From positions 1 through 64,000 of the forward strand of contig JAQSXR010000003.1 of the NCBI GenBank assembly GCA_029256575.1: a stretch of 64,000 nt of DNA, given 5' to 3'. This document shows, piece by piece, positions 1 to 64,000 of the stretch. Both the position numbers and the translations under genes were made by a program. Origin of the DNA: Clostridiales bacterium (lineage in GTDB: Bacteria; Bacillota; Clostridia; Lachnospirales; JAQSXR01). Every line of letters starts with the position of its first letter. The first letter of the stretch is position 1. Under the pieces are notes generated by a model. It was not told the DNA's origin and did no database searches. It saw only the letters and a list, made by a program, of their open reading frames with translations.

Positions 1-721
1 TATCTTCGTAGATCATGGCTTACTTCGTAAAAATGAAGGCGATGATGTAGAAAGAATATTTAGAAAACAATTTGATATGAACTTAATCCGAGTAAATGCC
101 CAAGATAGATTCCTAGGCAAATTAGCTGACGTATCCGATCCAGAAACAAAGAGAAAAATAATCGGCGAAGAGTTCATTCGTGTTTTCGAAGAAGAAGCTA
201 AGAAAATAGGAACAGTAGATTTCTTAGTTCAAGGAACAATATACCCTGACGTAATCGAAAGTGGAGTTGGCGATGCAGCAGTAATTAAGAGCCATCATAA
301 TGTAGGCGGACTACCTGATTATGTTGACTTCAAAGAAATAATCGAACCACTCAGAGAATTATTTAAAGACGAAGTTAGACGTGTTGGTATGGAGTTAGAT
401 ATTCCAAGAGATCTAGTAATGAGACAACCATTTCCTGGACCTGGACTTGCAATCAGAATCATTGGTGATATCACACAAGAAAAGATTGATATCTTACAAG
501 ATGCAGATGCCATCTTTAGAGAAGAAATTGCATTAGCAGGCTTAGATAAAGAGATACACCAATACTTTGCGGTTCTTACGAATATGAGAAGCGTTGGAGT
601 AATGGGAGATTCAAGAACTTACGATTATACAGTAGCACTTCGTGGGGTAACGACTTCGGACTTTATGACAGCTGACTGGGCTAGAACGAGTAAACCACCG
701 TCGACGATTGAGTGGGAATAA
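1..721 (+). CDS. guaA: GMP synthase (glutamine-hydrolysing), C-terminal part
   Basis: The gene enters from the left edge; the open frame runs from base 2 ([10 protein letters not shown]) to the TAA at 719-721. It makes GMP from XMP, ATP and glutamine in purine synthesis. The part seen covers the end of the ATP-pyrophosphatase domain and the dimerisation domain. Family hallmarks are visible: [13 protein letters not shown], the [16 protein letters not shown] segment and the terminal PPSTIEWE. The glutaminase domain lies outside the window. The last codons double as an integration site: the final 14 bp recur at 17325-17338. Identification is certain; only the 5' part is missing. Confidence 0.98.
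708..721 (+). repeat. attL-like direct repeat in the guaA 3' end
   Basis: TTGAGTGGGAATAA forms the last codons and stop of guaA and is repeated exactly at 17325-17338. The two copies bracket the accessory block, as expected for the crossover core of a tyrosine-recombinase element inserted at the end of guaA, a known integration hotspot. Confidence 0.8.
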
Positions 722-730
722 AAAAGAGAA

Positions 731-768
731 AGTCTACAAACCTTTTAAATAAGGGTTTGTAGACTTTT
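731..768 (+). terminator. Rho-independent terminator after guaA
   Basis: A 12-bp stem (AGTCTACAAACC paired with GGTTTGTAGACT) is followed by a T-rich tract, 10 bases after the guaA stop. It lies inside the island's left end. Confidence 0.85.
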
Positions 769-779
769 GATTTTAGTTA

Positions 780-799
780 TGGCTCTACTTTGGCTCTAA
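780..799 (+). repeat. Left copy of 20-bp subterminal island repeat
   Basis: TGGCTCTACTTTGGCTCTAA contains two GGCTCTA units 11 bp apart. A copy differing at one base is at 17197-17216 near the right end, in the same orientation. This arrangement suggests arm-type integrase binding sites. The left copy also contains the stop codon of the integrase remnant on the minus strand. Confidence 0.6.
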
Positions 800-1124
800 T
801 TGTATTTTTGAAGAGTTGATTTTATTTATCTTGTTGTCTATCCTTTGAATTGATTTGTTAATGGTGATAGTCTTATTTATAAAATTAATAATTAATATCA
901 GATATGGTAATAGAATAAACTCGCCTATTCTTAGTCCAGTCCAATAAAATACCTCAAAAGCCATTTTTGATTGAGGTTTATGTGATATACATGTTATAAA
1001 ATTTTGATATCCTTCTTTTGTCCAAAAAAGCATTTCATCAGCATTTTTTTCTTCATACTACTAGATTTTTGACAGGGATTTTCTCTCAAATCATAATACT
1101 TAACGACATAATTGAAAATAGTGC
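785..1124 (-). pseudogene. Tyrosine recombinase (phage integrase) fragment, copy 1
   Basis: The open part (785-1033) reads MLFWTKEGYQNF, then MAFEVFYWTGLRIGEF, the box I region of phage-type integrases, then INKSIQRI. It closely matches the same segment of the fragment at 4440-5008. DNA similarity continues upstream to about 1124, but a frameshift in a T-run breaks the reading frame. Everything after box I (the HxxR and tyrosine boxes) is replaced by low-complexity sequence ending LEPK. It is probably the relic of the integrase that inserted the island, lying in the expected place next to guaA. Confidence 0.8.
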
Positions 1125-1593
1125 AATTCATAAAACCGTATAAAAGTACGGTACTTTTTGATCTCATCTAGTATTAATAGTAATATGATAAAAGGACTTA
1201 AATAAATAGACTTAACATTTATATAAAACTTATAGTCACTTTTAATTTAGAATAGCCTATAAAAAGTCATAATACCCTATACCAGAAAAAATGGAATAGG
1301 GCTGTTTTTATTTTATAGTAAAACTTATAAAGCTATACTGAGTAAATGATTTTTTACTAATCTTAAGGAAAATAGAAATTATTTTGTTGAAATTAGTAAA
1401 ATGTGGTATCGTAACATTTACAATATCAACAAAAATGATATAATATTAATATATATTTTTAGAAAATGTAACTAAGTATTATAATGATTCAAGTTGACAG
1501 TAAATAGGCTACAGAAATTTCATCATATTTAGTTCGAATTGCAGATTATAGTAATAATGGGAAGTTGGATATTAGTAGGTCAAGGAGCTTTAT
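1125..1593. other. Non-coding gap with one hairpin
   Basis: About 470 bp of A/T-rich DNA between the integrase relic and the DUF2971 relic. No coding sequence is supported. The only clear structure is the stem-loop at 1275-1310. A GTACGGTAC palindrome occurs near 1146. Confidence 0.6.
1275..1310 (+). terminator. Terminator-like hairpin
   Basis: CCCTATACCA and TGGAATAGGG pair around an A-rich loop, followed by CTGTTTTTATTTT. It is not adjacent to any intact gene and is probably left from a lost one. Confidence 0.5.
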
Positions 1594-2615
1594 ATGAATA
1601 AATTATTAGAATTTTCAGCAGAGTGCGCAGTATGGGAGAATAAATACTATCTTGATTTTGAAAGAATGAAAGGTTCTGTGTTTCATTATACTAGTGCTTT
1701 TGCATTAGAAAACATATTGAAAGGTAGAAAATTGTGGATTACCAAAAGTGATTTTCTAAATGATGAAACTGAATATAAGTATGATATAGAATTATCTAAA
1801 ACAATATTTAAAGAGAAGCGCTATAAATATATAAATGATAATATGTTCCATGAAATAGAAAAACAAATAAAGTCAAATTTAAAGAGAAGTTTTATATTTA
1901 GCACCTCAAGAAATACTGACTCAATAAATTTATGGAGTAATTATTCTAATAATGATGGATATTGTATCGGATTTAATCTTGAAGATATGGAAAAAAGGAT
2001 TCTCAACAAAAAAATATATGTTACCGGTAATATAATGAGTAATAAAGTTTATGGAAAATATTATATTCCAATTAGAGGACAGTTGGAATCTGTTGCAGCA
2101 TATCTATTACAAGTTATTTATGATCTTGATCGGCAAAGAGATATTATTATTGAAATATTTTCTCATATGGAAAACGTATCAGAAAAATATAATTTATACA
2201 GAAAATATAACTGAAAGTGAATTTCCACAACTTAAAGCTATTCATAATGGCGCTATTGATACAGCATTTACAACCTTAATGAAGCAAATACGTCTTTTTA
2301 AAAATCCATTATTTAAACAAGATGAAGAATATAGGATTGTTTTTGAGATAAATAAAAAGCTAGATGTAATAAAGTAAAGCAATTTAATGGTATATTTACT
2401 CCATATATAGAGGTAGGTTTTGATGAAGAAGGTCATTATCATAAAGGATTACCGATTGAATCGATTACTATAGGACCAAAGAATAATTTAGATATTGCTG
2501 AAAGAGGAATGAAACTTTTTCTTGAAAGTTTACAATATAAAACTACGAAAAAAGTCTATCTATTTGTGATGGTAAAATTTTATTGAAAAAATCGGATGTT
2601 CCACTTCGGTATTAA
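1594..2615 (+). pseudogene. DUF2971 family protein, frameshifted
   Basis: The N-terminal 200 codons carry the DUF2971 pattern: VFHYTSAFALENILKGRKLW, then FLNDETEYKYD, then INLWSNYSNNDGYCIGF. The reading frame changes three times: near 2190, near 2375 and near 2560. The pieces join into one protein: NPLFKQDEEYRIVF, then KQFNGIFTPYIEVGF, then ICDGKILLKKSDVPLRY and a stop at 2613-2615. This family is common in defence and accessory islands and has no firm biochemical role. Start ATG at 1594 has AAGGAG 6 bases upstream. Recognition is good; with three frameshifts the gene is dead. Confidence 0.8.
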
Positions 2616-2742
2616 TATTGTGATCTTGATAAAACTACTCTTACAGTTGGAATGTCTGTATAAGAGGGGTAAGCGGAATAATGTGAAGTTTATTTGATGA
2701 TAGTTACAATTATTAATGGTTATCTTACCAGAAGGGAATAGT

Positions 2743-3606
2743 ATGGATAGATATTATGATATAACAAATCCAGATGCTTCTTATGATTGGATACATGAAG
2801 TGTTACATTTGAAAAAAGGTGATTTAATCGAGAAGTATTGTATTAATTGTCACAACGATTTTGATCTTTTCTATGAAATGTTTTTACCACAAATAAAATC
2901 TTTTGATATTGAGAATATGGATATTGTAGCGTTTCAAGTAACAAGTAATAATGATGAATGTGCAGAGATAAAGAAAAACGGATTGCACAACCTGCAATGG
3001 ATATTAAGCAATGACACAGGGTTAAATTCCTTCCTGCAGCAAAGAGGTATACATTTTGACGTAGAAAAAAGGATTATGTATATAGGCGTTTATGGTTATG
3101 ATGTGGATTATGATAAATATAGAGAGTCAAAATATGATTCTGAAAAAAATGAAGGTACTGAAAAGGTAGGTCACAAATTGTATTATGATTTTCGAATCAA
3201 TGCTTTTTTATTCTGTGAGGATATTAACCGATATGGCACAATTCATAAAGCACCGGAGTTTTTATTTACTTTATCTTCTTTCAATGAAAAAACAGTAGGA
3301 ATGGACGAACAATGGGGGAATATAACAAAACAATATGTGGTGAAATTTAAAACAAAATTAAAGAATATTGCTTATTTAACATTTTATGATTGTGAAGAGG
3401 AATATATCTTGGATAGTCAGAATAATTGGATGGAGTTAAGAAAAAAAATGTTATCTAGAGCTATTGAGAGTACCTTTAGTAATTTGGTATCAGAGAAAGT
3501 AGTATATATGAAGCCTGAAATATTTATTAGCCCGAAGGATATATTAGAGTATGCCCCGGCAGAAAAATGGAGAAAAGATGTACTTAAATACTTTGGGAAA
3601 GAATGA
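2743..3606 (+). CDS. Unrecognised protein, first gene of a broken pair
   Basis: This 287-residue protein begins MDRYYDIT; the start at 2743 is chosen because GAAGGG lies about 6 bases upstream, although an ATG at 2716 is in frame. I do not recognise a family. It is acidic and rich in aromatic residues, with no membrane segment and one Cys pair (CINCHN). The stop at 3604-3606 lies one base before the ATG of the next gene (3608), which implies translational coupling and a two-gene unit. The partner gene is frameshifted. Possible roles (phage defence, toxin-antitoxin pair) rest on location only. Confidence 0.6.
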   Translation: MDRYYDITNPDASYDWIHEVLHLKKGDLIEKYCINCHNDFDLFYEMFLPQIKSFDIENMDIVAFQVTSNNDECAEIKKNGLHNLQWILSNDTGLNSFLQQRGIHFDVEKRIMYIGVYGYDVDYDKYRESKYDSEKNEGTEKVGHKLYYDFRINAFLFCEDINRYGTIHKAPEFLFTLSSFNEKTVGMDEQWGNITKQYVVKFKTKLKNIAYLTFYDCEEEYILDSQNNWMELRKKMLSRAIESTFSNLVSEKVVYMKPEIFISPKDILEYAPAEKWRKDVLKYFGKE

Positions 3607-3607
3607 G

Positions 3608-4454
3608 ATGTATCTGTCAGTTGCTGAAATATTAGGGACAGATATTGATATGGTTAGAAAATATATTTTGCAATCTATGAGTGATATTATAGATTGGAAT
3701 TATGATGAACATAGTATAGATAAAATGAATATAGCTGAGCTAATAAAAGAATGTGGTTGTAAAAAGCTGAAAAGAATTGATAGTTTGACTGTTAGCCATA
3801 TTACACCGAGAGAGAATATAGATACTGTGTGGAAAGAGGGATTTATGACTTTACCTCATGTACTGACTAAAAAAATATGTTGTCTAATTATCTTCAAAAA
3901 TTAGGATTTAAGTTTAGTTTTGATGATAAAAAGATTATAATGAAAAGAAACGGAGAAATAGTTGATATAGAAAAACTAGACTTTTCTAATCTGAAAATGC
4001 GTTTAGGTGGTGAAAAAACCCTCAATGATTTTAATGTGAATGGCTATTTATTCATTGATAAATTTGAATTAGTTGCAGTGAGAGGGTGGCTCGGTTCGCC
4101 AGAAATTCTAAAGAGTTTGGCGAATTCTTATTGGAAAATAGTATTGCTGATAACTATGCTGACAAATGTATCAATTATTATGTGTCCTTTGAGGTGCCGA
4201 TAGAAAAGGTAGATATTGAAGGATTCCCTGATTGGCTGGATGAGGACAGAAAGACGGATATTCTTTTGAAATATACAATCAATGCTTTGGCGTATGAAGA
4301 AAATAAAAGAAAGCACTATTTACAAATGTACAACCCAATTATTATGTTGAAAAGAAATTATGCAGTGCCTGGATCTGATATTCGTAAAGTATGGCGTTTT
4401 GACTATAAAGGGAGCAAGTTAGTTCCTATAATATCTTGTCGCTTTATCCTTTGA
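3608..4454 (+). pseudogene. Unrecognised protein, second gene of the pair, frameshifted
   Basis: The product starts MYLSVAEILGTDIDMVRKY and continues through SHITPRENIDTVWKEGFMTL. The frame shifts in an A-run near 3868, continues with MLSNYLQKLGFKFSF and LRLGGEKTLNDF-like text (residues MRLGGEKTLNDF), and shifts again near 4135 to SIADNYADKCINYYVSFEVP and MYNPIIMLKRNYAVPGSDI. Reassembled, it would be about 275 residues of one protein. The 3' end runs into integrase sequence near 4440, so the last codons are of chimeric origin. I do not know the family. It was probably co-translated with the upstream gene. Confidence 0.6.
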
Positions 4455-5008
4455 ATTGATTTATTTATTGAAATAGTCTTATCAATAAAATTAATATCTG
4501 ATACAGTAAAAGCCATAAGCTCACCTATTCTTATTCCAGTCCAATATAATACCTCAAAAGCCATTTTTGAATGAGGTTTATCAGATACACAGACTATAAA
4601 CTCTTGATATTCTTCTTTAGTCCAGAAAAGCATTTCATCAGCATTTTTCTTGCCCATACTACCAGCTTTATGGCATGGGTTTTCTTTAAGATCATAATAC
4701 CTAACAGCATAATTGAAAATAGCTATAAGTTGATTATTAATCGTCTTTAAATAAGTTTCCGCGTACCCCATACCCATTAGATTATTTTGCCACTTACGGA
4801 TATGAGTAGGCTTAATTTGATTTATAGGGGTATTTTCAAAGCAAGGCAATATCTTTAGCTTAATAATATATTTTTTGTTCTCTAAGGTCGAAATACGAAG
4901 CCTGGAGCTCATATCTTCAATGTACAAATCATATAGTGATTCAAAACTCATTGTAGTATCGCTTGATTGCTTTAATAAAAATTCTCGTTCGAATTCAAGA
5001 GCTTCCAT
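4440..5008 (-). pseudogene. Tyrosine recombinase (phage integrase) fragment, copy 2
   Basis: About 190 residues are open. They hold the SAM-like core-binding domain (SFESLYDLYIEDMSSRL, LKTINNQLIAIFNYAVRYY) and the first part of the catalytic domain with box I (VLYWTGIRIGEL). The N-terminal arm-binding domain is missing at the 5008 end. Everything after INKSIQRI is missing at the 4440 end, including the catalytic tyrosine. It is a better preserved paralogue of the fragment at 785-1124 and diverges from it at exactly the same residue, which suggests that the two copies arose by duplication or recombination of one truncated gene. Confidence 0.85.
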
Positions 5009-5039
5009 AAAAAAGAGCGATTAAATAATCGCTCTTTTT
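5009..5039. terminator. Bidirectional terminator hairpin
   Basis: AAAAGAGCGATTA pairs with TAATCGCTCTTTT with a 2-base loop and A/T tracts on both sides. It abuts the broken 5' end of integrase copy 2 and may mark the join of two unrelated segments. Confidence 0.7.
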
Positions 5040-5041
5040 GC

Positions 5042-5334
5042 ATGTAAATTATTATAAGCTCATGATTTTGATAGGGGGGACACGTCCCTTTATCATATTT
5101 TTTGGGTGGATTACTATGATAATCTCGAACAAGTTTTTCATACACTTTAAGTGCTTTCTGGATCCATGTTAAAAATTCGTGCGTTGGTTGAATTATATCT
5201 ACTAAGTATTTTCATACAAGTATGAAAAATCCTAAATCTCCGTATTCTTTCGAGATAGGAGATGTACGTTTTGCATTGGATATACTTTAATTTACCTAGA
5301 ATTGAACATAGAATTTTACTGAAAGCTATCTTAA
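5042..5334. other. Non-coding gap before the cassette-like array
   Basis: No gene is supported; a 64-codon minus-strand frame has no ribosome binding site. The gap contains a GGGGGACACGTCCC palindrome (5070-5094) like the GTCCCC repeats at 51.7 and 57.4 kb, and one arm of an inverted repeat (CTATCTTAATT 5325-5335, AATTAAGATAG 5356-5366). Confidence 0.5.
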
Positions 5335-5363
5335 TTGACAAAATATAGCATAAATGTTAAATT
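5335..5363 (+). promoter_or_regulatory. Candidate sigma-A promoter ahead of the cassette-like array
   Basis: A consensus -35 TTGACA (5335-5340) stands 17 bp before TAAATT (5358-5363). It reads into the duplicated gene fragment and then the row of small genes, all on the same strand. The -10 is only a 4/6 match. Confidence 0.45.
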
Positions 5364-5379
5364 AAGATAGATGAGGTAG

Positions 5380-5493
5380 CAGAAATAGAAGAGATTTCAC
5401 CTAAAATTCTATCACTGAGAATGAGAAACGCAGTTTCACATGATCATTTAAGGATTCAACCATTAGCTCCTGGAAAAGTCATGTTATCCGCAC
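5380..5493 (+). pseudogene. Duplicated 3' fragment of the HEPN gene at 6918-7391
   Basis: Bases 5380-5512 repeat 7255-7407 almost exactly, except that 20 bp (7354-7373) are missing. The fragment encodes the end of the HEPN protein including its RNAVSH motif, then runs into the shared 18-bp boundary motif. It has no start of its own and looks like the tail of a deleted cassette. Confidence 0.85.
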
Positions 5494-5511
5494 TAGTACG
5501 ATAAATTTTAA
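5494..5511 (+). repeat. Cassette-boundary motif, copy A
   Basis: TAGTACGATAAATTTTAA, identical to copy C. It follows the duplicated HEPN tail and precedes the gene at 5529. Confidence 0.85.
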
Positions 5512-5528
5512 TTTTGATGAGGTGTAAT

Positions 5529-6212
5529 ATGGAAGAAATGCAAGCCCTTAATAGGATGCTTTACCTTGATTATTTGAATGAAGAAGAAAAAGCGTTGATT
5601 GATGCTTTGGAAGAAGAATTTAAGAATAGGGGAGCTGATTATACATTAGCTGCGTTGTGGAACTATGATTCGTTTTTAGGTGGTATTGGATGCTATAGTA
5701 TGCCTGCTGATCCTAAAAAGAATCCATTTTCAGGTGGTTATTTAAGATATTTATTTCGTCCACTTCAGTATGTTAGATGTAGCATGGAGATATTAGATTT
5801 AAATTATACTGCACGTGATGCAATTAGAGACACTGGATTGTATCTGGAGTTTGTAATGAAGTTCTCGTTGAAAAAGCGTAGAGGAATATTATCCATCGTT
5901 AATAACAATGGTACATTAGGTAAGTTGTCTCACAAACTCTATAATTTAAAGTCGATTAGTGACGATCAATTTGAGTGCATGAAGAGTATTATAAAGATCT
6001 ATAATAAAAGCAAGCATGAGATTAATTCTGATGTGAACAGAAGTATGAGCTTTGCACCAATAGATGCAGTTGTCTTTTATCTTGTAGCAAGGAAGGTAAC
6101 TATGGATTTATTGATGCCATATTATGATGAGATCTACCAAAATTTTGGTGATCGACTACAATATTTTCACATTAACTATGGATTTATACGGGGCTTTGGA
6201 TTTGTTGAATAG
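5529..6212 (+). CDS. Unrecognised 227-residue protein of the array
   Basis: The start is put at ATG 5529 because GAGGTG lies 5 bases upstream; a TTG at 5514 is in frame but has no such site. The protein is soluble and mostly helical by composition. It has an acidic N-terminus (NEEEKALIDALEEEFKN) and a C-terminal segment YNKSKHEINSDVN followed by FYLVARKV. The KSKHE stretch resembles HEPN/Abi-like helices, but I cannot assign a family. It is bounded on both sides by the 18-bp motif (5494 and 6245) and reads in the same direction as its neighbours. No frameshift is seen. Confidence 0.65.
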   Translation: MEEMQALNRMLYLDYLNEEEKALIDALEEEFKNRGADYTLAALWNYDSFLGGIGCYSMPADPKKNPFSGGYLRYLFRPLQYVRCSMEILDLNYTARDAIRDTGLYLEFVMKFSLKKRRGILSIVNNNGTLGKLSHKLYNLKSISDDQFECMKSIIKIYNKSKHEINSDVNRSMSFAPIDAVVFYLVARKVTMDLLMPYYDEIYQNFGDRLQYFHINYGFIRGFGFVE

Positions 6213-6244
6213 ACCTCGTTGTTTCAATCCTATAACGTCGTATC

Positions 6245-6262
6245 TAGTACGATAAAATTTAA
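6245..6262 (+). repeat. Cassette-boundary motif, copy B
   Basis: TAGTACGATAAAATTTAA, one difference from copies A and C. The left flank TCGTATCTAGTACGA is a near palindrome. Confidence 0.8.
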
Positions 6263-6274
6263 ATTATGAGATGG

Positions 6275-6511
6275 TTGCTGTGCCTAGGCTTGCAGAGCAA
6301 GGGTTAGCAACCAAAAGGGAACTTCTTGTTGTAATTCCGCTTACTATCTATATACTTGTAATTCTGATTATATATTGCAGAAAAGGAAAAGGTGATAAGA
6401 TGAAGAAAATGAGAAAACCTGGAGGGAAAGCATTAAAAGCAACACTACTTGAAACTATTAAAGAAACAAGTGAGAATGGTAGGAAGTGCCCTGCTAGCCT
6501 AAGCACACCAA
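6275..6511. repeat. Short unit bounded by imperfect inverted repeats
   Basis: GTGCCTAGGCTTGCAGAGCA (6280-6299) matches the reverse complement of 6487-6506 at 17 of 20 bases, with weaker matching just outside. The unit fills most of the space between motif copies B and C. A frame inside it (from ATG 6271) encodes a hydrophobic helix (LLVVIPLTIYILVILIIYC) then basic residues, but it has no clear ribosome binding site and reads through motif C, so I do not call it a gene. It could be a miniature transposable element or a cassette with folded ends. Confidence 0.45.
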
Positions 6512-6518
6512 TAATATT

Positions 6519-6536
6519 TAGTACGATAAATTTTAA
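6519..6536 (+). repeat. Cassette-boundary motif, copy C
   Basis: TAGTACGATAAATTTTAA, identical to copy A; it precedes the zinc-ribbon gene at 6576. Confidence 0.85.
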
Positions 6537-6575
6537 GAATCCCTACAATTTTGAATTTGAAAGGAGAAGGTAATT

Positions 6576-6797
6576 ATGAAAAGGATAAAAGGATCAAATG
6601 TTAAAGTGACGACCGATTCAACAGGAGGATTTGTAAGTGTTGATTGGGAGTGTCCATATTGTGGAGATTATAATGCTGGTTTTTATTTTTCTTCCAAAGA
6701 GGACATACTCAATGGTGATTTTAAAATTGATAAAGAATGCGAGAGCTGTAATAAAATGGTGACAATTGAATGCAGAGACTCTGGGGTGCTAATTTAG
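6576..6797 (+). CDS. Small zinc-ribbon protein of the array
   Basis: This 73-residue protein has two Cys pairs, CPYC near residue 27 and CESC near residue 56, typical of a zinc ribbon. The strong site AAAGGAGAAGG lies 6 bases before the ATG. The function is unknown; such proteins may bind nucleic acid or a partner protein. It sits between motif copies C (6519) and D (6856) on the same strand as the other array genes. The frame is intact and the cysteine spacing supports a real gene. Confidence 0.75.
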   Translation: MKRIKGSNVKVTTDSTGGFVSVDWECPYCGDYNAGFYFSSKEDILNGDFKIDKECESCNKMVTIECRDSGVLI

Positions 6798-6855
6798 TAA
6801 AACAAATTCCAGTGTGTACACCACGTTAAATTCCAATTTATAGAGAAAAGTAAAG

Positions 6856-6873
6856 TAGTACTATAAATTTTAA
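6856..6873 (+). repeat. Cassette-boundary motif, copy D
   Basis: TAGTACTATAAATTTTAA, one difference from the consensus. It is followed by a 44-base leader to the HEPN gene. Confidence 0.8.
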
Positions 6874-6917
6874 GGTGTAAGACTAGTTTAATTGGAAAAT
6901 TGTGAAGGAGAATGATT

Positions 6918-7391
6918 ATGTCAGCGTATAGTACAGATGATTATGAGTTTAGTTTTGCAGAACGTACAATTAAAAATTTAGAATTGATACAACGTAGGGT
7001 TTCAGATGAAAAAGAACAAGGAAAAAGCGATAAAGACATTACAGATGCTTTTGAAGTTACTCAACTTATTAATAGTTTTGTGGGGTTATTGATAATACCT
7101 AGACAGAAGTGTTTTAAATATATGCCGGATGATATAAAGTTTCCTCGAAATAGTGCAGCAGAGGAGCTGTTTGGAAGAATTAAGAATGACTCAAATATAT
7201 GTGAATATACCTATTTTAAGCAAAAACGTCTAAATGGGAAATGGGTAAAAACATCAGAAATAGAAGAGATTTCACCTAAAATTCTATCACTGAGAATGAG
7301 AAACGCAGTTTCACATGATCATTTAAGGATTCAACCATTAGCTCCTGGAAAAGCTTTATCAGAGTTATTACTGTCATGTTATCCGCACTAG
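6918..7391 (+). CDS. HEPN-family protein, probable RNase-type defence gene
   Basis: The 157-residue product contains RNAVSH, the Rx4H motif of HEPN ribonucleases, in a helical C-terminus (SLRMRNAVSHDHLRI). Its N-terminus (ERTIKNLEL, VTQLINSFVGLLIIP) resembles the small HEPN family often found on plasmids and in islands. Start 6918 has AAGGAG 7 bases upstream; ATG 6912 is too close to that site. The stop codon TAG is itself the first three bases of motif copy E. A truncated duplicate of the 3' end lies at 5380. HEPN proteins usually cleave RNA in toxin-antitoxin or abortive-infection systems; no antitoxin is obvious beside this one. Confidence 0.75.
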   Translation: MSAYSTDDYEFSFAERTIKNLELIQRRVSDEKEQGKSDKDITDAFEVTQLINSFVGLLIIPRQKCFKYMPDDIKFPRNSAAEELFGRIKNDSNICEYTYFKQKRLNGKWVKTSEIEEISPKILSLRMRNAVSHDHLRIQPLAPGKALSELLLSCYPH

Positions 7392-7406
7392 TACGGTAAA
7401 TTTTAA
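7389..7406 (+). repeat. Cassette-boundary motif, copy E
   Basis: TAGTACGGTAAATTTTAA. It overlaps the HEPN stop codon. The flanking TTATCCGCAC is shared with copy A through duplication. Confidence 0.8.
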
Positions 7407-7442
7407 TTTGAGGTTATATAGGTGGGAAGAAGGAGTGCTGTT

Positions 7443-8108
7443 TTGTTAGAAAATTTAGAAGAATATATAGAGCCCTTTTCACGACATATATGTGATATTG
7501 AAAAAGATTACAGTAGTACACTTCAAAGTATTGAAAACTATTTTAATAAATTTCAAATAGCAGAAGATCTTAAATATGGCTATATGGGCAGAGTTTGGAT
7601 ATTGATTGGAAAAAAGAATGAAGAATCGGCATTCGAGTCATTAATGGTTGCACAAAGTGAGAACATATATAACGAAATTATTACAGATGTCTATTATATG
7701 TACAATGAAGATTACATAAAACGATATGAGAATGATAAGGATTGGAAGTTAGAAAAGGAAATAAGGTATAACCTTGACCTTATAAAAAGTCCACAAAAAG
7801 CTAAAATTAATACAAATAGCAACTTCTATCTATATCCAAAAGATCAATTCAAACATAAGAAGCAGTATTTGTATCGACGTTTAATGAAGAACTATAGGTA
7901 TCTAAAAATTTATGAAATCGATATTGATGTTTATCTTAAGCCTTCGTTTATGTTCGATGAGAGCGAACGTAATATATATGAGTTGGCAAAGGATTATTAT
8001 GCGGAATCAAAATTGGCAATAGAAACAAATTCGTTATATTGGAATTACTATAAGTCAGGTATTGGAAAGCGGGCATTTTATTTTTTTAAAAAAAGCAGAG
8101 AAAGATAA
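7443..8108 (+). CDS. Unrecognised 221-residue protein of the array
   Basis: The start is set at TTG 7443, which has AGGAG 7 bases upstream; an in-frame GTG at 7422 lacks a good site. The sequence is rich in Tyr, Lys and Glu, with no membrane segment and no cysteine pairs. Notable pieces are YGYMGRVWILIGKKNEESAF near the start and YLYPKDQFKHKKQYLYRRL in the middle. I do not recognise the family. It is bounded by motif copies E (7389) and F (8114). The intact frame and spacing support a real gene. Confidence 0.6.
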   Translation: MLENLEEYIEPFSRHICDIEKDYSSTLQSIENYFNKFQIAEDLKYGYMGRVWILIGKKNEESAFESLMVAQSENIYNEIITDVYYMYNEDYIKRYENDKDWKLEKEIRYNLDLIKSPQKAKINTNSNFYLYPKDQFKHKKQYLYRRLMKNYRYLKIYEIDIDVYLKPSFMFDESERNIYELAKDYYAESKLAIETNSLYWNYYKSGIGKRAFYFFKKSRER

Positions 8109-8113
8109 TTTGT

Positions 8114-8131
8114 TAGTATTACAAATTTTAA
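8114..8131 (+). repeat. Cassette-boundary motif, copy F (degenerate)
   Basis: TAGTATTACAAATTTTAA keeps TAGTA and AAATTTTAA but differs in the middle. It is the last recognisable copy and precedes the hsdR tail. Confidence 0.6.
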
Positions 8132-8145
8132 ATTTATGAGAGGAT

Positions 8146-9071
8146 GTGGAAGTATGGTTCTATACATTTGATTACACAGGTTTTTTTGGCAAATCAGATA
8201 CAGAACGTTTAAAGACAATAGCGAATGGCGTTAATTTCGCATTAGGCGTTGAAGAAGATGAAGCAAAAGAGTTCGTAAAAGAAGCAACAGCACTTAGTCA
8301 GGCAGAGACACTTTGCCGTAGTTTGATATATGAAAAACTAAAAAAGAAATAGAATACTTCAAGTGTGTAAAAGCAGGACTTTGTAAAGTTGGTGGCAAAG
8401 GAAAAGTTACATCAAATGAAATAAATGCACGTATTGTAAAGATGCTTGAGCAGGCAATCGAGCAGGATGGTGTATTTAATATCTTCGAACAAGCTGGAAA
8501 GAAGAATCCAGAAATATCACTGCTTTCTGACGAATACATGGAGCAGATCAGAAGAATGAAACATAAAAATATTGCTACAGAATTATTACGTAATCTATTG
8601 GAAGATAACATTAGAGCGTTTGCAAGAACTGGTGTTGTAAAATCGCAACTTTTCTCTGAGAAGTTGAAGGATGTGTTGAAACGCTACAATAACCGCATGA
8701 TTACAAGTGCGGAGGTTATAGAGGAACTTCTCAATCTCTCTAAGGAAATCACAGATGCGTATAAGGCTGGCGATGACAAAGGATTAACTCATGAAGAATT
8801 AGCTTTCTATGATGCACTTATTGCAGACCCAGAAGTTCTTCGTAATATGGAAGACAAAATTCTTGTTGAAATGGCTCATGAACTTACTGATTTGATTAGA
8901 AAGAGTAGGACGGTTGACTGGGATAAGAAAGAATCTGCCAGGGCTTATATGAGAACACGAGTAAAGCACTTATTAAGAAAGTATAAGTATCCACCAGAAC
9001 AAGACAAAACTGCGATAGATGTCGTAATCAAGCAGGCTGAACTTATGAGTGCAAATATTATGCCTTTATAA
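8146..9071 (+). pseudogene. hsdR: Type I restriction enzyme R subunit, C-terminal fragment
   Basis: Only the helical C-terminal region that docks on the modification complex is present. Signature stretches are ALSQAETLCRSLI, TSNEINARIVKMLEQAIEQ, GLTHEELAFYDALI and the end RTVDWDKKESARAYM with YKYPPEQ. The nuclease and helicase domains are missing. A frameshift in an A-run near 8340 separates the first 66 codons from the rest; the joined frame reads EIEYFKCVKAGLCKV. No hsdM or hsdS is in the window. It is a dead remnant joined directly to motif copy F. Confidence 0.88.
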
Positions 9072-9584
9072 AAGGAAAGTGATACATACATATCAACGTG
9101 GTATAAAAAACTTGAGTGAGATAGTAAATATTACACGGAGGAAGTAGAATGGCCTCGCCTTCTAGACTTTTATGAGAGTTTTTTAGTTCACTGGGAGAAT
9201 GATGAACCTCAAAGGGTTTACGAATGATTTCTTCAAAGGGACGCATGACTGCAATCATGCTTTTCTCTTTTCAAACATCAATTGCAACTGCATTTGTATC
9301 CATAGGCAATGCTCCAATCAAGATGATATGTATTGTATCGTTTTACTCATTGTCAATTTAATTTGCTTGGTGACACGAACGCCCTGAGATACTAGTGGTT
9401 CAACCCGCTGAAACGAACGTTGCAAAAAGAAGGATGGCTGACGATTTCTCTTACTGACATTAGTTCAAAGGAGGGGGCGTCAAACCCAATACCTTCTTTT
9501 TAGCTTAGACAAGAGATGGAAGGAAACGTAACTGGAGTGTTATGTTTGGATCCAAATATATAGTAGCAAATGAGGGGTTAAGAA
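9072..9584. other. Unassigned 0.5-kb region upstream of the NACHT gene
   Basis: No convincing full gene. A 35-codon tail (DSKYYTEEVEWPRLLDFYES and on to a stop at 9209) may be the end of a lost protein. Bases 9370-9505 contain possible RNA structure: ACGCCC near 9379 can pair with GGGCGT near 9475, and AAAAAGAAGG (9424-9433) with CCTTCTTTTT (9492-9501). A GAGGGG ribosome binding site for the next gene lies near 9572. I could not match the region to a known RNA family. Confidence 0.4.
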
Positions 9585-12539
9585 ATGAAGTGGCTTGCAT
9601 CTGAAATTGGAAGCATATTGGTTGAAGTTGGGAAAGGCTCTTTTAATGGGTTTTGGGGTAAGATCAAGCTATTCCATATTAAAAAAAAGCTTAAGAAAAA
9701 GTTGTTTTGTGTAGTTTTGAATATATATGGGGATAAATTGTTTTATAATGAACTGGATTACTTTCTATCAACAAATAAAGTAATTCATAATGTGATCATA
9801 AATTGTGAGTCCGTACCTATTCATCAATATAGATCTAGAAGTCAGATGATTCAATATTATGTGCAATTATTTTCCGAAAAACATCCAAATTACGTTCACT
9901 ATAAATCTGAAATTTATTCAATACTTCAAAGATGCTTTGAATTAATATTCAATACTCTAAATGATATGAGTACGGATGAAAATATCCGAGTCATTAGTAA
10001 TATAGCTAAAGAGTTGGCTGGTGAACTTTCGATTGAAATGAAAGAGATTAAGGGCGAATTATCTTTAATAAACAATAAAATTGACACGTTACTTGTCCGA
10101 AATGAAAGAAAATTGGATGATACAAAGAATATTGTACTTGAGCAATATTTTGAGTGTTTAGCTCGTTTATATCTTGAAAAAAAGAACTATAGTTTTATAT
10201 CAAGGAACTTATTTTTTAAGGATGAAGAAGAAAAAGATATTGATTCGTTAGAAGCATTACTAAAAAATAGACATCTCTTATTGCTTGGGGATGCAGGTTA
10301 TGGTAAGACTTACGAATCAATTGATTTACTAAGTAAAGTATGTACCGACCCCAAAACAAATGGCTTGTTACCTTTTTACTTACCTTTATATGAATACGAA
10401 ACGATTTATTCAAGCATTATAGAGGGGATCCAATATAAAATAAAGCCTTTCTGTGAAGGTAATTCTGAGAAACTAGTGAAGCAGTGGCTTGCAAATGGAC
10501 AAATTGTTCTTATCCTTGATGGTATTGATGATATTCAAACTTATAAAGCAAGAAATAAGTTTATTGCAGAAGCTAAAAATATTGCTTTACAATATGAGCA
10601 GTGCTACTTATTCATTACTTCTCGATTTAACAGATATAATGGTGAATTAGGAAATATAAGGGAGTATTACTTAAGGGGTTTAAGTAGAGATATTATACGT
10701 GAACAACTACAAGATGAAAATATTCATACTGAAGTACCCGATAACTATTATCAGTTATTTGAAAATCCAATGTTTTTTAATGTTGGCAAGACGGTATTGA
10801 AGAAAAACCACCATCGTGAACTTTTCAATAGAAGTATCTTATTTGAAGAACTAATGATATTGCTTTGTGGGGAATGGGATAAGAGAAAAGGTATCTTGCC
10901 TGTTCAATCAGTTAGCTATACAGATATATTTGGCCTTCTCGGGCAATATGCCTTTGATAATTTTAACCAATCTTACAGTAGGATTTTAGAATTTGATCAA
11001 TATATATCGAAGTATACTACATCTGAAAACAAATCTCTATTTATAAATACTTTATTAGGAACTGGTGTTTTGAAGGTAACAGACAAGGTTACATTTGCAC
11101 ATAAACTTTTTAAAGAGTATTTCGCCGCCTATCATATGGTTCATACATATGCTTTATCAGAAAATACCTCAATGTATTTAGAGTTGCTAAAACGTGATGA
11201 TTGGAAAGAAGTATTTGTTTTCGCTTCTGGTATGTATAACAAAATTGAATACCAAGACGCATATCTAGATTTCATCATGAACAATAACTTACAACTATAT
11301 ATTGAGTGTATTAATGCAAAAAGTGATTTAAGTATACAATTAACTTTATCTGGAAGTAGTGAGTTTGTAAAACGATACCTTAATCAAATAGTTAAAACTT
11401 ATGCTTTTATCGTTGATATGTATTTTCAACCTATTAAGTTTTGTTTTGATCCAAAGCCAGGAAAAGCCGAGGAGAACATAGATGTGAAGAAAATAGGAAT
11501 AGTTGGTTGCATGTCTAAAAATGGAGAACATTTGAGCTATTGGTTTGATCGTGTTATGCCTAATGAGAAAGAAGTACTTTGTATAGATGAAGAGCAGATA
11601 GCAGAATATCATAAATGCCGTGAAAGACAGGCTTTGTTTAAACGAAAAAATATCACCAGTTATTGGTTGAATCTTAGTACTTCAGGTCTAGTTGGTGATA
11701 GTGGTCGTAAAGTAGCTATTGATTTAATTAAAAAAGAGATTGGATCAATATTAGAGAAGAAAATACTTTTCGAGAGCAAATATCTATTATGTGAAAGATT
11801 GGATAATTGTAAAAGTAAAATAAAAGAAATCAAAGATTTATCTGATTTGACACAAATGTACACTATAGTTGAAAATATGATTCAAAAAGAAGCAGAGGGG
11901 AAGACCAATTTTGTAGGGTATAAAAAGAATGGTATTGATATGTTCTATTTGTACTCATTGTTAAAGATTATTATCGAAAACGATATTGAATATAGTGATT
12001 GTTTATTACCCAAAGAGGATACTAGGCCAAATAAATCATCTTGTTGGACATGGGAGTTATATACAGATGCTCAGAAAACAAACAGAATATCAAAGTTTTT
12101 TTATTTCCATCAGATAAGTTATTTAGAAATGGTTGAAACTAATTTCCCAATGCTGTTTAATAAATTTTCAAGATATATAGATGCTCCATATCAGAATATT
12201 GTGCTTATATATCTAAGAGAGGATAGAGAGCAAAAAGATATGTTTTCAGAACCAGTTATAACTCATTATTATATTGCATCTCCTACTAATTATCCTGAAC
12301 CACCGCAATTTCGATATCAAAGTAGTCAGGATGAATATATCGGGTACCGTAATGACATCTATAACGAAATTAAGCAGAGTTATTTAAAACAAGGAAAAGA
12401 GGTACATGAATTTGGATATTCACAAACAGGTTTTACTTTTACGACAACTTCAAGAAAATTTAGTGAAAACAGTCCTCTTTCTGATTATGTTTATGCTAGT
12501 ATTAAGGAAAGTATTGAAGAAATCCTCGGAAAGTTATAA
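9585..12539 (+). CDS. NACHT-domain STAND NTPase, probable antiphage defence protein
   Basis: The 984-residue protein has a NACHT NTPase core: Walker A GDAGYGKT (residues 235-242), Walker B LILDGIDDI (309-317), the sensor strand LFITSRF (about 348-354) and the winged-helix end FAHKLFKEYFAAYHM typical of bacterial NACHT proteins. Residues 1-180 form an unassigned helical N-terminal domain, which in this class often serves as effector or signalling module. The C-terminal 450 residues are an unassigned sensor-like region without visible repeats. Bacterial NACHT and Avs proteins oligomerise on sensing phage components and trigger cell death or growth arrest. GAGGGG lies 7 bases before the ATG. It is the longest intact gene in the island; family confident, function inferred. 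Confidence 0.85.
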   Translation: MKWLASEIGSILVEVGKGSFNGFWGKIKLFHIKKKLKKKLFCVVLNIYGDKLFYNELDYFLSTNKVIHNVIINCESVPIHQYRSRSQMIQYYVQLFSEKHPNYVHYKSEIYSILQRCFELIFNTLNDMSTDENIRVISNIAKELAGELSIEMKEIKGELSLINNKIDTLLVRNERKLDDTKNIVLEQYFECLARLYLEKKNYSFISRNLFFKDEEEKDIDSLEALLKNRHLLLLGDAGYGKTYESIDLLSKVCTDPKTNGLLPFYLPLYEYETIYSSIIEGIQYKIKPFCEGNSEKLVKQWLANGQIVLILDGIDDIQTYKARNKFIAEAKNIALQYEQCYLFITSRFNRYNGELGNIREYYLRGLSRDIIREQLQDENIHTEVPDNYYQLFENPMFFNVGKTVLKKNHHRELFNRSILFEELMILLCGEWDKRKGILPVQSVSYTDIFGLLGQYAFDNFNQSYSRILEFDQYISKYTTSENKSLFINTLLGTGVLKVTDKVTFAHKLFKEYFAAYHMVHTYALSENTSMYLELLKRDDWKEVFVFASGMYNKIEYQDAYLDFIMNNNLQLYIECINAKSDLSIQLTLSGSSEFVKRYLNQIVKTYAFIVDMYFQPIKFCFDPKPGKAEENIDVKKIGIVGCMSKNGEHLSYWFDRVMPNEKEVLCIDEEQIAEYHKCRERQALFKRKNITSYWLNLSTSGLVGDSGRKVAIDLIKKEIGSILEKKILFESKYLLCERLDNCKSKIKEIKDLSDLTQMYTIVENMIQKEAEGKTNFVGYKKNGIDMFYLYSLLKIIIENDIEYSDCLLPKEDTRPNKSSCWTWELYTDAQKTNRISKFFYFHQISYLEMVETNFPMLFNKFSRYIDAPYQNIVLIYLREDREQKDMFSEPVITHYYIASPTNYPEPPQFRYQSSQDEYIGYRNDIYNEIKQSYLKQGKEVHEFGYSQTGFTFTTTSRKFSENSPLSDYVYASIKESIEEILGKL

Positions 12540-12671
12540 CTCATGGGCTAGCTATTTTATAAGTGACGCATCAGAATAACTTGTACAAGTATATTCACAC
12601 ACAGACAAGAAGGAACATTTCATCATCCTTATAAAGAATAGCGCGATTCACTTCGCATTATGCAATGATGC

Positions 12672-12899
12672 TTAACTGAATATCATTGCAAGTAGATTTG
12701 AATTTACAGCATCCTGTAGATGTCTCTCATCAACATCTGTTTAAATTTCTGTTGTGGAAATACTATCATGTCCAAGTAAGGAACGCATATCTACGTGGCC
12801 ATACTTACATATTAAGGTTGCTGATGTGTGTCTGAGCTTATGTGTGGACAAACCTTCAGGATTTATTCCAGCAGCAACTATATGCTTTTTCACAGCGTT
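12672..12899 (-). pseudogene. XerC/D-like recombinase C-terminal remnant with catalytic Tyr changed to stop
   Basis: The minus strand reads AVKKHIVAAGINPEGL, then STHKLRHTSATL (box with HxxR), then HVDMRSLLGHDSISTTEI. At the position of the catalytic tyrosine there is TAA, after which TDVDERHLQDAVNSN continues in frame. The homologous part starts at a stop codon at 12900, beside a perfect hairpin. It belongs to a different recombinase subfamily from the integrase fragments at 0.8 and 4.4 kb. It is clearly dead and shows that several mobile elements have passed through this island. Confidence 0.85.
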
Positions 12900-12902
12900 T
12901 TA

Positions 12903-12928
12903 GAGGGCACTTGTTGTCAAGTGCCCTC
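12903..12928. repeat. Perfect 11-bp inverted repeat
   Basis: GAGGGCACTTG, a 4-base loop, then CAAGTGCCCTC. No T-run follows on either strand, so it is not a standard terminator. It lies exactly at the broken edge of the recombinase remnant and may be a mobile-element end or attenuator relic. Confidence 0.6.
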
Positions 12929-13148
12929 CGTTACGTGAGATAAAAAGAGTGTTTTTGTATTAACGGTTATTGAGTTTCGTACAGAGTCCATTTTGTTATT
13001 GATTGTTTGACGCTGGAGTCATAAAGATTTTACACGGATCTACTTATGCGTACGAATATGCGGGAATTAAGTTATCAGATATTCTGATAGGTAGTAATTG
13101 CAAAGATGATTGTAGAAAAGAAATAATAACTTAATTGGGGATAGATAA

Positions 13149-13485
13149 ATGAATTACAACAAGGCTTTATCTAGTATATTTAAATTCCCATTACCAATTT
13201 TTAATGCTAAATTTGATGTGTGTAAAACACCGTTCATGGAAACAGGAGAATGAGTTTAGAATTCTATATCCTATTATACGTCTAAAGGAAAATGGAAAGC
13301 GGTTATCTGATATAGAAATGGGTATAAAAATGAAGGTAATATATATTGGTAAAGAATGCAATACTCGTAATAAAATGAAATTGGTGAATATTGCTACTAG
13401 GTTTAAAAGGGAGATACATCAGATGAGTGTTAGTGATCACAGTTCATTTTTTGATATGGGTTTTGATAGTGTTACATATAGATAG
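13149..13485 (+). pseudogene. DUF2971-like remnant
   Basis: A short frame starting at 13149 (MNYNKALSSIF) shifts into the frame that holds CVKHRSWKQENEFRILYP and MKVIYIGKECN, the C-terminal pattern of DUF2971 proteins (a Cys or Ser, KH, W, E-x-E-x-R). Just upstream (13024-13134) another open piece reads KILHGSTYAYEYAGIKL and could come from a related gene. The N-terminal half is missing. Assignment is tentative because only the tail motif is visible. Confidence 0.45.
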
Positions 13486-13651
13486 GAAACTACCAATTAT
13501 ATTTATATCATACAACTTATAACATAAATAATGTGAAATTGTGAGCATTACGTCGTACTATTTTATTCATTCTTGTATTTTTCCCATACATAGGGCTCAG
13601 AAGCAATTGGCGGATATTAAAAAAATACCAAAGTAAGGAAGGATGCAAATT

Positions 13652-14476
13652 ATGAATAATGATCCTAAAATAAAGGATTTCAAAAGTTCAGAAGATTTAG
13701 TTATATTTTTGAACTTAATTATAGAACTATCATTAAAGCATTTTAATCGTTTCAATATGTATTACGATGAATTGTCTGAGAAAAGTATAAAAACACTAAG
13801 TGAAATTACCAATATAGAAACAAATAAAATAACAGATTCTTCTTTTAAAGAAATTCTATTATCATCAATGAATATGAAACTTTACTCTGAAAATCGACAA
13901 AAGCACAGGTTAAGATATATGGATTATAAAAGTCTTGAAGATAAAATGAATTTTGTAGGTGGTCAGTTGCTTAATCTACTTGCAGATCGTACTAAAAAAG
14001 GGGGAGTATCATATTGGCGCTTTCGTGAAGAAATTAAAAAACTTCAAGAGAGGGAAAACACGAAATTACTTGATTTAACCGGACTAGATGAAAAACTAAG
14101 GTATGAACTCAATAAACTATATTCAGAACGTAATTACACTCATCATATGACTGATGCTAAATTTATTGAATGGGAAAATTATAGAAAAAATCAATTAAAT
14201 GAACATGGTCTTAAAATGTTTGAATATTGGCCGACAGAGAAAATAGAAGTTAATGTTTTTGAATACGTTGAAGTTGAATGGTTATGGCAATTTTATTTAG
14301 TACAAATCGAATTTAAGAAGTCTGTAAGAAATGTAATCCAGCAAATGAAAAAAGACTACTCTATTTTATTTAAAAAGAGCATTCAAATACAAAAAAAATA
14401 TAATGACGTTATGAATTGTTCCCATTTTGAAATATCAATGAATGGAATTGAACGCCATCTAGGTAAAAAAAAATAA
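13652..14476 (+). CDS. Unrecognised helical protein with HEPN-like RNYTHH motif
   Basis: The 274-residue product is charged, helical and soluble. ATG 13652 is chosen because AAGGAAGG lies 9 bases upstream; the ATG at 13643 would overlap that site. Around residue 167 it has RNYTHH, which fits the Rx4-6H pattern of HEPN ribonucleases, in the context KLYSERNYTHHMTDAKF. The rest (EDKMNFVGGQLLNLLADRT, EVEWLWQFYLVQIEF) does not match a family I know. It stands alone, with a hairpin after it (14475-14495). The catalytic reading is inference; the frame is intact. Confidence 0.6.
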   Translation: MNNDPKIKDFKSSEDLVIFLNLIIELSLKHFNRFNMYYDELSEKSIKTLSEITNIETNKITDSSFKEILLSSMNMKLYSENRQKHRLRYMDYKSLEDKMNFVGGQLLNLLADRTKKGGVSYWRFREEIKKLQERENTKLLDLTGLDEKLRYELNKLYSERNYTHHMTDAKFIEWENYRKNQLNEHGLKMFEYWPTEKIEVNVFEYVEVEWLWQFYLVQIEFKKSVRNVIQQMKKDYSILFKKSIQIQKKYNDVMNCSHFEISMNGIERHLGKKK

Positions 14477-14495
14477 GTGCTATAAAAAAGCACTT
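14475..14495 (+). terminator. Weak hairpin after the HEPN-like gene
   Basis: AAGTGCT pairs with AGCACTT, followed by TCCAATTTTT. The stem is short and overlaps the stop codon region, so strength is uncertain. Confidence 0.35.
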
Positions 14496-14597
14496 TCCAA
14501 TTTTTGATAGAAAGATTAACAAGATACAATTGTTATAATCTTTTTCACAAGTCATATACAGATTACTATGTTAAATGCTTTGATGAAATATTGAACT

Positions 14598-15244
14598 ATG
14601 TCTATAATTTATGATATTATGCAGAGCGTTAATTCGGATTTCAGTTTCAAGAAAGGAAAGGGTTGTATGCAAGTTGCAAGTACAATTTCGGAGTTTTTTA
14701 GGGAAAAAATAACCGCTCTGATTGACTTGTCAAAAGCAGAAGACTCTTTTGCCAAACGTAAGGAGCAAAAGAACATCCTAGAACTTATTTCTGCATTCAT
14801 GGGAAATTTGTTAAGGGTAATCGACTTTTAATATTTGTTGATGAGTTGGATAGGTGTAAACCCAACTAGATAGTCCAACTTCTCGAACGAATCAAACATT
14901 ATTTTTCAAATGACTTGGTTATCTTTGTGTTCTATGGATCAATTGCAACACACGATTAAGCGATATTACGGAAACGACTTTGATGCCTGTCGATATCTAT
15001 GTTCGAGCAAATCAAATTCATCCTGGTCTACAGGTGACAAATATCCTGTTATATATTCTGCTCCAAATCTTCTTGCAGTCCTTATAAAACACTTTTATTT
15101 GCTAATTTACTTCCTGATCATCATGATTGGAATACATATATTGGGGATCGTGTTAAAAAGAGTAAAGATGTGGTATGGTCAATATTTATTGAAGAGTGGA
15201 ATAAACAATGTCAGAGTGAAGAAGAAGCTGCCTGCAAACATTGA
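14598..15244 (+). pseudogene. KAP-family P-loop NTPase remnant
   Basis: Pieces in several frames give a KAP NTPase middle region: KRKEQKNILELISAFMG, then after a frameshift near 14815 LLIFVDELDRCKPN (Walker B), an in-frame stop, VQLLERIKHYF, and after another shift LQHTIKRYYGNDFDACRYL. A further open piece to the stop at 15244 (LLPDHHDWNTYIGDRVKKS) may be the C-terminus of the same or another protein. Walker A is absent. KAP proteins occur in phage defence and membrane contexts. Multiple shifts and stops make it non-functional. Confidence 0.7.
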
Positions 15245-15288
15245 TGTAGTTGACTTTTTATTATAATTAAATGAAGGAAGTGAAATTT

Positions 15289-16032
15289 ATGTTTGGACTA
15301 TTTAATAAGACTAATGTTATAAAAGGTGAAAGGAATGAAGATTTGCCATTGACACATGAGGGGCTTCCAGACTCTTATAGACCAAATGGATTATGTCCGC
15401 GTTGCGGTAAACAATCAAGCTTTGAATCAATGGGTGAACTACCTGTAACTTTCTCCAGCGGAATGGTTCATCCTTCAGATGGGAGAAAACCCTATCGTTC
15501 CTATTCTGACAGAGTTACTTGTATGGTTTGCCGCCATTGTAATCAAGGGGTGGTTGTAATTGAAGAAGAATGGATTGGGGAACATCCTAGCAGGGAAGGG
15601 ATTGGAAATGGCGGAATAACTAGTTATCGCGGAATACACTGGTGGCCACTTCCACAAAGCAAGTTATCTGAGGATATTCCTAGCACTATAATAGATGTTT
15701 ATGCTGAAGCAGTTACAACATATTACGCACAAGCCCCTCGCGCAACAGCAGTTATGCTTAGAAGAACAATCGAGGCTATAGTAGTTTATTTTGGCGAAGA
15801 GAAAGGGGCACTTGCTCAAAGATTACAGATGCTTTCTGATAGAAATATTCTGCAACCTTCTCTAGCTGATTGGGCAAAAGAAGTAAGGTTGGTTGGAAAC
15901 CAAGGAGCCCATTTTGATCCAGCAGAAATGGTAAGTATGGATGATGTAACGCAGCTTATATTATTTGTACAAGAATTGATGAAGTATTTATTTACTCTGC
16001 CAGCAGAATTGTTGCGTCGAAGAAATCTGTGA
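15289..16032 (+). CDS. DUF4145 domain protein with N-terminal zinc ribbon
   Basis: The 247-residue product has a CPRCGKQ and CMVCRHC zinc-binding pair near residues 36 and 80, then the DUF4145 (HEPN-like) domain: RATAVMLRRTIEAIV, then LADWAKEVRLVGNQGAH and LPAELLRRR at the end. Start 15289 is preceded by GGAAGTG at a good distance; ATG 15271 is less likely. DUF4145 domains are often linked to restriction and other defence loci, but the molecular role is not settled. It is a single gene, intact, with a small hairpin after it (16029-16058). Confidence 0.82.
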   Translation: MFGLFNKTNVIKGERNEDLPLTHEGLPDSYRPNGLCPRCGKQSSFESMGELPVTFSSGMVHPSDGRKPYRSYSDRVTCMVCRHCNQGVVVIEEEWIGEHPSREGIGNGGITSYRGIHWWPLPQSKLSEDIPSTIIDVYAEAVTTYYAQAPRATAVMLRRTIEAIVVYFGEEKGALAQRLQMLSDRNILQPSLADWAKEVRLVGNQGAHFDPAEMVSMDDVTQLILFVQELMKYLFTLPAELLRRRNL

Positions 16033-16219
16033 TTTCGCAAATCTAGTATTAGAAATCACGGAAAGATTATTTATCTACTACAAATAAGGGAAATTACTAA
16101 TAAGATCTAGTAGATAACTTCGCATTATGTTTATAATAATATAACTTAAATACAATAAGCTTGTAATATTATAACCTCTTTAAGAATAGCATGTATAAAA
16201 TCATGTTTGAGGTGATGAA

Positions 16220-16663
16220 ATGAATTTTATTAAATACTGTGAAAGTAATGAGATACTTTTAGAAAGTGGTTTTATAATATCAGATGAGATTGAATCAAAA
16301 TTCTCCTTATTTATTGAAGATGATGGGGCTGTTGGTTCCATAGGTTCGTTTTCTTTTGAATTTATAAATGATAAGGGTTATGATTCGGATGTCTATAGAA
16401 GAGATGTACATAATTATGCATTTGAATATCTCTACATTAATTTTGATGAAAATAATAAGAGTTACAAGAAAGAGGGAACCGAGATTATTGAAGGTGTTAA
16501 GGAAATTAAGAATGTTAATTTTCATCAGAAAGAAGATATTATATTTAGATACAAGATAACAGGGGATATAGGTAAGCCCAAAATATTATATTATAATATA
16601 TTTACAAAGTTTAATAAGATTCATGATAATCCTAAAGGGCTATGGCAAAGGATATTTGGCTAA
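16220..16663 (+). CDS. Unrecognised 147-residue protein
   Basis: It has a good start (GAGGTG 6 bases before the ATG) and an intact acidic frame. Beta-rich composition (SLFIEDDGAVGSIGSFSFEF) suggests a compact soluble domain, and the end KGLWQRIFG is basic and aromatic. I do not recognise a family and see no motif. It is a single gene between a DUF4145 gene and a pseudogene, near the right end of the island. Confidence 0.55.
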   Translation: MNFIKYCESNEILLESGFIISDEIESKFSLFIEDDGAVGSIGSFSFEFINDKGYDSDVYRRDVHNYAFEYLYINFDENNKSYKKEGTEIIEGVKEIKNVNFHQKEDIIFRYKITGDIGKPKILYYNIFTKFNKIHDNPKGLWQRIFG

Positions 16664-16854
16664 TTCATATAAAGTTATATACTAAGTATGGATCGATTTC
16701 CATGATGTTCTAATATTAGTTGGACTTGCTATTAATGGGATTCAAATATCAAAAATATAATGTATTCAGCATACAGACCACACACATTATTAATAAGTGA
16801 TATTGATCCATTAAAAGGAAAAAAGATTATTGAAGAGGATATGGATCCACAATG

Positions 16855-17121
16855 ATGTGTGAACTACTGAACTATGGAATATATATAATAAGGGGAAATC
16901 TGTTCATTGTAGACAGTGACCATAAGGAAGGTCTTTATGCATTTTAGATAAAAATGGATTTTATTCAGTATGATGCTCCTAAGGATTTATATTATGGAGA
17001 GGTCCTAAAAAACTATAAGCCTAATAAAGGCATGTACATAGTTCATTTAAATGATAATTATGTAGTTCCCATTAAGTTTCCTTTTACAATACAAAACACA
17101 AATTCCTTAAATAAGATTTAG
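16855..17121 (+). pseudogene. Small unrecognised protein with internal stop
   Basis: An 89-codon frame begins MCELLNYGIYIIRGN, is interrupted by TAG after GLYAF, then continues MDFIQYDAPKDLYYGE to a stop at 17119. The C-terminal 55 residues form an acceptable protein, so the whole is read as one decayed gene. There is no clear ribosome binding site and no family is recognised. Confidence 0.4.
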
Positions 17122-17196
17122 ATGAAAACAATATAATTATTTTTCGTATCTAAGATTCTTCTATTATATATCAATGTTATTCTAAGAAAGAAAAAA

Positions 17197-17216
17197 TGGC
17201 TCTATTTTGGCTCTAA
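17197..17216 (+). repeat. Right copy of 20-bp subterminal island repeat
   Basis: TGGCTCTATTTTGGCTCTAA, one base different from 780-799 and in the same orientation, 108 bp inside the right att repeat. Confidence 0.6.
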
Positions 17217-17324
17217 AAAATTAGATAAAACATAAATTTGATTGAATAATATAAATAAATAAATAAATAAAGGAATGAAACCCTTAAAAATCAACCTTTA
17301 TAAAATTAACTAAGATTAATATAG

Positions 17325-17338
17325 TTGAGTGGGAATAA
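17325..17338 (+). repeat. attR-like copy of the guaA 3' end
   Basis: TTGAGTGGGAATAA, identical to 708-721. It marks the right boundary of the island; the DNA after it would have followed guaA before insertion. Confidence 0.8.
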
Positions 17339-17351
17339 TCGCGACAGCAAC

Positions 17352-17484
17352 AAGCAGTGCAAAAATTAGGCACAAGGCCATGGAAGAGAGCTTGCTCTCA
17401 GACATGGCCTTGTGCCTATATTTTTATAGGGCGTTAGCCCGCGTACGAGTGAATGCGAAGCATTCAGGAGTTCGCGCACTGCTT
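17352..17484. repeat. Nested palindromic element, probable displaced guaA terminator
   Basis: An outer repeat AAGCAGTGC (17352-17360) pairs with GCACTGCTT (17476-17484). Inside, AGGCACAAGGCCATG (17368-17382) pairs perfectly with 17403-17417 and is followed by ATATTTTTATAG, so it can act as a terminator. A further hairpin GAATGC-GAA-GCATTC follows. Because it lies directly after the right att copy, it was probably the original guaA terminator. The layered symmetry also resembles an extragenic repeat element. Confidence 0.6.
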
Positions 17485-17609
17485 AATTGAATAGTTGTCA
17501 TGTATAGATTTTTTACCGTTCTTTAGGCAAATACCAACGAGTTTATATCACTTACTCCCCAAATGACACAAGCATCCTGAATATAATGAAAATAATTTTA
17601 TTTCTCTTA

Positions 17610-17640
17610 TTGACTCTCACACTATGGTATACACTATACT
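17610..17640 (+). promoter_or_regulatory. MerR-type promoter with 19-bp spacer
   Basis: TTGACT (17610-17615) and TATACT (17635-17640) are 19 bp apart. This long spacing is typical of promoters that MerR-family activators untwist, and it precedes the merR-like gene at 17682, which suggests autoregulation. Confidence 0.65.
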
Positions 17641-17681
17641 AAAGATGAGCTCAATTAACACATATATGTGAGGTGAAATAA

Positions 17682-18442
17682 ATGTTAAGAATAGGTGATT
17701 TCTGGAACCCAAAAACACAGATAGTTTTACGAACTATCGATATTATAGTGAAGAACAGTTACCTGTTGCAAGTAGAATCACTGCATTAAAGGACATGGGT
17801 TTTAGTCTTGCAACAATTGTAGAGATACTGAAAAACTATAATAATCCAAAAGCATTGTCGGAATTCTTAGCAATAAAACAGGCCGAGGTGCAAGCAGAAG
17901 CCGATGAAATCAAACAACGTTTACTTCGCCTTGATACAGCCCTAATGAGGCTGAGAAAGGATGATATGGCTATGAATTATAATGTTGTATTAAAAACCTT
18001 ACCTGAACGGTATGTTGCAAGTGTGAGAAAAATTTTACCCGCTTATAATCAAGAAGGTATGCTTTGGAATATCTTGATGATGGAAACGGCAGCAATGAAT
18101 CTTCAACAAGCAGATAGTTGCTATAGTCTCGCAGTATTTCATGATGAGGGGTATAAGGAAAGTGATATTGATGTGGAAATACAGATATCAGTAAAGGGAC
18201 AATATCCAAACACTGAGAACGTAATATTTAAAACTGTTCCCGAAGTTGAGATAGCTTCGGCTACTTATAAAGGGAGTTATGATCAAATAACAGAAGTAAA
18301 TCATGCAGTTGCTAACTGGGTAAATGATAACAGTTATGAATTTAGTGGTGCAATGTTCTGTATTTATCATGTAAGTCCTGCACAAACACAGGATCCAAAT
18401 GAATTAGTAACTGAGGTTTGCTATCCAGTTAAGAAAAAATAA
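17682..18442 (+). pseudogene. MerR-family regulator with deleted DNA-binding region
   Basis: The gene begins MLRIGDF with GAGGTG upstream, then leaves frame. The frame resumes as DSFTNYRYYSEEQLPVASRI and runs intact to the end, with a dimerisation coiled coil and a GyrI-like ligand-binding domain (PEVEIASATYKGSYDQI, EVCYPVKKK). The segment that should hold the recognition helix and wing (about 20 residues between GDF and TNYRYY) is missing and the frame is shifted. The regulator therefore cannot bind DNA normally. It may once have controlled itself through the 19-bp-spacer promoter. Confidence 0.8.
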
Positions 18443-18456
18443 TATTTTAAAATGAG

Positions 18457-18486
18457 ACCGTCTGCAGATCATGCAGGCGGTTTTTA
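18457..18486 (+). terminator. Rho-independent terminator after merR-like gene
   Basis: ACCGTCTGCA pairs with TGCAGGCGGT, followed by TTTTT. Confidence 0.85.
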
Positions 18487-18674
18487 CATTCACAAAAGAT
18501 AGTAACGTACACTGAATTTTCTATGTATTATATAGATATTGAGATATAATAAATAAGATAATAAAATTGGGATACAGATATTAATATAATTCGAAGTCAA
18601 ATTGTTATAATTTCCCACCTTACTCACAAATCTATGCTATAATACTAATAATAAATTTGAAAGGGTGATTTTAT

Positions 18675-18731
18675 ATGAAGAAAATAGAAATGACAAACAT
18701 AGACAATATAAGGAGGGCGACTATAATTTAA
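18675..18731 (+). CDS. 18-residue leader ORF before the acetyltransferase
   Basis: AAGGGTGATTTTAT precedes an ATG that opens MKKIEMTNIDNIRRATII and a stop, 25 bases before the acetyltransferase start. It may be a leader peptide or the stub of a lost gene. No attenuator hairpin is obvious. Confidence 0.35.
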   Translation: MKKIEMTNIDNIRRATII

Positions 18732-18756
18732 CCTTCCTAATAACGGAGGAATATAT

Positions 18757-19275
18757 ATGCACTTAGTAAATAATAATCTAGTAATTAGAACAGCAACGCT
18801 TGATGATGCAAATATACTATGCAAATGGTGGAATGACGGAAAAGTCATGGCACATGCGGGATTCCCAAACGGGCTTGGTACCACGGTTGATAATATTGAA
18901 GAACTACTAAGTTATGATACTAGTAGTCGTAGATTTATATTGGAAATTGATTCAATCCCAGTTGGAGAAATGAACTATAGCACAGTAGGTGAGCAAATAG
19001 CTGAAATAGGTATTAAAATATGTGATTTTACGCAACAAGAACGAGGACATGGCACAAAATTTATTAAAATGCTAATTAACTATTTGTTTTATGAAGCTGG
19101 ATTTAATAAAATAATATTGGATACGAATGCAAATAATAAAAGAGCGCAACATGTATATGAAAATATTGGTTTTAAGAAATTAGCCACAAACAATGATACA
19201 TTTAAAAATCAGTTTGGGGATTTACAGTCTTTAATTGATTATGAATTAAATAAAAGTGATTATATAAATCAATAG
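18757..19275 (+). CDS. GNAT-family N-acetyltransferase
   Basis: The 172-residue protein shows the GNAT fold in order: LVIRTATLDDANILCKWWND at the N-terminus, IPVGEMNYS, then the acetyl-CoA loop QQERGHGTKFIKML (a Q/R-x-x-G-x-G variant) around residue 92, and NANNKRAQHVYENIGF near the C-terminus. It is closest in style to RimJ/RimL and aminoglycoside 6'-type acetyltransferases; the substrate cannot be told from sequence. CGGAGG lies 7 bases before the ATG. It stands alone. Confidence 0.85.
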   Translation: MHLVNNNLVIRTATLDDANILCKWWNDGKVMAHAGFPNGLGTTVDNIEELLSYDTSSRRFILEIDSIPVGEMNYSTVGEQIAEIGIKICDFTQQERGHGTKFIKMLINYLFYEAGFNKIILDTNANNKRAQHVYENIGFKKLATNNDTFKNQFGDLQSLIDYELNKSDYINQ

Positions 19276-19306
19276 TAATAGGATTATAAATATGTAAAAA
19301 TGAAAG

Positions 19307-19358
19307 GCTCCTCGTTGTAGTAAACAGTTTAAACAGACTGATTACTACAAGGAGGAGC
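19307..19358. repeat. 17-bp inverted repeat next to a transposase-like stub
   Basis: GCTCCTCGTTGTAGTAA (19307-19323) pairs with 19342-19358 with one mismatch. Directly after it an ATG opens MTKINYTK and a stop, and nearby in-frame pieces (LADSFWKKDVSLNASL) look like protein. It could be the end of a deleted insertion sequence or a terminator of the acetyltransferase gene. Confidence 0.4.
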
Positions 19359-19456
19359 ATATTTATATGACTAAAATCAATTACACCAAATAATAATACT
19401 AGCTGATTCCTTTTGGAAAAAAGATGTTTCACTAAATGCTTCACTTAATTTGGTTA

Positions 19457-20362
19457 TTAACTATTCTTCATCTTATCCAACAACTTCAAGTAATGATTCG
19501 CCTCACGTAGTACGTGATCCGCTAACAGCGGAGGAATAATCGATTTTATATTACAATTAATTAATCCCACTATAGTATTATGTTTATAATCTCTAATGTT
19601 TTTTGTGGACTCAGTACTCTTTTGAACTACTTGACTTTCATTTGCTGCTTGGATACTTTCTTGAACCAACATCTCAAATCCCTTTGCAGTAGTTGCGGCA
19701 GTTTGCTTAAGGACCTTTTCAGTTGGGTCTAACATTCCATCCACAAATTCTGCATGATCTTTCATAATGTGATTCCAGAATTTTAGCTCATCACTAACAG
19801 TATTGTTAGGAAGTGTTTTTTCTTGAAGCGCTTTTAGTATTTCTAAATAATGTTCTTCTTCGCGTAAATTGTGAGACAACATTTCAGGATAAACACATAC
19901 AAATACCTTGCATTCTAAGGCCTGTGTCATTAGTTTGTTTTTATATGCGATTGCATCTGTAAGCAAAGCGTAAGCTTTTCTGTTTATTTCAATGACTGCA
20001 TTTTCTAAGGTATCAGTATAATCAGGAATTAGAGTACTTTCTAATGACAGCTCATTTTTTGTAATACCGGTATTTACTGGTACTCCAGTTAACTTCATAT
20101 TTGCTTCTTCTGCTTGTAAAGTGTGAGCAGTAATAAAATCGCTGGCTTGAATTGCATTTCCAGACAAAGCACCTTTTGCATAATTTATAGTTTCATCTAA
20201 AAGGGTTTCCAAACTCATTTTTAGCTGACTGGCTTCTAGAATAAGATCATTTGCAAATGGTGCTATGCTAGTTTCATAAAAATATAAATGTTCTTTTATT
20301 ATTCTTTGGAAAAATAGATTTGTTTCTAATGATTCTTTAATAAATTCTTCTCTTGATAACAT
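19457..20362 (-). CDS. DUF2935 protein (tandem hemerythrin/ferritin-like helical bundles)
   Basis: The 301-residue protein has two helical halves. The first holds FFQRIIKEHLYFYETSIAPF and the second LKFWNHIMKDHAEFVDGML, each with a His/Glu pattern expected for a metal-binding four-helix bundle. LREEEHYLEI and REANHYLKLLDKM add further E/H-x-x-H pairs. DUF2935 is common in sporulating Firmicutes and is thought to be metal-binding, with unknown role. It is divergent from the amine oxidase gene, with a 220-bp shared upstream region. The start is the ATG at 20362. Confidence 0.85.
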   Translation of the reverse strand: MLSREEFIKESLETNLFFQRIIKEHLYFYETSIAPFANDLILEASQLKMSLETLLDETINYAKGALSGNAIQASDFITAHTLQAEEANMKLTGVPVNTGITKNELSLESTLIPDYTDTLENAVIEINRKAYALLTDAIAYKNKLMTQALECKVFVCVYPEMLSHNLREEEHYLEILKALQEKTLPNNTVSDELKFWNHIMKDHAEFVDGMLDPTEKVLKQTAATTAKGFEMLVQESIQAANESQVVQKSTESTKNIRDYKHNTIVGLINCNIKSIIPPLLADHVLREANHYLKLLDKMKNS

Positions 20363-20382
20363 AACAGTTCTCTCTTTCTTAT

Positions 20383-20450
20383 AATTTTCATGTAGTTATA
20401 TAATTTTCCTGTAGGTTTAATTTTCATGCAGTTATATAATTTTCCTACAA
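20383..20450. repeat. Two 32-bp direct repeats in the divergent promoter region
   Basis: AATTTTCATGTAGTTATATA and its continuation to 20414 recur from 20419 with a few changes (period 36). They lie just upstream of the DUF2935 gene and may be regulator sites or a simple duplication. Confidence 0.55.
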
Positions 20451-20585
20451 ATAATGTTTCCTTAAAAGTTAGATTTTATTCTTTACAGTTATGAGAACGC
20501 TTCAATTTGTTTATCATTATATAGCATAAATTCGCTTCCTCCATCAATATATTACTAATGTAGTAATTATGCGAGGTATCAACAA

Positions 20586-22262
20586 ATGTATACTCCTTTG
20601 AATCAAATATCTAATCCAACGGATGAACAAAGGCATGAAATGCTTAGAAATGAACTAACGAATGCAGGAAGACCAGAAGACTATGAGAATATAATTAATC
20701 TACTAAGCCCCCCACCCGATATCTTTGATTACGCTTCACTTGATGAATTAAAAGGTGTAAGAATTGGAGTGATTGGAGGAGGACTTGCTGGTTTATCAGC
20801 CGCCTATGAACTAAGAAAACTTGGAGCAGATATTACGATCCTTGAAGCTTCAGAAGATAGGATTGGAGGAAGAGTATATACACATTATTTTGATGAAGAG
20901 AAAAAATATTATGGAGAATTTGGTGCAATGAGAATACCAGTATCCCATGAGACGACTTGGCACTATATCAATCAATTTAAACTAAATACGATACCAATGT
21001 CATCACCAGTAAGAAATAATTTTCTGTATGTTCATAACACTAGATTAAGAACTTCTGACTCTATTAAGGATATACTTTATCCAAAATATAATTTAACGGA
21101 ACAGGAGAGGAACACTCCGTGGCCGGAATTAGAAGAATATGCTTTTGAATATGTTTTAAATCAGCTTCCATCTAATATTAGAACTGAGTTACTAAGCATT
21201 TTACCAGATTACTCAGAGGAATACATTAATATTATGAATATGAGTGTCAGAGAAACATTTGAAGCCCTTGGTTTAAGCCAAGAAGCAATTGGTTTGATTT
21301 CTGGGGTAAATCCAAGTACTGGCGCAATATTAAATATAAGTTATGATGAAATACTACAAGACGAGTATTCGGTAGATTTTAGAAATTTATACCGTATTGA
21401 GGGAGGAAATGTAAATCTTCCATTTGCATTTTACCAATCTATCATTTCAGATAATCCATTACAATATTATAATATACCAATAATTTCATTAGGAAGAATT
21501 AGTTATAAAGCTGGACATTATGTAACAGGAATATATAAATCTTCTTTTAACAATAAAGTGATTTTAAAATATAAAATTTCAGAAAGTCTAAAGGAAGAGG
21601 TAGATGCATTTGATTATGTTATTTGTAGCATTCCTTTTTCAACCCTTCGTACGCTTGAGATAGAACCATACTTTAGTAACATAAAAATGCAAGCTATTTT
21701 GGAATATAACTATATTGATGCACAAAAGACAAATTTTCTCTGTAAGAGAAGATTTTGGGAGCAAAATACTGACTATGGCAACATTATTGGAGGAATATCC
21801 TACACGGATTTGCCAATACAGTCTATCATATATCCATCGGATCATAATATATGCCCCGATAAATCACTATGCTCTCCGGAGGAACCAGGAGTTTTATTAG
21901 CCTCCTATAATCTGAATCAAAATGCAACAAGGCTTGGTAGCCTAGAGAAAAATAAACGATTTGAATTAATAAGAAATAATGTTGAGGAAGTTCATGGCCT
22001 CCCAAGAAGATATTTAAATCCAATCGTTGAAGAATCTAGAACGGTTCATTGGAATAGTGAAACAAATTTTAGAGGAGGATTTGCACTCGGTATGCCTGGT
22101 CAGAAATATTTGTTTTCCTATCCAATGTTACACCCGGAATATGACCAAAGATTATTCTTTGCAGGAGAACACATCTCGAATAAACATGGTTGGATTCAAG
22201 GGGCTTTATATTCAGGGGCATATACTGCCAATAATTTAGCTTACTATTACCACAATCAATGA
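20586..22262 (+). CDS. Flavin amine oxidase (L-amino-acid/monoamine oxidase family)
   Basis: The 558-residue protein has an FAD dinucleotide-binding motif, IGVIGGGLAGLSAAYELRK (about residues 63-81), followed by LEASEDRIGGRVYT and GEFGAMRIP, the pattern of L-amino-acid oxidases. The C-terminal FAD motif is LFFAGEHISNKHGWIQGAL. There is no signal peptide, so it should be cytoplasmic. Enzymes of this family oxidise amines or amino acids with O2 and release H2O2, which is notable in a likely anaerobe. Substrate unknown. Start ATG 20586 has GAGG about 9 bases upstream. A bidirectional terminator follows. Confidence 0.88.
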   Translation: MYTPLNQISNPTDEQRHEMLRNELTNAGRPEDYENIINLLSPPPDIFDYASLDELKGVRIGVIGGGLAGLSAAYELRKLGADITILEASEDRIGGRVYTHYFDEEKKYYGEFGAMRIPVSHETTWHYINQFKLNTIPMSSPVRNNFLYVHNTRLRTSDSIKDILYPKYNLTEQERNTPWPELEEYAFEYVLNQLPSNIRTELLSILPDYSEEYINIMNMSVRETFEALGLSQEAIGLISGVNPSTGAILNISYDEILQDEYSVDFRNLYRIEGGNVNLPFAFYQSIISDNPLQYYNIPIISLGRISYKAGHYVTGIYKSSFNNKVILKYKISESLKEEVDAFDYVICSIPFSTLRTLEIEPYFSNIKMQAILEYNYIDAQKTNFLCKRRFWEQNTDYGNIIGGISYTDLPIQSIIYPSDHNICPDKSLCSPEEPGVLLASYNLNQNATRLGSLEKNKRFELIRNNVEEVHGLPRRYLNPIVEESRTVHWNSETNFRGGFALGMPGQKYLFSYPMLHPEYDQRLFFAGEHISNKHGWIQGALYSGAYTANNLAYYYHNQ

Positions 22263-22296
22263 AATACGTTAGTCATCAAAGTTTCAAATAAGTGAT

Positions 22297-22334
22297 AAAG
22301 AAAGACTAGAGAGATCACCCTAGCCTTTCTTTTG
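22297..22334. terminator. Bidirectional terminator between convergent genes
   Basis: AAAGAAAGACTAG pairs with CTAGCCTTTCTTT; A/T tracts flank both sides. It separates the amine oxidase gene and the CBS gene. Confidence 0.8.
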
Positions 22335-22341
22335 CTATTTA

Positions 22342-22767
22342 CTAACACATATGAGTTGGTAGTGAAATATTCTTGAGAGCTTCTTCAGCAGTATTTTGAA
22401 GAGAAGGTTCTACGGAAATATCTCCCAATGCAACTATACCTACTAGACTATCATTATCAACGATTGGAAGTCTACGTATTTGATTTTGGCTCATTAACCT
22501 TGAAGCATCATCAACATTCATTTCTGGGTTACCAACAACAGGATTTGCAGTCATAATATCACTTACTTTTTGTTGTGAAGAATTTTGACCAGTGGCTACG
22601 GATCTTAATGCAATATCCCTGTCTGTAATGATTCCGATAACTTTATTTTGATTACAAACTGGTATTGAACCTACATTGTACTGTTTCATCAATTGAGCAG
22701 CTTGTTCAATTGAATCATCTGATTTTAAACATGCAATATCTCTTGACATTATATCTTTTATTTGCAA
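22342..22767 (-). CDS. CBS-domain pair protein
   Basis: The protein consists of two CBS repeats: IKDIMSRDIACLKSDDSI through VIGIITDRDIALRSVA, then VSDIMTANPVV through RLPIVDNDSLVGIVALGDIS. CBS pairs bind adenosine nucleotides and regulate partner proteins. This stand-alone form, with GIITDRD repeated motifs, is common in Firmicutes as a stress or energy sensor. A TTG start at 22767 is chosen because GGAGGTG lies 6 bases upstream; an ATG ten codons earlier has no site. The length is about 141 residues. A single gene downstream of the rhodanese gene, possibly co-transcribed. Confidence 0.88.
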   Translation of the reverse strand: MQIKDIMSRDIACLKSDDSIEQAAQLMKQYNVGSIPVCNQNKVIGIITDRDIALRSVATGQNSSQQKVSDIMTANPVVGNPEMNVDDASRLMSQNQIRRLPIVDNDSLVGIVALGDISVEPSLQNTAEEALKNISLPTHMC

Positions 22768-22829
22768 TATAATCACCTCCAAAGATAGAGTACCCATAAA
22801 AAGTGATTTTATAATAATAATTAAATGTA

Positions 22830-23231
22830 CTAATTCGTTACAATCTCATATTCCCAATCAATGATTCCGCCAAAATCATAAATATTAGTATAGCCAAGTT
22901 CGTTTAATATTTTTGAGGCAGCTTCACTTCTTCGACCACTGCGGCAATAAACTAAAATCGTAGCTGCCTTATCTTTAATTATATCTTCTGCTTTTTCTTC
23001 TATTTCATCGTCGGGGATTAATATTGCACCTTGAATGTGTCCGGTATTATATTCTTCCTCGGTTCTTACGTCTAATACAATTATAGATTCATTTTGGTCC
23101 ATCATTTCCTTTGCTTTAGTTGAAGTGATTTTTTCAATAATTGCAGATGAAGTTTTATCTTTTGACGTACATCCTGCTAACGATAAAACTAATATTACAA
23201 GCATTATAATTAATAAATTTTTACTTTTCAT
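22830..23231 (-). CDS. Rhodanese-domain lipoprotein
   Basis: The product starts MKSKNLLIIMLVILVLSLAG and then Cys, a signal peptide with lipobox LAGC, so it should be anchored on the outer face of the membrane. The rhodanese domain follows: IIVLDVRTEEEYNTGHIQGA and the active loop YCRSGRRSEAA with the catalytic Cys. Such single-domain proteins move sulfane sulfur or serve redox roles; the substrate is unknown. Start 23231 has GGAGG 6 bases upstream. The length of 133 residues is normal. Confidence 0.9.
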   Translation of the reverse strand: MKSKNLLIIMLVILVLSLAGCTSKDKTSSAIIEKITSTKAKEMMDQNESIIVLDVRTEEEYNTGHIQGAILIPDDEIEEKAEDIIKDKAATILVYCRSGRRSEAASKILNELGYTNIYDFGGIIDWEYEIVTN

Positions 23232-23490
23232 TTGAATCCTCCATAACATTTTTGAATTAATTGGAACATAGTTTCTCTTAATATGTTGTTATTATAACAA
23301 AATTTAATATTGAATACAGTGATTAGCTCACTTTTAATTAATAGTTATTTGTTGGGAAGTAATACTTTTAGCTAGGATTGTTATCTATTCTAATTCTATT
23401 TGTACATATTACAAAGTAAAATTGGAATAGATTCATATATTTATTAATATATAAATAAAGAATATGTTGTAAAGTAGCGGGGAAATTAGG

Positions 23491-24366
23491 TTGATATACC
23501 ATCGAAGATGTCCACTTACGCAAGAAAAGATTACTACTTCAAATCGACTTTCACAGGAAGTGGTACAAATGATAGATGATAAAAGTAAAAATAAGATGAA
23601 TGCAATTTGGCTGGAAGCAACCGGTTGTTCAGGGAATATGATATCTTTTCTGAATAGTGAGAATCCCGGATTATATCAAATTTTAACCAATATTATAAAT
23701 TTAACTTATAACAATACACTTATGGGGGCAGAAGGAGATTATGCATTTGAGAAGTTTCTAGAAACTCTCGAAACTGAATTTATTTTACTTGTAGATGGGG
23801 CTATTTCCGTAAAAGACAATGGACAGTATACTATTGTTGCAAATTATAAAGGGAAAAAGATTACTGCTTTAGAAGCAGTTAAGATGGCTGCTGAAAAAGC
23901 AAAGTACGTGATAGCAGTGGGAACTTGTGCTTCATATGGAGGAATATCTGCTGCAAGGCCAAATCCATCAGAAAGTAAAAGTCTCCAAGATATTTTGACA
24001 CGTTTGGTAATAAGGTTACCAGGGTGTCCTTGTCATCCAGATTGGGTTGTAGGTACATTAGCACATTTGGTTGGTTACGGAGTACCAGAATTAGATGAAG
24101 AAGGAAGACCTCTGATTTTTTACGGAGTTACGATACATGATAATTGTACAAGAAGGGGTTTTTTTGAAAGGGGCATTTTTGCTAGTAAATTCGGAGAGGA
24201 AGGTTGTATGATACGTTTAGGTTGTAGGGGGCCGATTACACAGACAGACTGTCCAAGAAGAAAGTGGAATGGGTATGTAAACTGGCCAATAGGTGCAAAT
24301 ACCAACTGTATTGGCTGTGCCCAACCAGGATTTCCAGATGGAACGGAGCCGTTTGTACGGTATTAG
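23491..24366 (+). CDS. [NiFe]-hydrogenase small subunit
   Basis: The protein carries the FeS clusters that pass electrons from the NiFe site. Visible ligands include IWLEATGCSGNMISF, VGTCASYGG, LPGCPCHP, then HDNCTRRGFFERG, EEGCMIRLGCRGP and NCIGCAQPGFPD. The first motif is CxxN, not the usual CxxC, so the proximal cluster has one altered ligand, as recalled for group 2a and group 1h enzymes. There is no Tat signal, which suggests a cytoplasmic enzyme. The TTG at 23491 gives 291 residues, but ATG 23569, with AGGAAG upstream, may be the true start. First gene of the hydrogenase operon, 9 bases before the large subunit. Confidence 0.92.
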   Translation: MIYHRRCPLTQEKITTSNRLSQEVVQMIDDKSKNKMNAIWLEATGCSGNMISFLNSENPGLYQILTNIINLTYNNTLMGAEGDYAFEKFLETLETEFILLVDGAISVKDNGQYTIVANYKGKKITALEAVKMAAEKAKYVIAVGTCASYGGISAARPNPSESKSLQDILTRLVIRLPGCPCHPDWVVGTLAHLVGYGVPELDEEGRPLIFYGVTIHDNCTRRGFFERGIFASKFGEEGCMIRLGCRGPITQTDCPRRKWNGYVNWPIGANTNCIGCAQPGFPDGTEPFVRY

Positions 24367-24375
24367 GAGGATACA

Positions 24376-25767
24376 ATGGGTAAAATAATTACAATCGATC
24401 CAGTTACAAGAATATCTGGTTTTCTAGAAATTCAAGCAGAAGTTGAGGAGAATATAATCGTCAAAGCAAACGCGAGTGGGTTACTGTTTCGTGGATTTGA
24501 AAAAATGTTAAAAGGAAGACCTCCACTCGATGCTATTTTCTTTACAGAAAGAATTTGTGGTATTTGCTCTACAGCTCATGCCTTTGCTTCTGCTGTAGCA
24601 TTAGAAGATGCATTGAAAATACCAGTTCGAATAAATGATAGGTATATTCGTGACATTATCCATGGCTTTGAATTTATACAAAATCATCTGAGACATTTTT
24701 ATATACTTACTTTACCAAGTTATGTAAAAATAACTAGTTTGAAATTAGTGGCAGATCAAGACTATAGCGATTTTAGACTTCCAGAAGAGATAAATAATAA
24801 GATAGAAGAGCACTATCTAAAGAGTATAGAATTTAGTAGATTAGCACATGAAGGTGCAGCAATCCTAGGTGGGAAAACACCTCATAATCACGGAATTTTT
24901 GTTGGTGGGGTAACCGTCATTATGGACGCATATAAATTAGAAAAAGTTAAAGCAATAATTAATAATATTAAAGCTTTTGTATCTACAGCAATGCTAGAGG
25001 ATGTAGGCATTATTTCAGAATACTATTCTGATTATTTTGAGAAAGGAAAATCATATCCTAACTTCATGAGTTTTGGAACATTTAATAGTTATGAAGAGAA
25101 GGATATAAGTTATGTTGGGGCTGGAGTAATGATAAATGGAACCAGATATCCTCTGAATGCAGAGAAAATTACAGAACAAGTACAATACTCTTGGTTTAAC
25201 AATAATCAAGTAACAGAGGAAGTAAATATCAATAAACCGGATGCCTATAGTTTTATAAAAACACCAAGATATGAGAATTATCCCATGGAGGTTGGTCCAT
25301 TAGCACGATTAATCTTAACTGGTGAATATACGAATGGAAATTCTTGCATGGATAGAATTATTGCGAGAGTATTGGAAACAAATAAAATTCTAAATATTAT
25401 AGAAAATTTAGCCGACCGGTTAGAACTATTGCCAAGTTCACAGAGTGCATATCAAATACCACAAAGTGCTTATGGAGTAGCACTGGTAGATACGACAAGA
25501 GGGGCATTAGGTCATTGGATTCAAATCGATAATCAAGTAATCAATCATTATAACATCATAACACCGTCTGTATGGAATCTTTCTCCTAAAGATGTGGACG
25601 GCTCCCCTGGAATTGTCGAAAGAGCCTTGATTGGATCTACTATTAATAATATCAAAGAACCGATAGAAATAGGTAGAATTGTAAGAGCCTTTGATCCTTG
25701 CATATCTTGTGCAACTCATTTAATTGGAAAAGATAAAGGGGTACATGTAGTCGAGGTATTGGTATGA
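24376..25767 (+). CDS. [NiFe]-hydrogenase large subunit
   Basis: This subunit holds the NiFe(CN)2CO active site. The N-terminal motif ERICGICSTAH gives Cys61 and Cys64; the C-terminal motif DPCISCATH gives Cys442 and Cys445. Fifteen residues follow the final His (LIGKDKGVHVVEVLV); this is the peptide normally removed by a maturation protease after nickel insertion, and the protease is the next gene. GGAGG lies 6 bases upstream, and the gene overlaps the protease gene by 4 bases. It is of normal length for the shorter (463-residue) forms. All catalytic residues look intact even though the maturation genes downstream are not. Confidence 0.95.
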   Translation: MGKIITIDPVTRISGFLEIQAEVEENIIVKANASGLLFRGFEKMLKGRPPLDAIFFTERICGICSTAHAFASAVALEDALKIPVRINDRYIRDIIHGFEFIQNHLRHFYILTLPSYVKITSLKLVADQDYSDFRLPEEINNKIEEHYLKSIEFSRLAHEGAAILGGKTPHNHGIFVGGVTVIMDAYKLEKVKAIINNIKAFVSTAMLEDVGIISEYYSDYFEKGKSYPNFMSFGTFNSYEEKDISYVGAGVMINGTRYPLNAEKITEQVQYSWFNNNQVTEEVNINKPDAYSFIKTPRYENYPMEVGPLARLILTGEYTNGNSCMDRIIARVLETNKILNIIENLADRLELLPSSQSAYQIPQSAYGVALVDTTRGALGHWIQIDNQVINHYNIITPSVWNLSPKDVDGSPGIVERALIGSTINNIKEPIEIGRIVRAFDPCISCATHLIGKDKGVHVVEVLV

Positions 25768-26234
25768 GTATAAAGGTAATAGGGATGGGAAATGTACTAA
25801 TGAAAGATGACGGAATAGGAATGAAAGTAGCGAATGTGATTGAAGAAAATTTATCTCATAAGAATATTGAAGTTATATATGGAGAAACAGATTTCGAATA
25901 TTGTATATCAATGATAAAAGAATCGGATTATTTATTTATATTAGATGCAGCCTGCTATGAAAAAGTGCCGGGAGAAATTACTCGAATACCATTGAATCAA
26001 TTTGTTTCAAATAAAAAAGGTTATTCTCAACATAGTTATAATTTTTTGGATTTATTAAAATTAAATTATCCTAATATTCAAGGGGAAATATTTGCAATTG
26101 AAATTAAAGAAATAGATTTTTGTTTCGATCTGAGCATCGAATTAAAAGAGAAAATAAAAGATATCTCAAATGAAATTATTGACATGATCGATGAATTTGT
26201 TGGAATTAGCAAATCTATTTGTAATAAACAATAA
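25764..26234 (+). CDS. Hydrogenase maturation protease (HyaD/HycI type)
   Basis: It cuts the C-terminal tail of the large subunit. Motif GMGNVLMKDDGIGMKV carries the acidic nickel-sensing residue, LFILDAACYEK the second Asp, and SQHSYNF the His of the active site. The length of 156 residues is normal. ATG 25764 overlaps the large-subunit stop (ATGA), which indicates coupled translation. Confidence 0.92.
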   Translation: MSIKVIGMGNVLMKDDGIGMKVANVIEENLSHKNIEVIYGETDFEYCISMIKESDYLFILDAACYEKVPGEITRIPLNQFVSNKKGYSQHSYNFLDLLKLNYPNIQGEIFAIEIKEIDFCFDLSIELKEKIKDISNEIIDMIDEFVGISKSICNKQ

Positions 26235-26253
26235 AGATTTAGGGGGTTAATAT

Positions 26254-26514
26254 ATGCATGATACTATTTTATTAAGTAAAATTACAGAAGTAGTAGTACA
26301 AGAATGTAAAAATAATAATATGAATAAAGTAACAGAATTAGTGATTAAGGTAAATAACAATAGCCATGTGGATGAAAGAAATCTATACGAACATCTTCAA
26401 AATGCATGTGGGACTTATATAGGGGACTGGACAAATATTAAAGTCCAACGAGCGGATATCGAAGATCAAACTGCAATTCTTCAAAGCATTGAAGGAGAAG
26501 AAAGTGAAGGATGA
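26254..26514 (+). CDS. hypA: HypA-like nickel chaperone lacking the zinc domain
   Basis: The protein starts MHDTILLSKI; His2 is the nickel ligand of HypA. The N-terminal alpha/beta part (EVVVQECKNNNMNKVTEL, HVDERNLYEHLQ) is in line with the family. HypA normally has about 115 residues with two CxxC motifs that bind zinc; here there are 86 residues and neither CxxC is present. The gene ends cleanly and overlaps hypF, so this may be a natural short form and not a break. A partner hypB is not seen. Good ribosome binding site (GGGGG) 7 bases upstream. Confidence 0.7.
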   Translation: MHDTILLSKITEVVVQECKNNNMNKVTELVIKVNNNSHVDERNLYEHLQNACGTYIGDWTNIKVQRADIEDQTAILQSIEGEESEG

Positions 26515-28804
26515 GAAAAATTGGTTGGATTACAAAAGGTATCAAATAAAAATATATGGGATTGTACAAGGGGTTGGGTTTCGCCCCTTTGTATATAATA
26601 AAGCATTAAAATATAAAGTGGATGGATGGGTTATAAACGAAGGTGGAGCAGTTGTAATTGATTGTTCTGGTACCAAGGGGGATATTAAAAGATTTATATT
26701 TGATATAGTAAAACATCCGCCTACACTTGCGAAGTTAGAGAAGATAATATGTATTCCTATTAATATTAGATTTGAGACGGTAGAACAAAATACAATCGGA
26801 TTTAAGATAAAAGAAAGTATCAATATTAGAAATAAAATAAGATTTGTTTCTCCGGATGTAGCAACGTGTGACAAATGTTTAGCTGATATTCAACAGAAGG
26901 GGAGCAGTAGATATAAATATCCTTTTACAAATTGTACAGAATGTGGACCTCGGTATTCTATTATTAAAGATTTGCCCTATGATAGACCGTATACTACAAT
27001 GGAGAGTTTCTATATGTGTGAAGAGTGTAAGAAGGAGTATGACGATCCATCAAACAGACGATTCCATGCCGAACCCAATTGTTGTGCAATATGCGGACCC
27101 AAACTATACTTGATCGATAATAAAGGACAAGAAATTGAGAATATAGATGCTATTGAGGTAACGGCTAAGCTTATACAAGATGGAAAAATTATAGCAATTA
27201 AGGGGATAGGTGGATTCCACTTAGTGTGTGATGCAAGAAACGAAGATACGATTCAAATGCTTCGGACAAAAAAACAAAGAAAAGATAAGCCTCTCGCACT
27301 TATGGCAAAGAATATAGATATCGTGAAAGAAATTTGTAATATAACTAAAAAAGAAGAAGAAATATTGTTAAGTAACAGAAAACCAATCGTAATTCTAACA
27401 AAGAAGATACCATCGTATTTACCAGATTCAATAGCTCCAGGTCTAAGAAAATTAGGTTTGATGTTACCCTACACACCCTTACAACATCTTTTATTTGAGG
27501 AGAAATTAGATCTACTAGTAGTGACGAGTGGGAATATAAGTGGAATGCCCATTGAATATAAGAATGAAGATGCAAAAAAGAATTTAAGTGATGTAGCAGA
27601 TTATTTCTTATTGAATGATCGCGATATTTACACACCATCCGATGATTCTGTCGTAAAAGTAATAAATGGCGTAGAATTGGTATCCCGGCGAGCAAGAGGT
27701 TATACGCCTTATGCGGTCAAAGTACAAGGTGATCAGACAATAATTGCTCTTGGTGCAGAGCAGAAAAGTTCAATTTGTGTCTCTAAAAATCAATATGCAT
27801 ATGTTAGTCAATATCTAGGCGATTTAGAAGACTATAGTTGTTATTTGAATTATCAAAAGGTTCTAAACCATTATGTACACCTATTTGATATATCTGCTGA
27901 GATGGTGGTACATGATATGCATCCAAATTACATAAGTACATACTTCGCCAAGTCCCAAACGGCTACCAAAATAGCAGTTTGGCATCACCATGCTCATATG
28001 GTTAGTTGTATGGCAGAGCATTCGATTAGTGATAATGTAATAGGAGTAATATATGACGGAACAGGATTGGGACTAGATGGCGCTGTTTGGGGAGGTGAAT
28101 TCCTAATTGGAAATCGAAAGAATTTTTATAGAGTTGGTCATTTAGAATATGTATTTATTCAGGGTGGGGACCAGGCTATAAAAGAACCTTGGAGATGTGC
28201 AGCTAGCTATTTAAATGCCCTTTCCTATGACCCAGTAGAAATAATCAAAGGGGTTGACTCAGAAGTAATCAAAGGGGTTAATCAAGCTTTGAATTCAAAG
28301 ATAAATTGCTTTTTAACCTCGAGTATTGGGAGATTATTTGATGCAGTTGCCGCCCTTTCAGGTATAAGAAATAAAATAACGTATGATGGACAGGCAGCGA
28401 TAGAACTTGAAAATGTAATTGATTTGGAAGTCAAAGATAGCTACAAGTGGAATCTTATAGAAAGAGATGAACAATTTTTAATACAATACCAAGGCATTAT
28501 AGAAGGCGTATTAGAAGATGTAAATAATGATGTAAAGGTTAATATAATCTCAACTAAATTTCACAACACTATAATCGATGCAACTTGTTCTTTCGTTTAT
28601 AAAATTAGAGAGTTAAAAGGATTAAATAAAGTAGTTCTTAGTGGTGGTGTGTTTGAAAATAGCTATTTATTAACAAATATATATAATATTCTTAAATTAA
28701 AAAATTTCGAAGTATTTTATAACCAACAGATTCCTACAAATGACGGTGGAATTTCATTTGGGCAAATTAATATTGCAATTGCAGCAATGGAAAATGAAAT
28801 TTAA
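26504..28804 (+). CDS. hypF: Carbamoyltransferase HypF
   Basis: HypF makes the thiocyanate group on HypE that becomes the CN ligands of the active site. Domains in order: acylphosphatase (IVQGVGFRPFVYN, about 20-32), zinc fingers (CDKC, CTECGPRY, CEECKKEYDDP, CCAICGPK), YrdC-like nucleotide domain (KQRKDKPLALMAKN) and the Kae1-like domain (WHHHAHMVSCMAEH, VIYDGTGLGLDGAVWGGEF, LSGGVFENSYL). The length of about 766 residues is complete. The start is GTG 26504, 6 bases after AAGGAG and overlapping hypA; a TTG at 26489 is also in frame. Confidence 0.95.
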   Translation: MKDEKNWLDYKRYQIKIYGIVQGVGFRPFVYNKALKYKVDGWVINEGGAVVIDCSGTKGDIKRFIFDIVKHPPTLAKLEKIICIPINIRFETVEQNTIGFKIKESINIRNKIRFVSPDVATCDKCLADIQQKGSSRYKYPFTNCTECGPRYSIIKDLPYDRPYTTMESFYMCEECKKEYDDPSNRRFHAEPNCCAICGPKLYLIDNKGQEIENIDAIEVTAKLIQDGKIIAIKGIGGFHLVCDARNEDTIQMLRTKKQRKDKPLALMAKNIDIVKEICNITKKEEEILLSNRKPIVILTKKIPSYLPDSIAPGLRKLGLMLPYTPLQHLLFEEKLDLLVVTSGNISGMPIEYKNEDAKKNLSDVADYFLLNDRDIYTPSDDSVVKVINGVELVSRRARGYTPYAVKVQGDQTIIALGAEQKSSICVSKNQYAYVSQYLGDLEDYSCYLNYQKVLNHYVHLFDISAEMVVHDMHPNYISTYFAKSQTATKIAVWHHHAHMVSCMAEHSISDNVIGVIYDGTGLGLDGAVWGGEFLIGNRKNFYRVGHLEYVFIQGGDQAIKEPWRCAASYLNALSYDPVEIIKGVDSEVIKGVNQALNSKINCFLTSSIGRLFDAVAALSGIRNKITYDGQAAIELENVIDLEVKDSYKWNLIERDEQFLIQYQGIIEGVLEDVNNDVKVNIISTKFHNTIIDATCSFVYKIRELKGLNKVVLSGGVFENSYLLTNIYNILKLKNFEVFYNQQIPTNDGGISFGQINIAIAAMENEI

Positions 28805-28864
28805 ATAATGCAACTGCATATAACATAATTGTATTAAATAAAGAAAATGAAAGAAGGGGTAAAT

Positions 28865-29089
28865 ATGTGTCTTGCTATACCTGCCCAGATTATAAGCATA
28901 ACAGATGAAAGAGCTAATATAAATATTCTGGGAGTCATGAGTGTAGTTAATGTGCAACTAATTGAAAGCCCCCAAATAGGTGACTATGTGTTAGTTCATG
29001 CAGGTTGCGCAATACAGAAGATTGATACAAGATATTTTGAAGAATTAGAGAAAATACTACATACACTGTTGGAGGAAGAGGATGAATAA
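28865..29089 (+). CDS. hypC: Hydrogenase assembly chaperone HypC
   Basis: HypC works with HypD in building and delivering the Fe(CN)2CO unit. The start MCLAIPAQI has the essential Cys2. Start 28865 follows AAGGGG by 5 bases. The 74-residue length is normal. It overlaps the next gene (hypD) by 8 bases, so the two are coupled. Confidence 0.92.
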   Translation: MCLAIPAQIISITDERANINILGVMSVVNVQLIESPQIGDYVLVHAGCAIQKIDTRYFEELEKILHTLLEEEDE

Positions 29090-29905
29090 ACAAGCTTTGA
29101 TTCAAGATATGATTAAAAGTATTCGGCAATCTTCGGATAGGGATATACATATAATGGAGGTTTGCGGAACCCATACGCAAGCAATCTCTAAATTAGGAAT
29201 CAGACATTTAGTTGAACCAAATATACGACTCTTATCAGGCCCTGGATGTCCAGTTTGTGTAACAACAAAAGAGTATATAGATTCGGCTATAGAATTACTT
29301 CAACATCAAAACGTTATATTAACTACTTTTGGAGATATGTTGAAAGTAAATGGAAACAATGAAAATCTAATTTCGCAGAGAGAAAAAGGGAAAGATATAC
29401 GAATCGTTTATTCGCCAATCGATGCAATCTCGTAGATAAATATAATATACCAGCAGTAATTACGGGATTTGAAGAATTAGATATTGTTGGGGCGCTATAT
29501 TTTTTGCTAGAACAACAAAAAGTTACAAATAAGAGCTTTCTAAATTTATATAAAAGTTGCGTTACATATGAAGGAAATCAAAAAGCGAATGAACTGATGG
29601 AGGAATTGTTCACATATGGTTGCGAGGGGTGGAGAGGAATAGGGAAGCTTCAAAATTCAGGGTTTATTTTGCGCGAAAAATATAGTTCTTATGATGCTAC
29701 TCGAAGGTTTGGATTAAAAATTAAGAAAAAAGTTTCTAGAAGCTGTATCTGTAGTGATATATTACTCGGAAAGAGGTTGCCTAATGAATGTGAATACTTT
29801 GGAAAAACTTGTACCCCAAGTCTGCCACTAGGGCCATGTATGATTTCTTCAGAGGGTTCTTGTTCTGTTTATTATAAATATATGGATAAACGAATTCTAA
29901 TTTAA
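29082..29905 (+). pseudogene. hypD: HypD with internal deletion and frameshift
   Basis: The first 117 codons match the HypD N-terminus: IMEVCGTHTQAI, LLSGPGCPVCVTT, then IRIVYSPIDA. The frame then stops at 29433. In another frame the sequence resumes with LVDKYNIPAVITGFEELDI and continues through WRGIGKLQNSGFIL and SEGSCSVYYKY. In full-length HypD about 70-75 residues, including the GFETT and GHVS motifs, lie between these two points; here they are gone. Since HypD is required for making the Fe(CN)2CO unit, this copy cannot be functional as read. Confidence 0.9.
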
Positions 29906-30004
29906 TTTTATAAACTAACAATTAAGGTTAAGTTAATAGTTGAAATTAAAATAGAAGATATTAATTGAAGATAATAATTGAATGTAATAATTGGAGGTAA
30001 ATAG

Positions 30005-30883
30005 ATGAACGAAGTAATTAAGATGGTACATGGAGATGGAGGAACACATACACAGCAATTAATACATCAACTATTTTACAAATATTTTAATAATCCCTTG
30101 CTTTTACAAGGTCAAGATGCTGCAGATTTTTCAGTTGAAGAAGGAAGATTAGCTTTTACAACCGATTCTTTTGTAGTCAAACCATTGTTCTTTCCGGGTG
30201 GAAATATTGGTAAACTAGCAGTTTGTGGAACTATTAATGATTTAGTAGTATCTGGAGCACAACCTCGTTATTTAAGTTCCAGTTTTATTATAGAAGAGGG
30301 TTTTTCCAGGCAATTACTTGAAGAAATTGTGAAATCTATGGAAGAAGTCTGCCTTGAATCGGGGGTTAATATTATTGCCGGAGATACAAAGGTAGTTGAA
30401 AAGGGTAGCGTTGATGGGGTTTTTATCAATACAAGTGGAATTGGTACTATAATTGATAATTATAGGATGAAATCCATTGAAGCTGGTGATGTTATAATTG
30501 TAACTGGAGGTATCGGAGAGCATGGAACTATTATTGCAATTGAACTGGCTACTGTTTTACATGAATTTACTTCATTCTGTAAGTTAGGAATTCATTTGAT
30601 TGAAGATCAAATTCCGATTAAATCAGGGGTAAGTGTTGTAAATAATCTGTTGGGTTTAGACCCATTGTATATGGCTTGCGAGGGAAGAATGGTTATAGTT
30701 GTAAAAGAATCGGAAGCACAAAAGATTTTGAAATCAATTCAAACAATTGATTTGGGTAAAGACGCTAGAATTATAGGGACCTTTGTAGAGGAACAAAACA
30801 GTACTATATTTATGGAGAATTATTTTGGTGGTAAAAGAATTGTATCCGCTTTAGAGGGGAGTATGTTGCCTAGAATATGCTAA
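30005..30883 (+). CDS. hypE: HypE, apparently lacking an internal ATP-binding segment
   Basis: HypE dehydrates its C-terminal thiocarboxamide to thiocyanate using ATP. Present: MVHGDGGTHTQQLI, FTTDSFVVKPLFFPGGNIGK, GDTKVVEKG, and the essential C-terminus LPRIC. After IGEHGTIIAIEL the usual stretch with SD..PL and the MRDxTRGG motif is absent, and ATVLHEF follows directly. The protein is 292 residues against about 335 in the family, so about 40 residues have been lost in frame. Because MRDxTRGG helps bind ATP, activity is doubtful. Good start with GGAGG. A gap of 100 bp separates it from hypD. Confidence 0.88.
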   Translation: MNEVIKMVHGDGGTHTQQLIHQLFYKYFNNPLLLQGQDAADFSVEEGRLAFTTDSFVVKPLFFPGGNIGKLAVCGTINDLVVSGAQPRYLSSSFIIEEGFSRQLLEEIVKSMEEVCLESGVNIIAGDTKVVEKGSVDGVFINTSGIGTIIDNYRMKSIEAGDVIIVTGGIGEHGTIIAIELATVLHEFTSFCKLGIHLIEDQIPIKSGVSVVNNLLGLDPLYMACEGRMVIVVKESEAQKILKSIQTIDLGKDARIIGTFVEEQNSTIFMENYFGGKRIVSALEGSMLPRIC

Positions 30884-30916
30884 CGTACGTATCGATAAAT
30901 AAAAAATGATTTACCC

Positions 30917-30945
30917 TTGACCATATTAGTGGTAAAATGTATAAG
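30917..30945 (+). promoter_or_regulatory. Sigma-A promoter for the gene at 30996
   Basis: TTGACC (30917-30922), 17 bp, TATAAG (30940-30945). It lies about 50 bp before the next start codon. Confidence 0.65.
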
Positions 30946-30995
30946 TATGTTTAAATACGTTAATTAAGTAAAGTAGTATATAAAGGAGAATGGAA

Positions 30996-31631
30996 ATGAC
31001 TACGAATGAAATGCTAAATTACATTAATAAATATAAGTTAGAAGTGGAAAATTCTTACGTTTCTTTAGATATTATTACTGATAGTTTACTTGAAGAGAGC
31101 AAGTTTTTTTTGCAAAAAAAAATTAAAGAAAACATAGAATTCGTAGTAATCAATAGTAAACCTGAGATTACCCAGACATTAAGCAAAAGTAAGTTACAAC
31201 AAATGAAATCTGAAATGAATTGTTTAATCGAAGATGCAGACTATCTTATGAAGAAGTTATTTTATTCAAAACAGTCTTTTAATCATCGAGAATACGTAGC
31301 CTTATACAATGATAAAGTAGAAAAAAGAGATAATATTCGATCGAACATTAGAAAGGATATTGAAGTTTGTATACGAAGTGTACTTGGTAATTCTGGTAAA
31401 ATATTATTAAAGTATGAATATATTGATAGCGAAAGTTTTAAGAGGAAGGATCAAAAAAAAGCGGATACTTTTATTTATATGTATGAATTAGAGTTTTCGA
31501 GACGATTAGAAGGGATCATTGAACGATATATAGATGAATTTGAAGATCTTTACGATTTTTTATATAAAATAGATTGCCTGCAAAGAGGAATCGAACAGCA
31601 GGTAGCAAAGAATATATGGGAGCAGGCGTAA
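30996..31631 (+). CDS. Unrecognised helical protein
   Basis: The 211-residue protein is strongly charged and helical, with likely coiled coil between residues 35 and 120 and no cysteines in patterns. ATG 30996 is chosen because AAGGAG lies 7 bases upstream; the ATG at 30990 is too close to the site. It is monocistronic with its own promoter, between hypE and purC. I do not recognise a family. The frame is intact and the ribosome binding site is good, so it is likely a real gene. Confidence 0.6.
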   Translation: MTTNEMLNYINKYKLEVENSYVSLDIITDSLLEESKFFLQKKIKENIEFVVINSKPEITQTLSKSKLQQMKSEMNCLIEDADYLMKKLFYSKQSFNHREYVALYNDKVEKRDNIRSNIRKDIEVCIRSVLGNSGKILLKYEYIDSESFKRKDQKKADTFIYMYELEFSRRLEGIIERYIDEFEDLYDFLYKIDCLQRGIEQQVAKNIWEQA

Positions 31632-31712
31632 TAAGTTCTAATATATATATTAGTAAAATCTAATTAACATATTTGATTAACTAGTGAAAGCGGTTGAATT
31701 AACCAAGGGGAT

Positions 31713-32342
31713 ATGATACTAGATGATGCTACAGCGTTCAATGGCCTAAAAAAAGGTACAATTGCCAATAAAGGTATTATTAATAATAGGATGACTAATT
31801 TTTTATTTAAGAAGTTAGAAGAAAGTGGAATAGAAACTCACTTAATCGAAGAAATTAATGATAGAGATACAATTGTTAAGAAGGTTGAGATAGTTCCTTT
31901 AGAAGTTATTATTCGAAATATAGCAGCAGGAAGTTTCTCCAAAAAGTATGGTGTTGAAGAAGGAAAAGAGTTAAAATGTACTGTACTTGAATTCAGCTAT
32001 AAAAACGATGAATTGGGAGATCCATTATTAAATCTTGCTCATGCATATGCACTTGAATTAGTGACACCAGAAGAAGCAGCTCACATTTCAAAAATGGCAT
32101 ATCATATAAATGATGTATTAAAGAAATTTTTCATAGAAAAAAATCTTATTCTTGTAGATTTTAAAATAGAGTTTGGACGTTATGATGGTAGAATCATCTT
32201 AGCAGATGAAATTTCACCAGATACTTGCCGATTATGGGACAAGGATACAAAAGAAAAATTAGATAAAGACCGTTTTAGAAGAGATATGGGAAATGTTGAA
32301 GATGCCTATATTGAAGTAGCTAAGAGAATCGGACTTGTGTAA
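31713..32342 (+). CDS. purC: SAICAR synthetase, N-terminally truncated
   Basis: PurC joins aspartate to CAIR in purine synthesis. The body is well conserved: [14 protein letters not shown], then [39 protein letters not shown] and [13 protein letters not shown], ending near the normal C-terminus. The usual first 25-30 residues, with the EGKAK-type nucleotide-binding strand, are absent: an in-frame stop lies 18 bases upstream of ATG 31713, and I find no matching peptide in the other frames. The ribosome binding site is poor. The gene is probably inactive, or the sequence lacks a block here. Confidence 0.85.
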
Positions 32343-32411
32343 CAGTTATTAATAAGTGAATCATAATTATGAAATAACGAACATAGATTTTACGTTGAAA
32401 GGAATACTACA

Positions 32412-33842
32412 TTGAAAGATATATATGAGAGCCCTCTAAATTCAAGATATTCAAGTAAAGAGATGAAATTCCTCTTTTCTCCAGATATGAAATTTAAGAC
32501 TTGGAGAAGATTGTGGATTGCTTTAGCCGAAGCCGAAAAAGAACTTGGCTTAAATATTACGGATGAACAGATAAATGAACTAAAAGCGGCTAAAGATGAC
32601 ATAAATTATGATGTAGCTGAAAAGAGAGAAAAAGAAGTCCGTCACGATGTAATGGCTCATGTATATGCGTATGGTGAGCAGTGCCCGAAAGCAAAAGGAA
32701 TCATTCATCTAGGTGCAACTTCTTGTTATGTTGGAGATAATACGGATTTAATCGTAATGAATGAAGCTCTTCGGTTAATTCGGACCAAATTAGTAAATGC
32801 TATCGTAAAGCTTACAGAATTTGCAGAGGCTAAGAAAGCGATTCCTACACTTGCTTTTACACATTTCCAAGCAGCACAGTTAACTACAGTTGGAAAAAGA
32901 GCAACCTTGTGGATTCACGATTTACTCTTGGATTTAGAAGATTTAGAATTCTTATTATCAAAGTCAAAATTACTTGGTTGCAAAGGAACAACAGGAACGC
33001 AAGCAAGTTTTGTAGAACTATTTGATGGAGATAATGAAAAGATTAAAAAACTTGATAAGTTAATTGCTGAGAAGTTGGGATATGATGATGTATACCCTGT
33101 TTCAGGACAAACTTATTCCAGAAAAATAGATAGTCAGTTTCTTAATGTCTTGAGTGGGATTGCACAAAGTGCTTATAAATTTAGTAATGATATTCGATTA
33201 TTACAACATTTGAAAGAAGTGGAAGAACCTTTTGAGAAAAACCAAATTGGATCATCTGCGATGGCATATAAACGTAATCCAATGCGTTCTGAGAGAATTG
33301 GATCACTTGCTAGATACGTAATAGTAGATGCCTTAAATCCTGCCATTACTGCATCAACACAGTGGTTTGAAAGAACACTAGATGATTCAGCAAATAAACG
33401 TATTAGCATTCCAGAAGCTTTCTTAGCTGTAGATGCAATACTTGAATTAGTGATTAATGTGTCGGATGGGTTAGTCGTTTATCCAAATGTTATTAACCAA
33501 CATGTAATGAATGAACTACCTTTTATGGCTACTGAGAATATTATGATGGCAGCAGTTAAAAAGGGTGGAGATAGACAAGAATTACATGAAAAGATTCGAA
33601 CTTACTCCATGCAAGCAGCAAGAGAAGTGAAAGAATTTGGTCGTGAAAATGACCTATTAACTAGAATAGCGGCAGATAAAGAATTTGACACTACTTTAGA
33701 AGAATTGGAAGAGATACTTGATCCAAAAGGATTTACTGGAAGATCAGAAAATCAAGTTGATGAATTTATAGTAAACTTCATTAATCCATTAAAGAGCAAA
33801 TATGCAAATGATATTGGAATTAATGTTGAAATAAACATTTAG
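32412..33842 (+). CDS. purB: Adenylosuccinate lyase
   Basis: PurB acts twice in purine synthesis, splitting SAICAR and adenylosuccinate with release of fumarate. The protein of 476 residues is complete. It has RHDVMAHVYAYGEQCP, IIHLGATSCYVGDNTDL, TGTQASFVELF and the signature loop GSSAMAYKRNPMRSERIG. The start is TTG 32412, 9 bases after AAAGGA. It is flanked by purC and purA, which it normally works with. Unlike both neighbours it is intact. Confidence 0.96.
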   Translation: MKDIYESPLNSRYSSKEMKFLFSPDMKFKTWRRLWIALAEAEKELGLNITDEQINELKAAKDDINYDVAEKREKEVRHDVMAHVYAYGEQCPKAKGIIHLGATSCYVGDNTDLIVMNEALRLIRTKLVNAIVKLTEFAEAKKAIPTLAFTHFQAAQLTTVGKRATLWIHDLLLDLEDLEFLLSKSKLLGCKGTTGTQASFVELFDGDNEKIKKLDKLIAEKLGYDDVYPVSGQTYSRKIDSQFLNVLSGIAQSAYKFSNDIRLLQHLKEVEEPFEKNQIGSSAMAYKRNPMRSERIGSLARYVIVDALNPAITASTQWFERTLDDSANKRISIPEAFLAVDAILELVINVSDGLVVYPNVINQHVMNELPFMATENIMMAAVKKGGDRQELHEKIRTYSMQAAREVKEFGRENDLLTRIAADKEFDTTLEELEEILDPKGFTGRSENQVDEFIVNFINPLKSKYANDIGINVEINI

Positions 33843-33936
33843 TATAATTTTACCCACCTTGAAAACAGGTGGGCAAATTGCGGTTTACAACTATTTAATA
33901 ACAGTCTATGACTGTAACTACAGGAGGTATATTAAG

Positions 33937-35066
33937 ATGGTAAAAGCAATCGTAGGAGCAAATTGGGGCGATGAAGGTAAGGGTAAGATTACAGACCTTT
34001 TAGCAGCAGAGTCTGATATTGTAGTACGTTATCAAGGTGGAAGTAATGCAGGGCATACGATAATCAATGAAAAAGGGAAATTTGCATTACATTTACTTCC
34101 TTCCGGTGTATTTTTTGACCATATTACAAATATAATTGGAAATGGCGTTGCACTTAACATACCTAAATTTATGAAGGAATTAAATGAACTGAAAGAAAGA
34201 GATGTAAATCCTAAGATTTTAGTTTCTGATCGAGTTCAAGTAATGATGCCATATCATATAATGTTTGACACTTATGAAGAAGAAAGATTAGCAGATAAAC
34301 AATTTGGATCAACAAAATCAGGAATTGCACCTTTTTACTCAGATAAATTTCAAAAAGTAGGATTCCAATTATGTGAATTATTTAATGAGGAAACTTTATT
34401 TGAGAAAATTAAAGCAGTTGTAGAAGTAAAAAGAATATTCTATTAGAGGGCCAATTAGGAGCCTTAAGAGATCCTGATTTCGGAATTTACCCATACTCTA
34501 CATCATCATCAACCTTAGCAGGTTTTGCAAGTATTGGTGCAGGAATTCCACCTCACAAGATTAAGAATGTAGTAACAGTAGTAAAAGCATACTCAAGTGC
34601 AGTAGGAGAAGGACCATTTGTAGCCGAAATATTCGGTGAAGAAGCGGATAAACTTCGTAAAGTTGGTGGAGATGCAGGAGAATATGGAGCAACAACAGGT
34701 AGACCAAGAAGAATGGGATACTTTGACGTAGTAGCTTCAAGATATGGTTGTCGTGCTCAAGGTGCAACAGAAGTCGCACTTACTGTAATGGATGTACTTG
34801 GATATTTAGATGAAATTCCAGTATGTGTTGCTTATGAAATTGATGGGGTACGTACCGATGAATTCCCAGCTACACCTTTACAATACAAAGCAAAACCAAT
34901 TGTTGAGAATTTACCAGGTTGGAAATGTGATATTAGAGGAATTAAGGAATTTGATAAACTTCCTGAAAATGCAAAAAATTATGTATTATTTATTGAAAAA
35001 GCTCTAGGAGTGCCAATTACAATGGTTTCAAATGGCCCTAAGAGAGAAGAAATTATGTATCGATAA
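33937..35066 (+). pseudogene. purA: Adenylosuccinate synthetase with internal deletion and frameshift
   Basis: PurA makes adenylosuccinate from IMP, aspartate and GTP. The first half (VGANWGDEGKGKITDLL, GGSNAGHTI, FGSTKSGIAPFYSDK) ends in a stop at 34444 after VVEVKRIFY. The second half starts in another frame with ILLEGQLGALRDPDFGIYP and runs to MVSNGPKREEIMYR and a stop at 35064. Together they give about 375 residues, against 428 for the family; roughly 50 residues between VKRI and ILLEGQLG are missing. The true start is 33937, with GGAGG upstream. Broken as read. Confidence 0.92.
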
Positions 35067-35076
35067 GAAATATTTT

Positions 35077-35121
35077 AGCATCTGTGGTACAATATAATTA
35101 TTGTTCCATAGATGCTTTTTT
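35077..35121 (+). terminator. Rho-independent terminator after purA
   Basis: AGCATCTGTGGTACAAT pairs imperfectly with ATTGTTCCATAGATGCT, followed by TTTTTATTT. Confidence 0.85.
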
Positions 35122-35144
35122 ATTTGAATAAGAGGTGATAACAT

Positions 35145-36705
35145 ATGATGAAGTTAAGTTCTATTCATAATCCTGATAAAATTATTAATTATTGGAAGAA
35201 AGAAAAAGTAAGTGTAGCTTTTATAATTATTTTTGGTTTTGGCTTTAATAGTGCAGCTGTTCTTAGCCCAATTTATCAAGGTAAACTAATCGATGCAATT
35301 GCGAATGAAGCCAAAATAAATAAATTAATACAACTTGGATTAACGTTTGTTGGGTTAATAGCTATGATACAATTTATGCGGTATTTGAAAAGACTATATA
35401 TTAGGCGTTTTGCGAATAGTACGAGTGCAACGATGCGATTGATGATATATAACAATATAATGAATAAGAGTTTATTAGAATTAGAAGATGAGAATACAGG
35501 AAGTCTTATGACAAAGGCAGTATCAGATGTTGAGTTATGTGTGGAGGGTATGCGTAAGTTTACGACAGAGATTTTTGACACAGGGGTACTGATAGCCACA
35601 TATTTCATTACAATGCTATTTTATGATATAAAGATTACCATACTTGCTTCTCTGTTTGTTCCGATTGCAATGTTAATCGCTGAAAAACTGAAAGCAATAA
35701 TATTCAAAAATGTAATAGCATATCGAAAGCACACTAGTAAAGTTACTGGCTTAACTTATGATAGAATAGAAAATGCAATTATATACCGTATAAGTGGTAT
35801 GGAAGAAATGAATCAAAAGGAATATAAATCGTATTTATCGATGGTAGTTGGAGTTTAGGAGAATTCTCAACTTACGTAATAATCTTTACAGCAATGGCTT
35901 TTAAGGCAAGTAAAGCGGCTAAATTATTTAACTCAGTACACAAATCACAAGTATCCTGGAAACGAATTAAACCATATTTAACGGAATATAAAAGCAAAGA
36001 TACGACATCAAATATTGAGAACAAAAAGGTAAGTTTAGACATCTCTAAATTGTCTTTTTCTTATCCGAATGGGATGAATGATATCTTAATTGATATTAGT
36101 TTAAATGCAACTTCTGGAGATATAATTGGGATTACTGGCCCAATTGCAAGTGGAAAATCTACATTTGGGATAGCGCTTCTTGGAGTTTATCCTTATTCTG
36201 GAAGTATACGAATTGATAGTAAAGAACTATGCGAGTACTCAGAATACGAGAGAAGTCAGTTAATATCTTATCTCGGTCATCAGCCACATCTTATCTCAGA
36301 TACCATTTATAATAATATTGTACTAGGGAATAACGGAAATATTGATGAAGTTATAAAAATAATGGAGGGGTTCGTTTAAGTGGAGGGCAACAAGCTAGAG
36401 TTGCTTTGGCTAGAACCTTATATAATAAGAACAATATTATTATACTAGATGATCCATTTTCTGCAGTAGATATGAAAACGGAGGAACAAATTATACAGAA
36501 TTTGAAGGAGCGTTTTCCAGAGAGTATCATTCTATTGATTTCTCATAGACTTTCTATTTTTAATAAAGTAAATCAAATTGTTGTAATCCATGGGGATAAG
36601 ACAGTGGAATATGGTACACACGAAGACCTGATGCGAAAATCTAAGCTATATGCTGACATATATAATTTGCAGCAAGGTGAAGGTGGTGATTTAGATGAAA
36701 AATAA
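35145..36705 (+). pseudogene. ABC exporter (membrane + ATPase), two internal deletions
   Basis: The N-terminal transmembrane part (VAFIIIFGFGFNSAAVLSPI onwards) ends at 35858 after YKSYLS. The same protein resumes in another frame as DGSWSLGEFSTYV, with about 45 residues missing. The ATPase part has Walker A GPIASGKST and is cut again near 36370 after IDEVIKI; the signature LSGGQQARVALART and Walker B IIILDDPF then follow in a third register. Both breaks remove residues as well as shift frame. It overlaps the next ABC gene by 11 bases, so the two would have formed a heterodimeric exporter. Substrate unknown. Confidence 0.88.
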
Positions 36706-38425
36706 TGTTGTTGGAAGATCAACACTTCGAGTTGTTAGAGAAAATATAGGGATTATTTGTTTGCTCATACTTGCAATCATAGGAGTTGTAGTAATGAGTT
36801 TAATACCACCACAAATACTGAAATTAATTATTGATGAACATTTGGTGATAAAACAATATGATGGCTTAATAAAACTAGCATTATTTTATATGACGATACT
36901 TATACTGATTGGACTCTTTGATTTCATAAAAGAAGCAGTTCTTACGATCGTCGGACAGAAAATCACGAAAGAGATTCGTTATTCAATGATGGAGAAATTA
37001 GAGAGAATTCGTACAAATTATTTTTCGTCAAATGAATCGGGTACAATTGTTTCTCGATTTACAAATGATGTTGAGGCAATAAATTCTTTGTTCACAAATG
37101 GGATTATTGGAATGATAATAGATTTATTTAAGATTGTTGGGATACTAATCTCAATATGGCTATTTAGTAATAAACTTGGCATGATAACATTTGTGTTAAT
37201 CCCTCTAATATATATAATTATGCGTATTTTTCAAAAGAACATGCTAGTAGCGCAAATTAAAAATCGTATTTTAATTGGTAAGGTAAATAATCATATTCCA
37301 GAAAGTTTAAAAAATATTCAAATGATTAAGTCCTTTAGTAAAGAAGATTATATGGAAGAAAAATATAAAGACTATTTGCTTGATAATTATGCTTCGATGG
37401 AAAAGGTGAATTTCTATGACTCTGTTTTCTCTCCAATTATAATTGTGATACGAGCAGTTGTAATAGCAAGTATAGTTATATTATCCTCCAAACAACTTAA
37501 TATGTTAGGAATATCACTTGGAATGATAGCAGCATCCATTGAATTGATTTCAAATCTATTTTCTCCTATTGAGAATTTTGGAATGGAATTACAAAGTGTT
37601 CAGTTAGCAATATCAGGTGTAAAACGTGTAAATGAATTTTATTATGAAACAGAAGAAAATAATAAGGATCAATCGATATCTTTTCAGCTTATGGGTAAGG
37701 ACACTCGCAATTTTGAACTTCAATTCCATAAGGTATCCTTTCAATATGATAAAGGACCAGAAATATTGCGAGAAGTTTCATTTACAATAGAGCATTTTGA
37801 GAAGGTAACGTTTATTGGGAGAACTGGTGCAGGAAAAACTACTTTGTTTAAATTAATACTTGGATTATTAGAACCTACCAGTGGAAAGATCACAATAAAT
37901 GGAATTGATGTTACAACGATACCTAACAACGAAAAAAGAAAAATATTTGGATATGTGGAACAAAGTTTTCATTTTATCAAAGGAACGGTAGGAGAGCAAA
38001 TTAGCCTTCGAGATACTAGTCTTACAAGACAAGCAATCATAGACGCAGCAAAATTTGTTGGAATTCATGAATATATTCAAGCATTAGAAAAGGGATATGA
38101 TACTGAGGTGAACTCAGATGATTTATTTTCCCAAGGACAAAAACAGTTGTTAGCAATCGCTAGGGCGATAGTAACAAATCCACCTATCATTCTATTTGAT
38201 GAAACGACTGCAAATCTAGATTCACAAACAGAAGAGAAAATATTATCAGTATTGACTGAATCAAGTTCAAACAAGATGCTTCTTTCAATTTCACATAGAC
38301 TTTCTTCAATGGTTAATAGTGACAGATTAATTATTCTTGAAAATGGCGAGATTAAAAGTCAAGGAACTCCTGAACAATTAATTCAAGAGGATGAATGGTA
38401 TGTCAAACAATCAAGTGATAAATAA
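36695..38425 (+). CDS. ABC exporter half-transporter (membrane + ATPase)
   Basis: The 576-residue protein has six predicted transmembrane helices in residues 15-290, then a nucleotide-binding domain: Walker A GRTGAGKTTLFK (about 371-382), a Q-loop YVEQSFHF, signature FSQGQKQLLAIARA (a variant of LSGGQ, with FSQGQ) and Walker B IILFDETTANLD. The variant signature suggests it is one half of an asymmetric heterodimer. Its partner is the broken gene upstream. The substrate may be a drug or lipid. Start ATG 36695 with AGGTGG upstream. Confidence 0.92.
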   Translation: MKNNVVGRSTLRVVRENIGIICLLILAIIGVVVMSLIPPQILKLIIDEHLVIKQYDGLIKLALFYMTILILIGLFDFIKEAVLTIVGQKITKEIRYSMMEKLERIRTNYFSSNESGTIVSRFTNDVEAINSLFTNGIIGMIIDLFKIVGILISIWLFSNKLGMITFVLIPLIYIIMRIFQKNMLVAQIKNRILIGKVNNHIPESLKNIQMIKSFSKEDYMEEKYKDYLLDNYASMEKVNFYDSVFSPIIIVIRAVVIASIVILSSKQLNMLGISLGMIAASIELISNLFSPIENFGMELQSVQLAISGVKRVNEFYYETEENNKDQSISFQLMGKDTRNFELQFHKVSFQYDKGPEILREVSFTIEHFEKVTFIGRTGAGKTTLFKLILGLLEPTSGKITINGIDVTTIPNNEKRKIFGYVEQSFHFIKGTVGEQISLRDTSLTRQAIIDAAKFVGIHEYIQALEKGYDTEVNSDDLFSQGQKQLLAIARAIVTNPPIILFDETTANLDSQTEEKILSVLTESSSNKMLLSISHRLSSMVNSDRLIILENGEIKSQGTPEQLIQEDEWYVKQSSDK

Positions 38426-38512
38426 TAAATTTAATGTGTTGTAGAAACTGCAAAAGGCATGTATAATAATCTTGTTATTTGTAAATGCATGAGATGGCTT
38501 AAGGAGAATTAT

Positions 38513-39271
38513 ATGAAATATAAAGTATTAGTTTTAGATATAGATGGAACAGTAACAACTTCAGAAAAAATAGTAAGTAATGCAACGAAAGCAGCATTGA
38601 CTCAAGGAATAGTTCCTATTGCAAAGGAATTAGAGCTAGATAAGTTTGGAGGTTATATACTTGCCTTTAATGGCGGAAGAATTATTAATTGCCAAACAAA
38701 TGAAATCATATATGAGAAGACGATTCCACTTGAGTTTGTTGATGATTTAGATGATATATCAAAAAAATATAACGTTAATATAGTAACTTATGAAAATGAT
38801 CATATAATTACAGAACAAGAAAATGATAAATATGTAGCGATTGAAGCAAGGGTATGCTCAATTCCAATCAAAAAAGTTGACAGCTTTAAGGCATATGTTA
38901 ATTTCCCAATAGTAAAATGTCTAATGATGGCTGATGGAGAATATTTGGCGACTGTAGAACCTAAAGTTGTCGAAGAAATTGGTGATAAATTAAACGTATT
39001 TCGATCAGAACCTTTTTTCTTAGAGATAATGCCAAAGAATATAGATAAAGCATATTCACTTGGAAAACTTTTAGAAAAGTTAGAGCTTACTAAGGATGAG
39101 ATGATAGCCTGTGGAGACGGATTTAATGATTTGTCGATGATTAAATACGCTGGTGTCGGTATTGCTATGGCAAATGCACAAGAGGTCGTTAAAGAGGCTT
39201 CTGATTATGTTACTTTGTCAAATGACGAAGATGGGATTGTGCATGTAATCGAGAAGTATTGGGCTGAATAA
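38513..39271 (+). CDS. HAD-superfamily (Cof-type) phosphatase lacking motif II
   Basis: The protein begins MKYKVLVLDIDGTVTTSEK with HAD motif I (DxD) and ends with motif III/IV (KAYSLGKLLEKL, ACGDGFNDLSMIKYAGVGIAM). Between NATKAALTQ and GIVPIAKELEL the usual segment with motif II (ASGRP-like) is absent; about 20 residues are missing in frame. Cof-type enzymes dephosphorylate sugar phosphates or cofactors. With motif II lost, activity is doubtful. Start 38513 has AAGGAG 6 bases upstream. Another case of the internal losses in this region. Confidence 0.85.
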   Translation: MKYKVLVLDIDGTVTTSEKIVSNATKAALTQGIVPIAKELELDKFGGYILAFNGGRIINCQTNEIIYEKTIPLEFVDDLDDISKKYNVNIVTYENDHIITEQENDKYVAIEARVCSIPIKKVDSFKAYVNFPIVKCLMMADGEYLATVEPKVVEEIGDKLNVFRSEPFFLEIMPKNIDKAYSLGKLLEKLELTKDEMIACGDGFNDLSMIKYAGVGIAMANAQEVVKEASDYVTLSNDEDGIVHVIEKYWAE

Positions 39272-39274
39272 CGG

Positions 39275-39326
39275 AAAATACTCCCTCAAGCAGAATTTGA
39301 TTTCTTTGCTTGAGGGAGTATTTTTA
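39275..39326. terminator. Bidirectional terminator
   Basis: AATACTCCCTCAAGCA pairs with TGCTTGAGGGAGTATT, with A and T tracts on both sides. It separates two convergent genes. Confidence 0.9.
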
Positions 39327-39346
39327 TTTATTATTTAATCAATTTA

Positions 39347-40831
39347 TTACTGTATATACAACCCACTAGAACAATACTCAGGTTCAGATGTATAATTAAT
39401 CCCTAATTTCCTATAGATTGCTTCTTCGTCAACCGGAAGCATACATGTACAATGTGCCTCACAATGTTTTAACATCGACAATTTTTTCAATGCAATCTCA
39501 GCGATAGGGCTAGTTGCAGCACTGATACTTAATGTAATTAATACCTCTTCTGCGGTAAGTGTTGGATTTTTGGCACCTAAGAAAACTGCTTTCATTTTCT
39601 TAATTGGTTCTAATACAACAGCAGAAATCAATAATATTTCATCGGATAATCCAGCAAGTTCTTTTATTGCATTTAGTAATACAGAAGCAGCACAACTCAT
39701 TAATGGAGATGATTTTCCGGTTACAATTTTACCATTCGGCAATTGAATTGACATTGCAGTAGTTTCGGATAGTTTTGCTTTTTCCAAAGCGGGAAGAACG
39801 ACTGCTCTATCTTCTAAGCTGATATTAGCTTGTTTCATTACAAATTCAATTTTTTCTACTGTTTCAATATCGACGCGTCCTTGTTTGTAATCACAAGCAG
39901 TTTTATAATAACGCCTTACGATTTCTTGTTTCGAGGCTAATGAAACGATTTCATCATCAGAAATTGCATTTCCAGCCATATTTACACCCATATCAGTTGG
40001 TGATTTATAAATACATTCAGTTCCTGTTATTTTTTCAAGGATTGTCTTTACGACAGGGAATACTTCGATATCACGGTTATAATTAATTGTTGTTATACCG
40101 TATGCTTCTAAGTGGAAAGGATCTATCATATTAACATCATTTAGGTCCGCTGTAGCTGCTTCATATGCTAGATTAACTGGGTGTTTAAGAGGTTTATTCC
40201 AGATTGGGAAAGTTTCAAATTTGGAATAACCAGCCTTTATTCCTCTTTTGTTTTCATGGTAAAGTTGTGAAAGACATGTTGCCATTTTTCCTGATCCAGG
40301 GCCTGGAGCAGTAACAACCACTAAAGGTCGTGTAGTTTCTACAAAGTCATTTTGTCCGTATCCATTCTCGCTTACAACGTGATCAATATCAAGAGGATAA
40401 CCGGCTATTGGTCTATGAATATAAGTCTTTTCTCCACGCATTTCTAATTTCTTAATATAGATTGTAGCTGCAGGTTGCTCTTTGTATTGTGCGATTACAA
40501 TTCCACTCACTAATAAACCCATTGATCTTAGATTATCAATTAATCTCAAAACATCTTGGTCATAAGTAATACCGAGGTCAGCTCTTATTTTATTTTTCTC
40601 GATATCGCCTGCATTGATACAAATAATGATTTCTGTTTTATCTTTCAACTCTTGAAGAAGCCTAATCTTTGCATCTATTGCAAAGCCTGGTAATACTCTA
40701 GATGCATGATAATCATCAAATAATTTACCGCCAAATTCTAGATAAAGTTTATTATTAAACTTTTCTATTCTTTCTAAAATGTATTTTGATTGCATCTTAA
40801 TATACTTATTGTTGTCAAATCCTATATTCAT
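39347..40831 (-). CDS. DUF1846 (UPF0371) family protein
   Basis: A protein of about 494 residues with the family features [38 protein letters not shown] (a P-loop-like turn) and [12 protein letters not shown]. The family is widespread in Firmicutes; structures suggest nucleotide binding, but the role is unknown. Start [11 protein letters not shown] at 40831 has GGAG about 10 bases upstream; an upstream ATG at 40879 adds 16 unlikely residues. Near the C-terminus is a Cys-rich loop ([10 protein letters not shown]). Single gene. Confidence 0.9.
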
Positions 40832-40947
40832 ATAATTATTTCTCCATCCCAGTTGATAAGTTGACGTTAAAAATCTCATAACGAATATTATAACATAATA
40901 AGACAGTATACGCTATAATCTAAATATATTATTTTAAATAGTTTTTA

Positions 40948-40975
40948 TTGACAAGAATAAGAAAAATGCTACCAT
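40948..40975 (+). promoter_or_regulatory. Sigma-A promoter for glpK
   Basis: TTGACA (40948-40953), 16 bp, TACCAT (40970-40975), about 50 bp before the start codon. Confidence 0.65.
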
Positions 40976-41024
40976 GTAGTAAAAGAGATAACTTGTATTG
41001 AAAAATTAATATGGGGGTATTGTT

Positions 41025-42473
41025 TTGAAAAAATATATTATAGCACTAGATCAGGGAACTACTAGCTCAAGAGCAATTATTTTTGATAATGAACAAAATA
41101 TAATAGAAAGTTGTCAAAAGGAATTTGAACAAATATACCCGCAGCCTGGTTTTGTGGAGCATGACCCGAATGAAATATACACATCGCAGTATACCGTTAT
41201 GATGGAGGCTATAACACATAGTGGTATTAACCTTGATGAAGTTGCAGCGATTGGGATAACCAATCAAAGAGAAACTACTATAGTATGGAACAAAAATACG
41301 GGAACACCAATTTGCAATGCGATAGTATGGCAATGCCGAAGGTCTGCATCAATTTGCGAGCAATTAACACAGAGTGGCCTTAGTGATATAATAAAAGAGA
41401 AAACGGGATTGATTATAGATGCATACTTTTCAGCTACAAAAATAAAATGGATATTAGATAATATTGACGGTGCAAGAGAACTAGCTGATAATGGTGAATT
41501 ATTGTTTGGAACGGTAGATACGTATTTGATTTGGAAGATGACAAACGGAAAATTACATATCACTGATTATACAAATGCTTCAAGAACAATGCTATTTAAT
41601 ATCAGAACTTTAAAATGGGATTTGGAAATATGTAAAACGTTAAATATTCCGACCGCAATGTTACCAGAAGTAAGAAATTCAAGTGAAGTATATGGTTACG
41701 TTAATATTAGTGGTTATAACATACCAATTGCAGCAATAGCAGGGGATCAACAAGCTGCATTATTTGGGCAAACTTGCTTTGAAAAAGGTGAGGCTAAGAA
41801 TACGTACGGAACAGGTTGCTTTTTACTAATGAATACTGGTGAAGAGATACATTATAGTAAAAATGGTTTATTGACGACGATTGCAATCGGAATTGATGGG
41901 AAGGTACAATACGCTTTAGAAGGTAGTGTATTTGTTGGAGGAGCATTAGTTAAATGGTTGCAAGAGGAACTTGGAATTATTAAGAGTCCAAGAGAACTTT
42001 CGGAACTCTCAATGTCTGTAAAAGATAATGGAGGAGTCTACATCGTGCCAGCATTTACGGGCTTAGGGGCACCGTATTGGGATATGTATGCTAGGGGTAG
42101 CATATTTGGAATAACACGAGGAACAACGAAAGCACATATAGCAAGAGCGGCAGAAGAGGCAATAGCATATCAATCAAACGATTTAATAAAGGCAATGTAT
42201 GCAGATACCAATATTTGTCTTACAAAGTTGAACGTAGATGGTGGAGTGTGTGTAAATGACGCGATTATGCAATTCCAGGCAGATATAACGAATACGATTG
42301 TACAAACACCTATAATACGGGAGACAACAGCACTTGGAGTTGCATACCTTGCAGGACTTGCAACGGGCGTTTGGAAACAAAAATCAGATATCATAGAGCA
42401 AAGAAATATTGACCGATTATTCAAACCAAGTATGTCTTGCATTAATAAAAAAACTTATATAAACAGAAATTGA
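41025..42473 (+). CDS. glpK: Glycerol kinase
   Basis: GlpK phosphorylates glycerol to glycerol-3-phosphate. The 482-residue protein has [15 protein letters not shown] (phosphate-binding loop), [26 protein letters not shown] and [10 protein letters not shown]. The family has about 497 residues. The last residues here ([10 protein letters not shown]) depart from the usual ending; reading past an A7 run in another frame gives NLYKQKLN, closer to the normal LYKGW-type tail. A late frameshift probably trimmed about 15 residues, away from the active site. TTG start at 41025, since GGGGGTATTGTT lies upstream. Confidence 0.95.
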
Positions 42474-42512
42474 ACAAGGAAATTAAATAATATATAAAGA
42501 GAGGGTATAGAC

Positions 42513-43451
42513 ATGATAAGTGAAAGCTTATATTATGAAAGCTCAAATAAAGTAAACAAAATTGCAGCTTATATTTTTTCCCCAAAGGACATAGAACCTA
42601 AAGCAATTATTCAAATTAGCCATGGAATGTGTGAATATATAAATAATTACAAAGACGTTATTAAGTTTTTTTGTGATAATGGATACATTGTTTGTGGAAA
42701 TGATCATTTAGGGCATGGGGCAACTGCCGATAAGGAAAGCTATGGATTTATTTCAGATAATGACGGATACAATCATATGGTAGAAGATCTACATCAGTTG
42801 ACAGTACAAATGAAAGAAAAATATCCAACCCTTACATATTTTTTACTAGGGCATAGTATGGGTTCACTCGTTGCTCGAGCATATGTTAGCAAATATGGCA
42901 ATGAAATAGATGCTTTAATAATTAGTGGAACAGCAGGAAAGAATTCATTATCAGGAATAGGCAAATTATTAGCAAAACACTATATTAAAAAAGATGGTGG
43001 TAAGCTACCAAATCCTAAAATGACAGCAATATCATTCAGGGGATATAATAGAAAATATAAGGAAGTGAATACCCCTTTCGATTGGTTATCGAGAGATGAG
43101 GTAGTTCCTCAAAATTATCTAAAAGATCCTATGCGAAACTTCTTATTTACTTCATCCGCTTTTTTAGATCTAATTTCGCTCGTTGATATTGTGAATAAAG
43201 ATGCATGGTTTAGAAAAGTTCCAAAAGATTTGCCGATTTACATATTCTCGGGTGACATGGACCCTGTAGGTAATTTTGGAAAAGGTGTAAAACAAGTATA
43301 TTATAAGATGATAGAGAATAAAATAGACGATATTACACTTAAGTTATACAAAGGTGCAAGACATGAGACTTTATTTGAAATAAATAAAGACGAAGTCTAT
43401 CAAGATCTTTTAGAATGGGTGGAAAGCAAGCGAAAGAAAGAAAAAATATAA
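42513..43451 (+). CDS. Alpha/beta hydrolase (monoacylglycerol-lipase-like)
   Basis: The 312-residue protein has HGMCEY near the oxyanion site, DHLGHGATAD, and the nucleophile elbow GHSMGSLVARAY with Ser at about residue 116. The acid IFSGDMDPVG and the base GARHETLFE complete the triad. There is no signal peptide. It follows glpK by 40 bases and may be co-transcribed, which would fit release of glycerol from monoacylglycerols before phosphorylation; that link is inference. GAGAGG lies 8 bases before the ATG. Confidence 0.88.
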   Translation: MISESLYYESSNKVNKIAAYIFSPKDIEPKAIIQISHGMCEYINNYKDVIKFFCDNGYIVCGNDHLGHGATADKESYGFISDNDGYNHMVEDLHQLTVQMKEKYPTLTYFLLGHSMGSLVARAYVSKYGNEIDALIISGTAGKNSLSGIGKLLAKHYIKKDGGKLPNPKMTAISFRGYNRKYKEVNTPFDWLSRDEVVPQNYLKDPMRNFLFTSSAFLDLISLVDIVNKDAWFRKVPKDLPIYIFSGDMDPVGNFGKGVKQVYYKMIENKIDDITLKLYKGARHETLFEINKDEVYQDLLEWVESKRKKEKI

Positions 43452-43460
43452 AGTTTATAA

Positions 43461-43503
43461 TAAAAGTAGAAAACGAGCAATAAACTGGTTTTCTACTTTT
43501 TTA
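43461..43503. terminator. Bidirectional terminator
   Basis: AAAAGTAGAAAAC pairs with GTTTTCTACTTTT and is flanked by A/T tracts, between the hydrolase and ytaF genes. Confidence 0.85.
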
Positions 43504-43546
43504 ATTAGAGAAGAATATAGATATTGTTAATACGTATGTTATATAT

Positions 43547-44167
43547 TCATAATCTGAGTATGGCCAATAAAATCAAAATAGCCCCACTAATCCAAGATAC
43601 ATCTTTTTGTGTTAATTTTGCAAATTTTCTACCTAGAAGACAACCAATTAAAACAGCTAGAAGACCAAGGATTAAAGAAATTGAAATTAATTCAAAGTAA
43701 TGAATCATAAATAGTCCGCTACCAAGACCAATAGCAAGAGAATCGATTGAAAGAGCAATTGCTAAATAGATGGCTTCATTAGCAGAAAGGATCTTTGATT
43801 TATCAGAGTCAGCGAGTGTTTCTTCAAGATAAATATCAAATACGAACCGAAAACTACCTATCTTAAAATCTAACTTCTTTAATCCATCTCTTTTTTTTCT
43901 AAGATATGTCTTTAAAATTCCTTGAAATAAACTAGAAACTCCTATCAATAAAAGCATTAAAAATCCAATGATTTTACAAGTTTCATAGGGGATAAATTGC
44001 TTTATATAAGAAGAGGCTAATATTGCAACGACAAGAAAAAGAGTACCGATAATATCTATAATTAATGCCGACAATAATGGGATTTTGATATTTTTAGCAC
44101 CATATGCTACACTAGCGATAAAAGAGTCAATTATCAATGCTGTGACAAGCAGTAATGATTCAAGCAC
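43547..44167 (-). CDS. ytaF: Sporulation membrane protein YtaF (MntP-like)
   Basis: A membrane protein of 206 residues with six hydrophobic segments in two repeats. The repeats begin LLLVTALIIDSFIASVAYG and AIYLAIALSIDSLAIGLGSG, sharing the A-x-x-x-D-S/SxD pattern of the MntP/YtaF manganese-exporter-like superfamily. A cytoplasmic loop (LKTYLRKKRDGLKKLDF) separates the halves. YtaF proteins are linked to sporulation in Firmicutes. GTG start at 44167 with GAGG 8 bases upstream. Single gene. Confidence 0.88.
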   Translation of the reverse strand: MLESLLLVTALIIDSFIASVAYGAKNIKIPLLSALIIDIIGTLFLVVAILASSYIKQFIPYETCKIIGFLMLLLIGVSSLFQGILKTYLRKKRDGLKKLDFKIGSFRFVFDIYLEETLADSDKSKILSANEAIYLAIALSIDSLAIGLGSGLFMIHYFELISISLILGLLAVLIGCLLGRKFAKLTQKDVSWISGAILILLAILRL

Positions 44168-44235
44168 TGTTCAAACCTCGCAGTTTTTGATTTACAATAA
44201 TATATGTAAGTTATCAACAAAGGGTACTAACAATT

Positions 44236-44268
44236 AAAAGGACACTTGGAATAATCCAAGTGTCTTTT
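44236..44268 (-). terminator. Terminator after gdhA
   Basis: GACACTTGGA pairs with TCCAAGTGTC around AATA; on the minus strand CTTTTAATTG follows. It lies downstream of gdhA. Confidence 0.8.
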
Positions 44269-44318
44269 CTATTAGAAAATAGAAGTGGGCCTAATATTTT
44301 CTTTTATTTAAAAAGTGC

Positions 44319-45737
<1,419 letters not shown>

Positions 45738-45801
45738 TTATCAGTAAACACATATATACACGCACGGATACATATGTTCACCGACGCCTTTGTCTATTAG
45801 A

Positions 45802-45830
45802 ATTTTAATATTTTTTTGCAAGATTGTCAA
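45802..45830 (-). promoter_or_regulatory. Sigma-A promoter for gdhA
   Basis: On the minus strand TTGACA, 17 bp, TAAAAT. The transcript would have a leader of about 145 bases before the gdhA start. Confidence 0.75.
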
Positions 45831-45948
45831 GGAGAAATTGCACAAAATATCTTGAATTGCTGTACTAAAGTGTAGAAAATAAATCAGACAAACTGTTGTA
45901 ACCGCCATAATGCAATAAAAAATTCAAATACATATTGGTATGAATGTA

Positions 45949-45979
45949 AAAAACCAGGAGTTATAAAACTCCTGGTTTT
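45949..45979 (-). terminator. Terminator after asd
   Basis: AAAACCAGGAG pairs with CTCCTGGTTTT; an A-run on the plus strand gives the T-run on the minus strand. Confidence 0.85.
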
Positions 45980-46006
45980 GAATGCAAGACTGCATTATCA
46001 TTCATA

Positions 46007-47092
46007 TTATTTGGTTTTGATATAACCTTCCGCTGTAAGTAATTCAGCAATTAGAACAGCTCCACCTGCAGCACCCCTAACGGTATTGTGTGATAAACCA
46101 ACAAATTTAAAGTCATATATGCTATCTTCACGAAGTCTTCCAGCAGATACGCCCATTCCGTTTTCTAGATCACGGTCAAGTCTTGTTTGTGGTCTATTAT
46201 CTTCTTCAAAGTAAGTGATAAATTGTTTTGGAGCACTTGGAAGGTTAAGAAGTTGTGGTTTACCAACAAAATTTTTCCAACATTCAAGTATTTCTTCCTT
46301 TGAAGGTTTGTTCTCAAATGAAACAAATACAGCAGCCATATGGCCATCAGCGGCAGGAACACGTATACATTGAGTTGTAATTAATGGTGAATCTGCTGCC
46401 ACGATTTCGTCATTTACGACTGAACCCCAAATACGTAAAGGTTCTTGTTCGCTCTTTTCTTCTTCTCCACCAATGTATGGGATTATATTATCAACCATCT
46501 CTGGCCATTCTTTAAAAGTCTTACCTGCTCCAGAGATTGCTTGATAAGTACAAGCTACTACATTTTTTGGCTTAAATTTAAGAAGTGGTGTTAACATTGG
46601 AACATAACTTTGGATTGAGCAGTTTGGCTTAACTGCTATAAATCCGTTTGTAGTACCAAGTCGTTTCTTCTGTGCTTCAATTACTTCTAAGTGACTATCA
46701 TTAATTTCTGGAATAACCATAGGAACATCTTTTGTCCAACGGTGAGCAGAATTATTTGAAACTACAGGAGTTTCAGTTTTTGCATATGCTTCTTCAAGAG
46801 CTTTGATTTCATCTTTTTTCATATCAACAGCACAGAATACAAAGTCTACAGTAGAGCTTACTTCTTCAACTTTAGCTGCATCCATAACGATCATATTTTT
46901 TATATTTTCAGGGATTGGAGTAGACATTTTCCATCTACCTTCAACAGCTTTGTCAAATGTTTGACCAGCTGATCTTGCACTTGCTGCAAGAGTTACTACT
47001 TCAAAGAATGGATGGTTATCAAGTAACGCAATGAAACGTTGACCTACCATACCTGTTGCACCTATAATACCGACTTTCAATTTCTTATCCAT
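46007..47092 (-). CDS. asd: Aspartate-semialdehyde dehydrogenase
   Basis: It reduces aspartyl phosphate to the semialdehyde on the way to lysine, threonine and methionine. The 361-residue protein has the NADP loop VGIIGATGMVGQRFI, SNNSAHRW, the active-site Cys in VKPNCSIQSYVPMLTPLL, and GAGKTFKEWPEM. The form with KPNCSIQ is the archaeal/fungal-like class of Asd. Start ATG 47092 with GAGGTG 6 bases upstream. Single gene with its own terminator. Confidence 0.95.
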   Translation of the reverse strand: MDKKLKVGIIGATGMVGQRFIALLDNHPFFEVVTLAASARSAGQTFDKAVEGRWKMSTPIPENIKNMIVMDAAKVEEVSSTVDFVFCAVDMKKDEIKALEEAYAKTETPVVSNNSAHRWTKDVPMVIPEINDSHLEVIEAQKKRLGTTNGFIAVKPNCSIQSYVPMLTPLLKFKPKNVVACTYQAISGAGKTFKEWPEMVDNIIPYIGGEEEKSEQEPLRIWGSVVNDEIVAADSPLITTQCIRVPAADGHMAAVFVSFENKPSKEEILECWKNFVGKPQLLNLPSAPKQFITYFEEDNRPQTRLDRDLENGMGVSAGRLREDSIYDFKFVGLSHNTVRGAAGGAVLIAELLTAEGYIKTK

Positions 47093-47234
47093 AAGTTCAC
47101 CTCGTATTTTTTTAATTTATTATTTCTCAATAATAATTTTATTCATTATACAATGAAATATATTATATTTCAATTGTAATTTATAATTATATTTCAAAAT
47201 GTATAATTATGAACTAAGAGGTATAAAAATTATC

Positions 47235-47263
47235 TTGACAAATATTGTAACTGGTGATACTAT
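47235..47263 (+). promoter_or_regulatory. Sigma-A promoter for the structured RNA
   Basis: TTGACA (47235-47240), 17 bp, TACTAT (47258-47263). Confidence 0.75.
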
Positions 47264-47269
47264 ATGAAA

Positions 47270-47477
47270 AAATTCAAAGGTAGGTAATCAATATGATTCG
47301 ATTAGCTAATTTCCAAATGAATAGGGACGAAGATAGGAAGCGCTTGTAGCTATGAATTCACATAGGTACAAGCGCTAAAAGCCTTGTACCTATGTTGGAA
47401 ATAGCTGCTTTGAATAATAGATAAGCATAAAGCCACAAAGGTATAATTTTATTATATCCTTGTGGCTTTATTTATTT
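47270..47477 (+). ncRNA. Candidate structured non-coding RNA of about 205 nt
   Basis: Between a good promoter and a terminator lies a non-coding segment with ordered helices. TTCAAAG (47273-47279) pairs with CTTTGAA (47408-47414). Inside that, AGCTAATTTCCAA (47304-47316) pairs with TTGGAAATAGCT (47395-47406). Inside that, AGCGCTTGTA (47339-47348) pairs with TACAAGCGCT (47367-47376). CATAGGTACAAG (47361-47372) can instead pair with CTTGTACCTATG (47383-47394), so two folds compete. The terminator is 47429-47477. Length and closed ends are 6S-RNA-like, but I cannot name the family. It could also be a leader of aspS. Confidence 0.5.
47429..47477 (+). terminator. Terminator of the structured RNA
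   Basis: AAAGCCACAAAGG pairs with CCTTGTGGCTTT and is followed by ATTTATTT. Confidence 0.85.
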
Positions 47478-47556
47478 GAAATAGGAAAGTACGTCTTGCT
47501 CGCAGGAAAACTAGTTCGGCGTAGCTTATTTCTTATACTTTAAGGGGGGTGATCAT

Positions 47557-47619
47557 ATGCGACATATAGATTATGTTGGAATGGATTCAAATTTTAATAA
47601 GTATCGAACGCAATATTGA
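47557..47619 (+). CDS. 20-residue small ORF
   Basis: GGGGGGTGATCAT directly precedes the ATG, an unusually strong ribosome binding site. The product MRHIDYVGMDSNFNKYRTQY is hydrophilic. It lies 37 bases before aspS and could be a small protein or leader peptide. No homologue is recognised. Confidence 0.4.
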   Translation: MRHIDYVGMDSNFNKYRTQY

Positions 47620-47656
47620 TAGTGTTATTAAAAATAATTATTAATGGAGGAAGATT

Positions 47657-48982
47657 ATGATTTTAAATAATTCAAATATAGATGTGTCACATATAGAAGC
47701 AGAAGAACTTCAAAATAAGATAGGCAATATAGTTAAGATCCACGGTTCAATATATAAAATTAGGTTAATGAGTGGATTTGCTTTTGTGATATTGAGGACA
47801 AAGAGAGCTTTCGTTCAATGCATTTACAGCAAAGAATATACAAATATTGATATAGATAAAATTATTGAAAATTCAAGTGTGATAATCACTGGATATGTAG
47901 CAGAGGAAATTCGTTCGAAATTGGGCTATGAACTAAGGATAAACGATATAGAAATCTTATCAATTCCGATAGATGCGCCTCCTGTAGTCATCAATAATAA
48001 TGTGATTCCAGCCTCACTTGAGACAATATTAGACTTCAGACCGATTACCATAAGAAATGAACATGAAAGAGCTATTTTTAAATTGCAAGAAGGACTTTGT
48101 AGAGGTATTAGAGAATTTTTGTTCAGCAATCTATTTACTGAAATACATTCACCGAAGATTGTATATGCAGGAGCAGAGGGTGGGGCGAATATTTTTAAGC
48201 TGGATTATTTTGGGAAAGAGGCATATCTTGCACAAAGTCCTCAGTTTTATAAGCAAATGCTGGTAGGAGCGTACGAACGCGTATTTGAGATAGCACCTGT
48301 TTATAGAGCAGAAAAACACGATACATCAAGGCACTTAAATGAATATATAAGCGTTGACTTTGAGATGGGATTTATTGAAAATTTTGCAGATATTATAAGT
48401 ATGGAAACGAACATGTTAAAGTTTGTAATTGAGTTTTTAAAAGAGAAGTATGTAAATGAAATTAAAATTTTGAAGATAGAGCTACCTAATATTGCTGAAA
48501 TACCTTGTATTACTTTTTGTGATGCAAAAGAGTTAGTTCGTAACACATATAATAGAAAAACCAAGGATTTGCATGATTTTGAACCAGAAGAAGAACGACT
48601 ACTTTGCGATATAATAAAAAAGGAATATGGAAGTGATTTTGTTTTTGTAACGCATTACCCTTCATCAAAACGTCCATTTTATGCGATGGACGATAATGAA
48701 AATCCTGAGGTTACATTAAGTTTTGACTTACTTTTCAGAGGAATTGAGATCACTACTGGTGGGCAACGAATTCATGATTATGAGAAACAGGTTGAAAAGA
48801 TGAAAAGAAGAGGTATGAATATCGAATTATTTGAAAGTTATTTGATGATGCATAAATATGGTATGCCTCCACATGGGGGGTTAGGATTGGGATTGGAACG
48901 ATTTACCATGTGTTTATTAAATGAAACTAATGTGAGGTATGCATCGATGTTCCCAAGAGATATGAAAAGATTAACACCATAA
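47657..48982 (+). CDS. aspS: Aspartyl-tRNA synthetase, archaeal-type
   Basis: The 441-residue class II synthetase has an N-terminal OB-fold (IVKIHGSIYKIRLMSGFAFV), motif 2 VYRAEKHDTSRHLNEYI and motif 3 HGGLGLGLERFTMCLL. The sequence GGQRIHDYEKQVEKM is typical of archaeal-type AspRS, which often charges both tRNA-Asp and tRNA-Asn; in that case an amidotransferase completes Asn-tRNA. It lacks the large GAD insertion of the usual bacterial enzyme. Start 47657 has GGAGG 7 bases upstream. Hairpin terminator follows. Confidence 0.9.
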   Translation: MILNNSNIDVSHIEAEELQNKIGNIVKIHGSIYKIRLMSGFAFVILRTKRAFVQCIYSKEYTNIDIDKIIENSSVIITGYVAEEIRSKLGYELRINDIEILSIPIDAPPVVINNNVIPASLETILDFRPITIRNEHERAIFKLQEGLCRGIREFLFSNLFTEIHSPKIVYAGAEGGANIFKLDYFGKEAYLAQSPQFYKQMLVGAYERVFEIAPVYRAEKHDTSRHLNEYISVDFEMGFIENFADIISMETNMLKFVIEFLKEKYVNEIKILKIELPNIAEIPCITFCDAKELVRNTYNRKTKDLHDFEPEEERLLCDIIKKEYGSDFVFVTHYPSSKRPFYAMDDNENPEVTLSFDLLFRGIEITTGGQRIHDYEKQVEKMKRRGMNIELFESYLMMHKYGMPPHGGLGLGLERFTMCLLNETNVRYASMFPRDMKRLTP

Positions 48983-49018
48983 GAAGTATTCGATTAATAT
49001 GTAAAGAACTCACAAAAA

Positions 49019-49051
49019 TAAGGTATGCTAAATAAGAATTAGCATACCTTA
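49019..49051. terminator. Hairpin terminator between aspS and DUF2085 gene
   Basis: TAAGGTATGCTA pairs perfectly with TAGCATACCTTA. The T-run is better on the minus strand (TTTTTG), so it chiefly serves the minus-strand gene pair. Confidence 0.75.
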
Positions 49052-49052
49052 C

Positions 49053-49418
49053 TTAAAATATCATATTAAATAAAATAACAATTATTGATACAAATATACT
49101 CATTATTCCGTATCCACCTAAAATCCCTGTAACAATGCGACGATGGTTATTAGATGGTAGGATATTAATAAATTGGATAAACCAATCTAAAAACATGATA
49201 GCGGAACAGATTAGTCCTATATATAAATTTGGTTGAATGAAAGGAAGCGATATTAATTCTAAGATATATCCAAGTATCACTCCTGTACATCTAGCACATA
49301 GAGGGAACTGGTATCCACCAAAAATCAAGCTTCTTTCTGGCATTTGATGGCAACCAAGTCGTGCTCCTAAATCCATTAATTTCATCCAACGAATATCTTT
49401 ATTATCTTTATCTTTCAT
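49053..49418 (-). CDS. DUF2085 membrane protein
   Basis: The 121-residue protein has the family motif CHQMPERSLIFGGYQFPLCARCTGV near residues 23-47 and three hydrophobic helices after it. The Cys/His cluster suggests metal or heme contact, but the function is unknown. Its ATG overlaps the stop of the upstream zinc-ribbon gene (TAATG), so the two form an operon. Confidence 0.88.
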   Translation of the reverse strand: MKDKDNKDIRWMKLMDLGARLGCHQMPERSLIFGGYQFPLCARCTGVILGYILELISLPFIQPNLYIGLICSAIMFLDWFIQFINILPSNNHRRIVTGILGGYGIMSIFVSIIVILFNMIF

Positions 49419-49630
49419 TATAATCTAAATTTATTTCCGCAGTTATGGCATACCCAATAGTGCTGAGTGGATGATTTGGTTTTTCCTGAACCACACAAAC
49501 CACATAGCAAGCCAACCCAACCAAAAATGATAAAACCGCAACAACCTTTTCCTGCACCATAGCCTTTTGTTTCGACTTGAGTATCAGCTACAACTTGGCA
49601 CTGTTCCGACCCACAATGAGGACAACGCAT
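49418..49630 (-). CDS. Small zinc-ribbon protein with glycine/cysteine-rich core
   Basis: The 70-residue protein has CPHCGSEQC at the start and CHNCGNKF at the end, forming a split zinc ribbon. Between them is a short hydrophobic glycine-rich stretch (GCCGFIIFGWVGLLCGLCG) that may contact the membrane. Upstream of and overlapping the DUF2085 gene. Function unknown. GGAGTG lies before the ATG. Confidence 0.82.
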   Translation of the reverse strand: MRCPHCGSEQCQVVADTQVETKGYGAGKGCCGFIIFGWVGLLCGLCGSGKTKSSTQHYWVCHNCGNKFRL

Positions 49631-49875
49631 ATTTACTCACTCCTTTAAATTTATATACTATTATTTTATCATATATTTCGACTTAGTCAATCATTAAGGT
49701 TCTTCCTATTTTATTTTAGTATATCTAAGAATTATATAGTTTTTTATAATGAATTAGAACTATTGTTGTCTAGACAGGTGAAAGAAAATATGATTTTAAA
49801 TAAGTAATATGGTTGAATTAGACAAGAATGAATGATATAAATATAACATATTATTAAAAAGGAGCGATTTTATTT

Positions 49876-51708
49876 ATGTGTGGTATAGTTGGATATATTG
49901 GTAAGGAAGAAGCAGCACCAATACTTTTAGATGGATTGGAAAAGTTAGAATATAGGGGATACGATTCAGCCGGTATAGCGGTTTATAATGGAACAGATAT
50001 TAAGATAACAAAAACGAAAGGTAGATTAAAATTTCTTGCGGAAGCAACTAATGAAGGTTTATCTATGCCTGGAACTCTAGGAATTGGACATACAAGATGG
50101 GCAACACATGGCGCACCATCCGATATTAATTCACATCCACATGCAAATGAAAGTGGAACAATAGCAGTTGTTCATAACGGAATTATAGAGAATTACCTAT
50201 TTTTAAAAGACTACTTAATGAAAAAGGGTTACAATTTTGTATCGGATACAGATACCGAAGTTGTGGCACATTTACTTGATCATTACGTAAAGAAATACGG
50301 TGAAATACTTGAAGCGGTTGTTCATTTGATGAATCGAGTGGAAGGTTCTTATGCTTTAGGAATAATTGTTAAAGAGAATCCAGACGAAATTATAGCTGTT
50401 AGAAAAGATAGCCCATTAATCGTTGGCTTATCACCAGAAGGAAACTTTATTGCTTCAGACATTCCAGCGATATTAAAATATACTAGAGATATTTACTTAC
50501 TTGAAGATAGAGAAATTGTTCGATTATCAAGAGATGGTGTTACGGTTTATGATGTTTTCAAAGAGCCAATTATAAAAGAAATAACACATATTGATTGGGA
50601 TATCACTGCTGCTGAAAAAGGTGGATATGAACACTTTATGTTTAAGGAAATTCTTGAACAACCAAAAGCATTAAAAGATACAATTAGCCCTAGAATTCAT
50701 AATGGCGAAGTAGTTATTGAAGAAATGAAGATGACAGATGAAGAAATCAAAAATCTTAAAAAGATATATATTGTAGCATGTGGATCCGCATATCACGCAG
50801 GAGCAGTAGGTAAATATGTAATTGAAGATATGGCGAGAATACCTGTTGAAATAGACATAGCATCAGAATTTAGATATAGAAATCCGATATTTGAGAAAGA
50901 CTCTTTAGCGATTATTATTAGTCAATCTGGTGAGACAGCAGATACATTAGCAGCTCTTAGAGAAGCTAAGAAAAATGGTGTTAAAACACTTGCAATTGTA
51001 AATGTAGTAGGTAGCTCAATCGCAAGAGATGCAGACAATGTATTATATACATGGGCAGGACCAGAAATTGCAGTAGCAACAACAAAAGCATATAGTACAC
51101 AAGTTTCAGCACTATATTTAATAGGTCTTTTATTTGCAAAGAAAAGAGGAACGATTGAAGATAGTCTTTACAAGGAAACAGTGAAAGAATTGGTATCACT
51201 ACCAGATAAAGTAGCAAGTCTTTTGAAAGATTTTGATAAAATACAAAACTTTGCAGCAAAAAAACAAAATGCAAAAGATATTTTCTTCCTTGGAAGAGGA
51301 GTAGACTATGCAACAGCATTAGAAGGATCACTAAAGCTAAAAGAAATATCATATATTCATTCAGAAGCATATGCTGCTGGCGAATTAAAACACGGAACGA
51401 TTTCTCTAATTGAAGAAGGAACTTTAGTTGTATCATTAGCAACACAAGAAAATTTATTTAATAAAATGCTAAGCAACATTAAAGAAGTTAGAACTAGAGG
51501 AGCAGTAATAATGGCAATCGCTCTAGAAGGCAATACAGAAATTGAAAAAGAAGCAGATTTTGTTTTATATGTACCTAAAGTACTTGGAAACCTTGCTCCA
51601 TCCCTATCCGTTATTCCACTACAATTATTCTCATACTATATTGCAGTTGGAAAAGGATGCGACGTTGATAAGCCAAGAAACTTAGCAAAATCAGTAACCG
51701 TAGAATAA
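49876..51708 (+). CDS. glmS: Glutamine-fructose-6-phosphate aminotransferase
   Basis: GlmS makes glucosamine-6-phosphate for the cell wall. The 610-residue protein is complete: MCGIVGYIGKEEA with catalytic Cys1 after Met removal, GHTRWATHG and HNGIIENY in the glutaminase domain, then two SIS domains (CGSAYHAGAV, ISQSGETADTLAALREA, LGRGVDYATALEGSLKLKE) and the end KPRNLAKSVTVE. GGAGCG lies 10 bases before the ATG. No glmS ribozyme is visible in the 245-bp upstream gap, unlike many Firmicutes. Confidence 0.97.
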   Translation: MCGIVGYIGKEEAAPILLDGLEKLEYRGYDSAGIAVYNGTDIKITKTKGRLKFLAEATNEGLSMPGTLGIGHTRWATHGAPSDINSHPHANESGTIAVVHNGIIENYLFLKDYLMKKGYNFVSDTDTEVVAHLLDHYVKKYGEILEAVVHLMNRVEGSYALGIIVKENPDEIIAVRKDSPLIVGLSPEGNFIASDIPAILKYTRDIYLLEDREIVRLSRDGVTVYDVFKEPIIKEITHIDWDITAAEKGGYEHFMFKEILEQPKALKDTISPRIHNGEVVIEEMKMTDEEIKNLKKIYIVACGSAYHAGAVGKYVIEDMARIPVEIDIASEFRYRNPIFEKDSLAIIISQSGETADTLAALREAKKNGVKTLAIVNVVGSSIARDADNVLYTWAGPEIAVATTKAYSTQVSALYLIGLLFAKKRGTIEDSLYKETVKELVSLPDKVASLLKDFDKIQNFAAKKQNAKDIFFLGRGVDYATALEGSLKLKEISYIHSEAYAAGELKHGTISLIEEGTLVVSLATQENLFNKMLSNIKEVRTRGAVIMAIALEGNTEIEKEADFVLYVPKVLGNLAPSLSVIPLQLFSYYIAVGKGCDVDKPRNLAKSVTVE

Positions 51709-51713
51709 ACAAA

Positions 51714-51874
51714 TAAGAACCGTCCCCTTTGTTCACTTTCGAACAAAGGGGACGGTTCTTATTGTTCACTTTCGAACAGTGGGGACGGTTCTTATAGTAT
51801 CACTATGATACAAAGAGAACCGTCCCCATAGTATCACTATGATACAAAAAGAACCGTCCCCACTGTATCACCTT
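51714..51874. repeat. Mosaic of palindromic GTCCCC repeats
   Basis: Four ACCGTCCCC units in both orientations alternate with palindromes: GTTCACTTTCGAAC twice and TATCACTATGATA twice. The whole block can fold into several hairpins. Related units occur at 57384-57439 and a partial one at 5070-5094. It fills the space between glmS and the amidase gene and can act as a terminator. Confidence 0.85.
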
Positions 51875-51921
51875 AACTATGTTTTTGAATATTATAAGGT
51901 ATAGTGAAAAGGAGGGATATA

Positions 51922-52494
51922 ATGGCTATCAAAATATTTATAGACCAAGGTCACAATCCTACTGGTTTCAATGCTGGTGCAGAAGGTTTCGGATTACGAG
52001 AACAAGACGTAAACTATAATGTTGGAACCTATTTAGCTGAAATGTTAGAAGATGATTATAGGTTTGAAGTTCGTACATCTAGAACATCACCTGATCAGAT
52101 ATTGGGTTTCAATAATTCGTCAAGTTTAGCTGAGAGAGTTAGAATGGCAAATGAATGGCCAGCAGATTATTTTATTAGTATTCATTCAAATGCAAATGAT
52201 AATCCTAATATAAATGGAACAGAGGTTTATATTTATAAACCAAATACACAAGCAAATTGGCTTGCAGAGCATATTCTTGAGAATATAGTAAACATCGTAG
52301 GGACAAGAAATAATAGTGTAAGAGTAAACCCCTCATTATATGTATTAAGATCAACACGAATGCCTGCTGTTTTAGTAGAACTCGCATATATTTCAAATTA
52401 TGAGGATAATCAAAAGCTTAGATACAATCAAGATGATTTTGCATATGCAATTTATAGAGGAATATTGCAATATTTTGGATTTAATGAACTCTAG
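51922..52494 (+). CDS. N-acetylmuramoyl-L-alanine amidase (Amidase_3)
   Basis: It cleaves the bond between MurNAc and the peptide in peptidoglycan. The 190-residue protein is a single Amidase_3 domain: KIFIDQGHNPTGF with the first zinc His, REQDVNYNVGTYLAEML with Glu, FISIHSNAND with the second His, and AVLVELAYISN with the catalytic Glu. There is no signal peptide or wall-binding domain, so it may act inside the cell, in the spore compartment, or leave by another route. Start 51922, with AGGAGG 7 bases upstream. Confidence 0.9.
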   Translation: MAIKIFIDQGHNPTGFNAGAEGFGLREQDVNYNVGTYLAEMLEDDYRFEVRTSRTSPDQILGFNNSSSLAERVRMANEWPADYFISIHSNANDNPNINGTEVYIYKPNTQANWLAEHILENIVNIVGTRNNSVRVNPSLYVLRSTRMPAVLVELAYISNYEDNQKLRYNQDDFAYAIYRGILQYFGFNEL

Positions 52495-52507
52495 AAATTA
52501 AATGTAA

Positions 52508-52544
52508 TAAAAAAATCGCTCATAAAATATGAGCGATTTTTTTA
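52508..52544. terminator. Bidirectional terminator
   Basis: AAAAAATCGCTCATA pairs with TATGAGCGATTTTTT, between convergent amidase and pyruvate kinase genes. Confidence 0.9.
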
Positions 52545-52545
52545 T

Positions 52546-54285
52546 TTAATTACACGATACAACACCTCTGCTTGCATCGATAGTTACGAGAGCACCACTT
52601 TTTAGTATTTGAGTTGCATTTTGCGCACCGATAATAGTTGGTATATCAAGGCTTAAACCGACTATTGCTGCGTGGGTATTATAGCCGTCTTTTTCAACAA
52701 TTAGTCCGGAGGCTGTTTTTAAAATAGGTAGAAGTTCATTCGTAGTATAAGGAACTACGAGTATATCGCCTGGATTAAAATTGTCAGGTATTTTTAAAGG
52801 ATCATTACAAACGCACAAGCAGGCGCAAACAGAGTTATTTGTTACCCCAACACCTGATAGTAATATGTGCCCAGCAACATGTACTTTTATAAGATTTGTC
52901 GTTCCTGATATTCCAAGCGGAACACCAGCAGTAATTACTGTTAACTCACCGGCAGATATATGTCCAGCTTTTTCAACAGCATCTACAGCATGTTCAAATA
53001 AATCATCCGTATTTTGTTCTTCCGATATTAGTAATGGAGTTACACCCCAGGATAAATTAAGTTGGCGACATACATGAGGATTCGTACTACATCCTATTAT
53101 CGGGCAAGCTGGTCGATATTTAGAAATCATGCGAGCTGTCTTACCAGATTTTGTAACTGTAATAATAGCAGATGCATTCAGGTCGTGAGCAGTAGTACAA
53201 GTGGCATGAGAAATAGCATTTGTTACATCTGGATTTGAATATGTTTCACGGGTCTTAAATCTCTTAACAAAATCGATATCATTTTCTGCACGAACTGCAA
53301 TTTTTACCATTGTTTTAACTGATTCAATCGGGTAAAGACCAGCAGCAGTTTCTCCGGATAACATAATTGCACTTGTGCCATCATATATTGCATTTGCAAC
53401 ATCTGTAGTCTCAGCTCGCGTTGGACGTGGATTTTTCATCATAGAGTCTAACATTTGAGTAGCAGTTATAACCTGTTTTCCAGCATTATATACTTTTTTA
53501 ATAATTAGTTTTTGAATAACAGGGACATCTTCAATTGGAACTTCAACACCCATATCACCACGCGCAATCATGATACCATCAGATACACGAATTATATCAT
53601 CAATGTTTGCAACACCTTGTAGATTTTCAATTTTAGCTATGATATTTATTGTATTACAACTATATTCATTAAATATTCTTCTTATCTGTAGAATATCATC
53701 AGCACTACGTACAAACGATGCTGCAATAAAATCAAAATTATTTTCAATAGCGAATATAATATCTTCTCTATCTTTTTGGCTAATGTATGGCATGGATAGT
53801 ATTGTACCTGGAACATTTACCCCTTTATTATTAGAAATAGTTCCATTATTATTAACCTTACACACAATGTCGGTATCATTTTTACTAAGGACAGTCATTT
53901 CAATTAAGCCATCATCTATAAGAATCGTTCCGTCTACCTCAACATCTCTCGGTAATTCTTTATAGCTTATACTTACTGTATTTTCATTTCCAATAACTTC
54001 TCTCGTTGTTAATGTAAAACTTTGATCTTTTTTTAATTCTATCTTACCTTTTTCAAAGCTCCCGATTCTAATTTCAGGACCTTTTGTATCGAGTAAAGCA
54101 GCAATTGGTAAGTCTAATTGTTCGCGAATTTTGATCAATTGGTCAAGTCTTTGTTTATGCTCCTTATGATTTGCGTGTGAAAAGTTAAATCTAGCAACAT
54201 CCATCCCTGACAGAATTATTTCTCTTAAGATATTTTCACTATCAGTCGCTGGACCTAATGTACAAACGATTTTGGTTTTTCTCAT
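52546..54285 (-). CDS. pyk: Pyruvate kinase with C-terminal PEP-utiliser domain
   Basis: It converts PEP and ADP into pyruvate and ATP. The 579-residue protein has TKIVCTLGPATDSENILRE, RFNFSHANH, the cation-site region LDTKGPEIRIG, KIENLQGVANID (catalytic Lys) and ARGDMGVEVP. The last 90 residues (IVEKDGYNTHAAIVGLSLDI) form the extra PEP-utiliser-like swivelling domain seen in many Firmicutes enzymes. A second pyruvate kinase begins at 63856. Start ATG 54285; AAGGA lies about 12 bases upstream. Confidence 0.95.
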   Translation of the reverse strand: MRKTKIVCTLGPATDSENILREIILSGMDVARFNFSHANHKEHKQRLDQLIKIREQLDLPIAALLDTKGPEIRIGSFEKGKIELKKDQSFTLTTREVIGNENTVSISYKELPRDVEVDGTILIDDGLIEMTVLSKNDTDIVCKVNNNGTISNNKGVNVPGTILSMPYISQKDREDIIFAIENNFDFIAASFVRSADDILQIRRIFNEYSCNTINIIAKIENLQGVANIDDIIRVSDGIMIARGDMGVEVPIEDVPVIQKLIIKKVYNAGKQVITATQMLDSMMKNPRPTRAETTDVANAIYDGTSAIMLSGETAAGLYPIESVKTMVKIAVRAENDIDFVKRFKTRETYSNPDVTNAISHATCTTAHDLNASAIITVTKSGKTARMISKYRPACPIIGCSTNPHVCRQLNLSWGVTPLLISEEQNTDDLFEHAVDAVEKAGHISAGELTVITAGVPLGISGTTNLIKVHVAGHILLSGVGVTNNSVCACLCVCNDPLKIPDNFNPGDILVVPYTTNELLPILKTASGLIVEKDGYNTHAAIVGLSLDIPTIIGAQNATQILKSGALVTIDASRGVVSCN

Positions 54286-54554
54286 ACTAGTGTAAATCCT
54301 TTCTTAATATGTTTTATATGAATAATCTAGGCAATATTTTAACTGAATTAATTATAACTATTGTAATTCAGCACATGTTAAGCCTCGTTTATTGTTAACT
54401 TATAATTCTTGATACAATAATATTATTAGGTTATTTATTACAGAATATTCTAAATGAAAGTGAGCTTGAATATTGTTCTATTATAGCACTTATTCTGACA
54501 TTTAACAAAGAAAATAGAACTAGAAATATAAATAAAATAGGAGGATTTCTAAGA

Positions 54555-55502
54555 GTGAGAATTACAGATTTTTTCATGCTTTTAGGTGGTCTTGCATTAT
54601 TTTTATATGGAATGAAAATAATGGGAGAGGGTCTAGAATTAGCTGCAGGATCACATTTAAAGAAAATATTAGAAAAGTTAACAACGAATAAGTATTTAGG
54701 AATGCTATTTGGTATCTTTATTACTGCAATCATTCAAAGTTCATCAGCGACAACTGTTATGGTAGTAGGATTTGTTAATTCAGGGCTGATGACATTATCA
54801 CAATCTGTGGGAATTATTATGGGAGCAAATGTAGGAACAACAATAACGAGTCAGATAATTGCTTTGAATATCTCACAGATTGCACCACTAATTGCATTTG
54901 TTGGTATTCTAATAATTTTGTTAGCAAAAAAAAGAAAAAGATTAGGATATTTAGGAGAAATAATAATAGGTTTAGGAATATTATTTATAGGTATAAATAG
55001 TATGAGTGATTCAATGGCTCCACTTAAAGAGGTCAAGGAATTTCAAAATATAATGATACGTTTTGAAAATCCAATAATGGGCGTTCTTATTGGAACAGCG
55101 GTTACATGTGTAATTCAAAGTTCATCTGCATCAATCGGTATTTTACAGGCACTAGCCAGTCAAGGGCTCGTTGGAATAGCGAATACCATGTACATAATCT
55201 TTGGGCAAAACATAGGAACTTGTATTACTACAGTATTGGCAAGCATCGGAAGCAGTAAGAATGCTAAGAGAACTGCCCTATGTCATGTATTATTTAATGT
55301 AATTGGTGCTATCATTTTTATTGCAATTGCTTTTACATTACCATTTGAAAAGTGGATGATTGCGTTAGCTCCAAACAGTACTGTAAAACAAATTGCAAAT
55401 GTACATTCAATTTTTAATTTAGGAACTACGATTATTTTATTGCCATTTAGTAATTTTTTAGTTAAGACTTCACTTAAATGGATACCCGATGATGTTAAAT
55501 AA
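54555..55502 (+). CDS. Na/phosphate cotransporter family protein (short form)
   Basis: The 315-residue membrane protein has about eight hydrophobic segments and the two repeated QSS motifs of the NptA/YjbB family: ITAIIQSSSATTVMVVGFVN and VTCVIQSSSASIGILQAL. MGANVGTTIT and FGQNIGTCITT are the matched half-repeats. It lacks the C-terminal PhoU-like domain found in longer members. GTG start with AGGAGG 9 bases upstream. The last 8 bases overlap the end of the convergent mutS-like gene. Confidence 0.9.
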   Translation: MRITDFFMLLGGLALFLYGMKIMGEGLELAAGSHLKKILEKLTTNKYLGMLFGIFITAIIQSSSATTVMVVGFVNSGLMTLSQSVGIIMGANVGTTITSQIIALNISQIAPLIAFVGILIILLAKKRKRLGYLGEIIIGLGILFIGINSMSDSMAPLKEVKEFQNIMIRFENPIMGVLIGTAVTCVIQSSSASIGILQALASQGLVGIANTMYIIFGQNIGTCITTVLASIGSSKNAKRTALCHVLFNVIGAIIFIAIAFTLPFEKWMIALAPNSTVKQIANVHSIFNLGTTIILLPFSNFLVKTSLKWIPDDVK

Positions 55503-57291
55503 CTCCTGCTAATTTCATTAAAAATTGGGCATTAGTTGAGGTGCTTTTTCCGTTTTTTATTTTAAAATCAAACTTGATTTGGTCATTTTCATAATATTCA
55601 TCAAAATGATAATTGATAGTATTTCTAGAATCTTCTTTTTCAAGATTACATAATTCAAAGTCATGAGTAGATACAATTCCAATAATCCAAGGCTTTGTTA
55701 GCTTTGTAATGGTAGCACGAGCTCCAGAAATTCTGTCTGCAGAATTCGTTCCTCTAAATATTTCATCTATTAGTACAAGCATAGGCTTGTTTAATTTACT
55801 ATATTCAACCATTGTCTTAATTCGAATTAGTTCTGCATAAAAGGTTGATATGCCTTGACTAACATCATCTTGAATTCGCATTGAAGTAAATATAGCCATG
55901 CATGAAGAATCAAAATTCTTGGCGCATACTAGACCACCAGCATTAAACAAAATCAAATTTACTCCAATCGTTCTTAAAAATGTTGTTTTACCAGACATAT
56001 TGGAGCCTGTAATGATACAGGTTTTTGATTTGAGTTCAAGAGAGTTACTAATTGAAACGCTATCAGGTATAAGCGGGTGCTTTATATCAGTTGCCTTAAA
56101 ATAGGGATTTGATAGCTCACTTATTGTTGGGAAACAGTATTCATCCTTTACATAATGTATTGTTGCTAAGCTAAGTAGGGCCTCTGTTTTACCAACTGCT
56201 TCAAACCACTTTCTCAAATTAGAACCATATGAAATTTTCCATTTATCAAAAGCTCGTATGCAATTAAAATCCCACATAAATAAACCTGAAAATATTCCAT
56301 AAGAAATTGCATTATTTCTAAAAGTAGTATAATCAATAATTTTATTTAACTTTTTCACAGCATTTGATGCCCCGCCATTTATTAACAGAATTTGCTGTAG
56401 ATTCTGCATACATTCACTATCAAATCCTTCATTTTCAAGTATATGAAATAGACTTTCGTAAGCTTCAAGTTCAGTTTTAAATAAGGATAATGGCCTTAGT
56501 ATTTCACCTACTTTAGGAAAATTAACAATTGCAAATATCCATTGAAATATTATTAGTGAAAAAGGGATTACTGGTGAAATCAATTGAAAAGATGCAACAA
56601 TAACTGCAATTAATGATATAAGTGGTAAAAGTATAGAAAGAGAATAAATCAAACTAGAAAAAGAAGCATTTGTGTTTTCCGCTAAGTTTAAAAGTAGGTG
56701 TGTATTTTTCTTATCTATTTTTTTATTGCTTTTACTAAAAAGTTTACTGTGAGCTAAAAAATTAAAGGAAAATTTATTTTTCTTTACAATCTCTTGAAGA
56801 GCAGATTGATTTTCAAGAATTGTTTCTTTATTTGGATCATTATTTAGTAACATATTTGCTAGTTCGTTATTACCCCAAGGAGTATTCGTATTACAAAGGT
56901 ATTGATATAAGGAAGCATTCCCAAATAAATCAAGATCATTTGCAACGGTAGTATTTTCATTTAGATACTCAACTCCATTATTTGCAAACGTCTTCCAATT
57001 TCCATTAATCCTAAGGATATATTCTTCAAACAACTCAATTCTACAAAATAATAGGTCGCGAGTTCGAACTAATTTCGTGTGTTTTATTACAAGGAAAATA
57101 AATATCAAAAGAGCAATTCCACTCACAATAAAACCATTTTGATCTTGATTAATAATAATTATAGTAATGCCTGCTAACACAACTAGAAAAGAAATTGAAC
57201 GCAAAAAACTAAGTAGATTATATTTCTTATTAAGGAGAACTTTTTCTTTATTTAAAATTTCTAATTCTTTCTTAAATTTATTTAAATTCAT
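55495..57291 (-). CDS. Membrane-anchored MutS-like ATPase
   Basis: The 598-residue protein ends in a MutS-type ATPase domain: Walker A ITGSNMSGKTTFLRTIG (about 415-431), then Walker B MLVLIDEIFRGTNSADR and the ST-H motif GIVSTHDFEL. The N-terminal half is unlike MutS: it has two hydrophobic helices (residues 33-72) and two more near 220-270, with no mismatch-recognition domain. It therefore belongs to the MutS-like membrane group of unknown role, not to mismatch repair. Start 57291 has GGAGG 5 bases upstream; an ATG at 57417 lies inside a GTCCCC repeat and is rejected. Confidence 0.85.
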   Translation of the reverse strand: MNLNKFKKELEILNKEKVLLNKKYNLLSFLRSISFLVVLAGITIIIINQDQNGFIVSGIALLIFIFLVIKHTKLVRTRDLLFCRIELFEEYILRINGNWKTFANNGVEYLNENTTVANDLDLFGNASLYQYLCNTNTPWGNNELANMLLNNDPNKETILENQSALQEIVKKNKFSFNFLAHSKLFSKSNKKIDKKNTHLLLNLAENTNASFSSLIYSLSILLPLISLIAVIVASFQLISPVIPFSLIIFQWIFAIVNFPKVGEILRPLSLFKTELEAYESLFHILENEGFDSECMQNLQQILLINGGASNAVKKLNKIIDYTTFRNNAISYGIFSGLFMWDFNCIRAFDKWKISYGSNLRKWFEAVGKTEALLSLATIHYVKDEYCFPTISELSNPYFKATDIKHPLIPDSVSISNSLELKSKTCIITGSNMSGKTTFLRTIGVNLILFNAGGLVCAKNFDSSCMAIFTSMRIQDDVSQGISTFYAELIRIKTMVEYSKLNKPMLVLIDEIFRGTNSADRISGARATITKLTKPWIIGIVSTHDFELCNLEKEDSRNTINYHFDEYYENDQIKFDFKIKNGKSTSTNAQFLMKLAGVI

Positions 57292-57383
57292 ACTTACCTC
57301 CACAATGTTATTATTGAATAGTATATCAATAAATATAAAAGGATACAATGGGAGTGGAATCTTTTTTACATCAATAGATGTTG

Positions 57384-57439
57384 AAAGGACCGTCCCCATT
57401 GTATCAAAGTGATACAAAAAGAACCGTCCCCATTGTATT
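57384..57439. repeat. Palindromic GTCCCC repeat, second site
   Basis: Two ACCGTCCCCATTGTAT units frame the palindrome TATCAAAGTGATA. It is related to the block at 51714-51874 and lies between the activase and MutS-like genes. Confidence 0.8.
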
Positions 57440-57445
57440 ATTATT

Positions 57446-60400
57446 TTATTGGTTTTCTAGATTATCTTGAGCGGTTGCAAGCATAAGTTTGATGCGATTT
57501 AGCTGATTTACTTCGCTTGCTCCTGGATCGTAATCAATTGCTACGATATTTGAGGCAGGGAAATGCTTTCTAAGAGTCTTTATTACTCCTTTGCCGGTAA
57601 CATGGTTTGGAAGACATCCAAAAGGTTGAAGACAGGCAATATTTTCAGCTCCTTGATGTATTAATTCAATCATCTCAGCAGTTAGGAACCACCCTTCGCC
57701 ACATTGGTTTCCAAGTGAAACGATAGGTTCAGCTAATTTAGCTAAATCTGTAATATGGGTTGATGGAAGGAATCGCTTACTCTTTTTGAATACTTTTTGA
57801 GCAGGAGAGCGATACCAATCAAATAATCTTATTATTAAGTTATTTACAATCATACTTTTTCTTGAGTGGCCAAAATGATCATGTTTATAGGTTGCATTAT
57901 AACTACAGTAGTAAAAGAAGTCCATTAAATCTGGAACTACAGCTTCAGCTCCTTCGTTTTCGAGTAAGGTTACGATATCATTATTAGCACCAGGATGGAA
58001 TTTAACTAGTATCTCACCAACTACACCAACGCGTGGTTTTTTAATATCTAGTAATTCAACTTCATCAAAATCATTCACTATATTTTTAATATTTTGTTTG
58101 TATTTTCTAAAGTTACCTTTTTTAAGATCTTCTTTAATAATCTTAGCCCATTTTCTATGTAATGCATTTACTGAACCTTCAACTGCCTCATAAGGCCTTG
58201 TCTTATAAACAACCTTCATGAAAATATCACCGTACATAAGAGCCATTAGGGCTTTATTGATTAGTGGAAGAGTAAATTTAAAGCCTGGATTCTTTTCTAT
58301 CCCAGAAGTACTAAGTGAAATTACTGGTACTTGACTAAGGCCAGCTTTTTCAAGTGCTTTTCTTGTAAAAAATATATAATTAGAAGCTCTACAGCCGCCA
58401 CCAGTTTGAGTAATGATAAGAGCTGTTTTATTTAGGTCATATTTTCCGGACATTAATTCATTTAACATTTGGCCAATTGCTATAAGAGCAGGGTAACAAG
58501 CATCATTATTAATATATTTTAGCCCTGTTTCGATATCATTTCGACTGATTTCATGAGGAATCACTACATTAAATCCTGAGGAATTAAATACGGATTCAAG
58601 AAATTCAAAATGTATCGGTGACATTTGAGGTGCGATGATTGTGTACTTCTCTTTCATTTCTTCTGTAAAGACAATTCTTTCAACAGCAGAAGAAGCTTTC
58701 TTGATCTTAACACCTTTTTTATTTCTATCTTCAATCGCTGCAAGAAGAGAACGAATACGAATTCTAGCTGCACCAAGGTTGCTTACTTCATCAATCTTAA
58801 GAAGGGTGTATACTTTGTTTGCAGTTTCAAGAATATGGTGAACCTCATCTGAGGTAACAGCATCTAGACCACAACCAAAGGAGGTTAATTGTACTAATTC
58901 AAGATTTGGCATTGTTTTTACAAAGTTAGCAGCAGCATATAACCTTGAATGATAAACCCATTGATCCATTACGTTAAGCGAACGATCAACATTTCCAAGA
59001 TGTGCAATAGAGTCTTCTGTCAAAACAGGAAGTCCAAAGCCGGTAATCATTTCAGAAATACCGTGATTTACCTCAGAGTCAACGTGATATGGTCTACCAG
59101 CTAACACAATTCCTGTTACACCTGTTTCGTTTATGTATTTTAGAACTTCTTCGCCTTTTTTTTGTATATCAATACGTACATTTTCTTGTTCCGTCCAAGC
59201 AGCATTTATAGCTGATTCTAATTCTTGCTTGGCAATATCCCAATCTTTAAAAGTAACGAAAAGTTCTTTAATTACTGTCTTTTTATCATTCAGATTTAAG
59301 AAAGGATTAACAAATTTAATATCACCTTTATTTACAGTATCTACGTTATTTCGAATCGTTTCAGGATAAGAGGTAACGATAGGACAGTTGTAGTTATTAT
59401 TTGCTTGTTCTTGTTCTTGACGTTCATATGCGATCGATGGGTAGAATATAAAATCTACACCTTTTTTAATTAAGAATTCGATATGTCCGTGAACTAGTTT
59501 CGCTGGATAACAAGCAGACTCACTTGGTATAGACTCAATTCCTAGCTCATAAATCTTTTTCGTTGATTCTGGTGATAACACAACTTCGAAATTCAAATTC
59601 GTAAAGAATGTATGCCAGAAAGGATAATTTTCATACATGTTTAGGACTCTTGGAATACCAACGGTTCCTCGTGTTGCAAATTCTTGAACAAGTGGTTTAT
59701 AGTCAAAAACACGTTTGTTTTTATATGCAAAAAGATTTGGGATGGTATCGTTTGATTTTGATTTACCTAATCCTAGTTCACAGCGATTGCCTGAAATATA
59801 TTGACCACCACCGGAGAATTTATTTATTGTTAATAAGCAGCTATTTGTACAACCCTTACATCGAGTCATGTTTGTTACTACTTGTAAATTATCTAGTTCC
59901 TTCGAAGATAGAAGAGTGGTTTTATGGTTAGCTGTAAAACGCTCTCTGGCAATTAGAGCAGCACCAAAGGCTCCCATCATACCTGCAATGTCTGGTCGTA
60001 CTGCTTCACGCCCTGATATTATTTCAAAGCTTCTAAGAACGGCATCATTATAAAAAGTACCTCCTTGAACAACAATATGTTCACCTAAATCTTTTGGATC
60101 TGTAACTTTTATAACTTTAAGTAAAGCATTTTTAATAACGGAATAGGAGATACCAGCGGATAAGTCTTCAACTTTACCACCTTCTTTTTGAGCTTGTTTC
60201 ACACGAGAATTCATAAATACAGTACATCTTGAACCCAGATCAATTGGACTATTTGCAAGTAATGCAATCTTTGCAAAATCCTTTACATCATATCCTAATG
60301 AAATTGAGAATGTTTCGATAAATGATCCACAGCCAGAAGAGCAAGCCTCGTTCAATAGGATGCTATCAATAACTCCATTTTTTATACGAATACATTTCAT

Positions 60401-61672
60401 ATCTTGTCCACCGATGTCGAGTATAAAATCTACATTAGGAACGAAGAAACTGGAAGCTTTGTAGTGAGCAACTGTTTCAACTTCACCATAGTCTAATTTG
60501 AGCGCAGATTTAACAAGTGCTTCTCCGTATCCAGTTGAACAAGAGCTAACAATATTAGCACCTTCAGGAAGAGCACTGTATAATTCTTTAAGTTCTTTCA
60601 TGATTACTCTTAATGGCTTCCCTTTATTATTTCCATAAAAAGAATATAATAAGGAACCATCTTCAGCAACGAGTGCTATTTTAGTAGTTGTTGACCCAGC
60701 ATCGATACCTAAGTAACAGTTTCCTTTGTATGTAGATAATTCTGTTTTAGCAACCGTATTTTTATTATGTCTATCCGTAAATTCTTCATATGCAGCAGTA
60801 GATGAGAATAGTGGTTGGAGTCTTGGTATATCGGACTCTATTTCTTCACCTGTCTTTAATTTATTGATTAATTCAGAGATTGATATCTCTTCCGTTTTCT
60901 TAGCAGCGATGGCAGAACCAACACATGCAAATAAGTGAGAATGTGCTGGTGCAACTACATTTTCAGGTTTTAAATGTAGGGTGTCAATAAAACGATTCTT
61001 AAGTTCTGATAGAAAATGAAGAGGACCGCCTAAGAAAGCAACATTTCCTCTAATTGGTTTTCCACAAGCAAGTCCACTTATTGTTTGATTCACGACTGCT
61101 TGGAAAATAGAAACAGATAAATCTTCCTTTGTAGCGCCTTCGTTCATAAGTGGTTGAACATCTGATTTTGCGAAAACACCACAACGTGCGGCAATCGGAT
61201 AAATAACCTTATAGTTTTTTGCGCGTTCATTTAAACCAGCGGCATCTGTTTGAAGAAGAGTAGCCATTTGATCAATAAATGAACCAGTTCCTCCAGCACA
61301 AACACCGTTCATACGTTGTTCAACACCATTTGTAAAATATATTATCTTAGCATCCTCACCACCAAGCTCAATTGCAACATCTGTCTGAGGTGCATAATCT
61401 TTTATAGCTTTTGTTACTGCAACAACTTCTTGAATGAATGATACTTCTAATATTTTTGATATAGAAAGACCGCCAGAACCAGTTATCATAGCTTTGACGT
61501 TTATATTATCTAACTTCTCATTACAATCGTTCAATAAATCTAGAAGTGTTAATCGAATATTAGAAAAATGCCTTTTATAGTTGTTATATATTATTTCGTT
61601 TTCTGAGTCTAATACTACCATTTTAACAGTAGTAGAACCAACATCAATACCAAGTAATCCAAGTTTATTCAT
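57446..61672 (-). CDS. 2-hydroxyacyl-CoA dehydratase activase fusion (BadF/BcrAD ATPase + DUF2229)
   Basis: The 1408-residue protein has two ASKHA-type ATPase modules, [16 protein letters not shown] (residues 5-20) and [20 protein letters not shown] (about 323). Each is followed by iron-sulfur cluster loops ([31 protein letters not shown]). The rest is the DUF2229/dehydratase-like region ([46 protein letters not shown]). These large fusions are related to activators of 2-hydroxyglutaryl-CoA dehydratase and benzoyl-CoA reductase; their own reaction is unknown. AAGGAG lies 11 bases before the ATG. No dehydratase subunits are beside it. Confidence 0.9.
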
Positions 61673-61807
61673 ATTATTATGTACTCCTTTTTAAACCTAT
61701 GGTTAAGATAGTATTTCGTACGTTTTTTCCCTTAATCATTCCAAACAATTATACGTCACACAAATTATATATGCAAGTTAATTTGTTGTCAAAGGAAACG
61801 CAAACGG

Positions 61808-61836
61808 TTGACAGTTACATTTAAAGAATATATAAT
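61808..61836 (+). promoter_or_regulatory. Consensus sigma-A promoter for corA
   Basis: TTGACA (61808-61813), 17 bp, TATAAT (61831-61836): a perfect match. The transcript would carry a leader of about 160 bases before corA. Confidence 0.85.
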
Positions 61837-61885
61837 TAGCTATCTACTAAACAAAAATAAGCGAATTCTACAAAGGAGTGATTTT

Positions 61886-61963
61886 ATGGACCTAGCGCCG
61901 AGTTGTCATTTTTATATATGTAAGAATCTAAAATTCATAAAATCTCAGCAAAAAGCACAATAA
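61886..61963 (+). CDS. 25-residue leader ORF upstream of corA
   Basis: AAAGGAGTGATTTT precedes ATG; the product is MDLAPSCHFYICKNLKFIKS plus QQKAQ. It ends 39 bases before the corA start and overlaps the left arm of a hairpin. It is a good candidate for a regulatory leader peptide. Confidence 0.5.
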   Translation: MDLAPSCHFYICKNLKFIKSQQKAQ

Positions 61964-61977
61964 TATACTTGTGCTTA
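61953..61977 (+). promoter_or_regulatory. Leader hairpin before corA
   Basis: AAGCACAA pairs with TTGTGCTT around TAATATAC. No T-run follows, so it is not a simple terminator. The stem includes the last codons of the leader ORF, so ribosome movement would open it. Confidence 0.5.
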
Positions 61978-62002
61978 GTTAGCTATGTAGAAGGAGCGGG
62001 CG

Positions 62003-62941
62003 ATGAAAAAAATACTTAGAACCATCGATGGCAAAATAACAAGAATAGAGACTCCTGTAGAGGGATGTTGGATTGCTTTAACAAATCCAGAGTATTCACT
62101 TCTTGAAGAGATATCAGCACAATATAGTATTGATATAGATCATTTAAAAGCAGCACTAGATGAGGAAGAAAGAGCCAGAATAGAAGTTGAAGATAATTAT
62201 ACTTTAATTCTTGTCGATATTCCTGTTGTTGAACAAAGAAAGAATCAAGTATATCACGTAACAATGCCTCTAAGTATAATAATAACGGAAGAAATTATAT
62301 TTACAGTTTGCTTAAGAGATACTCCAATTCTTGAAGATTTTATGGATGGCAAAGTAAAGAATTTTTTTACAACCAAAAAAACCAGATTTATATTACAAAT
62401 GCTTTATAAGAATGCACAGTACTTTCTTCAATATCTTAGAGTAATCGATAAAAGAAGTAATATGATTGAACGTGAGCTTCACATTTCAACAAAGAATAAA
62501 GAATTAATAGAATTACTTGAATTAGAGAAGAGCTTAGTATATTTTACGACATCACTTCGTTCAAATGAAGCAGTACTTGAAAGAATGCTTCGGATAGAAT
62601 CCATTAAGCAGTATCCTGAGGATAAAGAGTTGCTTGAAGATGTTATCATAGAGAATAAACAAGCCATGGAAATGGGTGATATCTATAGTGGAATACTTAG
62701 TGGGACTATGGATGCATTTGCATCTGTTATATCAAATAACTTGAATATAGTAATGAAAATGTTAGCAGGTATAACAATAATTATGAGCATACCAACGATT
62801 ATAGCGAGTTTTTTCGGTATGAATGTAATGGGTGGAATGCCATTTCAAAATAATCCATATGGTTTTTCAATAATTATTGGTATTACCGTATTAGTTGCTC
62901 TCGTTACATTTTTTGTAATGATGAGAAAAAAAATGTTATAA
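62003..62941 (+). CDS. corA: CorA-family magnesium/divalent cation transporter
   Basis: The 312-residue protein has a long cytoplasmic domain with coiled-coil helices and two C-terminal transmembrane segments (about 252-272 and 287-307). The pore signature GMN occurs as FFGMNVMGGMPFQ between them. CorA proteins form pentameric Mg2+ channels. GGAGCGGGCG lies just before the ATG. The gene has a consensus promoter, a leader ORF and a hairpin upstream, and is followed 12 bases later by a rhomboid-like gene, so the two may be co-transcribed. Confidence 0.93.
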   Translation: MKKILRTIDGKITRIETPVEGCWIALTNPEYSLLEEISAQYSIDIDHLKAALDEEERARIEVEDNYTLILVDIPVVEQRKNQVYHVTMPLSIIITEEIIFTVCLRDTPILEDFMDGKVKNFFTTKKTRFILQMLYKNAQYFLQYLRVIDKRSNMIERELHISTKNKELIELLELEKSLVYFTTSLRSNEAVLERMLRIESIKQYPEDKELLEDVIIENKQAMEMGDIYSGILSGTMDAFASVISNNLNIVMKMLAGITIIMSIPTIIASFFGMNVMGGMPFQNNPYGFSIIIGITVLVALVTFFVMMRKKML

Positions 62942-62953
62942 GGATGTGTTGAT

Positions 62954-63793
62954 ATGAAATTTTTGAATAAAATGGAAAAAACATTCGGTAGATTTGCAAT
63001 CAAAAATTTAATGTTATACGTAATCGTAATAAACATTATTGGAATTTTTGCAACACTTATAGAACCAAATCTAGTAAACTCTCTCTATTTTAATCCAGTA
63101 GCGTTTTTGAATGGAGAAGTGTGGAGAATCTTTACAGTTGCTTTCATGCCGACTACTGAAGTTGGGTTATTAATGGGATTAATATTATATTTTTACTATT
63201 GGGTTGGATCTTCGATTGAGAATACAATAGGTAGTTTTAAATTTAATGTATATTATTTTAGTGGCTATCTACTTACAATAATAGTAAGTTTATTAACTTC
63301 TTTTCCAGTTGAAAATTTAGGATACTTAAATTTATCAATATTTTTAGCTTTTGCCGCATTAGCTCCAAATCATACAGTTTTGTTATTCTTTATATTACCT
63401 GTAAAAATGAAATATCTAGCTTTATTTGATGTTGTATTACAGTTATACATTGCTGTTGGCGCAATATTTAATAAAAGTTTGGCTGCATTTCCTAGTATTC
63501 GCTATGGATTAGCGATGACAGTACTTGTACCTTTGATAAATGCCGGTATTTTTGCATTGTTATTTCGATCAGGTAGGGGGCTTTCAAAGAATAATAAACA
63601 GCGTAGATTTGAAAAAGAATTTAGGCAACAAATGGCACATAATCAAAGTAAAACGTATGAGCCGAAACATAGATGTACTGTTTGCGGAAGAACAGAAGTA
63701 GATGACGAGAGTTTAGAATTTAGATTTTGTTCTAAATGCGAAGGAAATTATGAGTATTGCTCAGACCATTTATTTAATCATGAGCATAAGTAG
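62954..63793 (+). CDS. Rhomboid-like membrane protein with C-terminal zinc ribbon
   Basis: The 279-residue protein has six hydrophobic helices in residues 18-200. GEVWRIFTVAFMP near residue 55 matches the rhomboid L1 loop (usually ExWRxxT). The catalytic Gly-x-Ser and His are not in the expected places (the segment reads NLSIFLAFAALAPN), so it is probably an inactive derlin-like relative. The C-terminus carries CTVCGRTE and CSKCEGNYEYC, a zinc ribbon. AAGGATG lies 9 bases before the ATG, close behind corA. Role unknown. Confidence 0.8.
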   Translation: MKFLNKMEKTFGRFAIKNLMLYVIVINIIGIFATLIEPNLVNSLYFNPVAFLNGEVWRIFTVAFMPTTEVGLLMGLILYFYYWVGSSIENTIGSFKFNVYYFSGYLLTIIVSLLTSFPVENLGYLNLSIFLAFAALAPNHTVLLFFILPVKMKYLALFDVVLQLYIAVGAIFNKSLAAFPSIRYGLAMTVLVPLINAGIFALLFRSGRGLSKNNKQRRFEKEFRQQMAHNQSKTYEPKHRCTVCGRTEVDDESLEFRFCSKCEGNYEYCSDHLFNHEHK

Positions 63794-63803
63794 AAAAACT
63801 TAC

Positions 63804-63830
63804 GGGTAATGATTTACATCATTGCCCTTT
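63804..63830 (+). terminator. Terminator after the rhomboid-like gene
   Basis: GGGTAATGA pairs with TCATTGCCC, followed by TTTGATTTATTTT. Confidence 0.75.
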
Positions 63831-63855
63831 GATTTATTTTAAAGGAGAGATAACA

Positions 63856-64000
63856 TTGAAAAAGACAAAAATTATAGCTACACTAGGACCTGCTGCAGAA
63901 AGTAAAGAAATACTTAAGAAATTATTTCAAAATGGAGTAAATATATGTAGATTAAATTTCTCTCATGGAGATCATGAGGAACAGCTTAGAAGAATTAATC
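63856..64000 (+). CDS. Pyruvate kinase, second copy (5' part)
   Basis: A TTG start, 8 bases after AAAGGAG, opens KKTKIIATLGPAAESKEIL and then NICRLNFSHGDHEEQL, the N-terminus of a pyruvate kinase. It runs off the right edge, so the rest is not seen. It is a paralogue of the complete pyruvate kinase at 52546-54285 and differs clearly from it. Confidence 0.92.
   Translation, partial: MKKTKIIATLGPAAESKEILKKLFQNGVNICRLNFSHGDHEEQLRRIN

Follow-up and report, generated by a model that had tools for sequence, protein, structure and literature searches.

A probable orphaned array of gene cassettes from a tvr-like restriction locus in a Clostridiales genome

A stretch of 64,000 nucleotides at the start of a Clostridiales contig (referred to as the window) is interpreted as carrying an orphaned array of a tvr-like system, consisting of five cassettes and one truncated copy of the HEPN cassette (Table 1). 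Comparison of the array with related type I restriction-modification (RM) loci indicates that the cassettes are probably tvr-like units, placed at the sites of an hsdS-associated tyrosine recombinase and embedded between hsdS and hsdR.

Table 1. Features of the cassette array in the window. Mismatches are counted against TAGTACGATAAATTTTAA.
Feature	Position	Strand	Basis or remark
Promoter-like TTGACA-17-TAAATT, array head	5335..5363	+	Consensus scan 10/12, TG before second hexamer; weak
3' remnant of second HEPN cassette, 5' part lost	5380..5493	+	Identity to 7255-7353; same site follows
Site 1 TAGTACGATAAATTTTAA	5494..5511	+	Motif scan; 0 mismatches
Cassette 1: ORF 5529-6212 (227 aa) and site 2	5512..6262	+	No Pfam/PADLOC match
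Site 2 TAGTACGATAAAATTTAA	6245..6262	+	Motif scan; 1 mismatch
Cassette 2: 274 bp, no convincing gene, near-terminal inverted repeat, and site 3	6263..6536	+
Site 3 TAGTACGATAAATTTTAA	6519..6536	+	Motif scan; 0 mismatches
Cassette 3: ORF 6576-6797 (73 aa) and site 4	6537..6873	+	Two CxxC pairs, zinc-ribbon-like by eye
Site 4 TAGTACTATAAATTTTAA	6856..6873	+	Motif scan; 1 mismatch
Cassette 4: ORF 6912-7391 (159 aa), HEPN pEK499_p136, PF18736	6874..7406	+	Pfam, E 8.3e-14
Site 5 TAGTACGGTAAATTTTAA	7389..7406	+	Motif scan; 1 mismatch
Cassette 5: ORF 7422-8108 (228 aa) and site 6	7407..8131	+	No Pfam/PADLOC match
Site 6 TAGTATTACAAATTTTAA	8114..8131	+	Place equals pre-hsdR site of relatives; 3 mismatches
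hsdR leader ATTTATGAGAGGATGTG	8132..8148	+	Fits ATxxATGAAAGGATGTG preceding intact hsdR in relatives
hsdR remnant	8146..9071	+	Lacks about 706 N-terminal codons and is frameshifted near 8340; PF11867

The array had been described from the sequence alone as a series of unrelated same-strand genes separated by an 18-bp motif. A scan of the window located six copies of this motif with 0-3 mismatches, all on the plus strand and each at the end of a successive gene, and confirmed their positions. A seventh match with 3 mismatches lies at 25301. The number of matches expected in the window by chance was 0.44, and 0 of 100 shuffles gave seven. Across the whole genome, one mismatch or fewer was seen in the first five array copies alone (reversed control, 0), and three places with 2 mismatches outside the array lay in or near unrelated genes. 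Since the close copies are confined to the array, a genome-wide element found at non-junction places, which would have spoken against cassettes, was rejected.

The copies fall at ORF ends. The sequence-only reading had noted one motif that overlaps a stop codon, and the HEPN ORF does terminate with the TAG of the copy at 7389. The neighbouring proteins are indeed without mutual resemblance; Pfam gave no match for the cassette proteins besides HEPN and otherwise named only the HsdR tail, and PADLOC revealed no credible known defence family among the cassette genes. The 227-aa protein of cassette 1 is 35% identical to an Exiguobacterium plasmid protein that adjoins a caspase-family protein, and barring this relative it was not found in the viral contigs, phages and plasmids searched, and neither was the HEPN cassette protein. 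Cassette 2 had been regarded as a unit bounded by an inverted repeat, the RNA fold of which was not significant compared with shuffles (z = -1.33). No terminator-like sites were found in the array, and Rfam detected nothing at positions 1-20000 of the window.

The exact motif occurred in 13 stretches among 84,980 species genomes. Four of these, in Vallitalea sp., Fusibacter tunisiensis and Lachnospiraceae RGIG6281, are located within type I RM loci. The remaining nine had no hsd or recombinase homologue nearby, and the exact matches in Shewanella, Lokiarchaeota, Bacillus and others were taken as chance because no hsd genes were near. In the three genomes with RM loci, hsdS ends on the TAG of the motif, and the same holds for both hsdS stops of a viral contig (L107), where the motif has one mismatch. 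The hsdS tail preceding this TAG resembles ...LMSGELDVSDLDI in all four. The sole exact match in viral contigs (L035) immediately precedes an intact hsdR, and the motif variants TTAGGCGATAAATTTTAA and TAGTAGTTAAATTTTAA are found between the upstream genes; further scans of viral contigs returned nothing but known loci or chance matches. Lachnospirales at large showed no excess of the motif: copies with at most one mismatch occurred in 8 of 392 genomes, and the reversed control gave similar counts. The idea that the motif precedes all hsdR genes was likewise dropped, as it is confined to the closest hsdR clade, of which a phylum-wide search of 399 genomes found no member. Outside the window, a pattern exceeding chance was seen only in type I RM loci, and only about six distinct loci of the window's site type are known.

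Analysis of these loci revealed the recombinase. The viral contig L107 has the order hsdM, Pua-like gene, hsdS1, site, tyrosine recombinase (PF00589), hsdS2, site, hsdR, and the locus of RGIG6281 (L151) has hsdM, hsdS1, site, recombinase, a 72-aa gene, a frameshifted hsdS2, a 119-aa gene, site, two genes and hsdR. In both loci the tyrosine recombinase is intact, belongs to the hsdS-shuffling kind and stands between hsdS1 and hsdS2; the two enzymes are 80% identical and form a single clade (support 100/99). In Vallitalea (L036) only a fragment of the recombinase was detected; it lies between hsdM and hsdS, which is followed by site, cassette, site and hsdR. The locus of Fusibacter (L152) contains hsdM, hsdS, site, a GNAT gene, a decayed site and hsdR; its genome and that of the window, both cassette-bearing, have no recombinase of this kind. 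As the sites belong to an hsdS-stop family found in recombinase-bearing loci, a recombinase does co-occur with them in relatives, and the earlier statement that none is present applies to the window's genome only. The sites are in direct orientation in the window, L107, L151, L036 and L152. Cargo unrelated to hsdS was observed in the window, L035, L036, L151 and L152, and the pre-hsdR site is decayed or absent in L103, L105 and L151.

Comparison of the sites revealed a common core, ATAAAT-NNNN-ATTTA, in direct orientation, whose spacer differs with position: TGTG at the hsdM end (in L036 and L152), AGGA in the middle of hsdS, and TTTA or TTTT at hsdS tails and in cassettes. The mid-hsdS and tail types both occur in relatives, and the window has tail-type sites only. 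The right arm of the site varies among copies. Moreover, relatives of the recombinase, mostly 55-67% identical, are associated with TAAGCCGCTAAATTNTYGTTTA at hsdS stop codons and with inverted copies inside hsdS. Many of them adjoin hsdS genes of opposite direction, and inverted site pairs occur in related TAAGCCGC-type loci. From the stop codon onwards, TAAGCCGCTAAATTNTYGTTTA aligns position by position with the window motif (TAR-NNCG-N-TAAATT-Y-T), and a further locus (L124) carries an intermediate site, TGATACGATAAATTATCGTTTAT.

It is very unlikely that the motif is a shared regulatory sequence or leader (promoter, operator or translation leader) present in many copies because every gene requires it, although the copies are AT-rich, stand about 15-60 bp ahead of the next start codon and precede hsdR in relatives. 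Against this, the motif holds the stop codon of hsdS or HEPN, follows hsdS even where the recombinase is the next gene, and is matched by a site of the recombinase family at other hsdS stops, often as inverted pairs. Promoter-like sites in the array region were no commoner than in shuffles, so that the one at the array head is considered weak.

The observations are better accommodated by site-specific recombination. The 18-bp motif would represent the left half and spacer of a core site, TAGTACG-ATAAAT-TTTA-ATTTAT, used by the hsdS-associated tyrosine recombinase, with its TAG doubling as the hsdS stop codon. Intact loci run hsdM, hsdS, site, units, site, hsdR, with every site in the same direction. 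Any segment flanked by two direct sites is predicted to be cut out by the recombinase in circular form and could go back in at any other such site. By this excision and reinsertion, any gene with a 3' site could be captured, lost, duplicated or moved, and genes captured between hsdS and hsdR would be read in the operon direction. We infer that a recombinase of the hsdS-shuffling type moved the cassettes of the window by way of circles, and that their cargo may have a role in defence.

Two lines of evidence bear on such movement. First, the hsdR genes of L035, L036, L103 and L152 share 81-87% DNA identity over 3 kb, and in the 900 bp upstream of hsdR these four loci have only the last 25-43 bp in common. 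The common stretch comprises the site region and a ribosome-binding leader, with unrelated genes beyond it, and the gene adjoining hsdR differs in each locus. That homology between loci ends at the motif also speaks against a mere leader. Unrelated genes have thus been exchanged between related loci, as expected of a cassette-like array with short recombination sites, with the correction that these sites are not free-standing. Second, the duplicated gene tail noticed earlier is real: positions 5380-5478 are 100% identical to 7255-7353, after which one copy has a 20-nt deletion. Otherwise both HEPN ends agree up to and across the motif, save one base inside it, and part ways about 3 nt beyond, the outcome expected of strand exchange in the spacer.

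The junctions might instead be scars of hsdS, that is, duplicated tails or products of ordinary homologous recombination and deletion that left a brief shared sequence behind and arose without a dedicated recombinase. It would fit that the motif starts at the stop of hsdS, that a functional recombinase is missing from several loci and that decayed sites exist. However, the units carry no hsdS sequence besides the motif, a length of 18-22 bp is small for homologous recombination, chance would hardly produce five clean units in one direction within 2.6 kb, and two of the loci do have the recombinase. We regard scars as unlikely, if somewhat less so than a leader element.

Among known systems, the tvr locus of Streptococcus pneumoniae (SpnIV; PMC6265443) is the most similar to the recombinase-based arrangement proposed here. 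In tvr, midpoint and tail-end repeats (MPR and TER) with a shared core lie in one direction, and TvrR makes circles, moving parts of hsdS by excision and reintegration (PMC6265443). Both loci are located between hsdM and hsdR, with a tyrosine recombinase adjoining hsdS genes, and in the relatives of the window two kinds of direct repeats (mid-hsdS and hsdS tail) likewise share a core and a single orientation. In L107 even the order of the genes agrees (hsdM, hsdS, recombinase, hsdS, hsdR). A tyrosine recombinase gene stands beside hsdS in L107 and L151 and as a fragment in L036, and none was found in the window or its genome. The likeness was judged from layout and site types, with TvrR taken by description. 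In length, the tail site measures about 22 bp in the present loci compared with about 70 bp for TER. Moreover, tvr moves parts of hsdS together with a toxin-antitoxin pair and the recombinase, whereas the sites described here enclose as many as five units with unrelated genes. The array had been suggested to be a new cassette system; it is not of a wholly new kind, as layout and site types match tvr, but its cargo consists of unrelated genes instead of hsdS pieces.

The inversion loci of the ivr/cod and PsrA kind (PMC7096588) and the TAAGCCGCTAAATTNTYGTTTA loci also have the core site at the hsdS stop codon and, among the Clostridia compared, a related recombinase of mostly 55-67% identity (PsrA by description). 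In contrast to the window, where all sites are direct, inverted sites shuffle hsdS by inversion there. In E. coli, DarTG2 is an example of accessory genes lodged in the gap from hsdS to hsdR, for which a hotspot of recombination has been suggested (PMC12255303). Accessory genes fill the same gap in both cases; no recombination site or recombinase is described for the DarTG2 locus (PMC12255303). Finally, the array could be taken for an integron or another described cassette platform, since unrelated small genes on the same strand each carry a 3' recombination-type site. The core of 18-22 bp has no attC-like fold, however, two site regions folding no better than shuffles (RNA parameters); the platform is a restriction operon, and the recombinase of the relatives groups with the hsdS-shuffling enzymes. 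The sequence-only reading had already set integrons aside, and we consider this explanation the least probable of all.

The site and its recombinase could plausibly explain how genes become embedded in restriction operons. The arrival of accessory or defence genes between hsdS and hsdR is unexplained in the literature consulted, and a shared site with a recombinase offers a mechanism that can be tested; a literature search (preprints outside its scope) found no paper on site-bounded non-hsdS cassettes in this gap. Such a mechanism would tie epigenetic phase variation to gene capture, and candidate defence genes could be mined through cassettes bounded by hsdS-tail sites. With slightly less than even confidence, we propose that the hsdS-shuffling recombinases of Clostridia act in cassette capture generally and that restriction operons thereby become integron-like platforms, holding accessory genes with a possible anti-phage role. 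Any gene gaining a short hsdS-tail site could then become a mobile cassette, inserted and expressed between hsdS and hsdR.

As the array sits between hsdS and hsdR, the hsdR tail, previously counted as one more array unit, is to be seen as its fixed right end and not as another cassette. In the window's own genome (a draft of 95% completeness), no recombinase of the hsdS-shuffling type was detected, the best matches reaching 29% and 35% over parts, and the cognate hsdM was not found. With hsdM, hsdS and the recombinase gone from the window and hsdR broken, the array is probably frozen at present. The C-terminal 241-243 aa of the remnant HsdR are 82-84% identical to the closest intact relatives.

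A small gene encoding 72-79 amino acids, with the C-terminal end CRKPSxAWKRQYxKLKG, was found repeatedly adjoining hsdS and the recombinase gene. In L122 and L194, the TAAGCCGC site lies at the end of this gene, where hsdS would otherwise stand. Sites of the inversion type thus also host accessory genes.

Coordinates of small genes, a gene with a weak NACHT match and partial integrase genes
Feature	Sequence	Position	Strand
Small CRKPSxAWKRQYxKLKG gene	L122	799-1020	
Small CRKPSxAWKRQYxKLKG gene	L194	near 8657	
Small CRKPSxAWKRQYxKLKG gene	L151 (type I RM locus)	8312-8527	reverse complement
984-aa protein, weak NACHT match (E 7.9e-5)	window	9585-12539	
Partial tyrosine integrase gene	window	785-1167	minus
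Partial tyrosine integrase gene	window	4403-5145	minus
Partial tyrosine integrase gene	window	12741-12893	minus

Within the array, cassette 2 (window 6263-6536) carries inverted repeats near both termini, TGTGCCTAGGCTTGCAG and CTGCTAGCCTAAGCACA, no convincing gene was found in it, and it may represent a small element. In a mobilizable plasmid of Exiguobacterium (NZ_CP040675.1, L210:4480-6588), a relative of cassette 1 directly follows a gene of the caspase family, and the two genes possibly form a defence unit. The gene of the 984-aa protein with the weak NACHT match comes after the hsdR remnant. The three partial integrase genes all lie in the region past the 3' end of guaA (window 77-721), which was probably the target of repeated island insertion.

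Away from hsd genes, a recombinase of the hsdS-shuffling family was observed in genome G333 (L206:6003-9585) together with an AbrB-like antitoxin gene and a PIN-like toxin gene, both labels being assigned by eye. Direct repeats of about 33 nt flank this group on both sides; it is possibly a mini-element, and the recombinase with its putative antitoxin/toxin set is reminiscent of tvrATR.

Follow-up and report, generated by a model that had tools for sequence, protein, structure and literature searches.

A probable ribosome-mediated transcription attenuator upstream of an auxiliary aspartyl-tRNA synthetase gene in a Clostridiales bacterium

The window is a 64,000-nucleotide stretch from a Clostridiales bacterium (GCA_029256575.1, contig JAQSXR010000003.1, positions 1 to 64,000). 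It contains an aspartyl-tRNA synthetase (AspRS) gene, aspS2, whose product scores 386.9 bits against TIGR00458 (cut-off 368.4). This type of AspRS carries the annotation aspartate--tRNA(Asn) ligase. The divergent gene at 46007-47092 encodes aspartate-semialdehyde dehydrogenase. The region upstream of aspS2 has two small ORFs and a series of pairing strands, S0 to S5, which are arranged as follows.

47235..47263, plus strand: promoter, TTGACA, a 17-nt spacer and TACTAT preceded by TG (10/12 matches in a promoter scan)
47276..47285, plus strand: Shine-Dalgarno sequence AAAGGTAGGT for the leader ORF (direct reading of the sequence and relatives)
47293..47349, plus strand: leader ORF MIRLANFQMNRDEDRKRL*, 19 codons (in-frame ATG in every distinct leader, window included)
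47320-47334, plus strand: N-R-D-E-D codons within the leader ORF; relatives have Asp in the middle, the window has GAA (Glu)
47320..47332, plus strand: strand S0, the codon run itself; partner S3 (pairing statistics over relatives)
47339..47354, plus strand: strand S1, which includes the leader stop codon; partner S2 (pairing statistics over relatives)
47361..47376, plus strand: strand S2; partner S1 or S3 (pairing statistics over relatives)
47383..47398, plus strand: strand S3; partner S0, S2 or S4 (pairing statistics and duplex energies)
47305..47316 and 47395-47405, plus strand: outer closing helix, 5' arm (inside the leader ORF) and 3' arm (fold and swap control)
47429..47445, plus strand: strand S4, 5' arm of the intrinsic terminator; antiterminator when paired with S3 (S3:S4 in the window, -12.6 kcal/mol)
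47453..47477, plus strand: strand S5, 3' arm of the terminator and T-rich tail (fold and duplex analysis)
47429-47477, plus strand: intrinsic terminator overall
47542..47554, plus strand: extended Shine-Dalgarno sequence AAGGGGGGTGATC for uORF2 (pattern search in relatives)
47557..47619, plus strand: uORF2 MRHIDYVGMDSNFNKYRTQY*, a second conserved small ORF (conservation in relatives)
47560..47578, plus strand: conserved hairpin right behind the uORF2 start codon, with GAY in the loop (covariation in 5/6 pairs)
47657..48982, plus strand: aspS2, archaeal-type AspRS (TIGR00458, PRK05159), the regulated gene (profile match)

The original prediction, made from the sequence alone, described 47235-47477 as a structured RNA with its own promoter and terminator, in which one strand can pair with either of two partners. 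The structure is real and conserved. The fold of segment 47267-47477 has an energy of -72.9 kcal/mol and, relative to 200 dinucleotide shuffles, a z of -7.9; for the core (47267-47420) z is -6.1. The comparison proposed at the time, a covariance search and alignment with the intergenic regions of relatives, found compensatory changes. The promoter was recovered by the scan, and the terminator is evident in the fold as a hairpin (47429-47469) followed by a T-rich tail, despite a simple terminator scan that listed none here. The switching strand, CATAGGTACAAG(CGCT) at 47361-47376, has two alternative partners, 47339-47354 (with one mismatch) and 47383-47394 (in 12 perfect pairs); it corresponds to S2 with its partners S1 and S3, and each pairing is backed by compensatory changes. 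The closing helices that were also proposed hold only in part, since the outer helix is strong in the window (-15.5 kcal/mol) but common to some relatives only; its mean is -7.0 kcal/mol in native leaders and -5.65 (sd 0.33) after swapping. The unit is the leader of aspS2 and not a self-standing RNA, although termination would leave a short RNA of about 200 nt. The first half of the structure is spanned by an ORF that has a ribosome-binding site; this ORF was absent from the prediction.

Relatives of the element were reached through an AspRS protein search and then through covariance models. DNA similarity of the intergenic region (56 relatives, plasmids and phages) and a search for the exact core in viral contigs gave nothing useful. 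The protein search kept 80 loci, of which 27 have the whole element upstream; L072 is truncated by a contig end and was left out of the analysis. Covariance model R1 found the element in 4/392 genomes sampled from the order and in 8/391 genomes of the class, the own genome included in both, and in 25/397 genomes of one family, two of which (L141 and L142) were judged to be chance. The other weak hits L229-L231, L278 and L280-L285 were also rejected as chance, having no leader with a codon run, and the minus-strand hits of R1 are mirror images, the element being near-palindromic. Among the 24 non-window loci from the order and family, 21 lie before an archaeal-type gene (AspRS2), two before a bacterial-type second AspRS (L126 and L132) and one before neither (L137). 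Named species with the element include Lachnoclostridium phytofermentans, for which start-site data have been published (PMC5171806), Kineothrix alysoides, Eisenbergiella porci and Lacrimispora xylanisolvens. The window, the 27 loci and the 24 loci give a set of 52 for pairing. Removal of L129 and L133, which lack the anchor used by the script, and of L138, which lacks the S3 pattern, leaves 49, from which 46 distinct leaders were counted for the ORF statistics.

An ATG lies in frame within 26 codons in all 46 distinct leaders, and a Shine-Dalgarno sequence of at least 4 matching letters accompanies it in 44. In the other two frames such an ATG is found in only 2 and 2 of the 46 leaders, none with a Shine-Dalgarno sequence. 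The N-termini of the leader peptides differ, and N-R-D-D-D near the end is common to most of them. The three Asp codons are present in 44/46 leaders; the window has D-E-D and L137 has N-N-N. The Asn that precedes them is replaced in several leaders (L047, L048, L059, L139 and L140). The aligned part A1 (28 sequences including the window) starts at the codons AAU AGG GAC GAC GAU. Since S0 must also pair with S3, the Asp codons and the RNA structure are not conserved independently of each other. As read from the sequence, the element thus has the short 5' ORF with a ribosome-binding site that is expected of a leader-peptide transcription attenuator.

The pairing statistics for the three upstream helices were computed on 28 sequences. 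S1:S2 is paired in 94.7% of cells with double-sided changes in 5 pairs, S2:S3 in 96.8% with double-sided changes in 4 pairs (18 cells), and S0:S3 in 93.9% with double-sided changes in 1 pair (8 cells), as against 18 to 58% paired in slid controls. S2:S3 is mutually exclusive with both S1:S2 and S0:S3. The S3:S4 antiterminator has a mean energy of -13.3 kcal/mol over 49 leaders, a set that includes three with mis-picked terminators. Swapping S4 among loci weakens this to -11.7 (sd 0.27, best -12.4 of 20 rounds) and shuffling S4 to -7.6. The native pairing is stronger than the swapped one, which indicates that S3 and the terminator arm changed together. The predicted helices therefore include a terminator and an antiterminator that exclude each other, as an attenuator needs. 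The leader ORF, its codons, the helices, the terminator and the gene behind them are established by sequence and by comparison with relatives.

To model the effect of ribosome position, each transcript was truncated at the terminator loop and folded with no pairing allowed under the ribosome. These are equilibrium folds, which leave kinetics aside, and the footprint size is an assumed one. L035, L130 and L134 were left out because a wrong or weak terminator had been picked, so that 46 leaders were modelled, including the near-identical pairs L040/L122 and L046/L127. With the A site on the first Asp codon, more than 5 S3:S4 pairs are expected in 46/46 leaders; the number falls to 32 at the second codon, 20 at the third and 3 at the stop codon, and is 10 without a ribosome. 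Mean S2:S3 pairs rise from 0.2 (first codon) to 14.2 (stop). In the absence of a ribosome the strands are taken up by S0:S3 (9.4 mean pairs) and S1:S2 (16.8). The modelled switch of the window leader works for the first Asp codon only. A scan over codons found that positions -4 to 0 all yield the antiterminator in 46/46 leaders, and so the Asp codons lie at the downstream edge of the permissive stretch.

The element is very probably a ribosome-mediated (leader-peptide) transcription attenuator, which would turn on an auxiliary AspRS gene when charged tRNA-Asp is short. RNA polymerase would start near 47270 and a ribosome would follow on the leader ORF. When charged tRNA-Asp is short, the ribosome would wait at the first Asp codon, covering S0 but not S1; S1:S2 could then pair, the free S3 would capture S4, and with the terminator blocked aspS2 would be transcribed. 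A ribosome that translates the leader to its stop codon would cover S1, so that S2:S3 and S4:S5 form and transcription ends. If the leader is untranslated, S1:S2 and S0:S3 would form together, S3 would again be occupied and transcription would also end. Since the codons are themselves a switch strand, the predicted device has three states: on when stalled, off when fully translated and off when not translated. The stalling of ribosomes there, the order of switching during transcription and the back-up role of the enzyme are inferred.

The attenuator could instead respond to Asn-tRNA or to slow translation in general, and not to Asp specifically. The permissive window is wider than the Asp codons, so that the preceding Asn and AGG (Arg) codons, which lie inside it, could also be sensed. 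The tRNA(Asn) annotation of this AspRS type and the relatives that have Asn and no Asp codons agree with such a reading. However, it fits poorly with the three Asp codons kept in nearly all leaders and with the replacement of Asn in several, and is considered unlikely.

The aspS2 leader has a second small ORF behind the terminator. An extended Shine-Dalgarno sequence and a small ORF past the terminator, the first codons of which form a hairpin with a GAY-containing loop, are found in 30/46 distinct leaders. The pattern is strict; L044, L049 and L059 carry uORF2 yet escape it. The hairpin has double-sided changes in 5/6 pairs among 19 distinct sequences. In 25 genomes a pattern for uORF2 has 13 matches in 13 genomes, each adjoining an aspS2 attenuator and never elsewhere. 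At a guess, uORF2 may provide a second control, at the level of translation.

The same RNA is also found with other codons and before other genes. Through a weak R1 hit another such leader, MTSLVLSNLRRRDRRKLL*, was traced to a second argS gene. An argS of this type is present in 6 genomes, and 5 have the Arg leader, where argS is a second copy. Model R2, for Arg leaders, has matches in 13/397 genomes, three with weak chance-like hits only (L229-L231). The new Arg leaders L224, L225 and L227 are before ArgRS genes, as judged by eye and not by profile. Other Arg leaders (L226, L228 and L232) lie, also by eye, before genes for a membrane protein, a methyltransferase and a BlaI/MecR-like pair. The argS relatives have compensatory changes in S0:S3 and S1:S2; S2:S3 has no double-sided change in five argS leaders. 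In 13 leaders with other codons or genes, double-sided changes occur in 7 pairs of S1:S2. The ribosome model predicts the same switching for the 11 Arg leaders, though some antiterminator persists at the stop codon in L152, L225 and L227 and, to a smaller extent, in L150 and L228.

At class level, L257 and L259 likewise carry Asp codons and lie before AspRS2. L254-L256, from three genomes, have Asn codons and no Asp before a bacterial-type AspRS; the protein downstream of L254 is partial and just below the cut-off. These leaders may be in keeping with an AspRS that acts on tRNA-Asn as well. L258 is an Asn-containing leader before a transporter, and L260 has a His run before hisS. The leader of L137 (G429:C176:12571-12651), MYYSVKCFHLNGNNN*, has Asn codons and precedes what by eye is an MTA/SAH nucleosidase-like gene. 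The leader of L240 (G668:C1:1235775-1235855), MNRSLHCLPIIIIES*, is a weak hit with four Ile codons. The gene behind it encodes an ABC exporter ATPase related to drrA, below the family cut-off. A general model, R3, was built without S0 and is therefore free of codon information. It matched 41/200 genomes at E 0.1; of the minority of weak hits that were inspected, 7 were chance. One R3 hit, L292 (G373:C20:73208-73270), lies before hisG-hisD, as identified by eye, and its leader MFCIFNHHHHHGITRL* has five His codons. Folded with a ribosome, L240, L254 and L255 show the expected switch or come close to it, L258 shows part of it, and L292, L257 and L259 show it weakly; the model fails to reproduce the switch for the hisS case L260.

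Codons cognate to the regulated gene are thus present in the leaders of AspRS (Asp, two bacterial-type genes included), ArgRS (Arg), hisG (His) and hisS (His) genes. Codon identity follows the regulated gene, with exceptions among the Asn leaders (L137 and L254-L256) and the Arg leaders before other genes (L226, L228 and L232). These comparisons suggest one inherited Clostridia chassis, S0-S1-S2-S3-S4, in which the codon run and the matching part of S3 have been swapped to sense Asp, Arg, Asn, His or Ile. The chassis would be a three-state device attached to spare aminoacyl-tRNA synthetase genes, a his operon and exporters, and the Asp version would have uORF2 and its hairpin as an extra control. 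Taken jointly, these proposals have about an even chance of being correct.

The exchange of codons also bears on whether the short ORF is incidental and the leader is instead bound by a small molecule or by a protein, e.g. AspRS. All of the helices would fit such a switch, and the codon run is conserved at the nucleotide level. However, the start codon is in frame with a Shine-Dalgarno sequence in 44/46 leaders, and where argS or his genes lie downstream the codons turn to Arg or His with the RNA chassis unchanged. A protein- or ligand-binding leader is therefore very unlikely, and attenuation by a translating ribosome is preferred.

At gathering score, Rfam 15 has no match in the window or in 16 relatives, nor in 10 loci whose leaders carry Arg, Asn or Ile codons. 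The trpB motif (RF04312) was rejected at 29.4 bits against a gathering cut-off of 59, as were the sub-threshold matches sRNA_2410, sok and mir-287. A T-box riboswitch that reads uncharged tRNA-Asp directly might be expected in this genome, which has 16 T-boxes, one of them directly upstream of another aspS copy, and 3/20 aspS2 loci without the attenuator do have a T-box; yet RF00230 has no match in the window at gathering score, nor among the matches to E 5 around the element, which makes a T-box here highly improbable. A 6S-like (RF00013) or other self-standing small RNA would account for the promoter, the terminator and the long rod-like fold, but is scarcely credible: neither RF00013 nor any other Rfam model matches here at gathering score, relatives keep the element in the same place before AspRS genes, and the genome encodes a 6S RNA of its own elsewhere, at G000:C37:129620-129797 (77.6 bits). 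The resemblance to 6S RNA, drawn in the original prediction from the closed-end layout, is thus abandoned, whereas the resemblance to an attenuator, drawn from the switching arm, agrees with S2 as a strand of a leader-peptide attenuator.

Leader-peptide attenuation is known from trp and his leaders. In the enterobacterial trp/his leaders the stalled ribosome covers strand 1 and the pairing 2:3 is the antiterminator. The aspS2 leader is similar in that it would depend on coupled transcription and translation and would terminate if the leader is fully translated or untranslated. It differs in that the stall would occur before S1, S1:S2 would form and S3:S4 would be the antiterminator, so that one more strand is involved. 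Vecchione and Sello reportedly described, in 2010, ribosome-mediated attenuation of an auxiliary, indolmycin-resistant TrpRS gene in Streptomyces. There too a leader peptide with cognate codons is said to control transcription of a second synthetase gene; the amino acid, phylum and RNA are different, and in the aspS2 leader the codon run is a pairing strand.

Among Firmicutes, His leader peptides control hisS/hisZ paralogs in bacilli (PMC2965389), and his-operon leaders are described in the B. cereus group, Peptostreptococcaceae and Erysipelotrichales (PMC9413887). Both share with the present element an amino-acid-specific leader peptide, a terminator and an antiterminator. They differ in that they concern His only, and the available portions name no Lachnospiraceae, Asp or Arg leaders. 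The uORFC-8-2 motif upstream of cysS in Rhodobacterales (PMC8632094) also has a uORF with cognate codons before a synthetase gene, a terminator and codons in the first stem. However, it concerns Cys in Alphaproteobacteria and has a two-stem model, and the portion consulted mentions no common chassis for several amino acids. In Shewanella, an aspS leader has been catalogued as a 'tRNA synthetase leader' (PMC2659441). Neither Rfam nor a search of the non-subscription literature on Asp or Arg leaders, attenuated synthetase genes and attenuators of Lachnospiraceae turned up the Asp/Arg leader family, in which the codon run is a switching strand and a second small ORF is conserved; the family appears to be new.

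The genome has three AspRS genes, at G000:C44 (downstream of a gene read as hisS), at G000:C38 and in the window, and one AsnRS. In the 25 genomes with the element, a bacterial-type AspRS scores above the cut-off in 24 (absent from G414, which is 86% complete) and an AsnRS is present in all 25. The attenuated AspRS copy may be a back-up, perhaps against natural inhibitors by analogy with Streptomyces TrpRS1. Firmicutes mostly use T-boxes for synthetase genes, and the 25 genomes have 10 to 23 T-box matches each. Genomes with T-boxes would use ribosome-read attenuators for extra AspRS and ArgRS copies. If the proposed re-programmed chassis is real, gut bacteria could respond to failure of the main synthetase by turning on a spare one that is perhaps insensitive to inhibitors. 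The aspS2 leader would be a testable case of an inducible back-up synthetase. Codon, RNA strand and regulated gene have changed in concert, which makes the family a clean system as well. The AspRS gene at G000:C38:27738-29804 is directly behind a T-box, so that two types of sensor for AspRS are found in one genome.
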